From: Camellia lanceoleosa
Lineage: Eukaryota; Streptophyta; Magnoliopsida; Ericales; Theaceae
Assembly (NCBI GenBank): GCA_025200525.1
Contig: CM045770.1
Span: 125,403,429-125,467,428, forward strand
DNA length: 64,000 nucleotides
Direction: 5' to 3'
This document shows positions 1 through 64,000 of the stretch, piece after piece. The position numbers and the translations under genes were made by a program. Numbering within the stretch: the stretch's first letter is position 1; each line of letters starts with the position of its first letter. The notes under the pieces are model-generated. The model saw only the letters and a program-made list of their open reading frames with translations. It did no database searches and was not told the origin of the DNA.

Positions 1-993
1 GTATGTCTTCCAACCCCCATTTCTTTCTCCCTTTTATTTACCCGCTTTGGATGGTTAGATATAGGGCATATTTCAATTAGCATCTGATGTAATGACATGT
101 TTGCATCATTCATCTGTATTGCATGCATCGCTTTCGGCGCATCGCCTGGCTGCATTTGTATTTCAATTCTAAGTTGAATACGTGATAGTTGTAGCATCTC
201 ATATACCATGTTTAGAATAGCCGAGCCTACTATAGTTTGCATTTTTGTATGTGTTGCATTAGGCATTTCAGTATACTTAGGATCATGCATGATTTCTAAT
301 AAGCTTCCTGTTTTGGCTTGGAGTACTCGGTAAGTTTTATGCTTTAGCATCCTTGCATGCGTGTGAGTGTTGCCATGACTGCGTGCTTACCTTGAGGCTA
401 TATGCTTATGTGATATAACTGCCTTGAATGCCTGTGGGTGGAGGTTGAGTTACCTGAATTGGGACAATTCGTCGACTGTTTTAAGCCCACTAGATTGTGG
501 CAAAATCTGTATTTTAAGCCTACCTGCGGGTAGCAAACCATCTTTCACAAACAAACATGAAATGTTTAGTTCCAATTCAGATGGCCCAGTCTATACTTAT
601 TTGCTGCGAGCATCACATAGTAATCTAGGCAAATAACCAGAATAAGAACTCACAATGTTTTCAAAATCAGATATCATGGTTAGTAGAGGCCGGTCTTTGA
701 CCGGGCGAGAGGGGGTGCTCACGATGTGACCTTCCCTAATCGTACCCAAGTTCTCGAGCCGACTTTGGTGATGACGGACACGTGGCCTTTTGGCACCGAG
801 TCAGGGTTTCCTAAATTTCCCATTTTAAAAATATTTAGGTGGCGACTACATTATCTCAGCAAAGCGATCCATGTTTGGTACTTCTTTTCTAAAAATCATT
901 TTTCTCAAAGCGATTTGCAGTTGGACTCTTTGGTTCAAGATTTAGAACATAACAAAATCGAGTCGAGCGTATGGCGAGGTCCCTCGGCGTTAT
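1..993 (+). repeat. 5' LTR of element A, 3' quarter only
   Basis: Matches 12217-13204 along its length. The two copies differ mainly by short indels and small blocks, for example near 130-150 and 465-515. The LTR end near 990 is degraded compared with the canonical GTCTACA end seen at 30095. No coding content. Confidence 0.85.
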
Positions 994-995
994 TC

Positions 996-1013
996 TGGCG
1001 ACTCATTTGAGGA
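996..1013 (+). other. Primer-binding site of element A
   Basis: TGGCGACTC follows the LTR end by two bases. TGG is the complement of a tRNA CCA end. Tat/Ogre elements commonly use tRNA-Arg, and the sequence fits that, but I could not compare it with a tRNA set. Confidence 0.6.
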
Positions 1014-1456
1014 TTTAGAGAACTTGACTCGAACTCATGATATCTGCTTTTGACTACACTTGTGTGTTTCTTTGCATTGCATTTGCATTGGTGCGCCTAG
1101 GACACCGTGTTTGCCATATGCCATTCCCGAGCGATTTCTTGGGAGGCTTGTCTTGTCAAGTCATGTCCATAAGGCTGATCGGCTCTGGCTCTGACGACAT
1201 GGGAACACAAACCCAGTTTCTTGGGGCACCCTTTGACCATTCGACCTAGTGCATATTCGGATCCATAGTGACCATTCCAAACTAGGACGGGTTGCTTACC
1301 CGTTTTAGGTTGTTTGAAGCATTGCGTGCGTAGTGAAACCCTAGTTCACGACAAGATAGGAAGGAAACCCTACTAACATAGGGGTGTTTTGGCTCTCACT
1401 TATCTGTTATGTGCTTGTTAGAGTCGCCTCTGAGGAATGCATGTCGGTATGAGTTT

Positions 1457-1555
1457 GGGCATCGAACTGCGGGCATCGGTTTATGAATCGGGCATCGAAC
1501 TGCGGGCACCAATTCATATTTTGGGCATCGAACTGCGGGCACCAATTCAAAATTG
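1457..1555 (+). repeat. 33-bp tandem repeat (3 copies) in the element A leader
   Basis: The string GGGCATCGAACTGCGGGCA begins at 1457, 1490 and 1523, a period of 33. Element C has only one weak equivalent near 52850, so the array expanded in A. Confidence 0.85.
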
Positions 1556-1877
1556 TGGGATTCAGTTTACACAGGGTAGCAGTTCTGAGGCGAATTTTGG
1601 CGAGATTGATAGAGGCATACTCATTCGGCTTTGTTCGTGTTGTTGGTGAAATCGGTGAGATCTTTGTCTGTTTTCTCTTTTGCTAGGGTAGTCTGGGAAC
1701 CATAGCTTCACAGGGCTCCAATATCCCCCGAGGATCATTAGACTTGTGCTGATAGACTTTGTCGGGTCAGAAATTCAGTTCAAAGGGCAATCAGTGTTCC
1801 TTCACCAAAGGCAGGGTAAAAAGGCGGTCGGGGCAGTTATACCGGTTGTTCGGTTGGAGCCGAACAATCTGGCGAGG

Positions 1878-3212
1878 ATGGAGAACGATCGTCAACTCGA
1901 AAGTATGAAACTCATGCGGCGAGACCTTTGCCGTAAGCGGAATTTGCCAAAAAGCCGGCGAGATTATAGCCCAAATGAGCGAGACAATTCTTGAGCAAGA
2001 ACTGAGTATCTACTTCACAAAGGGCTCCTCCCCAGAGCTCCAACTCGAGGAGACTAATATAATGTCCAGATGATACTGACATTCCAGGCGAGCCAGCTCA
2101 CCTGGTTCTACCTGACTATCTAAAACACCCACCAACCTACGGACCCCCCTCTAAATTCAAGACGGACCCCACAGCATTGAAAGTGAGCAAGCTTGAGGAA
2201 TTGTTCAAAAAGTCTCAAGGGGCCCATTCTATTCCTGACATAGAGGATGGTTTTACCAACTCAGTGGTGACATTACCGGATCGGTTCAAGATGCCGCATA
2301 TCGATCGATTTGATGGCTCTGGAGACCCAATGGTGTACCTTCAATTGTTTTCTGATATCCTGAGACCAATGGGTTTGACCACAGCCCAGAAACTATCACT
2401 ATTCGGCCGAACCTTGTCAGGGATAGCTTCCAATTGGTATGCGAAACTAGAAGATGAGGTCAAAAGGAATTGGGATGAAATGGCTGAGGCCTTTGTCGCA
2501 CAATACTCGTACAATACCCAGATCGAGATTACAACTCGTGATCTCGAGACGACAAAACAAGCCAAGGAAACTTTCTCGATTTTGTAACTTCGATGGAGGC
2601 GAAGGCATCGATGATGACTTTGAGGCCCATCGATAAAGACGGATCAGGATGATTGTGCGCAATCTCCAACCAAAGCTGATGCTGAAAATGATTGTCGTCC
2701 CCTTTCCCACCTTTGCAGATCTACACGAGATGGGGATGCAAATTGAGGATGCAATGAAACAGGGCCTTTTGGACGGGATAGGGAGCGACCGGAGAACCTT
2801 CAACCGCAACAACAACACAGGCACAAGCGGTGATGCGGCTGCAAGATCTTCCGAAGTGGGCATGGTTACCACCACCACATCAAAAAAGGCCACCTCATTC
2901 ACCGGTACGTCTAGAGCTAGCTCGCAAATAGCCAAAAACCCACCTCAGGGCCAAAGGGTGTTCACTCCACTATACATGCCCCTATCCAAAGCTCTGGGGG
3001 TTTTGATCAAGAAAGGGCATCTGAAGCCCCTGGAGCCGCAGCCACTACCAAAGAACCTCCCTCTCTCACACAACCCAGCCGACTACTGTGCCTTCCATCA
3101 GCGAGCTGGCCATGACACTGACATGTGCTTTCGTCTTCACCACGAAATACAAGATCTGATCGACAACAGAGTCATCCCCGCACCGGGTCCTACAAAGTCT
3201 ATCGGCACTTGA
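1878..3212 (+). pseudogene. gag: gag of element A (frameshifted)
   Basis: Gag would form the cytoplasmic virus-like particle that packages element RNA. Seen: a first candidate ATG at 1878, then an open frame from 2063 to 2587 carrying a retrotransposon gag core (FKMPHIDRFDGSGDP, then LFGRTLSGIASNWYAKL and WDEMAEAFVAQY). The frame breaks near 2575, where the order KETFSDFV is recovered only in the next frame, and breaks again near 2645. The C-terminal part runs 2649-3212, with the conserved block YMPLSKALGVLIKKGHLKPL and a CX3HX4HX4C-like zinc motif (CAFHQRAGHDTDMC). It ends with a stop at about 3210 and no pol frame follows. Element C keeps the same C-terminal block but lacks the core. The breaks may be real decay or assembly indels. 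Confidence 0.85.
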
Positions 3213-3983
3213 TCAGTGAACCTGTGGGGGGATAAGGCGACTATGTGATCAGGGGATGAACCACCTGCGGGCGGCAATCAGTTTACTCCAGACGTGGGAA
3301 TGGCATGCACTGTTTTGAGCAATGTACAAGTGCTGTTAATTTTGCATTCTGACTTGGGTATTGAGTCTGTCTTTTTGTTTTAAGTCAGTCTCTTTTGTTT
3401 TGGGTCTGTCTTGTTGTATCGAGTTAGTCCTGTTGTATAAGAGTCGGGTGAGTCCGGGGGTGTTACCTAGGCATCACCATTTTGTTTTGTTTGTGTTTGT
3501 CTTTTCGTTTTGTTTTGAGTCTGTTTCCGCCAGGAGTCGTATGCCATGATTTTAGATAAACAGCGGTGTTTTTCCGCAGCGCTCACGTTTATACATAGTG
3601 CTAGTTATGCCAGTTTTTGAATGAAATGGCAGTGCATTCCACCTGCTCTCTTGTGCCTTGAAGTCATTGTAATGACCTGAGTTTTTCAAAACCTTTTTGA
3701 ACATTGCAGTGAAAACAAAGAGGGAGGAATTCCTCGGGATTTGCAAAACTTTGATCAAATGAGAGAAAGAGAGGCATACTAAGCCCTTAATGAATGAAAT
3801 CATGCTTGTTAGTGTAGTCTTGAGAAGGACCACGGCTTTGATCTAGATTGGTCCTACTGTCTTGGTATGGCGATTTGTCGCTTTCTTAAAAACTTTCAAA
3901 AAATGTTTTGCGCGGTTCTGCGAAGACATGTGTGGAATCGCTCTTGAGATTGTGCAGCTTAGGATCGCTCTCAGCCTCGAGAC
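3213..3983 (+). other. Internal non-coding region of element A after gag
   Basis: Where pol would start in an autonomous element there is only T/G-rich sequence with repeated GAGTCTGTCT/GAGTCAGTC motifs. It aligns by eye with 54081-54900 of element C. No reading frame of known type. Confidence 0.6.
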
Positions 3984-4232
3984 TTGACCCCCCCTTGGCT
4001 TTCAAACCTTGAACTGGCATTCAGAATGTTCAACGGTCGACCACGATGTAAGGCCTGTGTGGCTAGATTTGAAGCAGCCCTCGAACATGAGGCACCAAAG
4101 TCAGATCAAGAAGATCAGACTTCATCAGAAGAAGCTTGCGAAGCTAAATCAGAAGCACCCCTCAAACTAGGGGCAAAAATGTCCGATGTGCTCGACGAGC
4201 CAAAGGTGGATCTTTCTGCAAATCAATACTGA
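3984..4232 (+). other. Short reading frame conserved between elements A and C
   Basis: Unknown function. The frame VARFEAALEHEAPKSDQEDQ and following about 40 residues recurs in the same frame in element C (54915-55090), with roughly nine residues in ten identical. It is acidic, without a recognisable domain, and lies about 0.8 kb after gag. It could be a short accessory peptide or simply young shared sequence that is open by chance. Confidence 0.4.
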
Positions 4233-4742
4233 CCACTCTCACGGATCTGAGGCTTCAATCTCGAGAACCATTTGGCATGGACTTGTTACTTTTTACCCTT
4301 TGAGAGGCTCATTTGGGCGAAAACCCGGAAGGCGACCGAGCAAAAGTTAGAGCAAAGAAAATGCAAAAAAAAAAATGCAAAGATACAAAAATGCAAAAAG
4401 AAAAAAGAAAAAAAGAAAGAAAATAAAAGAGTAAAAGAATTGAAAAGAAAAGAAAAACAAAGCTCGCAAGGTCGAAAACACGCAGCAGTGCCTTGGCAAA
4501 AGTTAGAGCATAAAAGGAGAGGTTAAATACAGTGTACCTTAACCCGAACTACGTAAGGCTTGATTCCCATCTTTGGGATACGTAGGCAACTTCATTCTGA
4601 AGTCCAGCCATAAAACACTTCAAATTCGATTGTGTCCATGTAATGGTTTTGATCATCTTTGCCTTTTCTGTATCTGAGAGTCGGTTGTCATCATCACCTC
4701 TGAGGGTTAATTATAGTGTCTTTGGCGCCATCATCCAAACAA
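4233..4742 (+). other. A-rich tract and spacer in element A
   Basis: Positions 4355-4470 are a purine/A-rich stretch. The same tract, with an added TA microsatellite, is at 55210-55330 in element C. No gene seen. Confidence 0.55.
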
Positions 4743-4848
4743 GGGGCAACTTTCCGTTGCCATTCAACGCGCCGCGGTGCCGTTCAAACAAGGGGCAACT
4801 TTCCGTTGCCATGCAGCTCTCTTCAAGTACGGGGCAGTTTTCCTTTGG
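4743..4848 (+). repeat. Array of three short hairpins in element A
   Basis: GGGGCAACTTTCCGTTGCC occurs at 4743-4761 and 4792-4810. Each can fold as a GGCAAC/GTTGCC stem with a TTTCC loop. A third, decayed copy is at 4831-4848. Element C has the same array at 55738-55852. Confidence 0.85.
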
Positions 4849-4910
4849 ATCCGAGGTTGTGCATCTCAAGAGTAGGTTCCGCGCTTGTTGAGCAGGGGCC
4901 GTTTGCAAAA

Positions 4911-6225
4911 ATAGTTTTTGAGAATTTTTACCGAGGCTGACTAATTCTCTCGAAAATTATCCTATTTTTCCAAAACTGGTCCTTTTCCCTGGACTCAAAA
5001 AAGGAAAATTTTCAGTGCTCATAGCCTGACTTGCATGATTTCAAATCAAAAATCGAACAAGCATGTTAATCTAACTCCCATTTTGGCCAAATTTTTTTAG
5101 AAAGCAAAAATAAAAAATGGTCAAAACGATGAACTAGGGGCACAGTTGGGTCAGGAGTTCTGTCTTTTCCCCTTTGTCAAAATACTTGCTAGAAAGGGCA
5201 CTCTACTCGCCGGAAAGGGCACCGTATCCGGAAGAAAGGCACAACAAAGGGTGAAAGCTCTCACATCCTCCAAGCAATGAGGTATCAAGCCAAGTCTGAA
5301 GCACCTGTCCAGAATGGGGCAGACATTACACTCTCTCATCAGACAGATCTGCTCACGTCCAAACTCCCGAGGGCATCATCGACCGATGTCATTTGCTACA
5401 TACCCATTTGTAGCACAACCCTCTGTGGGAGGACTTCACTAGGCTGTGGCGGAAGAAAGAAAATCTAGCGAGAATGCTAGAGGCACGAGCCCACAACTTC
5501 TTGTTTATCTATCAACCACCGGGGAGGATTGAAAAATGAGAGATTTAAGAATAGAGATGTGCGATGAGAGGAAAAGTGAGAAAAGGGCTTTTTCAGAAAA
5601 AAACGAGCTTGAGGGCCGAGTGATGTGAGAATCACAAATAAGAAAGGGTGGGAAACATACCCGGTGAAACAGGCTCCTTGTGCACGTCTGAGTGTCGTGT
5701 CTTTTTGTTTTATCTCGATCCTTGTTTTGAGTCGTCTCGAGTGTTACTCGATGTGTTTAGGTTGTGTGCCTTTTATTTCTGTGTTGAGTCGTTTTGCTGT
5801 GTTCAGTCGTAGGCTCAATACCTGGTCGAAAACTTATCTCTCAATTTCAAAAACAAAATCATTTTGTGCTCCGAGTGCCGTGCCGTTCTCCACATTGTTC
5901 AAAACAGTATTTGTTCTTGCATAAAACCGCAGGGTTCAACCCAGGTCATGTGTGAACAGTAGAACCAGGACCTATTTGAAGCTATATTGGTTCCGGACTG
6001 CAAAGCAAAAGCAAAAGAGGAAAATGTCGGGCATCTGAGTTTTGTTCCTACTTCAGTAAGTTCCGAGATTGCATCCCGTGTGTACCTCTTCAGGTCTTGC
6101 CAATGTTCCGAAGTATGAGTGTGTCTCTACCTCAAGCTCATGATCAAGCCTACTTTCAAGCCAGAATGGCAATCAGAAATGCTCCCTCTAAGTACCAGTC
6201 CCTGCCAGATGCATCTTGACTGTGT
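4911..6225 (+). other. Internal non-coding region of element A
   Basis: Contains blocks shared with 55915-56660 of element C. From about 5885 to 6225 A has only some 340 bp where element C has about 5.6 kb including the antisense PMD gene. No coding frame of known type. Confidence 0.55.
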
Positions 6226-6500
6226 TTGCAATGAGTTCCTAGGAGACCAACTGCGACGGTGGAAACTAGAGTTCGAATGGCCGTTGCCTAGAACACAAAG
6301 GTTCGGGATTTCCGAGACTAAAGTCTGGTTTAAATACCCAGAGGCGTGTCCTCGGCTTGAAATCTGTATGGCAGCCCCATAGATTGAGATAGCGTGTATG
6401 CACCTCAATTCTGGATACTGAACCAACCTAGTCTGTCACCCCGTTGGAGAATAGGGAAAGTTGTGAATATGATCAGGAAGGCAAGCAGCAGCCATAGCTC
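6226..6500 (+). other. Conserved block shared by elements A and C
   Basis: Matches 62283-62530 of element C closely, including the run GAGTTCCTAGGAGACCAA. No domain seen in either strand. It marks the point where A and C realign after the C-specific antisense gene. Confidence 0.7.
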
Positions 6501-6774
6501 CTACATACAAATGTTGTTACTTGTCAGCATTTCAGAGCCTTTGTACTGCGAGTTAAAGGTAAAGTGTTCGAAGAGCACGAGGGGGATCCCCGTCAGAGTA
6601 GTGCGGTTCACCGCCACTCACCTCATGAGGTGTTTTCTAAAGCACCGCTTTGTCCATTTATTGCTTTCCTTAAGCATAATGCATTGTACCTGTCAAGTTT
6701 CTTTCTCAGTCATGCACGATATTGTATGCAATTGTTCATTCAAAGAAGTTTCCGTTTAAGATCATTCATTTAGT

Positions 6775-7089
6775 GTATCAATCACACTTTATTTGCTTCA
6801 CTTAGTGTATCTAACACACTTCATTTGCTTTAGTGTATCAATCACACTTCATTCATTTCGTGTATCTATCACACATTTTCACTTAGTGTGTCACTCACAC
6901 TCTCTTCACTTTAGTGTATCAATCACACTTCATCCATTTTGTGTATCTATCACATATTCACTTTTTGTGTATCCATCACACACCTTTAGTGTATCAATCA
7001 CACTTGTTCACATAGTGCATCTATCACACTTTGTGTTCACCTTTAGTATATCTATCATACTCGCTCACTTTGTGTATCAATCACACTAT
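6775..7089 (+). repeat. Satellite 1 of element A: GTGTATCWATCACAC array
   Basis: About ten imperfect units of roughly 27-35 bp, each with GTGTATC(A/T)ATCACAC, itself a partial inverted repeat. Absent from element C. Confidence 0.85.
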
Positions 7090-7320
7090 GCTCATTACCG
7101 CATTGTTATGCACATCTATCTAGCATTGTTATGCACCTCTTCACTTGCATCGTGATGCACGTTTCAAATTGCATTGTTATGCACCCACTTCACTAGCATT
7201 GTTATGCTCATTCGTTGCATTGTTATGCACATCTGTCTAGCATTGTTATGCTCATTACTTGCATTGTTATGCACACTTCACCTGCATTGTTATGCACCTT
7301 TTCACTTGCAATTGTCGTAT
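7090..7320 (+). repeat. Satellite 2 of element A: GCATTGTTATGCAC array
   Basis: About nine units of GCATTGTTATGCAC or close variants with variable spacers. The unit has a GCAT/ATGC inverted repeat. It follows satellite 1 directly. Confidence 0.85.
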
Positions 7321-7384
7321 TTTCTCCTCTCGCATGCGGTGCGTTAGGACATCTTCGGTTTCGCACATTCGGACGAGTTCCGGT

Positions 7385-8310
7385 ATTCATTCATACCTTT
7401 CCTCTCTTGCATGTGATATGCTGAGAGATCTGCCTTTCTTCTCTTGCGTGTGATACGCTGAGAATCTACCTTTCCTCTCTTGCATGTGATACGCTGAGAG
7501 ATGCTTCATTTCCTCTCTTGCATGTGATACGCTGAGAGATGCTTCATTTCCTCTCTTGCATGTGATATGCTGAGAGGTCTGCCTTCTTTCTTATGCGTGT
7601 GATACGCTGAGAAATCTACCTTTCCTCTCTTGCGTGTGATCTGTTTGAGATGCTTCCTTTCCTCGTTTCCATGTGATATGCTGAGAGAATTTACCTTTCT
7701 TCTTATGCGTGTGATACGCTGAGAAATCTACCTTTCCTCTCTTGCGTGTGATACGCTGAGAGATGCTTCCTTTCCTCTCTTGCATGTGATATGCTGAGAG
7801 AATTTACCTTTCTTCTTATGCGTGTGATACGCTGAGAAATCTACCTTTCCTCTCTTGCGTGTGATACGCTGAGAGATGCTTCCTTTCCTCTCTTGCATGT
7901 GATATGCTGAGAGGTCTGCCTTCTTTCTTATGCGTGTGATACGCCGAGAAATTTACCTTTCCTCTCTTGCATGTGATATGCTGAGAGGTTTTCTCTTGCG
8001 TGTGATACGCTGAGAATTTACCTTTCTTCTCTTGCATGTGATACGCTGAGAATTTACCTTTCTTTTCTTGCGTGTGATACGTTGAGAATTTACCTTTCTT
8101 CTCTTGCGTGTGATACGCTGAGAATTTACCTTTCTTTTCTTGCGTGTGATACGTTGAGAATTTACCTTTCTTCTCTTGCGTGTGATACGCTGAGAATTTA
8201 CCTTTCTTCTCTTGCATGTGATACGCTGAGAAATTCACCTTTCCTCTCTTGCGTGTGATACGCTGAGAGGTTTACCTTCTTTCCTCCTGTGTGTGATACG
8301 CGGAGATGTT
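7385..8310 (+). repeat. Satellite 3 of element A: about 25 units around TGTGATACGCTGAGA
   Basis: Units of about 36 bp in the right half and about 39 bp in the left half share CTCTTGCGTGTGATACGC. Both periods are multiples of three, so the minus strand stays open for long stretches (for example 8238 to 7816, a 12-residue repeat). I read that as a by-product, not a gene. Confidence 0.9.
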
Positions 8311-8549
8311 GTGTGTGAGACTCCGGGTGCTCTCGGTAGTCACTTTTAGCCTTCTCTGCGTGAGACGCAATGAGAATTGCATAATTTTCTTACATCCTTT
8401 CTGCAATCCTTTCTGCATGAAATGTGGTTAGATTTGCATTCACTTGCCGACACTGCATGTGTCAAACTTTCGGAATCACAGGAATCGCATTGAATATATG
8501 TTGTTAGCATATTGTTCTTGTTGAATTTCTCTATTTTGCAGGCACGATA

Positions 8550-8915
8550 TTGTATGTACGGTTCATTTGAGGCTGGTGCGACCAGACGAATCGCGCAGGT
8601 ATTGTATCTTCTTCGTGTGAGACGCGACGGGAATTGAATAATTCTCCGCATTCCTAACTGCATGAGATGTAGTTGTTGCTTTGCATTCTTGCTTAAAACT
8701 GTCGCATCTATTTGTCAATACCTGCTTCATTACAGCTTGCTGCATTTGCATGATCATCTGGCTCCGCGCCTATCATTTTGCATTTTGCCCCCTGCCTGCG
8801 GGCACACATTCTCTGTTTATCTTGTATGATTGTCTAAGTCTTCGGCCTTGTCAAAAATGGGTCGTCTCTGGGCTTTGACATTCACTCCCGTCATTGTTAT
8901 GACTTCCGGAGTTAC
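8550..8915 (+). other. 3' internal end of element A
   Basis: Matches 48255-48610 and 63405-63765 of element C, including GCACGATATTGTATGTACGG. This is the conserved stretch just before the polypurine tract. No gene. Confidence 0.7.
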
Positions 8916-8929
8916 GTCAAGAGAACAGC
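8916..8929 (+). other. Polypurine tract of element A
   Basis: TCAAGAGAACAGC lies directly before the LTR start TGTAGACACC. The better preserved version in element C (48612-48620) reads AAAGAGGGG. Confidence 0.65.
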
Positions 8930-9789
8930 TGTAGACACCCCATTTTGACCGACCTTAAGACTCGAGCGTCACCGATTGGCGCTTCGGTGATGTTGCATCT
9001 TGTCTTTCGTTCGAAGTCTCGAGTCGCGTGCGGCGCCCGCCTCCGGACTTCCGAATTCTCTTTTGTGCCTTGTCTCGGTTTGCGAACCAGACTCGGTTTT
9101 CTCTGTTTTATTTCCTAAGGGAAGGGAGTAGTCCCGTAGACTATCTCCCGGTGGCCGTGAGCTACTTTTCGTGGCCGTAGGCCATTTTGCCCATTTCGGA
9201 GCCCGGTTCCCGGTTTTCGGAGCCGTTAGGCCGTGTGCCTCGGTTCGGGACCGCCCAACCATCTCCGTTTTCTCCGGTTTTTGGCAGAGACCTCTGTTTA
9301 GTCCTTCCGAGGGACACTGGGGTCTCTGAGACCCACTTTGACGAACACCACTTAGGTGCGGCCCATTTCGGGATCCCGAACCACGCGGTTTTGGCCCCGA
9401 GCATTCATTTTGCATCGATGTCTGTTGATTTTTGGCAGACACCTCTGTTTAGTCCTTCAGGGACAGGGGTCTCTGAGACCCACTTGACGAACACCATAGG
9501 TGCGGCGGCCCATTCGGGATCGAACCACGCGGTTTTGGCCCGAGCATTCATTTCGCATCCGTTTTCTCCGGTTTTTGGCGAGACCTCTGTTTAGTCCTTC
9601 CGGACACTGGGGTCTCGATACCCTCATGACCGAACACCACTTAGGTGCCCGACCCATTTCGGGACCCGGTTTTGGTCCCCGAGCTTTCGTTTTGCATTGG
9701 TTTTGTTCAATTTTGGCGGTACCTCTGTTTCATCATTAGGAACAACTGCGGTCTCGGATGCCCGCCATTGTGGCCGAACAAAATCTTTT

Positions 9790-9860
9790 CTTTTTGCCCT
9801 CAAAATATCTAGATATTTTGCCCTCAAAATATCTAGATATTTGAGGCAAGATATTTAAAC
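9790..9860 (+). promoter_or_regulatory. Putative promoter of element A LTR: duplicated AT palindrome and TATA-like box
   Basis: The palindrome AAATATCTAGATATTT occurs twice within a duplicated unit, followed by TATTTAAA at 9852-9859. Other LTRs here have instead a G-box palindrome at this place. Promoter function is inferred from position. Confidence 0.5.
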
Positions 9861-10226
9861 CCTTTTGGCCCTCTCTCTTGTCCATTGGAGCAGCCGGCCA
9901 AGCCTCATTTTGGGAGGAGAAAAAAATCCTTCAAGAACACTTGAGCAAAAACTTCCATTTTCATAGCAAAAAAGCTCCAAATTTCTTCAAGTCTTGCTTG
10001 ATTCCTTCACCAACACCTAGCCTCACCATGCCAACTTCGATTCCAGCAGCTAGGAAGTGAATTTCAGAGGTTGAGAAGCTACAAATCAAAGCCAAGAAGC
10101 AAAGAAAGACAAGTCTTCAAGGGTAAGTATTCAAAACCAACTTTTAGGGCTTTTTCTTGATCTTTTTTTATACTCTAATTGGTTGAGAATTGGGGCTCCG
10201 ACCCCTACTGCTTTTGTGCTAATTTT

Positions 10227-10418
10227 GAGCCCCTCTACAACATTGTAGAAGGGCTCAACTTCATTTGGTATTTCTATATACTAGTTCCTTCAATATTCAC
10301 CAAGTTGGTCACATTTTTTGCATGCAATTTGTGACCTATTTGTGTTGTTTTTTAGGGGTCCGACCCCTACTTATTTCTTGCTTATTTTGAGCCCCTCTAC
10401 AACATTGTAGAGGAGCTC
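10227..10418 (+). repeat. Two 30-bp hairpins in the LTR
   Basis: Positions 10227-10256 and 10389-10418 each pair GAGCCCCTCTACAA with its near-complement across a 2-base loop, 13 of 14 pairs. A related copy is at 27185-27215 in solo LTR S2. Confidence 0.8.
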
Positions 10419-11071
10419 AACTTCATTTGGCCATTGTATCTACCACCTCCTTCAAATTTCATCAAGTGTGCCCATTTTTGCATGCAATTTTGACCTATTT
10501 GTGTTTGTTTTTGGGACTTCGACCCCTACTGGTTTTAGTCTTTTTTTGACCCTGTTTACATGTTTCATGAAGAAGGTTTGGTCATTTGATGTATAGATTG
10601 CATGCCTTATGTTATACCCTTTTGTGGCTCCATTTTGCCTTCCATTTCTAGCATGTTTGTCTTATGATTTAGAGGCTTCCATGAACTGCATATATGCTTA
10701 TTTTTGGGCCCTCTTTCATGTTGTAGAAGAAAGTTTGTCCATTTGGTGTTTGTATATACCACCTCCCATTGTAATGCTCTTTTGGCCATTAATCTTGTAT
10801 GATCTTGTTGCCATATCTATATCTCCTTTTTGGCCATGATTGTTACTGAAATATGCTGTATTTGGGACTGCCTTGCTACTGTCCTTGCTGCCATGATCAT
10901 TTTTTGCATGTATAGCATGGCTATAGGCCATTTCGGGTGTATATTATCGCATTTCGGGACCATTTCTCGCTTTGGGTGTGCTTTGGTTGTGTTTCGGGGC
11001 TGTTTTCCCCCTCTTGTAGCTGCTGAAATTCCATGTTTCATGTTGCATGCCATTTGTATCATTTTTGCATT

Positions 11072-11604
11072 GCCTCGGTTTGCGTGCCCGTGTGCACGCA
11101 TTTCGAGGCACTGCCGTTTTATCAAGCGGCCTCCTATGTGAGTGAGCTGAGGCTCTCCCATGTAGGTGTAAGCCCATCGTTGCATTCCGTATGCCATTTC
11201 ATCCCATTTTATCATCGCCTCGGTTTGCGTGCCTGTGGGCGCGCATTTCGAAGCACTTCAGTTTTATCCGATTTTCATCTTTTATCATTGCCTCGGTTTG
11301 CGTGCCCGTGTGCACGCATTTCGAGGCACTTCGGTTTTATCCGATTTCCATTTCATCATCGCCTCGGTTTGCGTGCCTGTGGGCACGCACTTCGAGGCAC
11401 TTCGGTTTTATCCGATTTGCATTTCACATCATTGCCTCAGTTTGCGTGTCAAGTGGACACGCATTTCGAGGCACCTCCTTTCATCATTCTGGCATCCTAT
11501 GTAAGTGGGCTGAGGCTCCCTCATGTTGGTATAAGCCCATCATTACATTTTGCATGTCGTGTCATCACCTCGATTTGCGTGTCCGTGTGCACGCTTTTCG
11601 AGGC
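11072..11604 (+). repeat. Six GCCTCG...CGAGGC hairpins in the element A LTR
   Basis: Units at 11072, 11217, 11290, 11361, 11434 and 11567, each 38-39 bp, pair GCCTCGGTTTGCGTGC with its partner GCACGCATTTCGAGGC (outer and inner stems with a 3-bp internal mismatch). The fifth unit changes both sides of the inner stem (GCGTGTC / GACACGC), which keeps pairing. Solo LTR S2 has four equivalents. Confidence 0.85.
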
Positions 11605-13589
11605 GTCTCATTTTCATCTCATTTTCATAGCATTGAGCATGCTAGGTTGTATATTAGTTGCATTTCATGCATATCATGCATATCGCACGGGAAACGAGGT
11701 ACATTCCGTACTCCGAGTGACGGAGTGTGTCTCAATTCCCCAGTTACCGACACTCCGGATTACCCATGATGGAGTTAGGTTTTTGTTGTAGCATGCACCT
11801 ACATTCATCCCTACATTGAGTTGTGCAATTCGACTCCTCGGCCATCATGCATCGATATGCGTGATTGGTGGCACGAGGATCGAGGCATGCATATATTTGT
11901 GAAATACACTGCTGTGCCCTTTTCCTGCTCTCTGTTGCAGCAAAATTCAGAGTTTAGCAACTTTCGGAGTCGGACGCGCATTTCGAGAAATATTGCCAAC
12001 AGAGGCTAATCGGGGCATCCCAGTGGATTTCCGCGCCAGGCAGCCCAACATGCGGCATCTATCAGAAGCGAGGCAGTCCCTGGCTTGCATGCCAGTTTTA
12101 CCGCTTTTCTTAGTTAATTTGTCAATTAATTAGAATTTGTATATTTATTCGGACTGTATATTTATTCGGACCCTCTGTGCGAGGGCATAATTGTAATAAG
12201 GGTGTGTGAGTGTGATGTATGTCTTCCAACCCCCATTTCTTTCTCCCTTTTATTTACCCGCTTTGGATGGTTAGATATAGGGCATATTTCAATTAGCATC
12301 TGATGTAATGACATGTTTGCATCATTCATCTGTATTGCATGCATCGGGCTCGGCGCATCATACAAACTGCATTTGTATTTCAATTCTAAGTTGAATACGT
12401 GATAGTTGTAGCATCTCATATACCATGTTTAGAATAGCCGAGCCTACTATAGTTTGCATTTTTGTATGTGTTGCATTAGGCATTTCAGTATACTTAGGAT
12501 CATGCATGATTTCTAATAAGCTTCCTGTTTTGGCTTGGAGTACTCGGTAAGTTTTATGCTTTAGCATCCTTGCATGCGTGTGAGTGTTGCCATGACTGCG
12601 TGCTTACCATGAGGCTATATGCTTATGTGATATAACTGCCTTGAATGCCTGTGGGTGGAGGTTGAGTTACCTGAATTGGGACAATTAAATCATTTTAAGC
12701 CCACTAGATTGTGGCAAAATCAGATTTTTAAGCCTACCTGCGGGTAGCAAACCATCTTTCACAAACAAACATGAAATGTTTAGTTCCAATTCAGATGGCC
12801 CAGTCTATACTTATTTGCTGCGAGCATCACATAGTAATCTAGGCAAATAACCAGAATAAGAACTCACAATGTTTTCAAAATCAGATATCATGGTTAGTAG
12901 AGGGCGGTCTTTGGCCGGGCGAGAGTGCTCACGATGTGACCTTCCCTAATCGTCCAAGTTCTCGAGCGACTTTGGTGATGGCGGACCGTGGCCTTTTGGC
13001 ACCGAGTCGGTTTCCTAAATTTCCCATTTTAAAATATTTAGGTGGCGACTCATATCCGCAAAGCAGTCCATGTTTGGTACTTCTTTTCTAAAAATCTGTT
13101 TTTCTCAAAACGATTTGCCAGATTTGGACTCTTTGGTTCAAGATTTAGAACCGCAACAAAATCGAGTCCGAACTGTAGCGAGGTCCCTCGCGGGCGTTGT
13201 TACACACACACGCACACTTATTTACAACATTTGCCCTCTCGACGGAGGGTCCGAATAAAGAGCTAACTAGCTAATCTAAGCTAATTAAACTAATTATTAC
13301 AAACAATGCTAATTAACTATTCCTAGTTAACTAATAATTACAACACGAATAAGTAGCTAAACGCATTAACTACTTAAATTACATAACCAAAGCATAAACT
13401 AGCTAAGCAAATTAGCTAAATAAAGCAGTAAAGCAGAGGTGCCCTCAGAGGGAAGAATGCATGGATGCCCGATCACCTCGTTTGGAAATCCGTCGCGATG
13501 CCCCAACTTGCCTTTGTTTGTAATTGTTCTCAGAACCTTGCAACAAGCTCCAGAAAGCTTAAACTCCACCATGGGAACCTATGGGAGGG

Positions 13590-13700
13590 CTGCCGACCAG
13601 TTGTTGGCATTAGAGACCACCTACCGACCACTTTCTGTGCTGAAAACCAGAAAAAGTGGTCGGCCAGCCACTTTATCTGGTCGGCTGACCAGTTTCTGCT
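13590..13700 (-). repeat. Downstream GGCCGACCACTT module array of LTR R
   Basis: Repeated GTGGTCGGCCAGC-type units, just after the presumed acceptor at 13717. The same modules are in the U3 of this LTR (17525-17710). Confidence 0.7.
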
Positions 13701-13716
13701 GCTAGACTTCAATTTG

Positions 13717-16380
13717 CTGCAACAGAGAGCAAGAAAGGGCATTGCAATGTATTTACAAGATATGTGTGCATAACCACCCTCCCTATCATTTCATGAGCTC
13801 AAGGGGGTGTGGTTCTCGACCCTTGGGCCACCAATCGCGCATCTCGATGCATGATGGCCAAGAGGCGAAATTGCACAATTCAATATGGAAATGAATGCAC
13901 AAGTAAACACATAAGGCCTAGAACTCTATCATGTAGGATCAAGAGCGTCGGTGACTGAGAATTGAGGCACGTTTCATCACTTTAAGTATGAAACGTTCTT
14001 TGTTTCTCGTGTTTGGACTAACACCTATTCCAAACAAAATGCAACACATAACATGGCATGCACAATGCTGTGTAACATGGATTATGCAAATATGCAATAT
14101 GACTTGGGCATGCAAACATGCAATGCAACATAAACAACCTAACAAGGCTAATGACATGCACAATGCTAATGCATGCATACTCAATGCAAGACAACATAAG
14201 CATGCAACAATATGATATAATGCAACTAGCATACACAATGCGAATGTCTACTAGCATACACAATGCAATATGATCATGGCATACTCAATGCAATATGATC
14301 ATGGCATACACAATGTGAATCAAGAGCATGGCATGCGCAATGCAAACAATAACATAATATGCACGATGCGATGTAGCATGGCATACACAATGCTCAATGG
14401 ACTTAAATCGAATGTGGGTAGACCTCAGCCATGCCCAAATCAGTGGCCATAACACCAAAACAACGACACAAAATACAAAGCATGCATGCACAATGCATTG
14501 GCCAACCAAGTAGGCCTAAGAGCACAACCCTCAAGAAGGCTCAAGGAGTGACAAATGCGGAAGTGTAACAGCACTAAATGCACTGAAATGAGGTAAGAAA
14601 TGATGCCAAATCATTCAAACAATGCAAGCATAGCATGTAAAGGTCCTAAAGCATGAAAGCTAATAAAGAGGACTGCAAAGAAGCCATGCAATACATGGCA
14701 AATATGCATGAACCAACCATGGACAGAGCTGAAATAGGTCGAAACATTGACCAAAACATGCTAAGATGGAGGCTCAAAGACCTAGGCATGCAAGCATACA
14801 TACTAGGCCACAAACTAGGCAACAATGCACAACACTCAAAGGCATTCAAAGCATGAATGAAGTGGGAACATGACAATGCTAAAAGCTCTGAAATGAAGTA
14901 TTAAATGATGCCAAATCATCTAAATAGCTCAAAGATAGCATGCATGAGTCAACAAAACACAAAGCTAGCAAGGCCAATTGCGCTACAGCTATACAAAGCA
15001 TGGAGGATATGGGAAAGGCAACCCAAAATAGTCTTAGAACATGTCAAAATGATACTAAAACATGCATGGAAGAAAGCCGAAACAAGCTATCACGAAGGGC
15101 ATAAGGCATGATGCATATAAGGCAAATAAGGTGGATTACACTACACCTATTAAGACCAAGCATGGAATGGCTTAAGCAACAAAATCAGAGTTATATCATG
15201 ACATAATAACCCTAAAAACACACTGAAATGATGGCTCTCAAGCAAAGGCATGAAGGCATACGCAATGATTCATGTTAAGGCATAAAGGGACAAACCCTCC
15301 AACACATTGAATGAGTGATAAATGCAAGTGCATGAGCATGAAACATGGACTGAAATCACATATGAAATGATTCCAAATCATTCAAATAGGCCAAGTAAAG
15401 CATGCTAGTGGACTTGACATACAAAGCTAACAAGCTAGAATGCACTATAGCTATACAAAGCAAGTCATGCATGGCCAAAACAACCAAAATCAGAGCTATA
15501 GCATGCTAAAACATGGACAAAAGCTTCTTGAAGTTAAGCCAAAAGCATGCTAGAATGACATGTTAAAGCATGACGCATGTTAGGCTAATTCATGGAAATG
15601 CACTACAAGTGCATGGAGCATGCAAGAGGTGACCAAACCAAACCCTAAAAGAGGTATGACATGGAAAAACATCACCAAAAACATGCTTAAATGGAGTCAA
15701 CATGAGCTAGAAAGACATGCTACTTCATGAAGCATACAAGACTAGTTTATGAAATTTACACTACAAGTGTATAAGGCATGCAAGAGCCAACTAAACCAAC
15801 CCAAAACAGATCTAAGTCATGTTAAAACAACACCAAAAACCTACTGAAATGGCACCAAAACAAGCTAGAGAGACATGCTCAAACATGAGGCACACAAAGC
15901 TAGTTTGTAAGATTTACACTACAAGTGTCTAAGGCATGCATGGAATGACTAAACCAAGTCAAAACAGATCTGAGGCATGCTGAAATAACCCCAAATACAT
16001 GCTAAGAACAAGCCAACACAAGCTTAATAAACATGCTCACACATGAGGCATTTAAGACAAGTATACAAGACACAAGGAGAGGGGATACCCTCTCCTGTTT
16101 AGGACCCCAAAACTACCTTTCCACCACTAAAAATCCTCTAGATTTCAGTGGTAGAAAGGTCATGCAAAGGCTATAACAAGAGCCTAAAGGGATGGCTCAA
16201 AACAAGGCCTAACAAGGCCTAAGAGGGGGTAGATCACCCCCAATGAAAAAGTGACCTTAAACAAAGATCTTAACCATGCAAAAATAGAACTTTTTCCAGT
16301 TAAGAGCTAAGCTTAAAACAATATGCAAGTTAGGCTAAAAGCTTAAGCAAAAATGGGGGATTTAAGGGTTAAAGACTCAC
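13717..16380 (-). other. Putative intron inside LTR R
   Basis: On the minus strand the donor ACAAGG|GTGAGT is at 16380 and the acceptor TCTCTGTTGCAG ends at 13717, the same strings as in S1. The interval of 2.66 kb is rich in CATGC-type words. Intron status is inferred. Confidence 0.45.
13975..14015. repeat. ACGTTTCAT inverted repeat in LTR R
   Basis: ACGTTTCAT and ATGAAACGT are separated by about ten bases. The same hairpin is in S1 near 24561-24590, so it is conserved between subfamily members in opposite orientation. Confidence 0.7.
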
Positions 16381-16636
16381 CCTTGTAGAACCTCTTGCCA
16401 CTCTTGCCACTCTAGTAGGTTTTTCAAGCTCAAACCAACCCAAGAACACCAAAACCAGCTCCTAAGCACCTCAGCAACAAAAGGATGGTGTTTGATTGTG
16501 TGTTTGTGTGAAAAAATAAGAAGAAAAGGGACTTTTTAGCCCAAATATGAGAAGAAGGGAGCAAAATAGAGATAGGAGTGTATCTATATCTCAATGCCAA
16601 AATTCTGAACCTGAGATAAGAGGGAGGAGGTTCCCT

Positions 16637-16642
16637 CTTATA
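16637..16642 (-). promoter_or_regulatory. TATA box of LTR R
   Basis: TATAAG on the minus strand. Removing the 738-bp hAT element and its 8-bp duplication puts it about 50 bp from the G-box palindrome, as in the other LTRs. Confidence 0.55.
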
Positions 16643-16690
16643 AAAAACCAAGCACCAAGCTTGTTGAAGAAGTTTGAAGCTAGATGCAAT

Positions 16691-17428
16691 CATTGTTTTC
16701 AAACCCGGACCGGACTGGCCGGTCGGAACGGTTGAACCGGGCCTTGTTCCGATCCGGTCAACCCCCTAAACTCGGATTGGGGCCAAAACCGGGAAAAACC
16801 GGTGACCCAGTGGTCGAACCGGCCAAAACCAGTCTGTCTTTTTTTTTTTTTTTTTTCTTTCTTTCTTATATATATTTATATATATATATATAAAAATATA
16901 TTTCAAAATTTTGACTAAAAATTCTTATTTCAAGAGTCTCCTCTCATAAGAAAGAGTCTCATTGAAAGCTTGAGAAGATTATGAAAGTCTATTCTTATTT
17001 ATAGGAAAAGATTTTTCAAAGAGAATCTACAAAATTCTTTGTGGAATTCAATCAAATTATTTGAAACATATTGATTGGAGGGAGAGTTGAAAATTTCATT
17101 TCTCTCCAAAATTAAATCTAGCATTCAATCAATTTATTTGGAGGGAATGTTTAAAAAATTTAATTTCTTTGAAATAAAGTGACTTTTTTTTTTTTTATCA
17201 ATTATGACTTTATTAAATATTATTAATAAATACTATGCAACAATTTTTATTTTTATTTGATTATTTATATATATTTTTATTTATTTATAATTTATAATTA
17301 TATTTTTTAATTATATAATATTAATTATGACGTCACGGTTCGACCGCTTTGACCCGACGGTTGAACCGGTGACCCGTCCACCCGGTCCCTTTTCCGGTTC
17401 GCTCACCGGTCCGATTTTGAAAACATTG
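16691..17428. mobile_element. hAT-type non-autonomous element (738 bp) with 8-bp duplication GATGCAAT
   Basis: Ends CATTGTTTTCAAA and (reverse complement of the right end) CAATGTTTTCAAA, extended by GGACCGG on both sides. Flanked by GATGCAAT at 16683-16690 and 17429-17436. The 8-bp duplication is diagnostic of hAT. Arms are GC-rich (ACCGG words) and the centre is AT-rich, with no transposase. It lies inside LTR R, between its G-box and its TATA box. Confidence 0.9.
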
Positions 17429-17440
17429 GATGCAATCTTT

Positions 17441-17456
17441 CCATACACGTGTATGG
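17441..17456. promoter_or_regulatory. G-box palindrome of LTR R
   Basis: CCATACACGTGTATGG, a perfect 16-bp palindrome with a CACGTG core (bHLH/bZIP G-box), twelve bases from the hAT element. Conserved in S1, S2 and the LTR of element C. Confidence 0.65.
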
Positions 17457-17524
17457 AGGATGCAATCTGTGCACTCCAACTGGCACAGTTGGCATCCACA
17501 ACACCTGTAGAATATGCAGGAAAG

Positions 17525-17710
17525 CTGCCGACCAGTTGAAGTGGTCGGCTAGCTGCTTTTACTGGTCAGCCGACCACTTTTTCGGAGAAAGTGGTTGGCC
17601 AGTCACTTAAAGTGGTCGGCCAGCTACTTTTTCTGGTTTTCCAGGACAAAAAGTGGTCTCCCAGAAAGAAAAGTGGTCGGCCAGTGGCTGGAAAGGCCAA
17701 AAGTGGTCGT
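17525..17710 (-). repeat. U3 GGCCGACCACTT module array of LTR R
   Basis: Many copies of GTGGTCGGCCAG and relatives, upstream of the promoter in the LTR's own orientation. Self-complementary words such as GGTCGGC...GCCGACC recur. Confidence 0.75.
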
Positions 17711-18415
17711 CTAGGTATCCAAATTGAAGCCCCAGAAGTTAGCTTTCCAATGGCACCAGCCTTGCATCAAAATTCTAACTATGCAAAAAGTTATACTTGT
17801 TTTGGTGAAGCCGCGCAGTTTCGGTCCAACCAGATTGATGCCCTACTTCAACCAACCATGTCTCCCCCGTTCGGACTTGGCTTTAGGAGATTCTTGAGTG
17901 CAAAATGAAGCCTCAGAAGTAAGCTTTCCAACGGTGGTGGTCTCATAGCTGAAATCCAAGTATGCAAATGAATAGGCCCTATTCAGCGAGGGCTGCTCGA
18001 CTCTCTCTTAACGGTTCATGCTCATTTTCTCCCCCAACAGGGTTTCTTCCCTCTTCTGTTCTTTTCTTTAACTCCAAACCCCTAAACAAGGTGTTTTGAA
18101 GGATTTTTCAGAGATTTCATCTCTCTTTCATTCATTTCCACTTTGTCCTTGCTCGGTTTACTGAAAAGTGCAACATTTAACGAAATGCGAGCCTCGGAAC
18201 ATCGTAGGAACTTTGTTTCAAAAATGTTTTGAAAGAGAGGGTTTTAAGGTCTAAAAACCATTCAAAATAGCTTTGGTCCAAAATGGGGTGTGAGGTTAGG
18301 ATTTGACTCTCCTCTTGCCGAAGGAATTGAACATTTGCACTGCACAGCTTTCAACACCAAGTAAACCATCAGTAACGCCCAAGTCTTAAGGGTGGTCAAA
18401 AATGGGGTGTCTATA

Positions 18416-19236
18416 GTTGCATCATATGTCATGTTAAATAAACTGAACCTAGTAGTTGCATTTTGTATGTGTTGTATTAGTCATTTACATATTAGGGCAT
18501 ACATTTTTCTAACCATTTTCTTCTATTTTGGCTTGCCCGGTTAAATACTAGGTGAGCATTTTTTTCTTTAGCATATTGCTTGTATGTTTGTGTTGCCATA
18601 TCAAGTATGTTTACCAGGAGGCTAGGTGCTTAGCATATTGAATGCCTGTGGATGAAGGCTTTTTCGCTTTAATTGGGATGATTTGATTAATGTGCATATG
18701 AGCTTACTTTTTCAAGTAGCACATATTTAAAACTCTTTTCAAAAACATAAAAATTAAAGCATTCCAAAGTGAGTGACTTAATCTATACTTGTGTGCCTCA
18801 TATAGTAAAATTAGCACAATAATCGGAACAAGAACATAAAATATACATAAAAATCACATCATGATTAGTAGAGGCTGATCATTGATCGCGTGAGTGGAGT
18901 GCTCAATTCATGACATTTCCCTCTTATACCTAAGTTCCCGAGCTGAGACACTTTGGTCATGACGGACAAGTGGCCTTTGGTATGAGTCACGGGTTTCCTA
19001 TATTTCCCAAAAATATTTAGGTAGGGACTCTGAAATTTGGCAATGTAATCCATTTCTAGCATTCTTAATGATCAAAATGGATTTTTCTAAAAGTTGCCGA
19101 ATTTGGACTCATGCATGTTTTATCCATTTCACATTGCACTTGTGAAACCAAATTCAAAATCACGGGAGTCTGAACTGTAGGGCCATCGTATCCGAGGAGA
19201 CTAAACCCCTCCGAGGAGCATGAAAAGCCAACTACA
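18416..19236 (+). repeat. LTR fragment F: 3' part of an older forward LTR
   Basis: Matches the last 800 bp of the family LTR (for example 12420-13200 and 30130-30900), including the spaced words for the GAGTCTGAACTGTAG region. It ends ACTACA at 19236, where copia sequence begins. Its 5' part is missing because R begins at 18415; in the nested model it lies beyond element A. Confidence 0.65.
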
Positions 19237-19673
19237 ACAGTTGGGCCATGTGACCAGTTGTCGAGATAAAAACAACCTCCAGTTGTGCTTTTGCAATCAT
19301 TTGCACATCCTACCCAATCGCCATCAGAAAAGTAGATAATTTCGGCTGTGGTGTTGGAAGAAAACCAGATCCCATACCCCAAAGTCCCACTCACATAGTT
19401 GAGAATGCGCCTGACAGCTAAAAGATGAGACTCTTTAGGACTAGCTTGATAGTGGGAACAAACACCAACACTAAAAGCAATATCAGGCCAACTCGCTATG
19501 AGATATAAAAGACTTCCTACCATGCTCCTATAAAGAGTAGAATCAACATCATTGCCAAAGAAGTCTTTAGATAGATGAAGGTTTGTGCTCATCGGGGTAC
19601 GTGCAAGTTTAGAAGACTCAAGACCAAACTTAGACACAAGATTCTTTGCATACTTAGTATGAGACACAAACAT
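19237..19673 (-). pseudogene. copia RNase H and RT thumb region, truncated
   Basis: RNase H would remove RNA from the RNA-DNA hybrid during reverse transcription. Seen: KYAKNLVSKFGLESSKL, then the conserved SMVGSLLYLIASWPDIAFSV, the linker SHYQASPKESHLLAVRRIL and the RNase H start YFSDGDWVGCANDCKSTTGG. The frame stays typical to GGCFYLDN near 19250 and then becomes unrelated sequence, so the C-terminal half is missing. The boundary coincides with the end of LTR fragment F. Confidence 0.85.
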
Positions 19674-19694
19674 GCCAGATGACAGCTATTTAAC

Positions 19695-20420
19695 TTAAAG
19701 ACCCAAAAAGTAAGACAACTCGCCCATCATGCTCATTTCAAATTCACGTGTCATGCAATCCGAAAAATATTTAACAAGCGATTCAGATGTGGATCTAAAC
19801 ACAATGTCATCAACATAAATTTTAGCAACAAGAATGTGTGACTTAGTATGTTTCACAAATAAGGTCTTGTCCACGCTACCTCTTTTAAAATCATTGTCAA
19901 CAAGAAAAGAGGTCAATCTATTATACCAGGCACGGGGGGCTTATTTCAATCCATACAAAGCCTTGTCTAACTTGTAGACATGATTCAAAAATTTAGGGTC
20001 CTTGAAACCTTTTGGTTGCTCAAAATAGGCTTCCTCCTTCAACCACCCATTCAGAAAAGCACTTTTTACATCCATTTGAAACAGTTTAAATCCAAGAAAA
20101 AAAGCAACAACAAGTAAGATATGAATAGATTTAAGACGTGCAACAGGAGCAAACGTCTAATCATAGTCAACCCCCTCAACTTACGTGTAGCCTTGAGCAA
20201 CCAACCTAGCCTTGTTCCTAATGATAGTACCATTCTTATCAGATTTATTCTTAAAAATCCATTTGGTGCCTATCACATTAACATCATTCGGTCTAGGTAT
20301 AAGTGCCCAAACTTTGTTACGTTCAAATTGACCCAATTCTTCATGCATAGCATTTACCCAATAATCATCATGTAGGGCCTCTTTTATGTTTTTAGGTTCA
20401 ATTATAGAAACATAACACAC
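19695..20420 (-). pseudogene. copia reverse transcriptase, broken
   Basis: Catalyses DNA synthesis from element RNA. Seen from the right: IEPKNIKEALHDDYWVNAMH, then NVIGTKWIFKNKSDKNG and NKARLVAQGYT (20420-20181), the canonical copia RT entry. The middle is out of frame but still readable around 19930-20100. The catalytic YVDD box is at VAKIYVDDIVF, followed by EFEMSMMGELSYFLGL (19916-19695). Frameshifts between the blocks inactivate it. Confidence 0.85.
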
Positions 20421-20486
20421 ATGTGATACCTCCTCCTGAATTTGCCTTCAGGTTTTCATTTGATCAGTGACACTTCCTATCACTTG

Positions 20487-21256
20487 TTAAATAGGATGAT
20501 TTAGTTTCACCCTTGATGATGGCTCCAAGATAGGAAATAAGGAGACTGGATTGGACATGGTAGAACCTCCTTTAGTGTTTGTAGTATTTGGGCTTGACAA
20601 ATGATATGGTGTTTGTTCATCCTCTTGAGTTTTGCCTTGAGTTTCCTCTTGGCTTGAAGTAGCCACATTTTGTGCTTGAGGATTACCTTTTTCCTCCTCA
20701 TGTAGAGATGCTATTGGAGAACCTGTGTCATCTACAACCACATTGATAGATTCCATGATAGATAGAGTATGAAGATTATAAACACGAAAGGCTCTACTAG
20801 TAGTTGAATATCCTAGAAAAATACCTTCATCACTACGGGAGTCAAATTTGCCCAAAGGCTCTCTATCTTTGAAAATGTAACATTTACTCCCAAAAGTTTT
20901 GAAGTATTTCACATTAGGTTTCAACCCTTTCCACAGATCATAAGGAATTTGCAAAGTACTAGGCCTCAAATACACATGATTTACAACATAAACTGCAGTA
21001 TTTAAGGCTTCAGCCCAAAAATTGAGAGGAACTTTCTTGCTCAAAAGCATAACTCTAGCCATTTCTTGAACCACGTGGTTCTTCCTCTTAACAACACCAT
21101 TTTGCTGTGGGGTAATAGGAGTAGAAAATTCATGTTTGATGCAATGCATATCACAAAAATCCAAAAAAGAAATATTTTCAAACTCACAACCATGATCAGT
21201 TCGGATTCTAGTGACACGCCTAATGGTATCTCTACGTTCATTTCAGATCTTTAGGG
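20487..21256 (-). pseudogene. copia integrase, C-terminal two thirds
   Basis: Integrase joins the DNA copy to the genome. Seen: the core block HEFSTPITPQQNGVVKRKNH with the catalytic-region PQQNG, then NFWAEALNTAVYVVN and the GKFDSRSDEGIFLGYSTTSR motif typical of copia. The N-terminal part of the core is at 30960-31145, on the other side of solo LTR S1. A frameshift near 21165 and a stop near 21250 are present. Confidence 0.85.
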
Positions 21257-21849
21257 TGTAGACACCCCATTTTTGACCGACCTTAAGACTCAGACGTCAT
21301 TGATTGAGTGCTCGATGATTGCGCATGTTGTGCTCGTTTCGAGGTTTCAGAGTTTTCAGTTGAGTGCCTTGCCTCCAAGCCTCTGAACTTTTTCTGTTTC
21401 GGCTCGGTTTGCGGACCAAGCCTTGTTTCTCTTCCTTGGAGGGAGGGAGAGGTCTTGTAGACCATCCTTTGGTGGTCGTGGACCACTTTTCGTGGTCGTA
21501 GACCACTTTTCCTGTTTGGAGACTGGTTTTCGGTTTCCGGAGCCTTTGGCCGCGCGCTTTGTCTCGGGACCTCTTAACGTTCTCCGTTTGGCTTGGTTTT
21601 CGGACCACACCTTGTTGCCTCTTCCTGAAGGGACACTGTGGTCTGGGAGACCACTTTTGGTGCTCGCAGACTAGTTTTCGGGTCTCCCGGCTGTGCGCCT
21701 TGCCTCCCGGACTTTCGTCTTGAATCCCTTTTGGTTTGTTTTTGGCACAAACCTTGTATTCCTTGTTTGGAAGGTGGTACAAGGGTGGGAAACCAGTTCT
21801 TCCCCTTGGAGACTACTTTTCTTCCTGCCAGTTTTCAGCCTGAACCGTT

Positions 21850-22015
21850 TTCTTGGTCTTTGGGCCACCTTTTCTGGTCGGCCACCACACCACCACCTTG
21901 GTCTCATGCTGCAGACCACCACTCCCACTTGGCCGACCATTTTTTGCCTTGGCCGACCACTTCCACTGGTTGGCCGATCAATGGTGGCTGGCCACTTCAA
22001 GTGGTCGACTTTTCA
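21850..22015 (+). repeat. U3 GGCCGACCACTT module array of S1
   Basis: Repeated TGGCCGACCACTT and TGGTCGGCCACC words, several self-complementary. The same words return after the acceptor at 24865-24965. Confidence 0.7.
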
Positions 22016-22068
22016 ACTCACTGAGATATTTTCATCTAGCTGGCACAGTTGGAAGGCACCAGAACCAT

Positions 22069-22145
22069 CCTCCATACACATGTATGGAGGGATGGCCTTG
22101 GACCCTAAGCTTTTCCAACAAGCTTACACTTTTGTTCTCTATAAG
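22069..22145 (+). promoter_or_regulatory. Putative promoter of S1: G-box-like palindrome and TATA
   Basis: CTCCATACACATGTATGGAG at 22070-22089 is a palindrome apart from its central pair. TATAAG at 22140-22145 follows by about 50 bp and lies between TTCTCT and AGAGAGAA. Confidence 0.55.
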
Positions 22146-22400
22146 AGAGAACCTCCCCCTTCCTCCTCTAGGTTCAGATTTTCTTGCTTGAGCTATACAT
22201 ATACACCTTTGTCTCTATATTGCTCTTGTTCTTCATTTTTGTGTTCAAAAGTGTTATTTCTTCATACTTTAACACACAAACACACACTCAAACACCTTAC
22301 TCTTGTTGCTGAGGCTTCTTAAGGTTGGTTTTAGAGTTTTTGGACTGGTTTTGGTCAGAAAAACTTGCTGGAGTTATAGCTTCAAAAGTGTTCTTCAAGG

Positions 22401-24837
22401 GTGAGCCTTTAACTCCTTAAACCCTTTTTTTTGCTTAAGCTTTTGAACCTATTTGCATGTTGTTTTAAGCTTAACTTCCTATTGTAAAAAGTTTTGATTT
22501 TTGGTCCTTAAAATGTTTGTTTAAGGTCACTTTTGTGTTGGGGGTTGTCTACCCCCTCTTAGGCCTTGTTTGGCCTTGTTTTTGTGCCTTCTTTTTAAGC
22601 TTTTGGGACCACCTTGTTTTGGCCTTCTCACCACTGAAACTCGGAGGAATTTCAGTGGTAGAAGTGGTGTTTTGAGGTCCCAAATAGGAGAGGGTCATCC
22701 CCTCTTCTTGTGTTTTGAATCCTTGCCTCATATGCCTCATGTTTGAGCATGTTTGTTAAGCTTATGTAGGCCATATCTTAGCATGTATTTGGGGTTATTT
22801 CAGTATGGCATGCCACTATTTTAACTTGGTTTTGTCATCCCTTGCATGCCTTATACACTTGTAGTGTAAATCTCATAAACTAGTCTTATGTGCTTCTTGA
22901 AATAGCATGTCATTCTAGCTGGCTTTAAGTCCATCTCAGCATGTTTTTGGTGATGTTTTACCATGTCATACCTCTCTTAAGGTTTGGTTTGGTTGGCCCT
23001 TGCATGTTCCTTGCACTTGAAGTGCATTTCCATTCAATAGCCTAATGTGTATCATGCTTTAACATGTCATTCTAGCATGCTTTTGGCTTAACTCTAAGAA
23101 GCTTTTGTCCATGTTTTAGCATACTCTAGCTCTAATTTATGTTTTTTGGGTCATGCATGCCATGCTTTGTATAGCTATAATGCATTCTAGCTTGTTAGCT
23201 TTGTGTATCAAGTCCACTAGCATGCACTACTTGGACTATTTGAATGATTTGGCGTCATTTGTAAGGTGATTTCAGTGCATGTTTCATGGTCATGCACTTG
23301 CATTTGTCACTCATTCAATGCGTTGGAGGGTTTGCCCTTTATGCCTTAAACATGAATCATTACGTATGCCTTCATGCCTAAGCTTACGAGCTATCATTTC
23401 AGTGTTTATTTGGGGTTATTTTGCCATAATATAACTTTGATTTTTGTTGGTTAAGTCATCCCATGTTTGGTCTTGATAGGTGTAGTGTAATCCACCTTAT
23501 TTGCCTTGCATGCATCATGCCTTATGCCCTTCATGCTAGCATATTTTGGCTTCATTCCATGCATGTTTTAGACTCATTTTGACAGGCTCTAGGATTGTTT
23601 TGGGTTGCCCTTGCCATATGCTTCATGTTTTGCATAACTATAGTACAAGTGCCTATGTTAGTTTCAAGCTTTAAGCTTTATAACATGCTTCATTTGTGTT
23701 GTGTACATGATTTAACATCACTTAACATGACATTTCAGAGCATTTAGCATTGCCATGTTCTCACTTCATTCACCCTTTGAGTGCCTCTAAGGGTTATGCA
23801 TTGGTTGCTTTGTTTTTGGCCTAGCATGTATGCCATCTTGCCTAGGCTCTTGGGTCCCCATCTTAGCATGTTTTGGTCTTTGTTTAGACCTAATTAAGCT
23901 ATGTCCATGGTTGGTTCAATCATTTGTGCCATGTATTGCATGCTCCTTGTGTAGTCCCTTTAATGGCCTTGTGCCTTAGGCCTATTGCATGCTTTACTTG
24001 TGTTGTTTGAATGATTTAGCATCATTTCGCACTTGATTTTAGTGCCTCTAGTGTTGTCACACTTCCATGTTTATCGCTTCTTCATCATGCTTGAGAGTTG
24101 TGTTCTTAGGCCTACTCGATAGGCCAATGCATGTGCATGTGCATGCTTCGCTTGCCTTTTTGTGCCTTAGTTTCATCATTATGGCCACTGATTTGGGCAT
24201 GACTGAGGTCTGTCCATTTTGGTTTAAGTCCATCGAGCATTGTGTATGCCATGTTACATTCCATTGAGTATGCCATGTTACCTTGCATTGTGAATACCAT
24301 GTTGTTGTTTGCATTGTGTATGCTATTTTATTGCTTTGCTTTGAGTATGCATGCCATTAGCATTGAGTATGCTATGTTACATTGCATTGCATGCTTACAT
24401 ATTGATCAATCGCATGTTGTTTGCATGCTTGTTTTATTGTATTGCATGTTTGCATGCTTGAGTTGCATTGCATTGTATACGCCATGTTGTTGTTGCATTT
24501 GTTTGGAGTTGTTGCATTTGTTTGGATTAGGTGTTAGTCCAAACACGAGAAATGAGGGACGTTTCATACTTAAAGTGATGAAACGTGCCTCAATTCTCGG
24601 TCGTCAATGCTCTTGATCATACATGATAGAGTTCTAGGCTTTATGTGTTTATGTGTGCATTCATTTTACATTGAATAGTGCAACTTTGCCTCTCGGCCAT
24701 CATGCATCGAGATGCGTGATTGGTGGCCCGAGGGTCGAGAACTACACTCCTTTGAGCTCATGAAATGATAGGGAGAGTGGTTGTGCACACATATCTTGCA
24801 AATATATTGTCATGCCCTTTCTTGCTCTCTGTTGCAG
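22401..24837 (+). other. Putative intron inside S1
   Basis: Donor TCTTCAAGG|GTGAGC at 22401 and acceptor CTTGCTCTCTGTTGCAG ending 24837. The interval is gene-free and rich in GCATG words, with the ACGTTTCAT hairpin near 24561. Confidence 0.45.
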
Positions 24838-24864
24838 CAAAGTGAAAAAATGCAGCAACAACTG

Positions 24865-24965
24865 TCGGTCAGCCAGAAAAACTAGCTGGCCGACCACTTT
24901 TTCTGGTTTGCAACAAAGAAAAGTGGTCGGCAGGTGGTCTCCCACATCAACAATTGGTCGACCAC
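24865..24965 (+). repeat. Downstream GGCCGACCACTT module array of S1
   Basis: CTGGCCGACCACTTTTTCTG and related words directly after the presumed acceptor, matching the U3 array of the same LTR. Confidence 0.7.
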
Positions 24966-26439
24966 CCTCCTATAGGTCCCCAAGATGAGTTAGAAGCTAT
25001 CTGGAGCTTGGTGCAAATGTCTGAGAGCAGTTGCAAGCAGAGGGAAATTGGGGCATCGCGTTGGATTTCTGAACGAGGCGACCGGGAATGCATGCACCCT
25101 TCTCCCTTTGAGGACATTGTTTTACTGCTTTACTTCGCTAATGTGCTTAGCTAGTTTATGCTTTGGATTCTGTACTTAAGTAGTTAATGCGTTTAGTTGC
25201 TTAATTGTGCTGTAATAGTTAGTTAACTAGGATTAGTTAATTAGCTTCGTTGTGTAATAATTAGTTTAATTAGCTTAGATTAGCTAGTTAGCTCTTTATT
25301 CGGACCCTTCGTCGAGAGGGCCAACTGTTGTAATAAGCGTACGTGTGTGTGATGCAAGTCTTCTAACCCCCATTTCTTTCTCCCTTTTACTTAACCGCTT
25401 ACGATGGTTAGTTTTATGGCATATTTTATTTAGCATACCTTATGCTTCGCATGCGTGCATTCATTCATCTGTATTGCATGTCCCGGGCTCAGCGCATCAT
25501 ACTAACTGCATAGTATTTCAATACGCTTACTTGAATACGTGTGTAGACACCCAATTTTTTACCGACCTTAAGACTCAGACGTCACCGATTGAGCGCTCGG
25601 TGATGTTGCATATTGTGCTCGTTCAGAAGTCTCAGAGTCTCGGCCGTGAGCCCTGCCTCCGGACTTCTGAACCCTTTTCTGTACTTTGCCTCGGTTCGCG
25701 AACCAGGCTCGGTTTTCTCTATTTTTGTTTCTGAGGGGAGGGAGGTCGTAGACCATCTCGATGGCCGTGGGCTACTTTTAGTGGCCGTAGGCCATTTTGC
25801 CCATTTCGGAGCCCGGTTCCCGGTTTTCGGAGCCGTCAGGCCATGTGCCTCGGTTCGGGACCGCCTAACCATCTCTGATTGCTCTGATTTTTGGCATGCA
25901 TCTTATTTGCTTCCTTTTGAGGGACACTGGGGTCTGAGGGACCGACTTCGTGGTCGAACACCACTCCCGATGCCCAACAGCCTATTTTCAGGACCCCGAA
26001 CTGCGTGTTTTGGCCCCCGAGCCTTCATTTTGCATCGGCTTGGGCTCATTTTTGGTGGAGGCCTTATTTTCATGGTTAGGAAGCTTGTAGGAGGGTGGGA
26101 GGCCAGCAATTTTTTTGACAAACAACTTTTTGTTTGGTCAAAAGTGGTTCAGCATGAATCCGGGAAGGAGAAAAGTCTGCGCGGCTTCACCGAAACGGGC
26201 GTAACTCTTTGCACAAGAGGAATTAAAATATGAGGCCACCACCATTGGAAAGCTTACTTTCGGGGCTTCATTTTGCACTTAAGAATCTCCTAAGTCCAAA
26301 TCTGGGGGGAGGAGATATGGTTGGTTGAAGTCTGGTTAGACCGAATCTGCGCGGCTTTACGAAAACTGGCATAACTTTTTCTACAGGAGGAATTTTAATG
26401 CAAGGTTTGCGGCATTGGAAAGCTAACTTCAAGGGCTAC

Positions 26440-26530
26440 ATGGCCGACCAGTTTTTATGGCTTGGACCTTTTTACCCTAGTCGGCCGGCCACCTTTTCCA
26501 GCCGGCCGGCCACTTACCAAAAAATGACTT
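26440..26530 (+). repeat. U3 GCCGGCCGGCC module array of S2
   Basis: Copies of GTCGGCCGGCCAC and GCCGGCCGGCCAC. The module differs from the GTGGTCGGCC version of S1 and R. No second array is seen after the acceptor position. Confidence 0.65.
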
Positions 26531-26611
26531 TTTTTTTCCTTTTTAAACTAGCCGGCCATTTTCCTCTCCCTCAGTGTATTCCAGCTGTGCCAGCTGGTTG
26601 CCAATTGGACC

Positions 26612-26680
26612 ATCCTCCATACACGTGTATGGAGGATTAGAGAGGTCACTTAGATATTTTTCATGCCTCTCCTCTATAAA
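26612..26680 (+). promoter_or_regulatory. Putative promoter of S2: 26-bp G-box palindrome and TATA box
   Basis: A perfect 26-bp palindrome centred on CACGTG spans 26612-26637. TATAAA is at 26675-26680, enclosed by CTCTCCT and AGGAGAG. A transcription start is expected about 30 bp downstream. Confidence 0.6.
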
Positions 26681-26921
26681 GGAGAGGCTTGGCTTCTTGG
26701 CAAGGGGTTAGACATTTGTTAGACACATTTGAGAGAGAGCTATACCTTCCACCTCCCATTTCTCTCCATTTCCAAGCTCCAAAGTCATTTTTCTTGTACC
26801 ATTTCTACATCAACCCCTAGCACAAGACCCCCACACTCCATTCCAACACTTGGAGCTGGTTTTTCAGAGGCAAAGAGCATCCAAACTTGGTCCAAAAGGC
26901 TATCAAGACTTGTCTACAAGG

Positions 26922-26930
26922 GTAAGTTGC
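26922..26930 (+). other. Conserved splice-donor-like site in S2
   Basis: CTACAAGG|GTAAGT at the same place as in the other LTRs. The matching acceptor near 28715 has lost its AG (CTCTCTGTGACC instead of CTCTCTGTTGCAG). Confidence 0.45.
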
Positions 26931-27882
26931 CAGCTCCCTCTTTTGTAGCATTTTCTTGCCTCATTTCTTAAGCCTATTTTCTCACTGTTTTAGGTTCCGA
27001 CCCAAACTGAAAGGGTCACTCTTTTGAGCTATTCTTCATGTTTGTTGAAGGGCTCAACCTTGTTTGGGCCCCCTATCTTGCACTTACTTCATAATCTCTC
27101 ATATTTACCGTAAATTTGCATGATTTGTTTGGCCTACATGTAGTCTGTTTTGGAGCATATCATAAACTGTGAGTTGGCTTATTTTGAGCCCCTTTACAAC
27201 ATTGTAGAAGGGCTCAACACTGTTGGGGGTCTCCATGTAGTACTTACTATTATACCCCTCTTTGGCCCCTATTTTTGTATGCTTTGTTAGCCTATCTTGC
27301 TTCTGTTTTTGGGCCATCATCAGAACTGGAATGGGTCATATTTTGACCCCCTGGACATATTTCATTAAGGGTCTTTTCTGGTTTGTTGAATGTTTGGTGT
27401 ACCTCATGTTATAGCCTTTTGTTATCCTAGTTCTTGCATGGCATTTTTAGCATGTTTTCATACTGATTTGGGGGCTGTCATAAACTGTAAATGTGCATAT
27501 TTTTGGTCCCTCTTCAGTGTTGTAGAAGGATGTTTTTCTTTTTGGATTTTTTATATATCACTTGTTTCATTACCCTCCTTGTGGCCTATTTCTTGCGTAG
27601 GAATTTTGCCATGCTTGTATATTGCTTTGTGGTTTGTTTTGAACTGAAAAATGCTTTTCTTGGGGCTTCCTTGCTATTGTATTTTCATTCCATGTCCATA
27701 TTGTGCATATTTAGTATAGCTATAGGCCATTTCGGGCGCCTAATTTCGCATTTCGGGACCATTCCTTGCATTTGGTGCCGTTTCGCCTCATTTCGGGACT
27801 GTTTTCTCCCACATTTTAGTGCCGGAATTCATTTGCATGTTTTCATATCATATTTTCATGCCTTTGCATTGCGTATGCCATT

Positions 27883-28375
27883 GCCTCGGTTTGCGTGCTC
27901 GTGTGCACGCATTTCGAGGCATCTCATTTTCATCTATTGGCCTCTTATACGAGTGTGGCTGAGGTCCTCCCATGTTAGTGTAAGCCCATATTTCATTGTT
28001 TATGCCATTTTTGTCTCATTGCATTGCGTATGCCATTGCCTCGGTTTGCGTGCCCGTGTGCACGCATTTCGAGGCATCTCATTTTCATATATTGGCCTCT
28101 TATGTGAGTGTGGCTAAGGCTCACTCATGTTAGTGTAAGTCCATTTTGCATTCTGTATACCATTTTAGTCTCATTGCATCGTGTATGCCATTGCCTCGGT
28201 TTGCGTGCCCGTGTGCACGCATTTCGAGGCATCTCATTTTTCATCTCTCGGCCTCTTATGTGAGTGTGGATGAGGCTCACTCATGTTAGCGTAAGTCCAA
28301 TTGCATTGCGTATGCCATTTTATGCCTTAGGATCATTTCCTCGGTTTGCGTGCCCGTGTGCACGCATTCCGAGAC
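27883..28375 (+). repeat. Four GCCTCG...CGAGGC hairpins in S2
   Basis: 38-bp units at 27883, 28038, 28193 and 28338, spaced 155, 155 and 145 bp, with stems GCCTCG and GCGTGC. The same hairpin occurs six times in the LTR of element A (11072-11604) at closer spacing. Confidence 0.85.
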
Positions 28376-30100
28376 ATCTCATTCCATAGCATTGTGTATG
28401 TTAGGATTGTATCTTAGTGGCATTTCATACATATCATACATATTGCATCGTGTTCGGGATAGGAGTTAGCGGGGCATGGGAAGCGAACGCGTTGCATTAC
28501 TCGGTGTGAGCGGGTCTCAATTCCCAAGTCACCGACACTCCAGATTATCCATGATGGAGTTAGGTTTTGTTGTAGCATTCATATGCATTCATCCTATATT
28601 GAGTTGTGCAATTCGGCTCCTCGGCCATCATGCATCGATATGCGTGATTGGTGGCACGAGGATCGAGGCATACATATATTTGTGAAATACATTGCTATGC
28701 CCCTTTCCTGCTCTCTGTGACCAAAATGAAGAATCAACAACTTTTGGTCCGACGCATTTAGAAACATTGCAAGCGAGGCTAATTGGGGCATCGATGGATT
28801 TCAGCCATGACCAAACATGCATCATTTCATTATCGGGAGTCAAAGCGGAGTCACGGCTTGCATGCCGATTCTGATTTTTCTTATTTAATTTGTTAATTAA
28901 TTAGGAATTTGTATATTATTTGGTATGTAATATTTGTATATTATTCTTTTATTTGGGACTGTATTATTTATTCGGACCCTCTACGCGAGGGCATAATTGT
29001 AATAAGTGTACGTGAGTGTGATGTATGTCTTCCAACCCCACGTCTTTCTTCCCTTTTATTTACCTGCTTATGATGGTTAGATATAGGGCATATTTCAATT
29101 AGCATACAGTATGACAGCATGTTTGCATCATTCATCTGTTTTGCACGCACCGGGCTCGGCGCATCATACAAACTGCATTTGTATTTCAATTCCAAATTGA
29201 ATACATGTTAGTTGTAGCATCCCATATGCCATGTTTAGGACAACCGAGCCTGCTATAGTTTGCATCTTTGCATGTGTTGCATTAGACATTACAGTATATT
29301 TAGGATCATGCATGATTTCTAACAAGCTTCTATTTTGGCGTGGAGTACTCGGTGAGTTTTATGTTTTAGCATCCTTGCATGCGTGTGAGTGTTGCCATGA
29401 ATAGCATGCTTACCATGAGGCTATATGCTTATGTGATATAATTACCTTGAATGCCTGTGGGTGGAGGTTGAGTTACTTGAATTGGGACAATTCATCAAAT
29501 GTTTGCTTTTTGAGCCCACTAGATAGTGGCAACACCATTGTTCTTTTAAGCCCACCTGAGGGTGGCAAAATCTGCATTTTAAGCCTACCTGCGGGTAGCA
29601 AACCATTTTCAAACAAACAAACATGAAATGTTTTGTTCCAATTCAGGCGACCCAGTCTATACTTGTTTGCTGCGAGCATCACATAGTAACCTAGGCTAAT
29701 AATCGGAATAAGAACATACAATGTTTTCAAAAACAGATATCATGGTTAGTAGAGGCCGGTCTTTGGCTCGCAGTGACCTTCCCCAATCGTACCCAAGTTC
29801 GAGCCTAGGCAACTTTGGTGATAGCGGACCGTGGCCTTTGGCACCGAGTCGGGGTTTCCTAAATTTCCCATTTAAAAACATTTAGGTGGCGACTCATGTC
29901 TGGCGGCGATCCATGTTTGGCACTTCTTTTCAAAAATCTGTTTTTCTCAAAAACGATTTGCCGGATTTGGACTCTTTGGTTCAAGATTGAGAACCGTGAC
30001 ATTTGAGTCCTTCGAATTGTAGTAGACCCAATATCGAACCAGAACGGGGGGGACTCGCACTCCCTTTCCCCGGGATGCGTTCGGGGACGTCTACAACGTG

Positions 30101-30959
30101 TTCAATAGCATGTTATCAAGTTGCATTTCATATGCCATCTTAGAATAGCCGAGCCTATTTCTAGTTGCATGTTGCATGCGTTGCATTAGCCATCTTAACA
30201 TAAACTAGGATCATGCATTGATTTCTAACTAGTTCTTTGTTTTGGCTCGGAGTACACTGTAAGTGTTTACGCTTTAGCATACTGCATGTGTGTTAATGCT
30301 GCCATGTTTAGCATGCTTTCCATGAGGCTAACTGCTTATTCGATATAACTGCCTGAATGCCTGTGGGTGAAGGTTGGATTACTTGAATTGGAACAATTCA
30401 TCAAAATCCTCGTCTTAGCCTACTTGCGAGTAGCAAACTTCAAACCATTTTCAAACAAATATGCGATGTTTTGTTCCAAATTAGGCGATCTAGTCTATAC
30501 GTGTATGCTGTGTGCATCACGTAGTAAGATTAGCTAATTAACCGGAATAAGAGCACATGTATTTTCAAAAACAAAATATCATGCTTAGTACAGGCCGATC
30601 TTTGATCGGGGCGAAAGGGGGTGCTCATTGCATGACCTTCCCCTCTCGTACCCAAGTTCCTGAGCTGAGGCAACTTTGGTGATGACGGACACGTGGCCTT
30701 AGGCACGAGTCAGGGTTTCCTAAATTCTCCCAAAATAAAATATTTAGGTGGCGACTCTGTATCTAGCAAAATAGTCCATGTTTGGCACTTCTTTATAAAA
30801 ATCAGTTTTCCAAAACGATTTGTCGAATTTGGACTCTTTGGTGATTTATCGATCTCACATTGCACTTTGTGAGATTAGATTCAGAACCGTGACATTGAGT
30901 CCGAACTGTAGTAACTAGAGAACAAAACAAAATTCGCATCCTCGCAACGCGGAGATCGG
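30101..30959 (+). repeat. Solo LTR S1, right part
   Basis: Continues the LTR sequence broken at 25541 and matches 12400-13190. The last 50 bp are degraded and the exact end is uncertain. Copia integrase resumes by about 30960. The rejoined copia frame (SLA then LKI) fits removal of S1. Confidence 0.7.
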
Positions 30960-31145
30960 AGCCAATGACTTGAAAGCATCAAAACTATCAAAATTTTCAT
31001 GTAAAAAATTAACCCAAGTAAGACGTGTAAAATCATCAACAACTAGAAAAATATATCTTCTACCTCTAATGCTCTCAGTGCAAGTGGGTCCTATAAGGTC
31101 CATATGAACCAACTCAAGAGGACGCTTGGTCATTAAGCTATTCAC
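30960..31145 (-). pseudogene. copia integrase, N-terminal part of the core
   Basis: Seen: RPLELVHMDLIGPTCTESIR, then RYIFLVVDDFTRLTWVNFL with the first catalytic Asp region, ending at FDAFKSLA where S1 begins. The rest of the domain is at 21256-20487. An ordinary plant copia integrase would run on without a break. Confidence 0.85.
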
Positions 31146-31148
31146 CTT

Positions 31149-31523
31149 TTATTGTGGGGCATGAGTTTGTTTGCCCAATTGGCATGGCGCGTACATGTGG
31201 TTCAAAGACTTACTCAATTTTGGCACTCCTCGTGCAAGTTCCTTATTGGCGATCTTATTTAGGTCTTTGAAATTGATGTGACCTAACCATTGATGCCATA
31301 CGTCAAGATTTCTTATGATGGCAAAATGGCAAGTAAGATCACTGGTTGTGACAATACCATGGCAATTGTTAGATGTGCATACACCATGCAACACGATATT
31401 TCCATTTTGTTCCAAAATCTCGCATTTATCTTTTGAAAATAATACCTCATGGTGTGGGTCACACATTTGACTAATTCTCAAAAGATTAGCCTTAAGACCA
31501 TCAACAAGCAACACACTATCCAA
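31149..31523 (-). pseudogene. copia GAG-pre-integrase region
   Basis: Links protease and integrase in the polyprotein. Seen: LLVDGLKANLLRISQMCDP, then DVWHQWLGHINFKDLNKIAN, carrying the H...H part of the zinc-binding HHCC motif, and MYAPCQLGKQTHAP, carrying the C end. The frame ends in a stop before the integrase core, so the polyprotein is broken here. Confidence 0.85.
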
Positions 31524-31740
31524 TTTTGGTAGACTAGGAGCACTTATAGAGCACTTACCAATGATTCTAGAGGTGTTTCTATCTCCAAAAGTGACAATTC
31601 ATCCTTCATAATTTTCAAGGGATGTGAAGTAGGACTTGTCACCGAACATGTGATGAGAGCAACCACTATCAAGATACCATATATGTGAAGCAGTGTGAAC
31701 AACAAACATGACAAGTCACTTTTTCTTACCCACACTCGTT
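31524..31740 (-). pseudogene. copia aspartic protease
   Basis: Would cleave the Gag-Pol polyprotein. Reading the minus strand in the right frame gives WYLDSGCSHHMFGDKSYF, with the catalytic DSG at 31670-31662, followed by a stop after ENYEG and then VTFGDRNTSRIIGKC. The stop inactivates it. Confidence 0.75.
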
Positions 31741-32089
31741 TAGTCTTGACTAGAGAGGGATCATCATGATTCTTGGGTGATGTCTTGGCGTTGTGAGTAT
31801 CATTGTGAGCCGTGGTATTCCACCTTGATATGTAGGGTTGTTTCCTAACCCACGAGGTATTAGGATTTCTTCTACCTCTTTGAGACACCCTACCAAACAA
31901 CTCAAAACAGTAAGGATGAATGTGACTGTACCTACCACAATGATGACAAATAAAAATAGGTTTTACCTCCTTTTCACAATTCATACCAACTTTGGGTTGA
32001 TGTTGAAAATTGTCAACAGGTTGCACCTTTTCTTTTCCCTTTCCTTGAGTCCTTTTGTCATGAGATGAAGAGGCACTCCCATGTTGCGA
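31741..32089 (-). pseudogene. copia zinc-binding linker
   Basis: FICHHCGRYSHIHPYCFEL gives a CX2CX4HX4C-type nucleic-acid-binding motif. The surrounding sequence is basic (RRNPNTSWVRKQ). Such a motif between coiled coil and protease is typical of SIRE-like copia. Confidence 0.7.
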
Positions 32090-32563
32090 TTAGTTACCAC
32101 CATAGCTAATCCCACTCTTATCTGAACTCATTTGTTGAGACCCAATGGTATCTTCCAACATCTTTGATCCTTTGTTCCATAGATCAATTTTCTCATTTGT
32201 ACTCTTGAGTTCTTCTTCTTTTTCTTTGACAAGTTCCTCCAAAGCTACTTGAGATATCTCGAGAGTCTCGAGAGTTTCAATCTTTTCTTCATAGGTTACA
32301 TAGATTTTCTGAAGTTCATTTCTCTCAGTCTCACACATCAATAGTTTTGTGACAAGGGCTTTTCCAGCACTAGAGATTGCGGACACCTCCTTCTTTAATT
32401 TGACGTTCTCACTTTCACAGGTTTTGAGTTTGACAGTGAGTTTGTCGTTTAACTTAGACAAGTTAAAATATTTTGTGTACAAGTTTTCATTCACTTGTTG
32501 GAGCTCTTCACCATCTATTTCATCTTCACTCTCAGAAGATTCATCATTAGTAGCACCATTCAC
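32090..32563 (-). pseudogene. copia gag coiled-coil region
   Basis: About 157 residues of charged heptad-like sequence (VNENLYTKYFNLSKLNDKL, ETERNELQKIYVTYEEKIET, EELVKEKEEELKSTNEKIDL), preceded by an acidic start. It is expected to self-associate in the capsid. Ends in a stop. Confidence 0.75.
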
Positions 32564-32639
32564 AGATAAAACAACATCCTCCCTTCGGTTCTCTCACTCT
32601 TTGAGTCCATCCAGCCGAGCGACTGGAACATGAAGTCTA

Positions 32640-33010
32640 GAGGAACTAGATGCTTGTGAAGATGATTCTGCCCTTTCATGGACTTGCATTAACATGTCCC
32701 AAGCATCTTTAGCATTAATGCAATGAGAGATGCATTGTTATTCTTCTTCAAAAAGAGCTTCCCTGATGGTGTTCAAGATGCGTTCACTACTTTCCATATC
32801 AACTCTTTCACTTTCACTCCACTCTTCTATAAGCTTGATGGATTTTTGATTTGTGATTGGATCAATCACAAATGGAGCTTCAATATTTTCTTCAATTGTT
32901 TACCAACTTCTAGATCCCAAGCTCTAAGGAATACCCTCGTTATGCATTTCCACAATAAATAGTTACTCCTATCAAAAGTGGGAGCACGATGGAGATTGGC
33001 ACCTCGAACA
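32640..33010 (-). pseudogene. Second copia gag-like module
   Basis: Minus strand reads ANLHRAPTFDRSNYLLWKC, a second N-terminal gag signature, then (after frameshifts) SERILNTIREALFEEE and INAKDAWDMLMQVHER, which match the UBN2-type block also present in the first gag. So two gag-like modules follow each other, both broken here. Confidence 0.55.
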
Positions 33011-33171
33011 AACTAAATAGGCCTAGGAGTATATTGAGGAACACGGGAATAAAATGCCATGAATGTACGCTCACCATCTTCTCTGGAGTTTGCTTCATCG
33101 GCTTGTTGCTCAAATTCACTCTCATCATCCTAAGTCCCAGTGTACACTTTTTTTTTTTTTTTTTTTCTTGG

Positions 33172-33300
33172 AAGGACATTCGAGAGCCATATGCCCAAAC
33201 CCTTGGTTTTCATAACATTTGACTCCCTGTCCTCTCATTATCTTCTTCTCGGGTTTTGAAACAAATTTGAGTTTAACATTACCCTTATCCTTAGAACTAG
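33172..33300 (-). pseudogene. copia gag zinc knuckle
   Basis: GVKCYENQGFGHMALECP resembles the CCHC knuckle CX2CX4HX4C, with the second Cys replaced by Asn. It lies between the two gag-like modules. Confidence 0.65.
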
Positions 33301-33444
33301 ATTTTTTTGAAAGTAGGCTTCTTTTTCTTAAAATATTTTTTGAATTGTTTTGTAAATAAAACCGTCAATTTCAAAGTCTAGATCAATTACAGCTTTAGGA
33401 TTCCTTGCAACCTCATGAGTACTAGAAACGACCACAATTTCTTT

Positions 33445-34098
33445 TTATTTTTTCTTTGAAATCAGGTTTGCCTCAAAGGTTTGCAGGTTTCCAACCAATT
33501 GATCAAGTTTGAGGTTATCAACATCTTGAGCCTCCTCTATAGCCGTCACTTTTGATTGAAATCTATCGGGTAAAGATCTCAAAATTTTGCCAACAACACG
33601 AGATTCAGGGATTTTTTCACCAAGCGTGAAACAGGAATTCACAATATCACTGAGTTTAGCATAAAATTCATCAAACGTTTCATCCTCAAGCATAAAAAGG
33701 GTTTCAAAAGCAGAGGTGAAACGTTGAAATTTTGATCTTTTAACAAAAGTGGTACCCTCGTGAATCGTTTCAAGAATATCCCAAGCCTCTTTTGCCAACT
33801 CACAAGTACAAATACGACGAAACTCTTCTGGGGTGATGAAGCAAAAGAGGGAATCGAGAACTTTACTGTTACAGCTCGAGTTTTGATAATCAATTGTATC
33901 CCATTTATTAATTGGTTTGGAAATTTCAACACCTTCAACAATCAAAACCGATTGACTCCACCCATAGATAACAGAATGCCAAACTTTCTCATCAATAGAT
34001 TTTAAAAAAGTCCTCATATGAGCTTTCCAATATGAGTAGTTTGTTTCGTCAAGTAAAGGAGGTCTATGGGTTGAGTTACCTTCGCGAATTGAATCCAT
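33445..34098 (-). CDS. gag: copia gag, UBN2-type (217 aa frame)
   Basis: Capsid protein of the copia element. Starts MDSIREGNSTHRPPLLDETN and continues with YSYWKAHMRTFLKSIDEKVW, then LFCFITPEEFRRICTCELAK and EAWDILETIHEG, EDETFDEFYAKLSDIVNSCF and ILRSLPDRFQSKVTAIEEA, the usual order of the UBN2 family. The frame is open for 217 codons. The start is supported by the PBS 60 bp upstream. The element around it is dead, so this is a surviving open fragment. Confidence 0.85.
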   Translation of the reverse strand: MDSIREGNSTHRPPLLDETNYSYWKAHMRTFLKSIDEKVWHSVIYGWSQSVLIVEGVEISKPINKWDTIDYQNSSCNSKVLDSLFCFITPEEFRRICTCELAKEAWDILETIHEGTTFVKRSKFQRFTSAFETLFMLEDETFDEFYAKLSDIVNSCFTLGEKIPESRVVGKILRSLPDRFQSKVTAIEEAQDVDNLKLDQLVGNLQTFEANLISKKK

Positions 34099-34160
34099 AA
34101 ATACAAATCACACAAAATCACATTCCTATAGCTTTGAAAATAATCAAAGAACGAGTGACC

Positions 34161-34173
34161 CGCTCTAATACCA
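34161..34173 (-). other. copia primer-binding site
   Basis: Minus strand TGGTATTAGAGCG resembles the initiator tRNA-Met site TGGTATCAGAGC, three bases after the LTR end. Confidence 0.75.
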
Positions 34174-34175
34174 AT

Positions 34176-35081
34176 TGAAAAACCTAAGTGATTCATGATT
34201 CAATATAGATTTAATTGTAATTAATCCCAAACACACAAAATTAACAATCTAAATAATCTAGCACGTATGAAAGTGATTTAGATTACAGTTTCACAATAGA
34301 TAAATCAACACAACAGATTTAACGTGAAAAAGCCATAATTGGAGCACCTCCAACTGTGATAAAAAAAAAAAAAAAAAAAAAGAGTCACGAGCCAAAGTCC
34401 ACTAAACAATCCACTATGAAGATAATGAAATTACACAAGAATACAAATAATTACCCAACTCACTCTAGGATTGTCTTTCACTCCTTGTGCCGCTTCTGCC
34501 AACGCCTTCGTCTTGGGATTGAATAGCATGGTATTGAATCCACAAAACTCAAGTTGAATCCATAACTATGAGCTACTTTGAAATCCTTCAAAGCATCCAA
34601 GCTCAATTTCTCGAAACACCGATGAACACTCTCGATGACTAATGATGACAAGCTCCTTGATGTATACAAACCTATCCAAATGAGATAACTATCTCACAAT
34701 GGCATCAAATAAAACAATGGAAAAGCTCTCTAGTAGATTGCTCAAGAGTACTTGAGGCAGCAAACACAGATGTGGGAGAGGCAACCCTAAAACACAACAT
34801 AAGTTGCCTTTTATAGTAGTCAGGGTTGCACAAACCACTCAAGCGAAGCAATGGTCGCTTGAGCGGTGAGCCTAGAACACACATGCACAAGGGCCTTCGC
34901 TCGAGCCACCGAGTGTGTGCTCAAACAAAGAATGCGAGTTCTCAGAAGCATTGCAAAGGGCCAGAACTACTGAGAGACATGCATTTTTGCTCGAACGGTC
35001 CAAGAGCAAACAAAGGACAAAGACAAGGTTTGTCTGCAGAATTGACAACACAAGGGACCTAGCAAAGTGAATCCTCCATCA
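34176..35081 (-). repeat. copia 5' LTR (about 906 bp)
   Basis: Lies between the PBS and LINE sequence. Minus strand runs from about TGATGGAGGATTC (35081) to TTTTTCA (34176). It contains the words GGAGGTGCTCCAATTATGGC and a T-tract. The right boundary is inferred from where LINE sequence starts. The other LTR is outside the window. Confidence 0.6.
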
Positions 35082-36940
35082 TAGGGATAGAAATCATCAA
35101 ATACAACTTGTATACCTTTGGGCTATAAGCCGCCTATTATTCATGGATGGCACGTTACTCTTTTGCAAAGTTGATGAGGGGTGATGCTTGCAAAATTAAG
35201 GAGATCTTTGGATCAGATGATAAACAGTAACAAGTCAGCTTTGTTTTTCAGTAAGAACACTCCAAAAGAGTCATAGGGAAGTACAATAAGTACTGAACAT
35301 TCCTGGGAATGCTAAATTGGGTAAGCATTTTGGACTTCCCATAGACTTTGGTAAATCTAAGCTGGAGTTCTTCAATTCACTCACATTTAGTGGGTTTGAA
35401 ACAATGTTTTCTCTCTCCAACTGGAAGGGAGGTCATGGTCAAATTCAGGGCTTTTGCTCTACCAATGTATGCTATGGGCTACTTTAAATTGTCCATCTTT
35501 TCATGTAAATTTCTTACCTGTGCTATGGCAGCGTATTGGTGGGACAAGTAAGGGATGAACGTTGAATCCATTGGCTGAAGTGGAGTAAGTTGACGGAAAA
35601 TATGAATGGAAGAGGATTTGGAATCTAGAATGTAGTGGCTTTTAATTTGGCAATGCTTGCCAAGCAAAAAGTGGTGGTTGACCCAAGTTAACAATAGTTT
35701 GGTTGCTACAGTCCACCAAGCAAAATATTTTCGAGGGTCATCATTGTGCCACTTGATTAATAAGATTAGGAATGAATGGTGGAGGGAGGTAACACGTGAT
35801 ACTTTCCAAACTAATGACATTGATTTGATCCTAGAAATGCCACTGCCTATGGTGGCTACTCAAGACAAGCTAGTCTAGCCTATACCCATCTAGAATCTAC
35901 ACTATAAATTCTAGGTACAAAGTGGTAATCACGCTGAAGTGCAACAACTTGTTAGGTTTAAATGGGGAACGGAAATGTAGTGATCGGGATGAACATAAAT
36001 GTTTTTGAAAACAGTTATGGAGTACTTATACCTTGGGCAAAGTTGACCATTTTCTTTGGAAATGTGTATGGGATATTGTTCTAGTTAGGGGGGCCTTGTG
36101 GCAAAGTAACTGAAAACAATTATACATCTACTAGTCCAACGCCCGTTTGCTTGGGTAGTGTGGTTTGCCTCTCTAATTTGGCAGGATGTTTGGGGCATGG
36201 ATTGCAGATCCTTTTATCACTAGTGAAAACAAATTTTTATCAGAGTACAAAGTTGTGTAGGAGGGACAACGAGCGATGGCTTACCTTGCATCCATTGCTT
36301 GGGGAATTTGGTGGGGGTAGAGATAAATGCATATTTCAGAATGAACAATGTGATCCTACACAAGTTATGCAACATGCCATAGTCAGGGCCAATGAATTTT
36401 TGCAGGCTCAAATGGAGGCTAAAAACAGAGTTGAGGGAAAAGGGTGAGGGGTGAAGTTGAGCTACATAGTGAATGGAAAGCCCAAGAGGATGGATGGGCG
36501 AAGGTGAATTTTGATGCAGCATGGTTGCGATGTCAAAAAAGAAAGGGGTAGGAGTTTGTGCTGCCAAGCTTGTTAAAGCTCAATCGTTGTAAATAGAGAA
36601 TCGTATCAACTCAAATGGTTGAAGGTTTGGCGTTTCAAGAGGTAGTTCTCTTAGCCAAAGATTCCCAAATCCAAACAATCATGTTTGAAGGAGATGCCCA
36701 AAATCTCATCAAGATGGTGTTCATCAAGATGTAGAAATGCTCATTGCAGATGTTTTGCATTTGTGACCATCGTTTTAGTAGTTTGCCAAGTTTGGTTTTG
36801 ATTGAGTAGGTTGTTGCAAGTGGGACACCATCCCTCATCTGTGGCCTATTGAGGCCCTTATTGGTGATGGAAGTCTTTGAGATACTGATTTGAACAGTAA
36901 TTATCTATCTAATTAAAGCTATTTTGCGAAAAAGAAACTT
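35082..36940 (+). pseudogene. LINE (L1-like) fragment: RT end and RNase H-like domain
   Basis: Many stops and frameshifts. Recognisable pieces: GIEI near 35087, RLLFMDGTLLFCKVDEG (RT catalytic region with FADD changed to FMDG) near 35140, then CFLSPTGREVMVKFRAFALP and YAMGYFKLS (35400-35500), which match the plant LINE block after RT. Around 36300-36700 WKVNFDA-like sequence and EGLAFQEVVLLAKDSQIQTI resemble the RNase H-like domain at LINE C-termini. It ends near ATTTTGCGAAAAAG at 36940. The copia LTR abuts its left side, so copia probably inserted into it. Confidence 0.75.
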
Positions 36941-37492
36941 TCATTTGTTTATTTATTTTTATATGTGAAGCCTTAATAAGACGGTGTTGACACAAAATGT
37001 CTCATATTTCAAGTTTTCCTAAAATATCCCTATAGTTTGTGTTTGTGTAAAATTAATGTTAAAAGAATAACAAGACTTGAAACTAAGATCATAAGTTCGG
37101 TAAAGAAAACTCTTACCACTTAAGCAACACATAATTTGTATGCATTCTTCTTTGCCATTATTCTTATACTATTATTCTTATTTTTTTAATTTCACACGTG
37201 TATAGACTGTTAGTATATATATATATATATGTATATATAATAGCATTTTGACATGGAATAACAAAATTATTTTCACATAAAAAAAAAACTCACTACAAAT
37301 GTTCTTTTATTGCCATTTATTCTATAGTTAAAACAACCGTGTTGCATCATCTCTAATCTCTCTCGTACAGATTATAGAAGAGTAGAATATATACGAATGG
37401 TTAGGAAGAGAGACTAGATGAGAAGCCTCTCTATATATACAATGAAAGAAAGCACTCGTCAAGTTGTTGCAAGGGAATAGTCGTCCTCCTAT
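36941..37492. other. AT-rich spacer
   Basis: No gene seen. Contains a TA microsatellite at about 37211-37240 and lies between the LINE and the last exon of the HAD-like pseudogene. Confidence 0.6.
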
Positions 37493-37522
37493 TCAAACCT
37501 GGACTCCAATCCTTTGAGCAAC
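37493..37522 (-). pseudogene. HAD-like pseudogene, last exon
   Basis: After an acceptor (TTGATGTAG) the minus strand reads VAQRIGVQV and a stop, which fits the C-terminus of the HDHD3-like family. It is only 30 bp, so the call depends on its place behind the other exons. Confidence 0.65.
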
Positions 37523-37967
37523 CTACATCAAGAAATGCAATAAGATCATTATTGTATCAAGCCTTTAGCATTGTAATTCATGCCTGTATCCATTCCCAAT
37601 TCAGTAACTTGGTTGAGTAAACTTGAAAACTATACATATTTTAACTTGAACCAATTTCAAATGAAACAACTAAAATACCTCGTTGAAAGTTGAGCATAAT
37701 TTAGAAACAATGAATGTTTGGTAGTAGCCTTGTGAATCTTAACATACACCACGTATACCTTGTAAACAAATAGCCTAGTGAAACATGAGCAACTCTTTTA
37801 GACCATAGACTACCCATTCAAACAAAAGTACACCACATTGGAAAATTTAGTCACCATAATTTTCCATTATAAAACATGATACATATTGTATCCTCACAAC
37901 TATTTTCCAAAAAAATGTATTCAGTAACCTCAAAAAAAATTGTAACCAATTAATGCCCAAAGCTAAC
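37523..37967. other. Region where middle HAD exons would be expected
   Basis: AT-rich sequence without recognisable coding. The exons with the conserved Lys and acidic motifs of HAD are absent, so either deleted or decayed past recognition. Confidence 0.5.
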
Positions 37968-38076
37968 CTTTTCAGTGGTATAATAATTGTACAACTCCTC
38001 AAAGTACTGAAAATCTGAACAACCAGTTGAAGAACTGACTATGTATTACCAGAATGGTCTCCCATCGTTAACAAAT
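37968..38076 (-). pseudogene. HAD-like pseudogene, exon 3
   Basis: Acceptor AAATTGCAG, donor AAAAG|GTTAGC. Reads FVNDGRPFW, a stop, then YIVSSSTGCSDFQYFEELYN and YYTTEK. The phase joins exon 2 exactly (AG plus A gives Arg). The stop is where the family has Gln, consistent with a C-to-T change. Confidence 0.85.
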
Positions 38077-39831
38077 CTGCAATTTAGTAAACACACTTTT
38101 ATAAATTGCCATCGCCTATTAGAAGAAAATAATATTTTGCAAAATATAAATGGAGAAAACTTTTACCTTTGTAGAAAAGGCGGATAAAATAGCATCTTAT
38201 TAGCGAATAAAAGGACAGGTTTTGAAGAATTTCAATTAGAAAGTCTAGAAATAGCATCTTATATATTTTCAGGAAGTCTGTGCAAGATGCAATCTTGATA
38301 AGGGATAATAAAGTAGTTAATATTAAAAACCGGTTAACCTAAAAGTTTAAGCCATAGAGAATGACGTGATTCGTGTATTCATTTCATTGTGTGCCCCTCA
38401 AACTTTACCATACTTCTCATGAGTGAGGCATGCACATCTATGTTTCCTAGACTCTTAAAACTAAATCAAACACTCGTGTTAGACACCCGACACTTTGACA
38501 AGGGTGTGTGCTCTGTGTCTCATAGTTTCTATCAGACACTTTAGATATTTAATAATATTAGTATTTAACACTATCAGTATTTAACACTATCATTATGTAT
38601 ATTTATTGTTGTATAATAACTATAAAACGTGTAAAACACCTTTTTGACAATGTATGCTACGTATAATAACATCATTTTATCTCACATAAACAATTTAAAA
38701 TATATAAATATGACCGGTTTTATGCCGAGTCTGTGTACCTTTAAATTTGAGATTTGGATCCCTAGAAACACATCCATAAACCCGACACATGTACCCGAGT
38801 CTATGTAACACAAATTCACAAAAGTGATTTACCTAACCAGGGTCCGGGGAATGAATTCAAATTGATAAACATCCTACTTGCTCTATCACCATGTAATCAA
38901 ACAACTAGTACTCTAAAAGCTAAAGCTAATATCGAGTGATTAACTTATAGATTCAAGAATTCAAAATGATAAAGATTCTACCTGCACTATCACCATATAA
39001 TCAAACAACTGTACTCTGAAAGCTAAAGCTAATAGAGAGTGATTAACTTATGGATTCATCTTGCTACTCGTTTCAATTTTGTGTAGCAACTATATACAAG
39101 CTCAATATAGATAAATTAACTATAATTACCACAAAAATATTAAAATAACAACAAAGCAACTTTTTGAATAAGTGAATGATTCTTTTTTATTGAGGATGAC
39201 AAATTGAGTCTAGCTAGTAAACGAAAAGATAAGAAAGTCCTCAAATGTCAAATTTGCTTTCTCTAAAAAAAACCCACAACACTTAAAGATTAAATTAATT
39301 TCAAGACCTATATATAAAAAATTGTGACCCATGTCTTACCATACGAAATCTTCAGCTCCTCCAAAATACCATAATTGAAAGACTCTATACATGTTCAATC
39401 AAAATGGTTATCCTAAAAAAGCAATTTAATTACTCTAATACTGTATTAGCGAATAAAAGGACAGGTTTGTTATAAAATCAGCGAATTAATGACGTTCAAG
39501 TTACATAGTTCTCTGTTTCAATGGTTAGAATAGGAAACGTATAGTGGGTGAAAAAGGAAGCATATCCTTATATAAAGCAAACAATGGTCATAATCATAAT
39601 ATATAATTAGATGCAATTGAAACACAAAACCCACCTCTCTAATTATCATAACTTAAACAAAGTTATAATTCTTGCTTTTGATATCATACAAAAATGAATC
39701 AAATATGGGTCATCAAAAATCACAAAATCCTCTATGTAACTCCCAAAATATTTTCAAATCCAACCATGCAAACTAAATTAATTTAGAAACTAGCAATGAT
39801 ACGTTCAAACTTGTCAAGGACAATAAATCAC
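38077..39831. other. Intron 2 of the HAD-like pseudogene
   Basis: AT-rich, no coding. Contains a tandem duplication at 38855-39058. Confidence 0.6.
38855..39058. repeat. Tandem duplication of about 105 bp
   Basis: Two copies sharing AGCTAAAGCTAATA and GAGTGATTAACTTAT, roughly 90 percent alike. Confidence 0.8.
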
Positions 39832-39938
39832 CTGAGTCGAGATCTACCTCAAGGCTACTCATTAGCCCTCTTGTATCTGTTTAATATCTAAGTTTCTGAG
39901 TACTCAACGCCATATTTCTCACCAATCTGTCTATAAAT
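39832..39938 (-). pseudogene. HAD-like pseudogene, exon 2
   Basis: Acceptor TATGTTGCAG, donor CTCAG|GTGATT. Reads IYRQIGEKYGVEYSET, a stop, ILNRYKRANE, a stop, P, a stop, GRSRLR. The family has acidic, Gln and Trp residues where the stops are. The solo LTR with its duplication ends 15 bp before the exon. Confidence 0.9.
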
Positions 39939-39953
39939 CTGCAACATAAAAGA

Positions 39954-41924
39954 TGTAGCGATCCTGGTTTCGATCCTTTTTTTTTTTATGTTTTGCCACT
40001 TTGACTAGGCTGGTCGGGGGGTAGCGCCCCCAAAACAAAAATGCAAAATGCATTCGAAGTTGCTTGTCCGCTCGAGCGGCCGTTTATGCGCTCGAGCGGA
40101 GAATGTTTGGTTTCAAAAGTTTGACCTGTTTGCAAAAGTACTGGGTTAGTGTATTTGACACTCGAGTAGGGCATTCCACGCTCGAGCGGACCATGTTATA
40201 TCAGTTCGTGAATCTGATTTCATATCACTTTTCAGTCCTCTCTCTCTCTCTAAAATTCTCTAGAATTCCAGATCGGAAGCTTCTCTCTCTAGAAGTCATC
40301 TTCTCACTTTCATTTCTCCAAATCCATTGGGATTTAGACCTAAGTTCTTCACCAAAGGTGGTTATCATCTCGAGGGCTTCGTTGTATGTGGTGAAAATCG
40401 AGTTTCGACACCATTCATTTTGGGGGTTTCATCTCATTTCTTCTTCAAAACTTGAGGTAGGGATTTTTTTAGAGTTATATATATGTTTTTGCAAAATCTA
40501 GATAATTTTTGAAATCATCCTTTGATTAGCTTTGAGAAATTGATTGTTGATTTCAAGAAGATGAGTGATTTTGAAAGAGGGTTTAATTTCTTTTCCTTTT
40601 AAAATAGAAATTGAAGGTTTTGAACCATATTGATTGAAGAAAGATGATTTTGGGGAGATTCTTCTAAATATTTTGGAGATGAATGGTTTTGGTAAGAAAA
40701 CCTAGAAATTGGATCTTTTCTTTGAAAGATGTTGAAATTCCTTGGAAGATGTTGTCATATTTATTTTGCGTACCAAAATAAATGGATGTTTTGAAAATTG
40801 TTTATTTATATATAAATGATGTTTTTTGTGAAAAAAATGAGAAATGTTCTTTATTTTGGAAATTGTTGTCAAAATGTTGATTTAGTCTTGAATTGACTAA
40901 ATTGTTGAGATTGTTCGAAATGTGGGAATTACGTTATTCTCTTGAATGAATTGGATAGAAAAGTATATATATATATATATATTCATCTTGTGGAATTGTG
41001 TTGAAAAGAGGATTGAGAATTTTGATCACAATGGTATATTGTGTGGAACAATTGAATATGGAAGTAATGTTGCATTGCATTATTAAGCATACATTGGCAT
41101 TTCAATTCATTGGACTATGTTAAACTTTGGAAATTTGCATTGAGAAAAGAATGTTGGGAAATGGGTTTTCATGAAATGGTTTTGGGGTAAATACGGTGGT
41201 AAGTCTCGATAAGTGGTGCAGATGAAATTGTTTAAGTTGGCCTAAGTGTCCTTGGTGAAAGACCAGAACGTTGCGCGGATAGGTGTCGAGCCTTCCCGTT
41301 AATACCGGTAAAAATGACAATTGGTAGTACTCGTATAGTCTAATTGCAGCTATTGACCTAAGGATTACTAGAGTTGTATTTACCGTCCCCTTTAATTAAA
41401 TTGATAAATTTTGAACAGTTGAAGTTGCATAACATCATTGAGCATGATGGTTTTCAAAAGATGAAGATGTGTTTTATTTCAAAAAGGCATGGCATGGCAT
41501 GTGCTTTCATCTCTTGAGACTTGTATAAAATGTATATACTTTGTTAAGAATTTCCTACTGGGCTTTATGCTCACCCTACAGGATTTTTGTGCAGGAAAGA
41601 CATGGTGAATCCACCTAATTGAGGGCGTGGAAATGTGTGTGTTGAGAGCACTAAAGTTCTCATTTGCTATGATCCTATTTGTAAGCCAAGGGTTATGTAT
41701 GTGTGGGTTTGAATAACCATTTTGTGTACCAGGCTTAAGTCTTGGAAGATTGTAAACCCTTAGGGGTGCTTATTTGGTTATTTACTTGTTGTTGAATCAA
41801 TGTAATATCACATGAGGAACTATTATTATTATGTATTGCAAGTATGGGAAGTTAAATTTGGTTTTCCTTTAAGAGAGCCATGATTGTTGCATTATTATTT
41901 GGGTTAGAAATTTAGGGCGTTACA
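39954..41924 (+). mobile_element. Solo LTR of a chromovirus-type Ty3/gypsy element, duplication AAAGA
   Basis: Starts TGTAGCGATCC and ends GGGCGTTACA, the usual ends of Tekay/Del-type chromovirus LTRs. AAAGA flanks it at 39949-39953 and 41925-41929. Length 1971 bp, no coding. It contains CGCTCGAGCG words near 40070-40190 and a TA microsatellite near 40965. It lies in intron 1 of the HAD-like pseudogene, in opposite orientation. Confidence 0.92.
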
Positions 41925-41929
41925 AAAGA

Positions 41930-42399
41930 CATTAAGAGAGAGGGAGAGAGTTGTGAGATGCATTTAATACATATATATATATATATACACAGAGAGAGAA
42001 AGTAAATTACATTTTGAAATATATGAATTATGAATATAGAGGGGTTAATTTCAACTTTATCCTCTAAACTATTGTCATATTTTCTAGAGCAAACTACAAC
42101 GAGTACCTGTATTTTGATTACTGTACCATTTTAGTCCATGTAAATTTAATTGGCTTGATTTTGACCTTGAAATTTATGATTTTGTCTTAATTTAGTCCAA
42201 TTGATTATAACTTTTAACATTTTTTTTTTTATAAAAAATGCGTACATAAGTGACATGTGTAATATTTTAAGGGCAAAATTATAAGTTTATTCAACTCGAT
42301 GAATAACCCCAACTAATTCAGTAAAATGGCACACGTGGCAAAATGTAGAGTCCATTGAAGTAATTTGACCAATTTTCTAATAATTTCATACTTGAAAAA
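41930..42399. other. AT-rich intron sequence
   Basis: No gene. A TA/GA microsatellite at 41970-42000. Confidence 0.55.
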
Positions 42400-43425
42400 A
42401 GGATAGTTTTAGTCTGTAGAGTACGCGTTACTTATCATTTTAGTCCCTCACGTTTCAATTTTGTCATTTTGGTCTCAAAGATGTCAATTTGAATCAATTT
42501 GGTCTTAACTCTAACGTCTATCTACATTGATAACAGGAAATAAAAGTAAAATACAGTTTTAGTTCCTATAGTATGTGCTTTTCGTCATTTTAGTCCCCTA
42601 AGTTTCAATTTTGTCATTTCGATCCTCAAAATTGTCAATTTGAGTCAATTTGGTCCTATAATTTTTAAAATTACTCCGACAACATCACTTGTTAGATAAC
42701 TTCATTAAATGTAATGGTCAAATGACTATAATACCTTTATAGATTAATCAAATTCCATCTATCAGCCACTACTCTGAACTTTTCTTAGGGTTGGTTTGGG
42801 AAATGATGATTTCAGTTTTTTGCTAAAATGTGAGGTAACAAAATTTAAAATGTTTAGAATAATTTTTTACTTTTTTACAAAAATAAAAAATAAAAAAATG
42901 TATAAAAAGTAGAGAGAATGAGAATAAATTTTTGACTTTTTATATCCCTTTTTTGAATTTTTGACCTTTTCATTAACTTTTTTGACTATATTTACTCACA
43001 TCCCAAATGACCCCTCAATCTCTTTCTTATAATGGTCATGATTAGGAGTTTGAGTTACTCCCCAGAAAAGAGAGGAATAAGAAAGATGTTGTGTGTAGTG
43101 ATACACTATAGTAGGATATATATTCAAGGTAAATCGAAATGTGACATAAAATGATGGGAACAAGGACCAAACTAACTTAAATTAACAACGATGAATAATC
43201 AAAATGATGAAATTGAAACTTAAGAACTAAATTGATACTTTAAGAACTAAAACAGTCTTTCATTCATATTGTGCCTGTTATCAATGTAGACAAACTTAAG
43301 AGTTAGAACTAAATTAACTAAATCGACAAGGTAAAAGATAAAAATAATAAAATTAAAATTTAAGAAAATAAACTGACAAAGAAGACATAATTTAGGACTA
43401 AAACTGTCTTTTCTACATTACAGCC
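42400..43425. repeat. Inverted-repeat element, about 1 kb
   Basis: Left arm 42405-42665 holds two direct copies of a unit with TTTTAGTCCC and GTTTCAATTTTGTCATTT. The right arm (43150-43420) matches it in reverse, including CTACATTGATAACAGG. No coding between. Possibly a foldback or MITE-like element; no clear duplication of the target found. Confidence 0.55.
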
Positions 43426-43807
43426 TACAATTGAACATTCATCTTCTTCTCTATATTTCATTTCAAAATAGTGAATTGAAAATTTGTTTTTACTTCAGTT
43501 GTTTAAATTTTGAAAAGACCATTTTTCATGTTCAAATGAAATTAGATTTTAACAGTAATTAATTTGGACAATTTTTTTATAATTAGCTGAAATTATAAAC
43601 TTTAAGAGCTAAATAAATCCAATTCATAGTTTAAGGATGAAATTAAACCAAACAAAACAAATTTTGTGATAGTTTAGGAGATTAAAACAAATCAAAATTA
43701 ACCCAACAAAGAGAAATATAAAGAGAAATGAAATGGGTACAAAATTCTAGAGAGAGAGAGTTTTAATTCAAGAGAGAGAGAGAGAGAGAGGGAGAGGGGA
43801 TGCATGC

Positions 43808-43942
43808 CTGGGTCATGGGCTGAGAGGGGAGAACAAGAGTGCCAACAGCATCAACCAAGAGAGCCTTGTGAGTGATGCCACCATACAGAGCCTTCCTATA
43901 CTCCTCGTAATCCTTCAAACTCACCACTCTCCAACTCGCCAT
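43808..43942 (-). pseudogene. HAD-like pseudogene, exon 1
   Basis: ATG at 43942. Reads MASWRVVSLKDYEEYRKALY, then GGITHKALLVDAVGTLVLPS and QPMTQ. DAVGT is the HAD motif I with its nucleophile Asp. The frame stays open upstream for 11 codons, so this could also be an internal exon. The following donor is CCCAG|GC rather than GT. Confidence 0.85.
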
Positions 43943-46868
43943 GTCCAACTCCAGAGGAGCCTTTTGAGTCTCATAATAAAATTAATCTTAAATTTTTAAT
44001 TTTATCAATTTAAATTATAATTTTTTAATTTTTTTTCAATCTAAACCATTCGTCTATTTTTATTAAGTAAAAATCAACAAACAAAAAAATAGCTTTTGAA
44101 TCATTAAACTCAATGTAGGTATATATAAAAATGTATAAAATACTCTTTTTCATTAAGTTTTATGACTAAAATATATTTTTTTTTAGATTAATTTTACTAA
44201 TGAAAATAGACAAATGATTTAAATTGAAAATAAATCAAAATATTTTTAGGCTTATTGAATTTAGTCGAACCAGCAATTGATTGTTCAAGTTGGGTTTGAA
44301 AGACTCCAAAATATGTTTAAGTTAATTTGTTCAATTAATGAATTGAGTTCGAACAAGTTTTTAACGAGTCGAACGTGTCAAGCTCAAGTTGTTTAATTCA
44401 TTTATCACGCAAGCCTTCTACTACCAATCTATCTGTCTCATTTTTTTGTGTTTTTATCATTATTTTTATGTGAAGTATTATGGTCAGTTTGTGAGAATCA
44501 GACTAAGTTTTTACAATTTGAACAAGCTTTCTAAAATAGAAATTTTAAGGTTAGTTCGGTCTAATTTTAGAATTGTGATTCTCTTTTTAGAGTCGTGATT
44601 TGAGTGTAAAATTATGAGTTAAGTTTTAAAAAGAGAAAATTTGTTTGATTATAAGTTTTGAAAAGAGTTTTTGAATTTTGAATTTTGAATTTTGAATTTT
44701 GAATTTTGAAAAAAGAAAATTTGTTTGGTTAAAAGTTTTGAGTTATATTTTGAGTTTTGAGTTTTTGAATTTTGAGTTGTATTTTGATTTTTTTAGGATT
44801 TATTTTTTTTAATATTAAAAAATGTTTAAGAAAATTTTATTTTTTTATTTTAAATATATGATTTTTATTTAAATTTTTTTATTTTAAACATTTTATTTTA
44901 TTTTGTAAATATTTTAATATTTTAAACTCAAAACACAACTTCACACACAAATCATAGCCAGACACATAACTCATAACTCAATTCAAAAATTATTTTTAAA
45001 ACTCATAATCAAACACATAACTCGAAATTTCACACTATTTTTAAAACTCTATAATGTGGTGGAGATTCTCAAATTAAAATAACCTGTAATCAATTTCTAT
45101 AAATTGTAATAAACAATCTCGTTATTTGAACATCATCCCTCTTTGGAAATTGGAGCAGATCTCTTTTTATCCTTTCCATTACATTTTTGAAGTCCTTCGT
45201 CCACAAGAATGTTACCACAAGAATGTTAAGGGGACTCTAATTCCAACCCATTCTGTTGATGGTTTACATTTTGCAATTATAGGACCCGAATAAGATTTAG
45301 GATAAATTACACAAAACTCCCTTGCTCGCTCCACAATTTTGAGTCCAAGCACGCAATAAGAGATGTGTTCCATCACCTCTTGTTTAAAAAATTAGGGTAA
45401 ATTACTAATAGGTCTTACTTTGGAGACTTATTACCCAATAGATCATATTTTGGAGACTTATTACCTATTAAGTCCTATTTGATATAATTTATTAAGTGAT
45501 AAAGATAAATTTATCAGTCTTTTTTTTTATGAATAATTTTATAGTGATAAATTTATCAGTCTCTTTGTTTTATAAATAAATTTTTAGTGATAAATTTATC
45601 ACTCTCTTATTTTTATAGTGTTAAATTTATTAGTTAGGACCTGTAGGTAAATAAGTCTAGTTAACAGGACTAATTGGTAAGTACCCCTTAAAATTATTGG
45701 CTATCACTTTTAAAAATTGACAATAATTTTTTACTATTATTTTCTATCAGAAATCATTGCTAACTAAAATTTTACATTCAAATCATAACCAACACATAAC
45801 AAAAAAATTAAAATATTTAAGAATATATTTATAAACTAAAATGAAATATTTAAAATAAAAACTATATATTTAAAAAATAATAATTTTCTAATTTTTTTTA
45901 ATATTAATACATCATATAAATGTATAAAATATAGTGCACATTAAAATAAATAAATATTTACCCCAAAAAAAAAGTAAGAAAATTTTTAAATATTTAAAAA
46001 AATAAATTCAAAAAATTTCAAAATACAACTCAAAACTCAAAACTCAAAAAAAAAATTCAAAACTCATAATTAAAAAAAAAAAAAAATCTCTTTTCAAAAC
46101 TCGTAACTCAAAATACGACTCCACATTTAAATCATGATTCTAAAAATAATTTAAAAAAACAAAATAAAAAAAATATTTTTTGAATTTTTTCTTTTAAAAT
46201 AAAGTTTTGAAAAGAGTTTGGTTTGGAATTTTGAAAAAAAATCGAATTGAGTTCTGAGTTGGGTGCTTGGTTATGAGTTTTGAAATTAATTTTTGAAGCA
46301 AGTTTTGAGTAATTTTGAGTTGTATGTTTAATTATAAATTTTAAATAGTGATTTAAAAATTTTACCTTCGAAACCATGATTCCAAAAACAAACTAAACAG
46401 AACCTAGGTTTTGCAGTATATAGTTCTAAAAAATTTTACTGACCAGAAAAGTCGAACATAAAATTATAGAGGGAGTAAACCCCAGTCTAAAGCCACATTC
46501 ACCAAATCCAACCAAAACCTTTAAGATTATCCCTCTCACACTTTGGGTTCGTTTGGAAAGTGGTTGTTTTTTAGTTTTTTAGACTTTTTGACTATTATAA
46601 TCTAAGGCTAAAAAGTCTCGTTTGGGATAGATTTTTTGATTTTTTTGACTCTTGTGATAGAAAATATGAAATGACTATGGGTTAAATGTAATATTTTGTC
46701 TTATTAGACTAAAAAACTTATTTTGTCTTTTTGTGACTAAAATAGGCCAAACCCAACCCAACCCTTCCTTCCAAATAAGTGCTTTGTCTCTTCTCCTTGT
46801 GGCCAATTCTTAAACCTATGGAAACTTCTCCTCTTTGATTCAGGTTGTACAAGCATATACATATTGAG
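43943..46868. other. AT-rich spacer with inverted segments
   Basis: No gene. Positions 44671-44710 are a (GAATTTT)n tandem repeat. Sequence at 44516-45010 is partly repeated in reverse at 45760-46390 (AAACTCAAAACTCA against TGAGTTTTGAGTTT words), which suggests MITE-like sequences. No ends could be fixed. Confidence 0.5.
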
Positions 46869-47309
46869 TAGGGGTGTAAATTTGGCCCGGCCCGGTCCAT
46901 GTCGGGCCTCACGGGCTCCCGCCAAAATTCGGGTCGAGCCAGGCCGATCCACGGGCCAAAAAATTAGCCCAGGCCCAACCCTAGGCCTAGGGGTATTCGG
47001 GCCTTGGGTGGACCGGTGGGCCGGGCCTCAGGCCAGCCCCATAGGCCTGGGCCTAGCCTCCAACTTGGGTGGCCTTGACCATTTTTTTTTTTCTACCAAA
47101 ATTTTATTATTTTCCACTAAAAAAGACATTGAGACTCGAGCGGGCCAGACAAGCCGGGCCTTGAATAGGCCATGGGCCGGGCCAGGCGGGTCGAGGCGGG
47201 CTTAAAAATGATGGCCCAGGCCCAAACGGGCCTAAATAGGCTAGGCTCACCATGGGCCGCGGGCATGCTTCGAGCCGCCCACGGGCCGCAGGCCATTTTT
47301 ACACTCCTA
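46869..47309. mobile_element. hAT-type MITE (441 bp) with 8-bp duplication ATATTGAG
   Basis: Ends TAGGGGTGTAAA and (reverse complement of the right end) TAGGAGTGTAAAA. ATATTGAG flanks at 46861-46868 and 47310-47317. The interior is GC-rich (GGCCCGGCCC words). No transposase. The 8-bp duplication supports hAT. Confidence 0.92.
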
Positions 47310-47317
47310 ATATTGAG

Positions 47318-47794
47318 GGCTGATTTGGGTATGGTTCACAGGGTGTGTGATAATCAAATTCAACATTTAAAATTAGTGATAATCAATTATATTATTTTGT
47401 TATCACTTAAAAATTTAAGTGCTTCTTAAAATGTAGGTTAAAATTTAAGAAAAAATTGAAATCATATTTGAACTTCCTTAATTCTAATTGAATTTATAAA
47501 TATTAAATATAAGTATCAATATACATTATTACAAATTCACCATCACCAACTCCGAAGTGGGCTCTCTCTCTCCACTCTATGATGGGCCGAGCTAAGGGAT
47601 CAGTCTTGGCCCACTCCCCACTTCGAAGAGGGGAAGACCATGGGCCTGGCTATAGCACCACTCCCCACTCCAAAGCGGGTAAATCCATAAAATGGGATCC
47701 AAGGCTCCCACTCAACGACAACATGAGTGCTAACAGATCAGTCAATACTTTGTAAAGTAAAAAGCATGTGGTGTCCGCGAATGACGGATCTTGC
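47318..47794. other. Spacer before element C
   Basis: No gene. Contains repeated CCACTCCCCACT and GAAG(C/T)GGG words near 47560-47690. Confidence 0.5.
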
Positions 47795-47878
47795 TGTAGA
47801 CACCCCATTTTTGACCGTCCTCAAGACTTGGATGTCACCGTTTGAACACCCGGTGATTATCCATGTTCGTGTTCGTTT
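47795..47878 (+). repeat. LTR stub of element C
   Basis: First 84 bp of the LTR (matches 48625-48708), then a jump at GTTCGTTTG to internal sequence matching 63030 onward. Confidence 0.85.
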
Positions 47879-48624
47879 GCATTGTAGTGTAATTATTGCA
47901 TCCAGCATTAGGATCATTATTCTTTCCTCAGCGGGTCGTCACCCCACTCATGTCAATCCACCCAATACTTGTTCTTGTGTCCGTCTACATCACTCATAGT
48001 TCAGACATCGTTCTATGGTAGACGGACTCGTTACTTCCATCAATCTATTTGACATTTGTGTGGTTTTGAATCGCTCACGGTTGAATCATGATTCAATTGC
48101 TTTGCATGTAGTTTGCATAGTTTCAATTGCATTGCATTATCATTTGCATTGTTTATACTTAGTTTTGTATATAATGCACATCATTTTGCATTCATCATTG
48201 CATTGACATGCATATGACTAACAATATTGTACCTGTTAAGTTTGCTTTCTTTGCAGGCACAATATTGTATGTACGGCTCATTTGAGGTCGGTGCAACCGG
48301 ACGAGCCGCACAGGTATTGTATCCTCCGCGTGAGACGTTTCGAGAATTGCATAATTCTCTTACATCCTTTCTGCATTGTAGTGTAGATTGGTGTATGCTA
48401 GCTTATAACTGTTGCATGTGTGCTTCATTACAGCTTCCTTTGCATGATCATAAGTTATGCTCGGCCTTTTGCATCGTCTGTTGCATTTTGCCCCGCGCAA
48501 GATACCTTATTTGTCTTGCATGTTTGTCTAAGTCTTCAGCCTTGTCAAAAATGGGTCATCTCTGGGCTTTGACATTCACTCCCGTCATTGTTATGACTTC
48601 CGAGTTCTGTCAAAGAGGGGCAAC
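47879..48624 (+). other. Duplicated 3' internal end of element C
   Basis: About 98 percent identical by eye to 63030-63775. Ends in the polypurine tract AAAGAGGGG (48612-48620) four bases before the next LTR. No gene. Confidence 0.85.
48612..48620 (+). other. Polypurine tract before the middle LTR
   Basis: AAAGAGGGG followed by CAAC and the LTR start TGTAGACACC. Confidence 0.8.
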
Positions 48625-48849
48625 TGTAGACACCCCATTTTTGATGGTCCTCAAGACTTGGACGTCACCGTTTGAACACCCGGTGATTATCCATGTTCGT
48701 GTTCGTTTGGAGTTCCCGGAGTTCTCGGCTACGCGCCTTGCCTCAGGACCTCCGAACTTGACCGTTTTGTGTCTGGTTTTGCACCAAATACTTGTGTTTT
48801 GCCTTGGAGGGGCAGGGAATGCCTTTTGAGGCATCCCCACACACCACCG

Positions 48850-48970
48850 GCAGTGGCTAGAGGCCACCGGCTGGTTGATGTTGCCATCGGCACTATATTG
48901 TGCCGGTCGGCACTATTTTGTGCTGGTCGGCAGTCAATTTTGTCAAAATGACAATTTTGCCCTGCCGACT
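48850..48970 (+). repeat. U3 GTGCCGGTCGGCA module array of element C
   Basis: Words CACCGGC, GGCACTATATTGTGCC and GTGCCGGTCGGCAC. Nearly the same words stand upstream of the antisense gene (60940-61030) and after the acceptor (50985-51105). Confidence 0.75.
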
Positions 48971-49025
48971 ACTGTGCAGTTGCTTTATGAGATATTTTAA
49001 GGCAGCTGTCTTGCATTGGTTTCCT

Positions 49026-49092
49026 CTCCATACACGTGTATGGAGGGATGAGCTTCTTGGTGGCTTAACTTGTAAGCTTTGTTGCCTATAAC
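49026..49092 (+). promoter_or_regulatory. Putative promoter of element C LTR
   Basis: CTCCATACACGTGTATGGAG (49026-49045), a perfect 20-bp palindrome with a G-box core, then TATAAC at 49087-49092, about 42 bp on. Confidence 0.6.
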
Positions 49093-49379
49093 ATAACTCT
49101 TCCTCCTCTTGGCTCAAGGGTTGAAAGGGTGAGACATTTTTAGAGAGAAAAGACAGAGAAGAAGCTCTGGTTCTAGGTTAGAAGTTTTGTATCTATCCTA
49201 TCTCTCTTCTTCCCTCTTATTTGTACACTAGGTGTTTGTGACTTACTATTGCTCATCAACACCTAGTGTTTCACCTTCTCTAGGTTTTTGAGGGTCCAGA
49301 GGTTTGTTCTTGGTGCCTTGGAGTTGGATTCAAGCAAAGGAAAGCAACAACACCAACATTGTTGAAGAGGTCTTCAAGG

Positions 49380-50976
49380 GTAACAAAACTAGCCTTTTAT
49401 TCCCCATTTTTGCATCTTATTTTTACCTGTCTTAAAGCTGTTTTTGTGCTTAGTGCTTAATACAAAAAAAGTTCTGTTTTTAGGCCCTCTTGATAGTTTA
49501 TTAAGAGTGTTTGGTGGTTTGGGTAGGTTTGACCACCCTTAGGCCTTGAAAAGGGCCTCATTTTGTGCTATTTTGTTGAGATCCGGGATTCTGGTGTTTG
49601 GGTCTCTTCACCACTGAAATCTTGAGGGATTTCAATGGTGAAGATGATGCCTTAAAGTCCCAAGAAGGAGGGGGGTCACCCCCTCTCCTTGATGTCCTTG
49701 AAAAGGGCAAGTTTTGCCTCTTGAGGGAGCATTGTGCTTGAGTGTGTGTTGAGCATGTATGGACTGTTATTCATGCTTATTATATCATGATTTAACGTTG
49801 CTATGTGTTGGTTTTGGTCCCTTATGCATGCTTAGCATAGTTGCCATGTAATGCCTTGTATTGCCTTAACATGCCTTGGGTTGTTAGCCTTTGTTTGAGC
49901 ATGATTTAGGCTTAGATTCGTGAATGTTTTGTGCTTATTTTGACATGTTTTAGCTCTGTCCATAGTCATTTGGGTTGATCTTGGCATGCATTATATAGCC
50001 CCTTTGCACTTTAGGCTTGCTAGCCTTTGAGCATGCATGTGTAGCATGTGTTGCTTACTTCATTTTGATGGTTTGGAATCATCTAGCATGTCATTTCAGT
50101 CCCTTTGGTGTGCTTGTATGCTTGCCTTAGTTGCCTCTTTAATGCTTTTAAAAGCATGTATTGAATGCTCCATGTTTTGGTCATTGTGCATGCCTTTGGA
50201 TTCATGCCATTTAGATGCCATCTAAGTGGTCTTTTAGGCTTAGTTTTATGTGTTAAAACTCTGTTTTTAATTGGTTAAGTGTTACCATGTGTGGTTGTAA
50301 TATGTGTGGTTCAATGCCTCATTGGTTTGCCTTAAGTACTTGGGCCACTTGTTGCATGCTTAACCTACTTTGTTGCTTGGTTTAGCATCATATCTTGCAT
50401 GATTTTAGAGCTCATGTTGCATGCTAATCACCCATGCTATCTCCTTTCAAGTGTGCTTGAGAGTGGTTTGTTTAATGCTTAAGTTGTATGCCTTAACATG
50501 TGTACATGTGCATGTGTGTTTAGCTCTCATGCTTAGCATTTTGGCTACTGATTTTGGGGCCATTTGGGATGGCCTAAGTCATGTTTAAGCCCACCCCATT
50601 GTTTGGTTTACATGTTTGTCTTGTAGGTGTGTTTGCATATTAACATCCTTACATTACATTGCCCATATTGCATACTAGCCAACATGCTTAGGATTTCATT
50701 GCATTCACATGCATGCTAGGCCTCTTGAGACAAACATGATAGAGGTTTGGCACCCTTGCTTTGTTTGTTTGCATTGCATGCATTTGAAATTGAAAGTGCA
50801 CATTTGGTTCCTTGGGCCATCATGCATGGGAATGCGTGATTGGTGGCCCGAGAATCGAGGCACATGTCCATTTGAGTCACAAATATGATAAGGGGCATGA
50901 TTGGTGCATACATTGTTGGAATTACATTGCCATGCAAGTTTTTGCCTTCTGCTACTGTGAGTTGTAGGTTCTGCAG
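49380..50976 (+). other. Putative intron inside the element C LTR
   Basis: Donor TCTTCAAGG|GTAACA at 49380, acceptor AGGTTCTGCAG ending 50976. Same place as in A, S1 and R, though the acceptor string is less alike. Confidence 0.45.
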
Positions 50977-50984
50977 ACATTTAG

Positions 50985-51105
50985 TGCCGGCCGGCAGTGT
51001 TTAGTGCCGACCGGTAGTCTATAGATAGCCGATGGATGAATTTTGTGCCGGTGACCACATACTTCAGCCGGTGGCATTTCCCTTCGGCCGGTGATATTCC
51101 CCAGT
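50985..51105 (+). repeat. Downstream module array of element C
   Basis: GTGCCGGCCGGCAGTGTTT, GTGCCGACCGG and GGCCGGTGATATTCC words, directly after the presumed acceptor, matching the U3 array. Confidence 0.7.
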
Positions 51106-52396
51106 GCCTTGAGAAGTGGTTCTGAGACTTTGGCAGTCTTCTGAGGTGCAAAGCAGGGAAAACAGAGGCAGGCTAGGCATGGCAGTGCAATTTCGAGCGG
51201 AATCCAAGCACACGTCCATTGAGCCCTCGCCCCGAGGCGGTTTACTGCTTTTCTTAGATTAATTATTTTGTTAATTTAATTAATTTGTAATATTTAATTA
51301 ACTTGCGTAGTTAATTAATTTGTATTATTCTTTTGGTCCCCCCGAGCGAGGGCGTATTTGTAATAAGTGTGTGTGAGTGGGTATATGTCTTCCAACCCCA
51401 CGTCTTTCTTCCCTTTTACTTACCTGCTTTTAATGGTTAGTATTAGGGCACGTTTATTTTAGCATACCTTATGCTATGCATGCGTGCATCCATGCATTTG
51501 TTGACATGCATCGGGCTCGGTACATCATACAAACTGCATTGTATTTTTAATTCCAAATTGAATACGTGCATCGAATAAAGTACATTTCACGTGCCATGTT
51601 TAGGGTTAGCCGAGCCTATCCTAGTCACATTCTGTATGTGATGCATTAGTCACTTAACATGAACTAGGACATGCATGTTTGCTAACTAGTTTATTGTTTT
51701 GGCACGGAGTACAATGTAAGTATTTATGCTTTAGCATATCGCATGCGTGTGAATGTTAACATGGTAGTAGGCTTGCCATGCGGCTAGTTGCTTACATGGG
51801 ATAAACTGTTTGAATGCCTGTGGGTGGAGGTTGGGTTGTTTGAGTTGGAAAATTCATTGAAATCCGTGTTTTAGCCTACTTGCGAGTAGCAAATTCCAAA
51901 GCATTTTCAAAACCAACGGATATGCAATGCTTGTTTCCAAATTAGGCGATCTAGTCTATACTTGTTTGCTGTGCGCATAACATAGTAATTCTAGGCTAAT
52001 AACTGGAATAAGAACGCATAAAGTTTTCAAAACCGGATATCACGGTTAGTAGAGGCCGGTCTTCGGACCGGGCGAAAGGGGGTGCTCATAGCTGACCTTC
52101 CCCGATCGTACCCAAGCTCTCGAGCCAAGACCACTTTGGTGATGACGGACATGTGGCCTTCGGCACCGAGTCAGGGTTTCCTAAATTTCCCATTTTAAAT
52201 ATTTAGGTGGCGACTCTGTAATCTGGCAAAGCAGTCCATGTTTGGCACTACTTTTCAAAAAATCTGTTTTTCTTCAAAACGATTTGCCGGATTTGGACTC
52301 TTTGGTTCAGATGTAGAATCGACACAAATTGAGTCCGAACTGTAGTGACCCAATATGAGCAGGCAGGACTTAACCCTCCCGGCGTTCGGGGGCGTC

Positions 52397-52420
52397 TGGT
52401 TCACTCACTTTGGGGATGTT
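52397..52420 (+). other. Primer-binding site region of element C
   Basis: TGGTTCACTCACTTTGGGGA follows the LTR end. It corresponds to TGGCGACTC in element A but is altered. Confidence 0.5.
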
Positions 52421-53082
52421 TAGCGAGCTTGACTCGAACTCGTGATATCCTGATTTGACTACACTTATGTGTTTCTTTGCATTGCATGTGCATTGGTGCG
52501 CCTAGGACACCGTGTTGGCCATTTACTATTCCTGAATGGTTTGCCGGAGGCTTGTCTTGTCAAGGCATGTCCATAAGGCTGACCGGTTGCGGGCTTTTCG
52601 ACCATTCGACCTAGTGCATATTCGGATCCATAGTGACCATTCCAAACTAGGACAGGTTGCTTACCCGATGTTAGGTTGTTTGAAACCGCTCTGTGCGTAG
52701 TGAAACCCTAGCTCCTGACAAAATAGGACAGGGAAACCCTACCCCAACATAGGGGTGTATTGGCTCTCTTTTACCTGTTATGTGCTTTTAAAGTGTACCT
52801 CTGCAGGGGGGGAACGCATATATCAGTTTGCAAGTTTGGGTATCCGGCCTGAGGGCACCAGTATCAGTGTTGTTGAGAACCAGTTATGTCTGCGGGTGTC
52901 AGTTCAGTTTTGAACAGTGATTCTGGGGAACAGTGATCAGTGGTAGAGCGCAGTTGTCCGGCTACACCCGTGTTTGATCTTTTTGGGGCTTGAAATGCTA
53001 CTTGTTTTTCGTTTCAGTTCAGAGATTCAGAGAGTTGATCCAGCACAGCCAGTGTCTTCTCCTCGCTGAGGCAAGACTGAGC
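52421..53082 (+). other. Leader of element C before gag
   Basis: Matches 1020-1700 of element A. No gene. Confidence 0.6.
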
Positions 53083-54080
53083 ATGACGCAGAACTCAGAA
53101 GAGATCGTGGTCATGACGGCCGCGTTGAGTCAAGGAATCACCCTACAAGGTAAGGCTAACATTGATCTGCCACATCCACCTAGGTCGCCTGCCGCGCATC
53201 CAATCTGGACTCCTCAATTATATTAGGCTCGCGAACCCACCACATTTGAACTAATGGGAATGATAGGTGATCTTCAAAGATCCGTGGCGGATCTCGCCTA
53301 TGGAATGTCTGTTTCGCCACCAGTTGCACCATATGCCGGAGGCTTTGTACCCCAAGAGCCCCCGCTACTGGGACGAATTGTAATTGAACTCAACCAACCG
53401 GAGATGGCCTCCAGCTATGGCAACGACGCATCGAACCAAGTTCTAGATCAGGCCGAGGCTAGAGACAAAGGCAAGATGAAGGCAGATGCCGACCCCATCG
53501 AACAACTGCTGTGGGCAGTCGAGGCTTTGAAAGCCGGGGGAATGAACAAGCAACAGATATCCGCAGTTACGTCAAAAGCTGTGGAGGATGCTTTCCCCAC
53601 TCCGCCTGAGGGCAATTCCAGTCAATCGGAGAACCGGGATGGGCCCCGTCATGCCAAAACAGTTCTTCCCGCTCCCAACCTCGCATCCGGGAAGGATCAG
53701 AAATCCAAGGCCGCACCTGCCGATCCGTTCGCTAGTGCATCTAGCAAGAGTGCTCAGACTCCAAAGTACCTGCCCCGAGGGCGCAGGGTCTTCCATGCTC
53801 TCTACATGCCATTATCCAAGGCGCTTCAAATCCTTGCCGAGAGGGGACACCTTAAACCCTTGGAGCCTCGGCCTCTCCCGAAGAATCTCCCTGCCACACA
53901 TGATCTCGCTTCAGATCAGGCGTACCACCGCCAGACCGCCATGCTACCGACAATTGTTTCTACCTCCGGCATGAGGTGCAAGATTTGATTGACAACGAGG
54001 TTATTCTCCCGTCTACCTCAGCAAAGTCCGTCACCACTCAGTTGTTGGATTCTGAGGATACAGATACTGCAAGTATGTAA
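53083..54080 (+). pseudogene. gag: gag of element C, core deleted
   Basis: N-terminal frame from ATG near 53083 (MTQNSEEIVVMTAALSQGIT) runs to a stop at 53226. From 53254 a 244-codon frame carries LMGMIGDLQRSVADLAYGMS, an acidic linker and the C-terminal block YMPLSKALQILAERGHLKPL, also found in element A. The central gag domain seen in A (2177-2587) is missing, apparently without loss of frame. A one-base loss near 53936 breaks the zinc motif; beyond it the right frame reads NCFYLRHEVQDLIDNEVILP up to a stop at 54080. Such a protein could not form a normal capsid. Confidence 0.8.
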
Positions 54081-54914
54081 TCAGAAGGTGAACCGCTCAT
54101 GGGCGTTGTCTGTACATTTTTGGATGTGGCGTTTGGCACGCATTTTTGAGCACCTGCCAATGCTAGTTTTGTAAATCCTGACTTGGGTGTCGAGTCAGTC
54201 TCTTGTTTTGTTTTGAGTCTGTCTCTTTGTATGGAGTCAGTATTTTGCTTACAAGGTCTGTCTTGTTGTAATGAGTCAGTCCTTCTTATATAGTATACCA
54301 GGTGATTTCGAGGTTGTTGCCTCAAACACCATTTTGTCTTGTAATTAGTTGCTTTTGCTTTTTGAGCCTGTTGCTGCCGAGGAGCCGGTTATACCAGCAA
54401 ATCTGAACGAAACAGCTGCGGCTATCATGTGCTGTATTTGTTGCTATTTGAGTTTGCCATGCCGGAAAATGTGAATGGAACGACAGTGCATTCCGCCTGC
54501 TCTCTTGTGCCTTGAATATCGTTATGATAACCTAAGTTTTTCATAAAACCCCTATTTCGAACACTGCGGTGATGAAAACGAAGAGGAAGTAATTCCTCGG
54601 GTTTTGTAAAATTTTGATCATTTTGAGAGAAAGAGAGGCTTGCTAAGATTTTAATGAATGAAATCATGCTTGTCGGCATGAGTACTGAGAAGGACCCTGA
54701 CCTAATCCAGACTGGTTCCACACTATCTTCAACACGAGCGATTTGTCGCTTTCTTAAAAACTTTCAAAAACAAAATGTCTTGCGCAGTCTTGCGAAGACC
54801 GGTGTGGAACCGCTCTTGAGATTGTACAGCCCAGGATCGTTCTCGGTCTCAAGTTTCAATTCATCTGTTGCAAACTGGATCCGTTCAAAACGTTCAATAC
54901 CATGAAACGTCTGT
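54081..54914 (+). other. Internal non-coding region after gag, element C
   Basis: GAGTCAGTC/GAGTCTGTC words as in element A at 3213-3983. No pol frame. Confidence 0.6.
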
Positions 54915-55090
54915 GTGGCCAGATTTGAAGCAGCCCTCGAACAAGAGGCACCAAAGTCAGATCAAGAAGATCAGATCTCATCAGAAAAAGCTTGCAAAGC
55001 TAGATCAGAAGCACCCCTCGAACTAGGGGCAAAAATATCTGATGTGCTCGAAGAGCCAAAGGTGGATTTTTTTGCAAATCAATACAACGG
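54915..55090 (+). other. Conserved short reading frame, element C copy
   Basis: MARFEAALEQEAPKSDQEDQ and on, same frame as 4054-4232 in element A. Acidic, no known domain. The C frame continues into lysine-rich sequence up to 55286. Confidence 0.4.
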
Positions 55091-55737
55091 TCGCTCTCCT
55101 GGATATGGAGAGGCTTCAATCTCAAAACCATTTGGCATGGGCTTGCTACACTTTTACCCTTTGAGAGGCTCGCTGGACCGAAAACCCGGAAGGGCGGCCC
55201 AGGCAAAAGTTAGAGCAAAAGAAAGATACAAAAAAGAAGCAAAAAAAGAGAAGAGAAAATTCAAAAATATATATATATATATATAGCAAAAGAAATGAAA
55301 AAGAAAAGGAAAAGAATGAAAAAGAAAAACATGGCTCGCAAGGTCGAAAACCTGCAACAGGCACCTTGGCAAAAGTTAGAGCCTAAACATTGAAGGTTAA
55401 AATACCCGAGTGTACCTTAACTGGAACTACGTAAGGCTTGATTCCCATGTTTGGGATACGTAGGCAACTTCATCTTGAAGTCCAGCCCCCAACGCTTCCA
55501 TAGCGTCTCAGTCCATGTCATGGTTTTGATCACTTTTTGCCTCCTCCGAATCCAATGTCTCGATTCAGCAACCTGGAATTACATGACCAACTTCGTCTTG
55601 AAGTCCAAACCACCAACACCTTCCAGGTGACTGTGTCCATATATTGATTCAAGCCGTCTTCGCCTCCTCCGCGTCCGAGGGTCCGATTGTCATCAACAAG
55701 GACTGACTTACGACATGCCGTGGCATCATCCAAACAA

Positions 55738-55852
55738 GGGGCAACTTTCCGTTGCCACGCATTGCCATAAGTCACCCTGAGTTACCGTCCAAACCAGGGG
55801 CAACTTTCCGTTGCCTTATCCCCCTTTAAGCTAGGGGCAATTTTCCATTGCC
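55738..55852 (+). repeat. Array of three short hairpins in element C
   Basis: GGGGCAACTTTCCGTTGCC at 55738-55756 and 55797-55815, and GGGGCAATTTTCCATTGCC at 55834-55852. The third has changed both sides of one pair (C-G to T-A), so the stem is preserved. Confidence 0.88.
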
Positions 55853-57227
55853 TCCGATCCGAGGTTGCGCATCTCGAGGGTAGGTTCCATGCTCGTCAAG
55901 CATCGACTGCTTGCAAAAATAGTTTTTGAAAATTTTCACTGAGGTCGACTTATTTTCTCGAAAACTATTTTATTTTCAAAATTGGACCATGTTTGGACCC
56001 CAAAAAGGAGAATTTTCAGTGCTCGCAGCCTGATTCACATGATTTTCAAATCAAAAATTGAATAAGTGTGTTAATCCACTCTCATTTTTTATCAAAACTT
56101 TTTTAGGAAGAAAACAAAAAATGGTCAAAGTGACGAACTAGGGGCACAATTGAGTCAGGTCTTCTGTCTTTCCCCCGTCAACACACTTGCCCGAGAGGCA
56201 CCCTGTCTACCAGAAGAAGTGGCTGCGAGCTAGCTGTACCGGGCATGAACCCGCAACCTCTCATTTACCCGACAACCATGCCTGGGGAGGGATTGAAAAA
56301 TAAGAGAATAAAGAATAGGGAGGAGTAAGATGAGAGAAAAGTGAGAAAAGGGTTTTGAGAGAAAAACCGAGCTTGAGGGCCGAGTGATGTGAGTATCGCA
56401 AATCGGAAAGGGTGGGAATAATACCCGGAGGAACTTGCCCCTCGAGATCTGAGGTCTTTGTAAACACGTCAGTGTGTCGTGTCTTCTGATTTGTCGGTCT
56501 TGCTTTTGGCTTCGAGTCTTTTCCGAGCATATCTCGTTATGTCAGGTCGTGTGCCTTTGTTTCTTTGTTTGAGTTTGTCTTGTCGTGTCCTGTGGTAGGC
56601 TCGATACCCCGGTCGTGAAACCCATCCTCTTCCAAAAAGTAATCGCTTGTGCTCTGAATGCTGTGCCATTCTCTACATTTGTGTGAGGCATGAGAAGGAA
56701 AGGGATGATTTGGGACATCCGGATGTGTTTCAATTATAACTATTTCTGCTCTTCTGGTCCGTCTTGTCAGATTGGGTTGTAGGTTCAGAATTTGTTGTAT
56801 GCCGAATGGGCCGAATCTCGCCGCGTTATGATGCATCAATCCCCAGCAGATTAGTCCCCAGCAGAGTATGGGCTGTGTATCCAGTTTTGAGCAGTGGTTC
56901 GTATGTGTTGTGTTGCTGTTTAGTCGGTTGGTTATCTGATTATTACAGTGCAAGTGTTCAATTGTTAGACAACAAATCATTTTCATTTACATTTGAGGTG
57001 TAACATGATGCAATGCAGTGCAAAGTATGAAATATGCAGATATATACAAATGTAACACTTTTTTTTAGACAAAAAGTTCGTTCCATTTCATATCATCTCT
57101 TTCAAAGTACATAGTTTTGGGAACAAAAACCTGCCTGTGGCAGTACAAAGTACTCTATCTACCAAAGAAGAGAAAAGTACAAGAAAAGAAATAAAAGAAA
57201 TGGCAAAAGTCTGGGTCATCAGCATCA
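55853..57227 (+). other. Internal region between hairpins and antisense gene
   Basis: Matches 4850-5885 of element A up to about 56660, then C-specific sequence. No gene of known type. Confidence 0.55.
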
Positions 57228-57478
57228 TCAATGGCCTCGCGCCGGGGGATCTGTCCTCGCTCTCTTCTTGGGCAGAAGTCCAGGAGCATCACCAGAAGTG
57301 TCACTGTCTGAGCCCGAGTCGGCCTCCTCCTCGGACTCCACCGTCCTCGAACCGGAGCCCGCAGCCGCTCCCGGCGAAATCGCCTCCTCCGGTGTGCGGG
57401 GAATATCCTGCCATCCCGAGTAGAAATAGAAGGTTCAGATGGAGCGCCACCACCCACTGGAGGAATCGGGAAGGGAGG
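57228..57478 (-). pseudogene. PMD gene exon 6: acidic tail with nuclear signal
   Basis: Acceptor GTACTTTTCAG. Starts PPFPIPPVGGGAPSEPSIST, then a one-base frameshift. The next frame reads DIPRTPEEAISPGAAAGS, SRTVESEEEADSGSDSDTSG, DAPGLLPKKRARTDPPARGH and a stop at 57228. The acidic stretch and LPKKRART suggest a nuclear protein. The uncorrected frame is arginine-rich and less likely. Confidence 0.7.
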
Positions 57479-57550
57479 CTGAAAAGTACAAAAGACAAAT
57501 GCATCAAGACATGAAGCGTTTATCGGTGAGAATCGCAGGTGTATGAATAC

Positions 57551-57697
57551 GAGTATGAATGTCGTGAGCGCTTTATCAAGACAGTAATGCAGCAGTACAG
57601 TACGAGTATGAATGCCGTGAGCGCTTTATCGCATCGTAATGCAGCAGTATGAGTCTGAGTATGAATGCCGTGAGCGCTTTATCGTAATGCAAGCAGT
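57551..57697. repeat. 53-bp tandem repeat (3 copies) in intron 5
   Basis: GAGTATGAATG(C/T)CGTGAGC recurs at 57551, 57604 and 57657, within the last intron of the antisense gene. Confidence 0.85.
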
Positions 57698-57811
57698 GTA
57701 TGAATACAGTGTGTCAAGCGCTGTGAGGGCTGGGTATCCAGTGTTGTATCATGCATCAGATTATGCGAAGCAGTTTGTGTATGGTTCGAAGCTATGTCAG
57801 AGGGAACATAC

Positions 57812-57910
57812 CGGAAGGCCGTAAAAGGCTAGGAACTCGAAGGTCCGCTGCAACATCCCCGCCATGGAGGCATTCAGCTCCAATGACTGCCGGGTGTACT
57901 CAGAAGAAGC
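57812..57910 (-). CDS. PMD gene exon 5 (33 codons)
   Basis: Acceptor TTTTTGCAG, donor CTTCCG|GTATG. Reads ASSEYTRQSLELNASMAGML and QRTFEFLAFYGLP. Helical and without known catalytic residues. The intact frame and clean borders support the gene model. Confidence 0.75.
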
Positions 57911-57997
57911 CTGCAAAAATATCAGATGCATCAATATTTTGTGGAATACCAAATAAACCGAAATGAAATAACTGTATAGAAATGCAGTAATACATAC

Positions 57998-58512
57998 CGG
58001 AGATAAGTCGGGGACACTGACGAACTCGTGATCAGCTGGCGGAGGGGCGAAGGGAATCTGATAGGTGGCCCTATCCGACCCTCGGAAAGACAGTGAAGTA
58101 GGCAAAGCGGGCCAGCTAGCCTCCCGTCCTCTCTAGACTCCGCCCTTGCCGCGGACTCGAGCCCTCCTCGGCGCTCCTCCTACTCGCCTCGCCGCCGGCG
58201 CCGCAGTCTTCTCTCTCTGGCGACCACCACTCAACGGCCGCATGATGAAGGTCCGGACGTACTCTGAGTAATCGCCCTCGCCTCTTAAGCTCGCCCCAAC
58301 CGATGGTGTAGTCCACCATCTCGCCACGGTGAACGCCGGTCCTCATATGCTCGGAGGGTGCACCGACTATCTCGCCAGTAAGCCCAGGTTTGACGCAAGA
58401 AGCGCCACCAGTACCAAGCCCGGCCTCTAGCAAAATCCGTAACGCGAGGTCTCAACGGCGCCGCAAACCGATCCCGCACTATCGCCGCGAGGAGCCCAAG
58501 GTCGCCAGTGAT
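57998..58512 (-). pseudogene. PMD gene exon 4 (frameshifted)
   Basis: Starts ITGDLGLLAAIVRDRFAAPL in one frame. Sections in the other frames (EHMRTGVHRGEMVDYTIGWG, GDYSEYVRTFIMRPLSGG) follow, and it ends PPPADHEFVSVPDLSP before donor CTCCG|GTATG. At least two frameshifts. The block YVRTFIMRPL fits the end of PMD domains. Confidence 0.65.
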
Positions 58513-58600
58513 CTCAAATTGAAATACGCTTTGTTACCATCGGGTATTGCAAATATCTGATGGAAAAGCGAAGCTTAAATGAACTGCAAGTAAAACATAC

Positions 58601-58762
58601 CTCGGCGGGGGTGATGGTGTCAAAGTAACGGCGGAAGAAGCTGAAAGTCTCCCGCGGCCTCCGGGTGCACCTCCCATCGTAGCGACGCGAGAAGGGAATA
58701 AATAGAGGAGTCTCCGTCTCCGGCACTGGCTCCAATCTGGGGAAGTAGGCGTAAACCCACAA
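58601..58762 (-). CDS. PMD gene exon 3 (54 codons)
   Basis: Acceptor CACCTTGTAG, donor GCCGAG|GTATG. Reads LWVYAYFPRLEPVPETETPL, then FIPFSRRYDGRCTRRPRETF and SFFRRYFDTITPAE. The aromatic W-Y-FP motif is the usual continuation of the plant mobile domain. Confidence 0.82.
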
Positions 58763-58998
58763 CTACAAGGTGGATATCAGAATGTTTATCAGATAAAGCA
58801 GAATGTAGAATAAAGTAGAAATAACAAAGCCGTGTGTTGTGCAGTGTATTGAGTAGAGTGTACAGTGTGAGTAGTGTACAACGGTGTAAATCGCAGTATG
58901 TGTGTGCAGTGTACAAGATACAAGCAAAGCAAAAGACTACGCAGTGTGCAGTGCGAATTACGAAAGTATAGAGCGTAAATGTAAAGCGAAAAGGAAAC

Positions 58999-59632
58999 CT
59001 CCTAAGCTCGCCAAGAGCCTCCGAGCAATCGCTACCACGGAGAGACCGAGCTCATATACCCGAAAAGGGTGGCCAGAGCCGCACCACCCCAGTCATAGCA
59101 CAAGATGTCCCGGACGTCCACCGGTCTGGCCGAGTAGGCAGAGAGCACGGTGTTCGCCTCGGGCGAAGAGGGTCGCCCCTAGCAAAAACATCAAAAACAG
59201 CGCTTGCACGGCCGCCTCGGTCATCGGAGCCGCCGCCACCAACGCAGGCTGCACTCTGAATTGCACCTCAAACCAGGAATAGCAGACAAAGCCTGGACGA
59301 GCAAGAGGTGGCGCCTCGCCAAGCAAATAGATCTGGGCGGCGGTCCACTCGTCCATATCGGTGTCGAAGGGGATCGGATCACCCCCTACCCCGATGCCGG
59401 TGAGCACCGAGAAATCGTAGGGAGTCATCGTCATGTCTCCCGCGGATAGGTGAAATGAATCGGTGTCCCACCACCTCGCTAGGGCTAGGAGAGGCTCGCA
59501 GCGATAAGTCGGTCGCACCGCAAAGGAACCAAATCCCGCCTCGTCCACGATGCGTCGAACCGCCTCGGGAAGCTCCAAATACCAATCTCGAGCCGCGACG
59601 TTCCCATACCCGCGGATGGTATAGGAGTCTCC
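58999..59632 (-). CDS. PMD gene exon 2: core plant mobile domain
   Basis: Acceptor TGAAAACAG. Reads GDSYTIRGYGNVAARDWYLE, then LLALARWWDTDSFHLSAGDM and TMTPYDFSVLTGIGVGGDPI. The WW-TFHL-GEMT-TP-DF-LTG order is the signature of the domain (PF10536 type). The frame is open for about 160 codons; then a one-base frameshift near 59140, after which DVRDILCYDWGGAALATLFG matches the W-G-A-LA-L part of the domain. The donor is placed at 58998 with less certainty. Confidence 0.85.
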
Positions 59633-59734
59633 CTGTTTTCAAACAAATGGTTGCAAAGCAATATGAAATGTACAGTTCTGAGGAAACATGTTAAAATCAA
59701 TACAAATCTAGCATGCGTGCAAGTTTTTCATATT

Positions 59735-60200
59735 CAAACAGATACCGGGTGCTGGTGCACCTACGGTGGACTACAGTGTTTGATGCGTCATCGTGTTTTG
59801 AGTAAGTGCAATGTAAACATGGTGCACGTGTGCACATTTTTCAGATCTAAGTAGATATCAGGTTTCAGTGTACTACGGTGGACTACGGCCTGTGATGTGT
59901 CAGTGTGTTTGTGAGGATCAGCATACAGATATGGTGCATGTGTGCACGTCGTTTTTAGATTCAAACAGATATCGGGTTATAGTGTGTCAGTAGGTGAACT
60001 ACAACGTATGATGCGTCAGCGTGTTTTGTGTGGTTTAGTTTAAATACAGCATACAATATGTTTTCAGATTCAAATAAGTGCCGGGAGTCGGTAGGTTTGC
60101 AGTGAAGTACGGTGTGTACCGTGTGTTTCGGTGATTGAGACTAGTGCAGTGTGTGTGCATGTGTCCGTCTTAAACAGATATCCGTTGTAAGCATGATTGC
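59735..60200. repeat. Tandem repeat of about 115 bp in intron 1
   Basis: Four imperfect units marked by CGGTGGACTAC and CAGATATCGGG words inside the first intron of the antisense gene (59633-60308). Confidence 0.75.
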
Positions 60201-60308
60201 GATTAACTACAGTGTACAGCATATCAGAGCTAAGCAGTTAAAGAACAGATTCAGCTATGGCAGGTAACAGTTCTACATTGCAGAAAGTAAAACAGAAAAA
60301 GATGTTAC

Positions 60309-60536
60309 CTCGGAAGCGCCGAAGGATAGGTGAGAGGTCGGCTCGCGCAGGAGAAGCTCCGGGTCCAGTGCTCGATCAAAGCCGCGGAAATGGCGAAGAC
60401 CATCCGGAGGTAGGACGTGGATCGCCGGGCGGTAGGTCGCTGGGTCGAAGGGACGCTCGCTCAACGGGAGGAGCTCGACCCCGGGATCCATCTTGTGATC
60501 CGGGGGAGTCCCGATGTGTGGAATATCGTCAGCCAT
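60309..60536 (-). CDS. PMD gene exon 1 (76 codons, start)
   Basis: ATG at 60536 in a good context. Reads MADDIPHIGTPPDHKMDPGV, then ELLPLSERPFDPATYRPAIH and FDRALDPELLLREPTSHLSF, ending GASE before donor CCGAG|GTAAC. Proline- and acid-rich N-terminus. Chosen as the start because the frame upstream runs into leader-like CT-rich sequence. Confidence 0.75.
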
Positions 60537-60859
60537 GGCAATGGTGGCGAGAAAATAGTCGGAAAAGCCGGAATGTGAAAAGTCAACCGAAAAAGTCAAC
60601 CCCGAGCGGGCCGAAAATGACCGGGAAGGCCGGAAAATGAAAAGGCACGGAAATGAAGAGAAGATCGAGGGGAACAAGTCCCGAAAAGTGGAAATAGCAA
60701 AGGATGCTCCGAAACGGAATTTCGATCGGTGGAAAATGTCCGAAACGCGAAGAAAATCGCGAATCCGACGACGAAACGGACGTAGAACGCGAAGAAAACA
60801 AGGAAATGAGAAGAGAAGAAGCTCTAGAGAGAGAGGGCAAGAGTTTTCAGCGGTGGAGA

Positions 60860-61040
60860 AGTAAAGAAATAGGGTTAGAAACCCTATTTTTAAAAGACCC
60901 GTGGTGAAATGGCAGAACTGCCCCCGATCAGGTATTTTTGTCCGGTCGGCACTATTTTGTGCCGGTCGGCACAATATTGTGCCGGTGGAGTTATTTTGCA
61001 GCCGGTGGCCAGCCGGTGGCTTTCTCTTCCAGCCGGTGGT
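60860..61040 (-). promoter_or_regulatory. Putative promoter of the antisense PMD gene, LTR-U3-like
   Basis: On the minus strand, palindromic modules (GGCACAATATTGTGCC, GTGCCGACCGGCAC, CCACCGGCTGG) at 60940-61030 are followed by a TTTTAAAAAT box (about 60890) and a CT-rich leader up to the ATG. The modules are the same as in U3 of the element's LTR (48850-48970). Confidence 0.5.
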
Positions 61041-61375
61041 GTTTCCACAACCTTGTTTAGGCCATGAGAGCAGTTTTGGGTCTTCATAACTCAAGAAAGT
61101 GCAAGAAAGTGCATCCCTGATGCTCAACCGGTCTCCGTTTTGACCTCGGACCGTGTCTTCTGTGCGTGGCACTCAAGTTCAAGCAGATATTGTATCCTTT
61201 TGTATCCTTTGGTCTTTTACAAGATTCAAAAGTTGCCCCGTGTGCGTTGCACGCATCCATCACATTGTCCGGTGCGTTGCATCGCGCCATCTTGCACGCC
61301 CCTTGCGACTTGCACCATCTTGCATTTTCGTGTGGCATGCGTGTCATACTTGCATTTCATTTTCTATTCAATGAG

Positions 61376-61915
61376 GTACGTGTGCCTCATTTTGCATTTC
61401 CATTGCATCTTGAGGTACGCGTGCCTCATTTTGCATTTCATTTTCCATTCAATGAGGTACGTGTGCCTAATTTTGCATTTCCATTGCATCTCGAGGTACG
61501 CGTGCCTCGTTTTGCATTTCATTTTCCATTCAATGAGGTACGTGTGCCTCATTTTGCATTTTATTTTCCATTCAATGAGGTACGTGTGCCTCATTTTGCA
61601 TTTCCATTGCATCTTGAGGTACACGTGCCTCGTTTTGCATTTCATTTTCCATTCAATGAGGTACGTGTGCCTCATCTTGCATTTCCATTCAATGAGGTAC
61701 GTGTGCCTCATTTTGCATTTCCATTGCATCTTGAGGTACGCGTGCCTCGTTTTGCATTTCATTTTCCATTCAATGAGGTACGTGTGCCTCATCTTGCATT
61801 TCCATTCAATGAGGTACGTGTGCCTCATTTTGCATTTCATTTTCCATTCAATGAGGTACGTGTGCCTCATTTTGCATTTCCGTTGCATCTCGAGGTACAC
61901 GTGCCTCATCTTGCA
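61376..61915 (+). repeat. 81-bp satellite of element C with GAGGTACGYGTGCCTC units
   Basis: Units of 42 plus 39 bp, about seven repeats, each with GAGGTACGTGTGCCTC or GAGGTACGCGTGCCTC (nearly palindromic). The period is a multiple of three, so several frames stay open. Confidence 0.9.
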
Positions 61916-62282
61916 TTTGGCACGCATTCCATCGCGCTATTTTGCGCACCTCATTGTTGTCCACGGGTCTGGCGAGACCTTAAACACGCACGGTCTAGGA
62001 GACCTTAAATCCTCGGAAGATGCAAGACCTTCGTTGCTTCGGTACACGCAATTCATGCACTGTCATGCATTCGTAAAGCCGTGCGTTGCCGCGCATTTCA
62101 AATTCATGCATTGTCATGCATCCAAAAGTCGCGCGTTGGCGCGCATTTCAAAAAACAAACATGCATTGTCATGCATTGCATCCCGGTCTAGGAGACCTTA
62201 AATCCTCTAAAGGTGCAATTCCTTCGGGGTTTGTCGTGCCCGAACGACTTTCGGTGGTCTGGTAAAGCCACCAGCCTGTGTT
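61916..62282 (+). other. Internal spacer, element C
   Basis: Contains repeated GTCTAGGAGACCTTAAATCC and CATGCATTGTCATGCA words. No gene. Confidence 0.6.
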
Positions 62283-62530
62283 TGCAGTGAGTTCCTAGGA
62301 GACCAATGGGGACGGTGAAAACTAGAGTTCGAATGGCTTATGCCTAGAACGCAAAGGTTCGGAATTTTCGAGACTAAAGTCTGGTTTAAATACCCAGAGG
62401 GTGTACCCTCGGCTTGAAATCTGTATGGAAGCCCCATAGGTTGAGGCGGCATGTTTACGCCTCAATTCTGGATACTGAACCAACCTAGTATATCGCCCCG
62501 TTGGGAGAATAGGGAAAGCTGCAATCATAG
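62283..62530 (+). other. Conserved block shared with element A
   Basis: Matches 6226-6500. Nothing coding is recognised. Confidence 0.7.
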
Positions 62531-63775
62531 TTGTTGCATCATAGTGCATTGTCATGCATCATTTCTAAATATTGCATATGTCATGCATCATGCACATTTC
62601 AAAAAAAAAAAATCCAAAAAAAAAAAACATACATATGTCATGCATCATCGTATATACTGCATATATCATGCGCATTTCAAATCCAAAAAAAACAAAAAAA
62701 AAACCATGCATATGTCATGCATTTCATTGTAGTATAGTGCATATGTCATGCATTTTCTGTAAATATCCATTTCCATTGCATTTTAGTTGCATGCATCCAC
62801 TGCATCATCTTCCATCTATGGCTTACACCTTTCCTTGTTGAGCTTGGTCTGGTATGTGCCCTTACTTTTCACGTTGAAGCACAGTTCTACATGTATATCG
62901 CGCCTACTCCACGCTGGTATGTTGGATTGAGGTTGCGGCACCTTTTCTGTGTTAGACATGGTTTGTATGTGCGCATGCCTTTCCTAAGCGAGATACGGTT
63001 TGGCCCGCGCACCATAATCGCATATTGCATTGTAGTGTAATTAATACATCCAGCATTAGGATCATTATTCTTTCCTCAGCGGGTCGTCACCCCACTCATG
63101 TCAATCCACCCAATACTTGTTCTTGTGTCCGTCTACATCACTCATAGTTCAGACATCGTTCTATGGTAGACGGACTCGTTACTTCCATCAATCTATTTGA
63201 CATTTGTGTGGTTTCGAATCGCTCACGGTTGAATCATGATTCAATTGCTTTGCATGTAGTTTGCATAGTTTCAATTGCATTGCATTATCATTTGCATTGT
63301 TTATACTTAGTTTTGTATATAATGCACATCATTTTGCATTCATCATTGCATTGACATGCATATGGCTAACAATATTGTACCTGTTAAGTTTGCTTTCTTT
63401 GCAGGCACGATATTGTATGTACGGCTCATTTGAGGCCGGTGCAACCGAACGAGCCGCACAGGTATTGTATCCTCCGCGTGAGACGTTTCGAGAATTGCAT
63501 AATTCTCTTACATCCTTTCTGCATTGTAGTGTAGATTGGTGTATGCTAGCTTATAACTGTTGCATGTGTGCTTCATTACAGCTTCCTTTGCATGATCATA
63601 AGTTATGCTCGGCCTTTTGCATCGTCTGTTGCATTTTGCCCCTGCCTTCGGGCGCATACCTTATTTGTCTTGCATGTTTGTCTAAGTCTTCAGCCTTGTC
63701 AAAAATGGGTCGTCTCTGGGCTTTGACATTCACTCCCGTCATTGTTATGACTTCCGAAGTTCACAAAGAGGGCAA
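62531..63775 (+). other. 3' internal end of element C with polypurine tract
   Basis: Positions 62590-62760 repeat ATATGTCATGCAT with A-runs. From 63030 it equals 47879-48624. A decayed polypurine tract (ACAAAGAGGGCAA) lies at 63764-63775. Confidence 0.7.
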
Positions 63776-64000
63776 TCAGAGACACCCCATTTTTGATGGT
63801 CCTCAAGACTTGGACGTCACCGTTTGAACACCCGGTGATTATCCATGTTCGTGTTCGTTTGGAGTTCCCGGAGTTCTCGGCTACGCGCCTTGCCTCAGGA
63901 CCTCCGAACTTGACCGTTTTGTGTCTGGTTTTGCACCAAATACTTGTGTTTTGCCTTGGAGGGGCAGGGAATGCCTTTTGAGGCATCCCCACACACCACC
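63776..64000 (+). repeat. Right LTR of element C (first 225 bp)
   Basis: Starts CAGAGACACCCC (altered from TGTAGACACC) and then equals 48634-48848 with no visible difference. Continues beyond the window. Confidence 0.85.

Follow-up and report, generated by a model that had tools for sequence, protein, structure and literature searches.

An intron-bearing plant mobile domain gene lies decayed and antisense in a Camellia retrotransposon in which no pol was found

Within the window analysed here, a 64,000-nt stretch of the Camellia lanceoleosa genome (contig CM045770.1), a plant mobile domain (PMD) gene at 57228-60536 runs antisense to a single LTR retrotransposon insertion, element C, between a gag remnant and the polypurine tract. 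The copy in the window is a pseudogene. We consider it reasonably probable that it represents the decayed remains of one member of a retrotransposon PMD gene family that was once under selection, and whose product probably acted as a trans-acting regulator for the element family.

Results

Organization of element C

Element C is flanked at both ends by the 5-bp target site duplication CTTGC, and its LTR termini, TGTAGACACC...TACA, are of the TG...CA type (Table 1). The two LTRs differ at 19 of the 1115 sites compared (4/447 and 15/668; ~1.7% divergence) and also show clustered small gaps. In self-alignment, the 82-bp LTR stub runs directly into a 748-bp segment of the 3' internal region. Elements of the Tat/Ogre lineage are marked by a second RNase H (aRH) between RH and INT of pol and by a tRNA-Arg primer binding site. 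The 5' LTR of element C is followed by TGG and then by a diverged stretch, and the LTR of its sister, element A, is followed by TGGCGACTC, which we take to be complementary to the end of plant tRNA-Arg. Judged only from its general build, with large LTRs, element C is Tat/Ogre-like.

Table 1. Features of element C and of its antisense PMD gene (window coordinates)
Feature	Position	Strand	Basis or remark
5' target site duplication, CTTGC	47790..47794	.	identical 5 bases after 3' LTR end in L017
82-bp LTR-start stub (TGTAGACACCCC)	47795..47876	+	exact LTR-start motif; self-alignment
5' LTR	48625..52396	+	LTR-start motif at 48625 after purine tract; aligned with 3' LTR
gag C-terminal remnant, 253-codon open frame	53227..53985	+	without capsid domain
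PMD exon 6	57231..57478	-	acidic tail, basic KKRAR end, internal frame break
PMD exon 5	57812..57910	-	spliced alignment
PMD exon 4	57998..58512	-	several frame breaks, stop at 58135; spliced alignment
PMD exon 3	58601..58762	-	spliced alignment
PMD exon 2, PMD core	58999..59632	-	stops at 59034 and 59004, frame break near 59160; PF10536 match
PMD exon 1	60309..60536	-	open from start (MADDIPHIG) to donor; 82% identity to P0001 over 82 residues
Pyrimidine-rich leader without ATG	60537..60866	-	sequence reading
TATA-like motif and telo-box-like palindrome	60867..60894	-	candidate core of antisense promoter
Tandem repeat array	61350..61965	+	spacings ~39-42 nt and multiples
Block common to C and A (A 6220-6463)	62276..62521	.	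88.7% identity
Polypurine tract	63758..63775 (approximate)	+	compared with 48610-48624
3' LTR start	63776..64000	+	runs beyond window to equivalent of 64899 (L017)
3' CTTGC copy	equivalent of 64900-64904		seen in L017, directly after 3' LTR

The placement proposed in the sequence-only reading, antisense between gag and the polypurine tract, was correct except that the supposed gag is only a C-terminal remnant: the frame has no Pfam match, including none to the capsid domain PF03732, and aligns only to the second, C-terminal gag piece of element A. The capsid piece of element A has no counterpart in element C or in three relatives (L055, L057 and L059), and no pol was found in element C by Pfam scans of some open frames and by colinearity with relatives. 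All three relatives align to element C from the 3' part of the PMD gene to the LTR start (75-83%), and their gag-side flanks leave no room for pol and contain no capsid match. The antisense PMD gene in the 3' internal part is common to the window and these three relatives, which fits the placement of antisense accessory ORFs (aORF-3R). The gene is indeed missing from element A, as had been noted; by blastn, the latter lacks the equivalent of 56679-62276.

A tRNA scan found no tRNA gene, and a search of a plasmid collection gave no match. Elsewhere in element C, too, antisense matches were obtained, with 8 of the 106 annotated proteins. The protein model P0057 covers part of the block common to C and A in antisense, as P0012 does on the A side.

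A six-exon PMD gene on the minus strand

The open piece 59096-59632 matches the PF10536.15 profile with 37 bits (gathering cut-off 34.9; E 3e-9), confirming the proposed family membership; the relatives P0003 and P0039 score 96.7 and 102.2 bits, respectively. The six exons are separated by five phase-0 introns, whose GT and AG borders can be read directly in the window, and both the MADDIPHIG start and the acidic, KKRAR-bearing tail are present.

This exon structure, originally read from the letters of a single copy, recurs in Camellia proteins and in relatives from the same genome. Spliced alignment was performed with 45 Camellia proteins, of which the 39 scoring at least 600 were counted and the 6 under 600 left out; introns 1-5 were recovered in 26/31, 30/39, 34/39, 23/35 and 16/25, respectively, of the proteins spanning each. 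Because the splice script accepts no intron shorter than 60 nt or with borders other than GT-AG, the agreement among copies concerns position and phase. The script placed the exon 3 donor 4 nt off (58596) with P0003, P0001 and P0011, the phase-0 GT being at 58600; in all 30 same-genome relatives this donor is in phase 0. Among the same relatives, phase-0 introns were found at protein positions 76, 298, 352 and 513 in 26, 28, 30 and 28 copies, respectively, and at position 546 in 10, with most of the others ending there. Many copies also show what looks like an 81-nt 'intron' at protein position 487, which we attribute to a peculiarity of the annotated model P0003. A search of solved structures with exon 2 as the query gave no match, and the predicted structure of P0001 (alignment A1) has a mean pLDDT of 32.9.

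Upstream of the start codon, 26 of 27 relatives carry no ATG within 350 nt, and the telo-like and TATA-like motifs, which were picked after inspection of the window sequence, recur in 25 and 24 of the 27, respectively, at similar distances from the ATG (3 of the 30 loci were left out, having no ATG at residue 1 or no 430 nt upstream). The ATG-free leader of the window copy taken by itself was discarded as evidence (P 0.31 against dinucleotide shuffles).

Past constraint on the PMD gene family

From 44,916 first-look candidates, 61 places were scored, and the 30 with the best protein matches make up the set of relatives. In exon 2, they differ from each other at 9.4, 7.4 and 30.7% of codon positions 1, 2 and 3, respectively. 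As judged from sequence comparison, this contrast shows past protein-level constraint on the PMD gene of the family. We used it as the main test because the Nei-Gojobori dS is probably too high: introns diverge far less (JC 0.18-0.31) than dS (0.62) or four-fold sites (0.42) indicate, which makes the neutral yardstick uncertain. The Nei-Gojobori dN/dS among copies (ratio of means) was 0.15, 0.13, 0.13 and 0.27 for exons 1-4, respectively, values biased downwards by the choice of loci by protein match; measured against introns, a dN of 0.082 gives a ratio of ~0.26-0.46. When two protein subfamilies are compared, conservation is highest in the PMD exon (63% versus 29-45% for the other exons), and within subfamily A exon 2 is conserved at 84% and exon 5, higher still, at 90%.

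The codon-position contrast bears on the possibility, which we regard as unlikely, that the antisense RNA rather than the protein was selected, forming dsRNA with the sense RNA for auto-regulation or as a trigger of host siRNAs, with the PMD frame as a passenger. The window copy is broken and yet has moved, and a review has proposed dsRNA regulation by antisense accessory genes (PMC7264820). Furthermore, a study of tea reports 175 PHAS loci from PMD genes, producing 21-nt phased siRNAs, with most PMD genes barely expressed (PMC10673657). However, selection on RNA would not spare codon positions 1 and 2, and the third-position excess, together with the recurring splice positions in 30 copies, indicates constraint on the protein.

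It seems rather improbable that the PMD frame is simply an old one that came down with the element and now decays everywhere as a neutral passenger, with no present function. At least one stop or break is present in the aligned part of 28 of the 30 relatives, and element A does without the entire stretch. Related copies with open frames nevertheless exist in the genome: exon 2 is free of stops and breaks in 15/30 relatives, and the whole aligned part, which mostly excludes exon 6, in 2/30. In addition, a weaker signal of constraint persists when only the lowest-dS quarter of the exon-2 pairs is taken (dN/dS 0.24).

Decay of the window copy

The exons had been described as having consistent phases and spelling out a PMD protein, a description that fails inside the exons. 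Three in-frame stops interrupt the reading: of the 39 alignments, 29 show the one at 59034, 30 that at 59004 and 30 that at 58135. Frame breaks recur near 59160, 58480-58380 and 58290 and, in some alignments, also in exon 6. Against two reference proteins, the window copy has 7 and 9 breaks. Compared with the copies, it differs at 0.201, 0.193 and 0.410 of exon 2 codon positions 1, 2 and 3, respectively, an excess over the among-copy differences of ~0.10-0.12 at every position. Such roughly equal extra divergence is what would be expected from neutral decay free of constraint. The corresponding surplus in introns (0.03-0.10) is below that of exon 2, so that misalignment near frame breaks may inflate the exon value.

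It is quite improbable that the frame breaks are assembly errors and the copy is in fact intact, even though many of its differences from relatives are short deletions and the gaps between the LTRs are likewise small and clustered. Against P0003, the window copy has 9 breaks (8 before exon 6), compared with 0-4 in each of the 30 relatives from the same assembly, for which the count mostly leaves out exon 6 and which were chosen for high score, favouring few breaks. Moreover, a substitution excess at all three codon positions is not an indel error, and the terminal branch of the window copy in the tree is 0.24, versus 0.05-0.07 for the nearest proteins.

Phylogenetic position

In a tree for which 15 proteins were chosen (two of them, P0127 and P0079, were dropped because the trimming motif was missing, and L007 was not entered), the antisense PMD family forms one clade (support 100/99) on a stem of 1.21 changes per column; the tree program warned of long branches meeting. 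The sampled host PMDs and the other transposon-borne or multi-copy PMDs fall outside this clade, in a tree built without published PMD-A sequences. The host genes outside it include L006 and L008, which we take to be MAIL2-like, and the antisense gene does not nest with host MAIN/MAIL (PMD-C); the names B and C for the host groups in the tree are our assumption. The homologue search yielded 169 proteins, and among the 120 listed all named ones are from Camellia.

Recent host capture is unlikely given that the sampled host PMD genes lie outside the clade, and calling the gene the element's own copy of a host gene is therefore misleading. Although host-type PMD genes (L001-L008) are present in the same genome and annotation pipelines name many element-type copies MAIN-LIKE, recent capture of a MAIN/MAIL gene by one element is exceedingly improbable in view of the single, long-stemmed clade, with its long-branch warning, and of the element context that the dispersed copies have in common.

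Discussion

A regulator acting in trans

In our preferred reading, that of a once-selected family of regulators, the antisense introns would not be presented for splicing in the genomic (sense) RNA of the element and so should survive copying through RNA. The gene would be transcribed towards gag from its own internal promoter, with the TATA-like/telo-box-like block at ~-370 to -340, and its product, with an acidic tail and a basic end, would be a nuclear PMD protein. Its most likely job would be regulation of chromatin or transcription in trans: the protein may copy, compete with or divert the host MAIN/MAIL1-PP7L system, such that the element family stays expressed, with Gag and pol functions supplied by other elements. 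Any role of the antisense PMD gene in silencing, such as the interference with the MAIN/MAIL1 pathway suggested in the sequence-only reading, is putative. Most of the decay of the window copy seems older than its last insertion; a copy that no longer made protein would thus have been mobilised by the products of others, and its decay speaks against a need for the PMD protein in cis.

A more specific proposal is possible but doubtful: that the lineage shed the gag capsid and pol, that the five-intron antisense PMD gene, read from a promoter of its own, is the sole constrained known gene left to it and serves the family in trans against silencing or for expression, and that the 'PMD gene' phased siRNAs of tea derive, unnoticed so far, from the transcripts of this gene, as a host counter-move.

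In the lineage, which lacks a capsid and in which no pol was found, protein-level constraint falls on an antisense gene whose family includes silencing factors of the host. Such constraint makes the copying machinery a less likely purpose of the gene, and control of expression or of host silencing a more likely one. Antisense genes with introns can escape surveys that look for unsplit frames, many 'MAIN-LIKE' annotations in Camellia are suggested to be transposon genes, and antisense PMD genes offer a possible source of the PMD-derived phased siRNAs of tea.

Comparison with known systems

TR-GAG elements are non-autonomous LTR elements with an open frame for a gag domain and no pol. Element C resembles them in that no pol was found and differs in having no capsid PF03732 in its gag frame; element A, in which PF03732 is present and no PMD was seen, stands nearer to TR-GAG than C does.

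Host MAIN and MAIL1 (PMD-C), reported as silencing factors in two studies (PMC5418596, PMC7156037), belong to the same Pfam family as the gene in element C and are its possible target or model, but host PMD-C, represented in the tree by the presumed MAIL2-like genes of this genome, falls in a separate clade. PMD-C genes have also been captured by MULEs, for which an anti-silencing use was speculated (PMC5418596). These are mobile elements with a PMD, as is element C, but they are DNA transposons with transposase fusions derived from host PMD-C.

Antisense accessory genes of plant retrotransposons, of which the function is not determined (PMC7264820), lie in the 3' internal part, as in element C. 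In passages of PMC11963269, the gene of Grande has its own upstream promoter and a nuclear product, and Retand elements have tandem repeats near their antisense genes, as element C does. The products named there are GENE23, Transposase_28 (TRP28), SMC-domain proteins and a few others, mostly in pol-bearing elements, and those passages describe no PMD product or five-intron structure among antisense accessory genes. HBZ of HTLV-1, mentioned in the same source, is an antisense nuclear regulator, as the product of the gene in element C would be, but its protein and host are unrelated to those of element C (PMC11963269).

The closest precedent for the protein is in Ogre elements, which, according to PMC6317226 and PMC5418596, carry PMD frames (in 57% of the Ogre elements of the published survey), with PMD-A1/A2 as Gypsy-only clades. 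As in element C, a PF10536 protein lies within Ty3/gypsy elements; unlike there, the gene in element C is antisense, has five introns and belongs to a lineage without capsid and with no pol found. The Ogre survey took getorf frames of at least 250 codons, so that a split gene such as that of element C is easily missed. The open-access titles, abstract openings and passages covered describe no antisense intron-bearing PMD gene. Both PMD frames carried by Ogre/Gypsy elements and accessory genes in antisense are already known from these sources; the novelty lies in a lineage in which no pol was found and whose only constrained known domain is encoded by an antisense PMD gene with introns.

Structure and decay of the antisense PMD gene

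The sequence-only reading had placed a six-exon plant mobile domain (PMD; Pfam PF10536) gene antisense inside element C, an LTR retrotransposon. We aligned annotated proteins related to this gene with the window, first P0003, P0001, P0012 and P0011 and then 45 proteins, 39 of which scored at least 600, using a spliced-alignment script that allows no introns other than GT-AG ones of 60 nt or more. The five introns separating the resulting exons (676, 236, 88, 87 and 333 nt) are all GT-AG and phase 0; of the proteins that span them, 26 of 31, 30 of 39, 34 of 39, 23 of 35 and 16 of 25, respectively, supported their borders to within 12 nt. The exon-2 piece matched PF10536, and no Pfam match was obtained when exon 1 and seven 3' pieces were each scanned alone.

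Coordinates of the antisense PMD exons, the LTRs of element C and its sister, element A
Feature	Position in the window	Strand
Exon 1	60536-60309	minus
Exon 2	59632-58999	minus
Exon 3	58762-58601	minus
Exon 4	58512-57998	minus
Exon 5	57910-57812	minus
Exon 6	57478 to ~57231	minus
5' LTR of element C	48625-52396	
3' LTR of element C	63776 to the equivalent of 64899, beyond the window	
Element A (sister of C), internal part	~987-8929	

The window copy is broken: 29, 30 and 30 of the 39 spliced alignments ran into stops at 59034, 59004 and 58135, respectively, and frame breaks recur around 59160, at 58480-58380 and around 58290, as well as within exon 6 in some alignments. The copy required 7 frame breaks with P0001 and P0012, 9 with P0003, 10 with P0011 and 2-10 across the 39 proteins; relatives from the same genome, compared with P0003, showed 0-4 over the covered part.

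The LTR-start motif TGTAGACACCCC is found in element C at 47795 and 48625, with a diverged copy at 63776-63778. The 3' LTR lacks ~2.6 kb of the 5' LTR, with the gap at the equivalent of 64224-64226 in L017, a locus extending past the 3' edge of the window. Since the five bases CTTGC both precede 47795 and recur directly past the 3' LTR end, we take everything between as one insertion. At the left end, an 82-bp LTR stub fused to a 748-bp stretch of the 3' internal region is followed by the full LTR (47795-48848), all within this single target site duplication; this arrangement may be what is left of a tandem LTR-internal-LTR-internal-LTR form that lost its middle. The LTRs, between which small gaps are common, differ at 4 of 447 and 15 of 668 sites (~1.7%); the second part, when aligned globally over a longer stretch, gave 22 of 690, because that alignment extends beyond the LTR end. 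As this divergence is so low, most of the decay of the PMD copy appears to predate the insertion, unless the LTRs were homogenised, and being broken would thus not have kept a copy from being mobilised.

Gag and pol in elements C and A

Elements A and C are 72-77% identical across three common middle segments, and element A contains neither a counterpart of the PMD stretch of C (56679-62276) nor a visible PMD core. The adjoining block, 62276-62521 in C and 6220-6463 in A, is 88.7% identical, exceeding the other common internal segments, and is retained in A although A is devoid of the PMD stretch; the annotated Camellia protein models P0057 and P0012 cover this block or its A-side equivalent in antisense.

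Element A matches the gag capsid profile (PF03732, 31.1 bits) in the open piece 2063-2584, and this piece found no match in element C or in the three relatives compared on the gag side (L055, L057 and L059, the flanks of PMD loci L025, L026 and L028). The second gag piece of A is the sole one that matches C and these relatives. In element C, the C-terminal gag remnant, without capsid, is open over 253 codons (53227-53985), and that of L059 over 208 codons (3113-3736). Neither the remnant of C nor ten additional open frames of the element matched Pfam. All three flanks align with element C from the 3' part of the PMD gene as far as the LTR start (48616-48625), leaving no space for pol in between. 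L055 and L059 each do so in a single piece, a long one in L055, at 82.6% and 78.2% identity, and L057 does so in three pieces at 75-81%.

Elsewhere in the window, a long inverted repeat (13203-16675 and 22107-25351, 76-80% identity) flanks a minus-strand region with copia-like frames, of which those at 19068-21242 presumably encode integrase and RNase H, the domains being named from residues. Further minus-strand frames at 31152-34107 we take to be a second, broken copia-like element with gag and zinc-knuckle-like residues.

Relatives in Camellia and protein constraint

The first protein search yielded 106 relatives, the names of which are all Camellia, and an alignment search yielded 169 proteins, with Camellia the source of every named one among the 120 matches listed. 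Eight of the 106 (P0012, P0034, P0042, P0045, P0046, P0057, P0089 and P0095) show antisense matches to other parts of element C as well, two further proteins match A-like or LTR-like parts alone, and one a copia-like stretch. Within the same genome, a search with P0003 scored 61 of 44,916 first-look candidates and gave 272 exon matches, and we studied the best-scoring 30 loci. Phase-0 introns at protein positions 76, 298, 352 and 513 are present in 26, 28, 30 and 28 of these; that at position 546 is present in 10, and most of the remaining loci end there. In 15 of the 30 loci, exon 2 contains neither a stop nor a break, and in 2 the same holds for the whole aligned part.

Exon-2 differences among the 30 copies amount to 9.4, 7.4 and 30.7% at codon positions 1, 2 and 3, the pattern of protein constraint. 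Between the window copy and the 30, they rise to 20.1, 19.3 and 41.0%. Each position is thereby 10-12 points higher, which is what an unconstrained lineage adds. The third-position surplus of the window copy (~21 points) resembles that of the 30 copies and, since the window copy was not selected by protein similarity, choice of copies alone does not produce it. The surplus of the window copy in introns is just 0.03-0.10, and misalignment near breaks may therefore enlarge its exon surplus.

Nei-Gojobori dN/dS for exons 1-4 was 0.15, 0.13, 0.13 and 0.27 among copies (0.24 in the lowest-dS quarter of exon-2 pairs) and 0.11, 0.23, 0.11 and 0.35 between the window and the copies. These values depend on the yardstick, because dS (0.62) is higher than divergence both in introns (0.18-0.31) and at four-fold sites (0.42; 0.38 when CpG-free); with introns as the yardstick, the ratio is ~0.26-0.46. 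Identity between two protein subfamilies is 63% in the PMD exon and 29-45% in the remaining exons; inside the first subfamily, exons 2 and 5 reach 84% and 90%.

Promoter-like features

Upstream regions were compared for those 27 of the 30 loci that have an ATG at residue 1 and 430 nt or more of sequence before it. A telo-like AACCCTA/TAGGGTT motif was found in 25 and a TATA-like motif in 24, nearly all 340-372 nt upstream of the ATG; because the copies share ancestry and the motifs were picked after inspection of the window, this recurrence is no independent test. No ATG occurs within 350 nt upstream in 26 of the 27 copies; the ATG-free leader of the window copy, taken alone, is not significant.

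Origin of the antisense family

A tree of 29 PMD rows places the 13 proteins of the antisense family and the window piece in a single clade (100/99), the stem of which measures 1.21 changes per column; the tree program cautions about long branches meeting. Outside this clade fall five long host-type loci (L001-L005), L006 and L008, seven other multi-copy rows and L015. We take the host groups to be PMD-B and PMD-C, and L006 and L008 to be MAIL2-like genes.

Other PMD genes of the genome (L009-L016) came from 25,021 first-look PF10536 candidates. Several are apparently intron-split, seven of the eight form a clade of their own, and the flanks of three (L019-L024) have almost nothing in common with the window.

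Discussion

Splicing of genomic RNA cannot see antisense introns, which would consequently persist through reverse transcription. The antisense transcript would be spliced in the nucleus and yield a probably nuclear PMD protein whose tail is acidic and whose end is basic, features present in the PMD protein sequences. A role in the copying process as such is unlikely, because the capsid is gone, pol was not found and the PMD gene is constrained. The best-fitting job for the product may instead be control of expression or of host silencing. MAIN and MAIL1 are described as working with PP7L in silencing and expression (PMC7156037), and phased siRNAs from tea PMD genes are reported at 175 loci (PMC10673657).

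Searches of titles and abstract starts in the open-access literature returned no description of an antisense, intron-bearing PMD gene. PMD frames themselves are reported in 57% of Ogre elements in one survey (PMC6317226) and as the commonest unusual Gypsy domain in another (PMC9289625), and PMD-A1 and PMD-A2 are described as encoded exclusively by Gypsy (PMC5418596). Several elements are known to carry antisense accessory genes, among them maize Grande, the antisense gene of which is reported to be driven by a promoter of its own and to encode a nuclear product (PMC7264820; PMC11963269).
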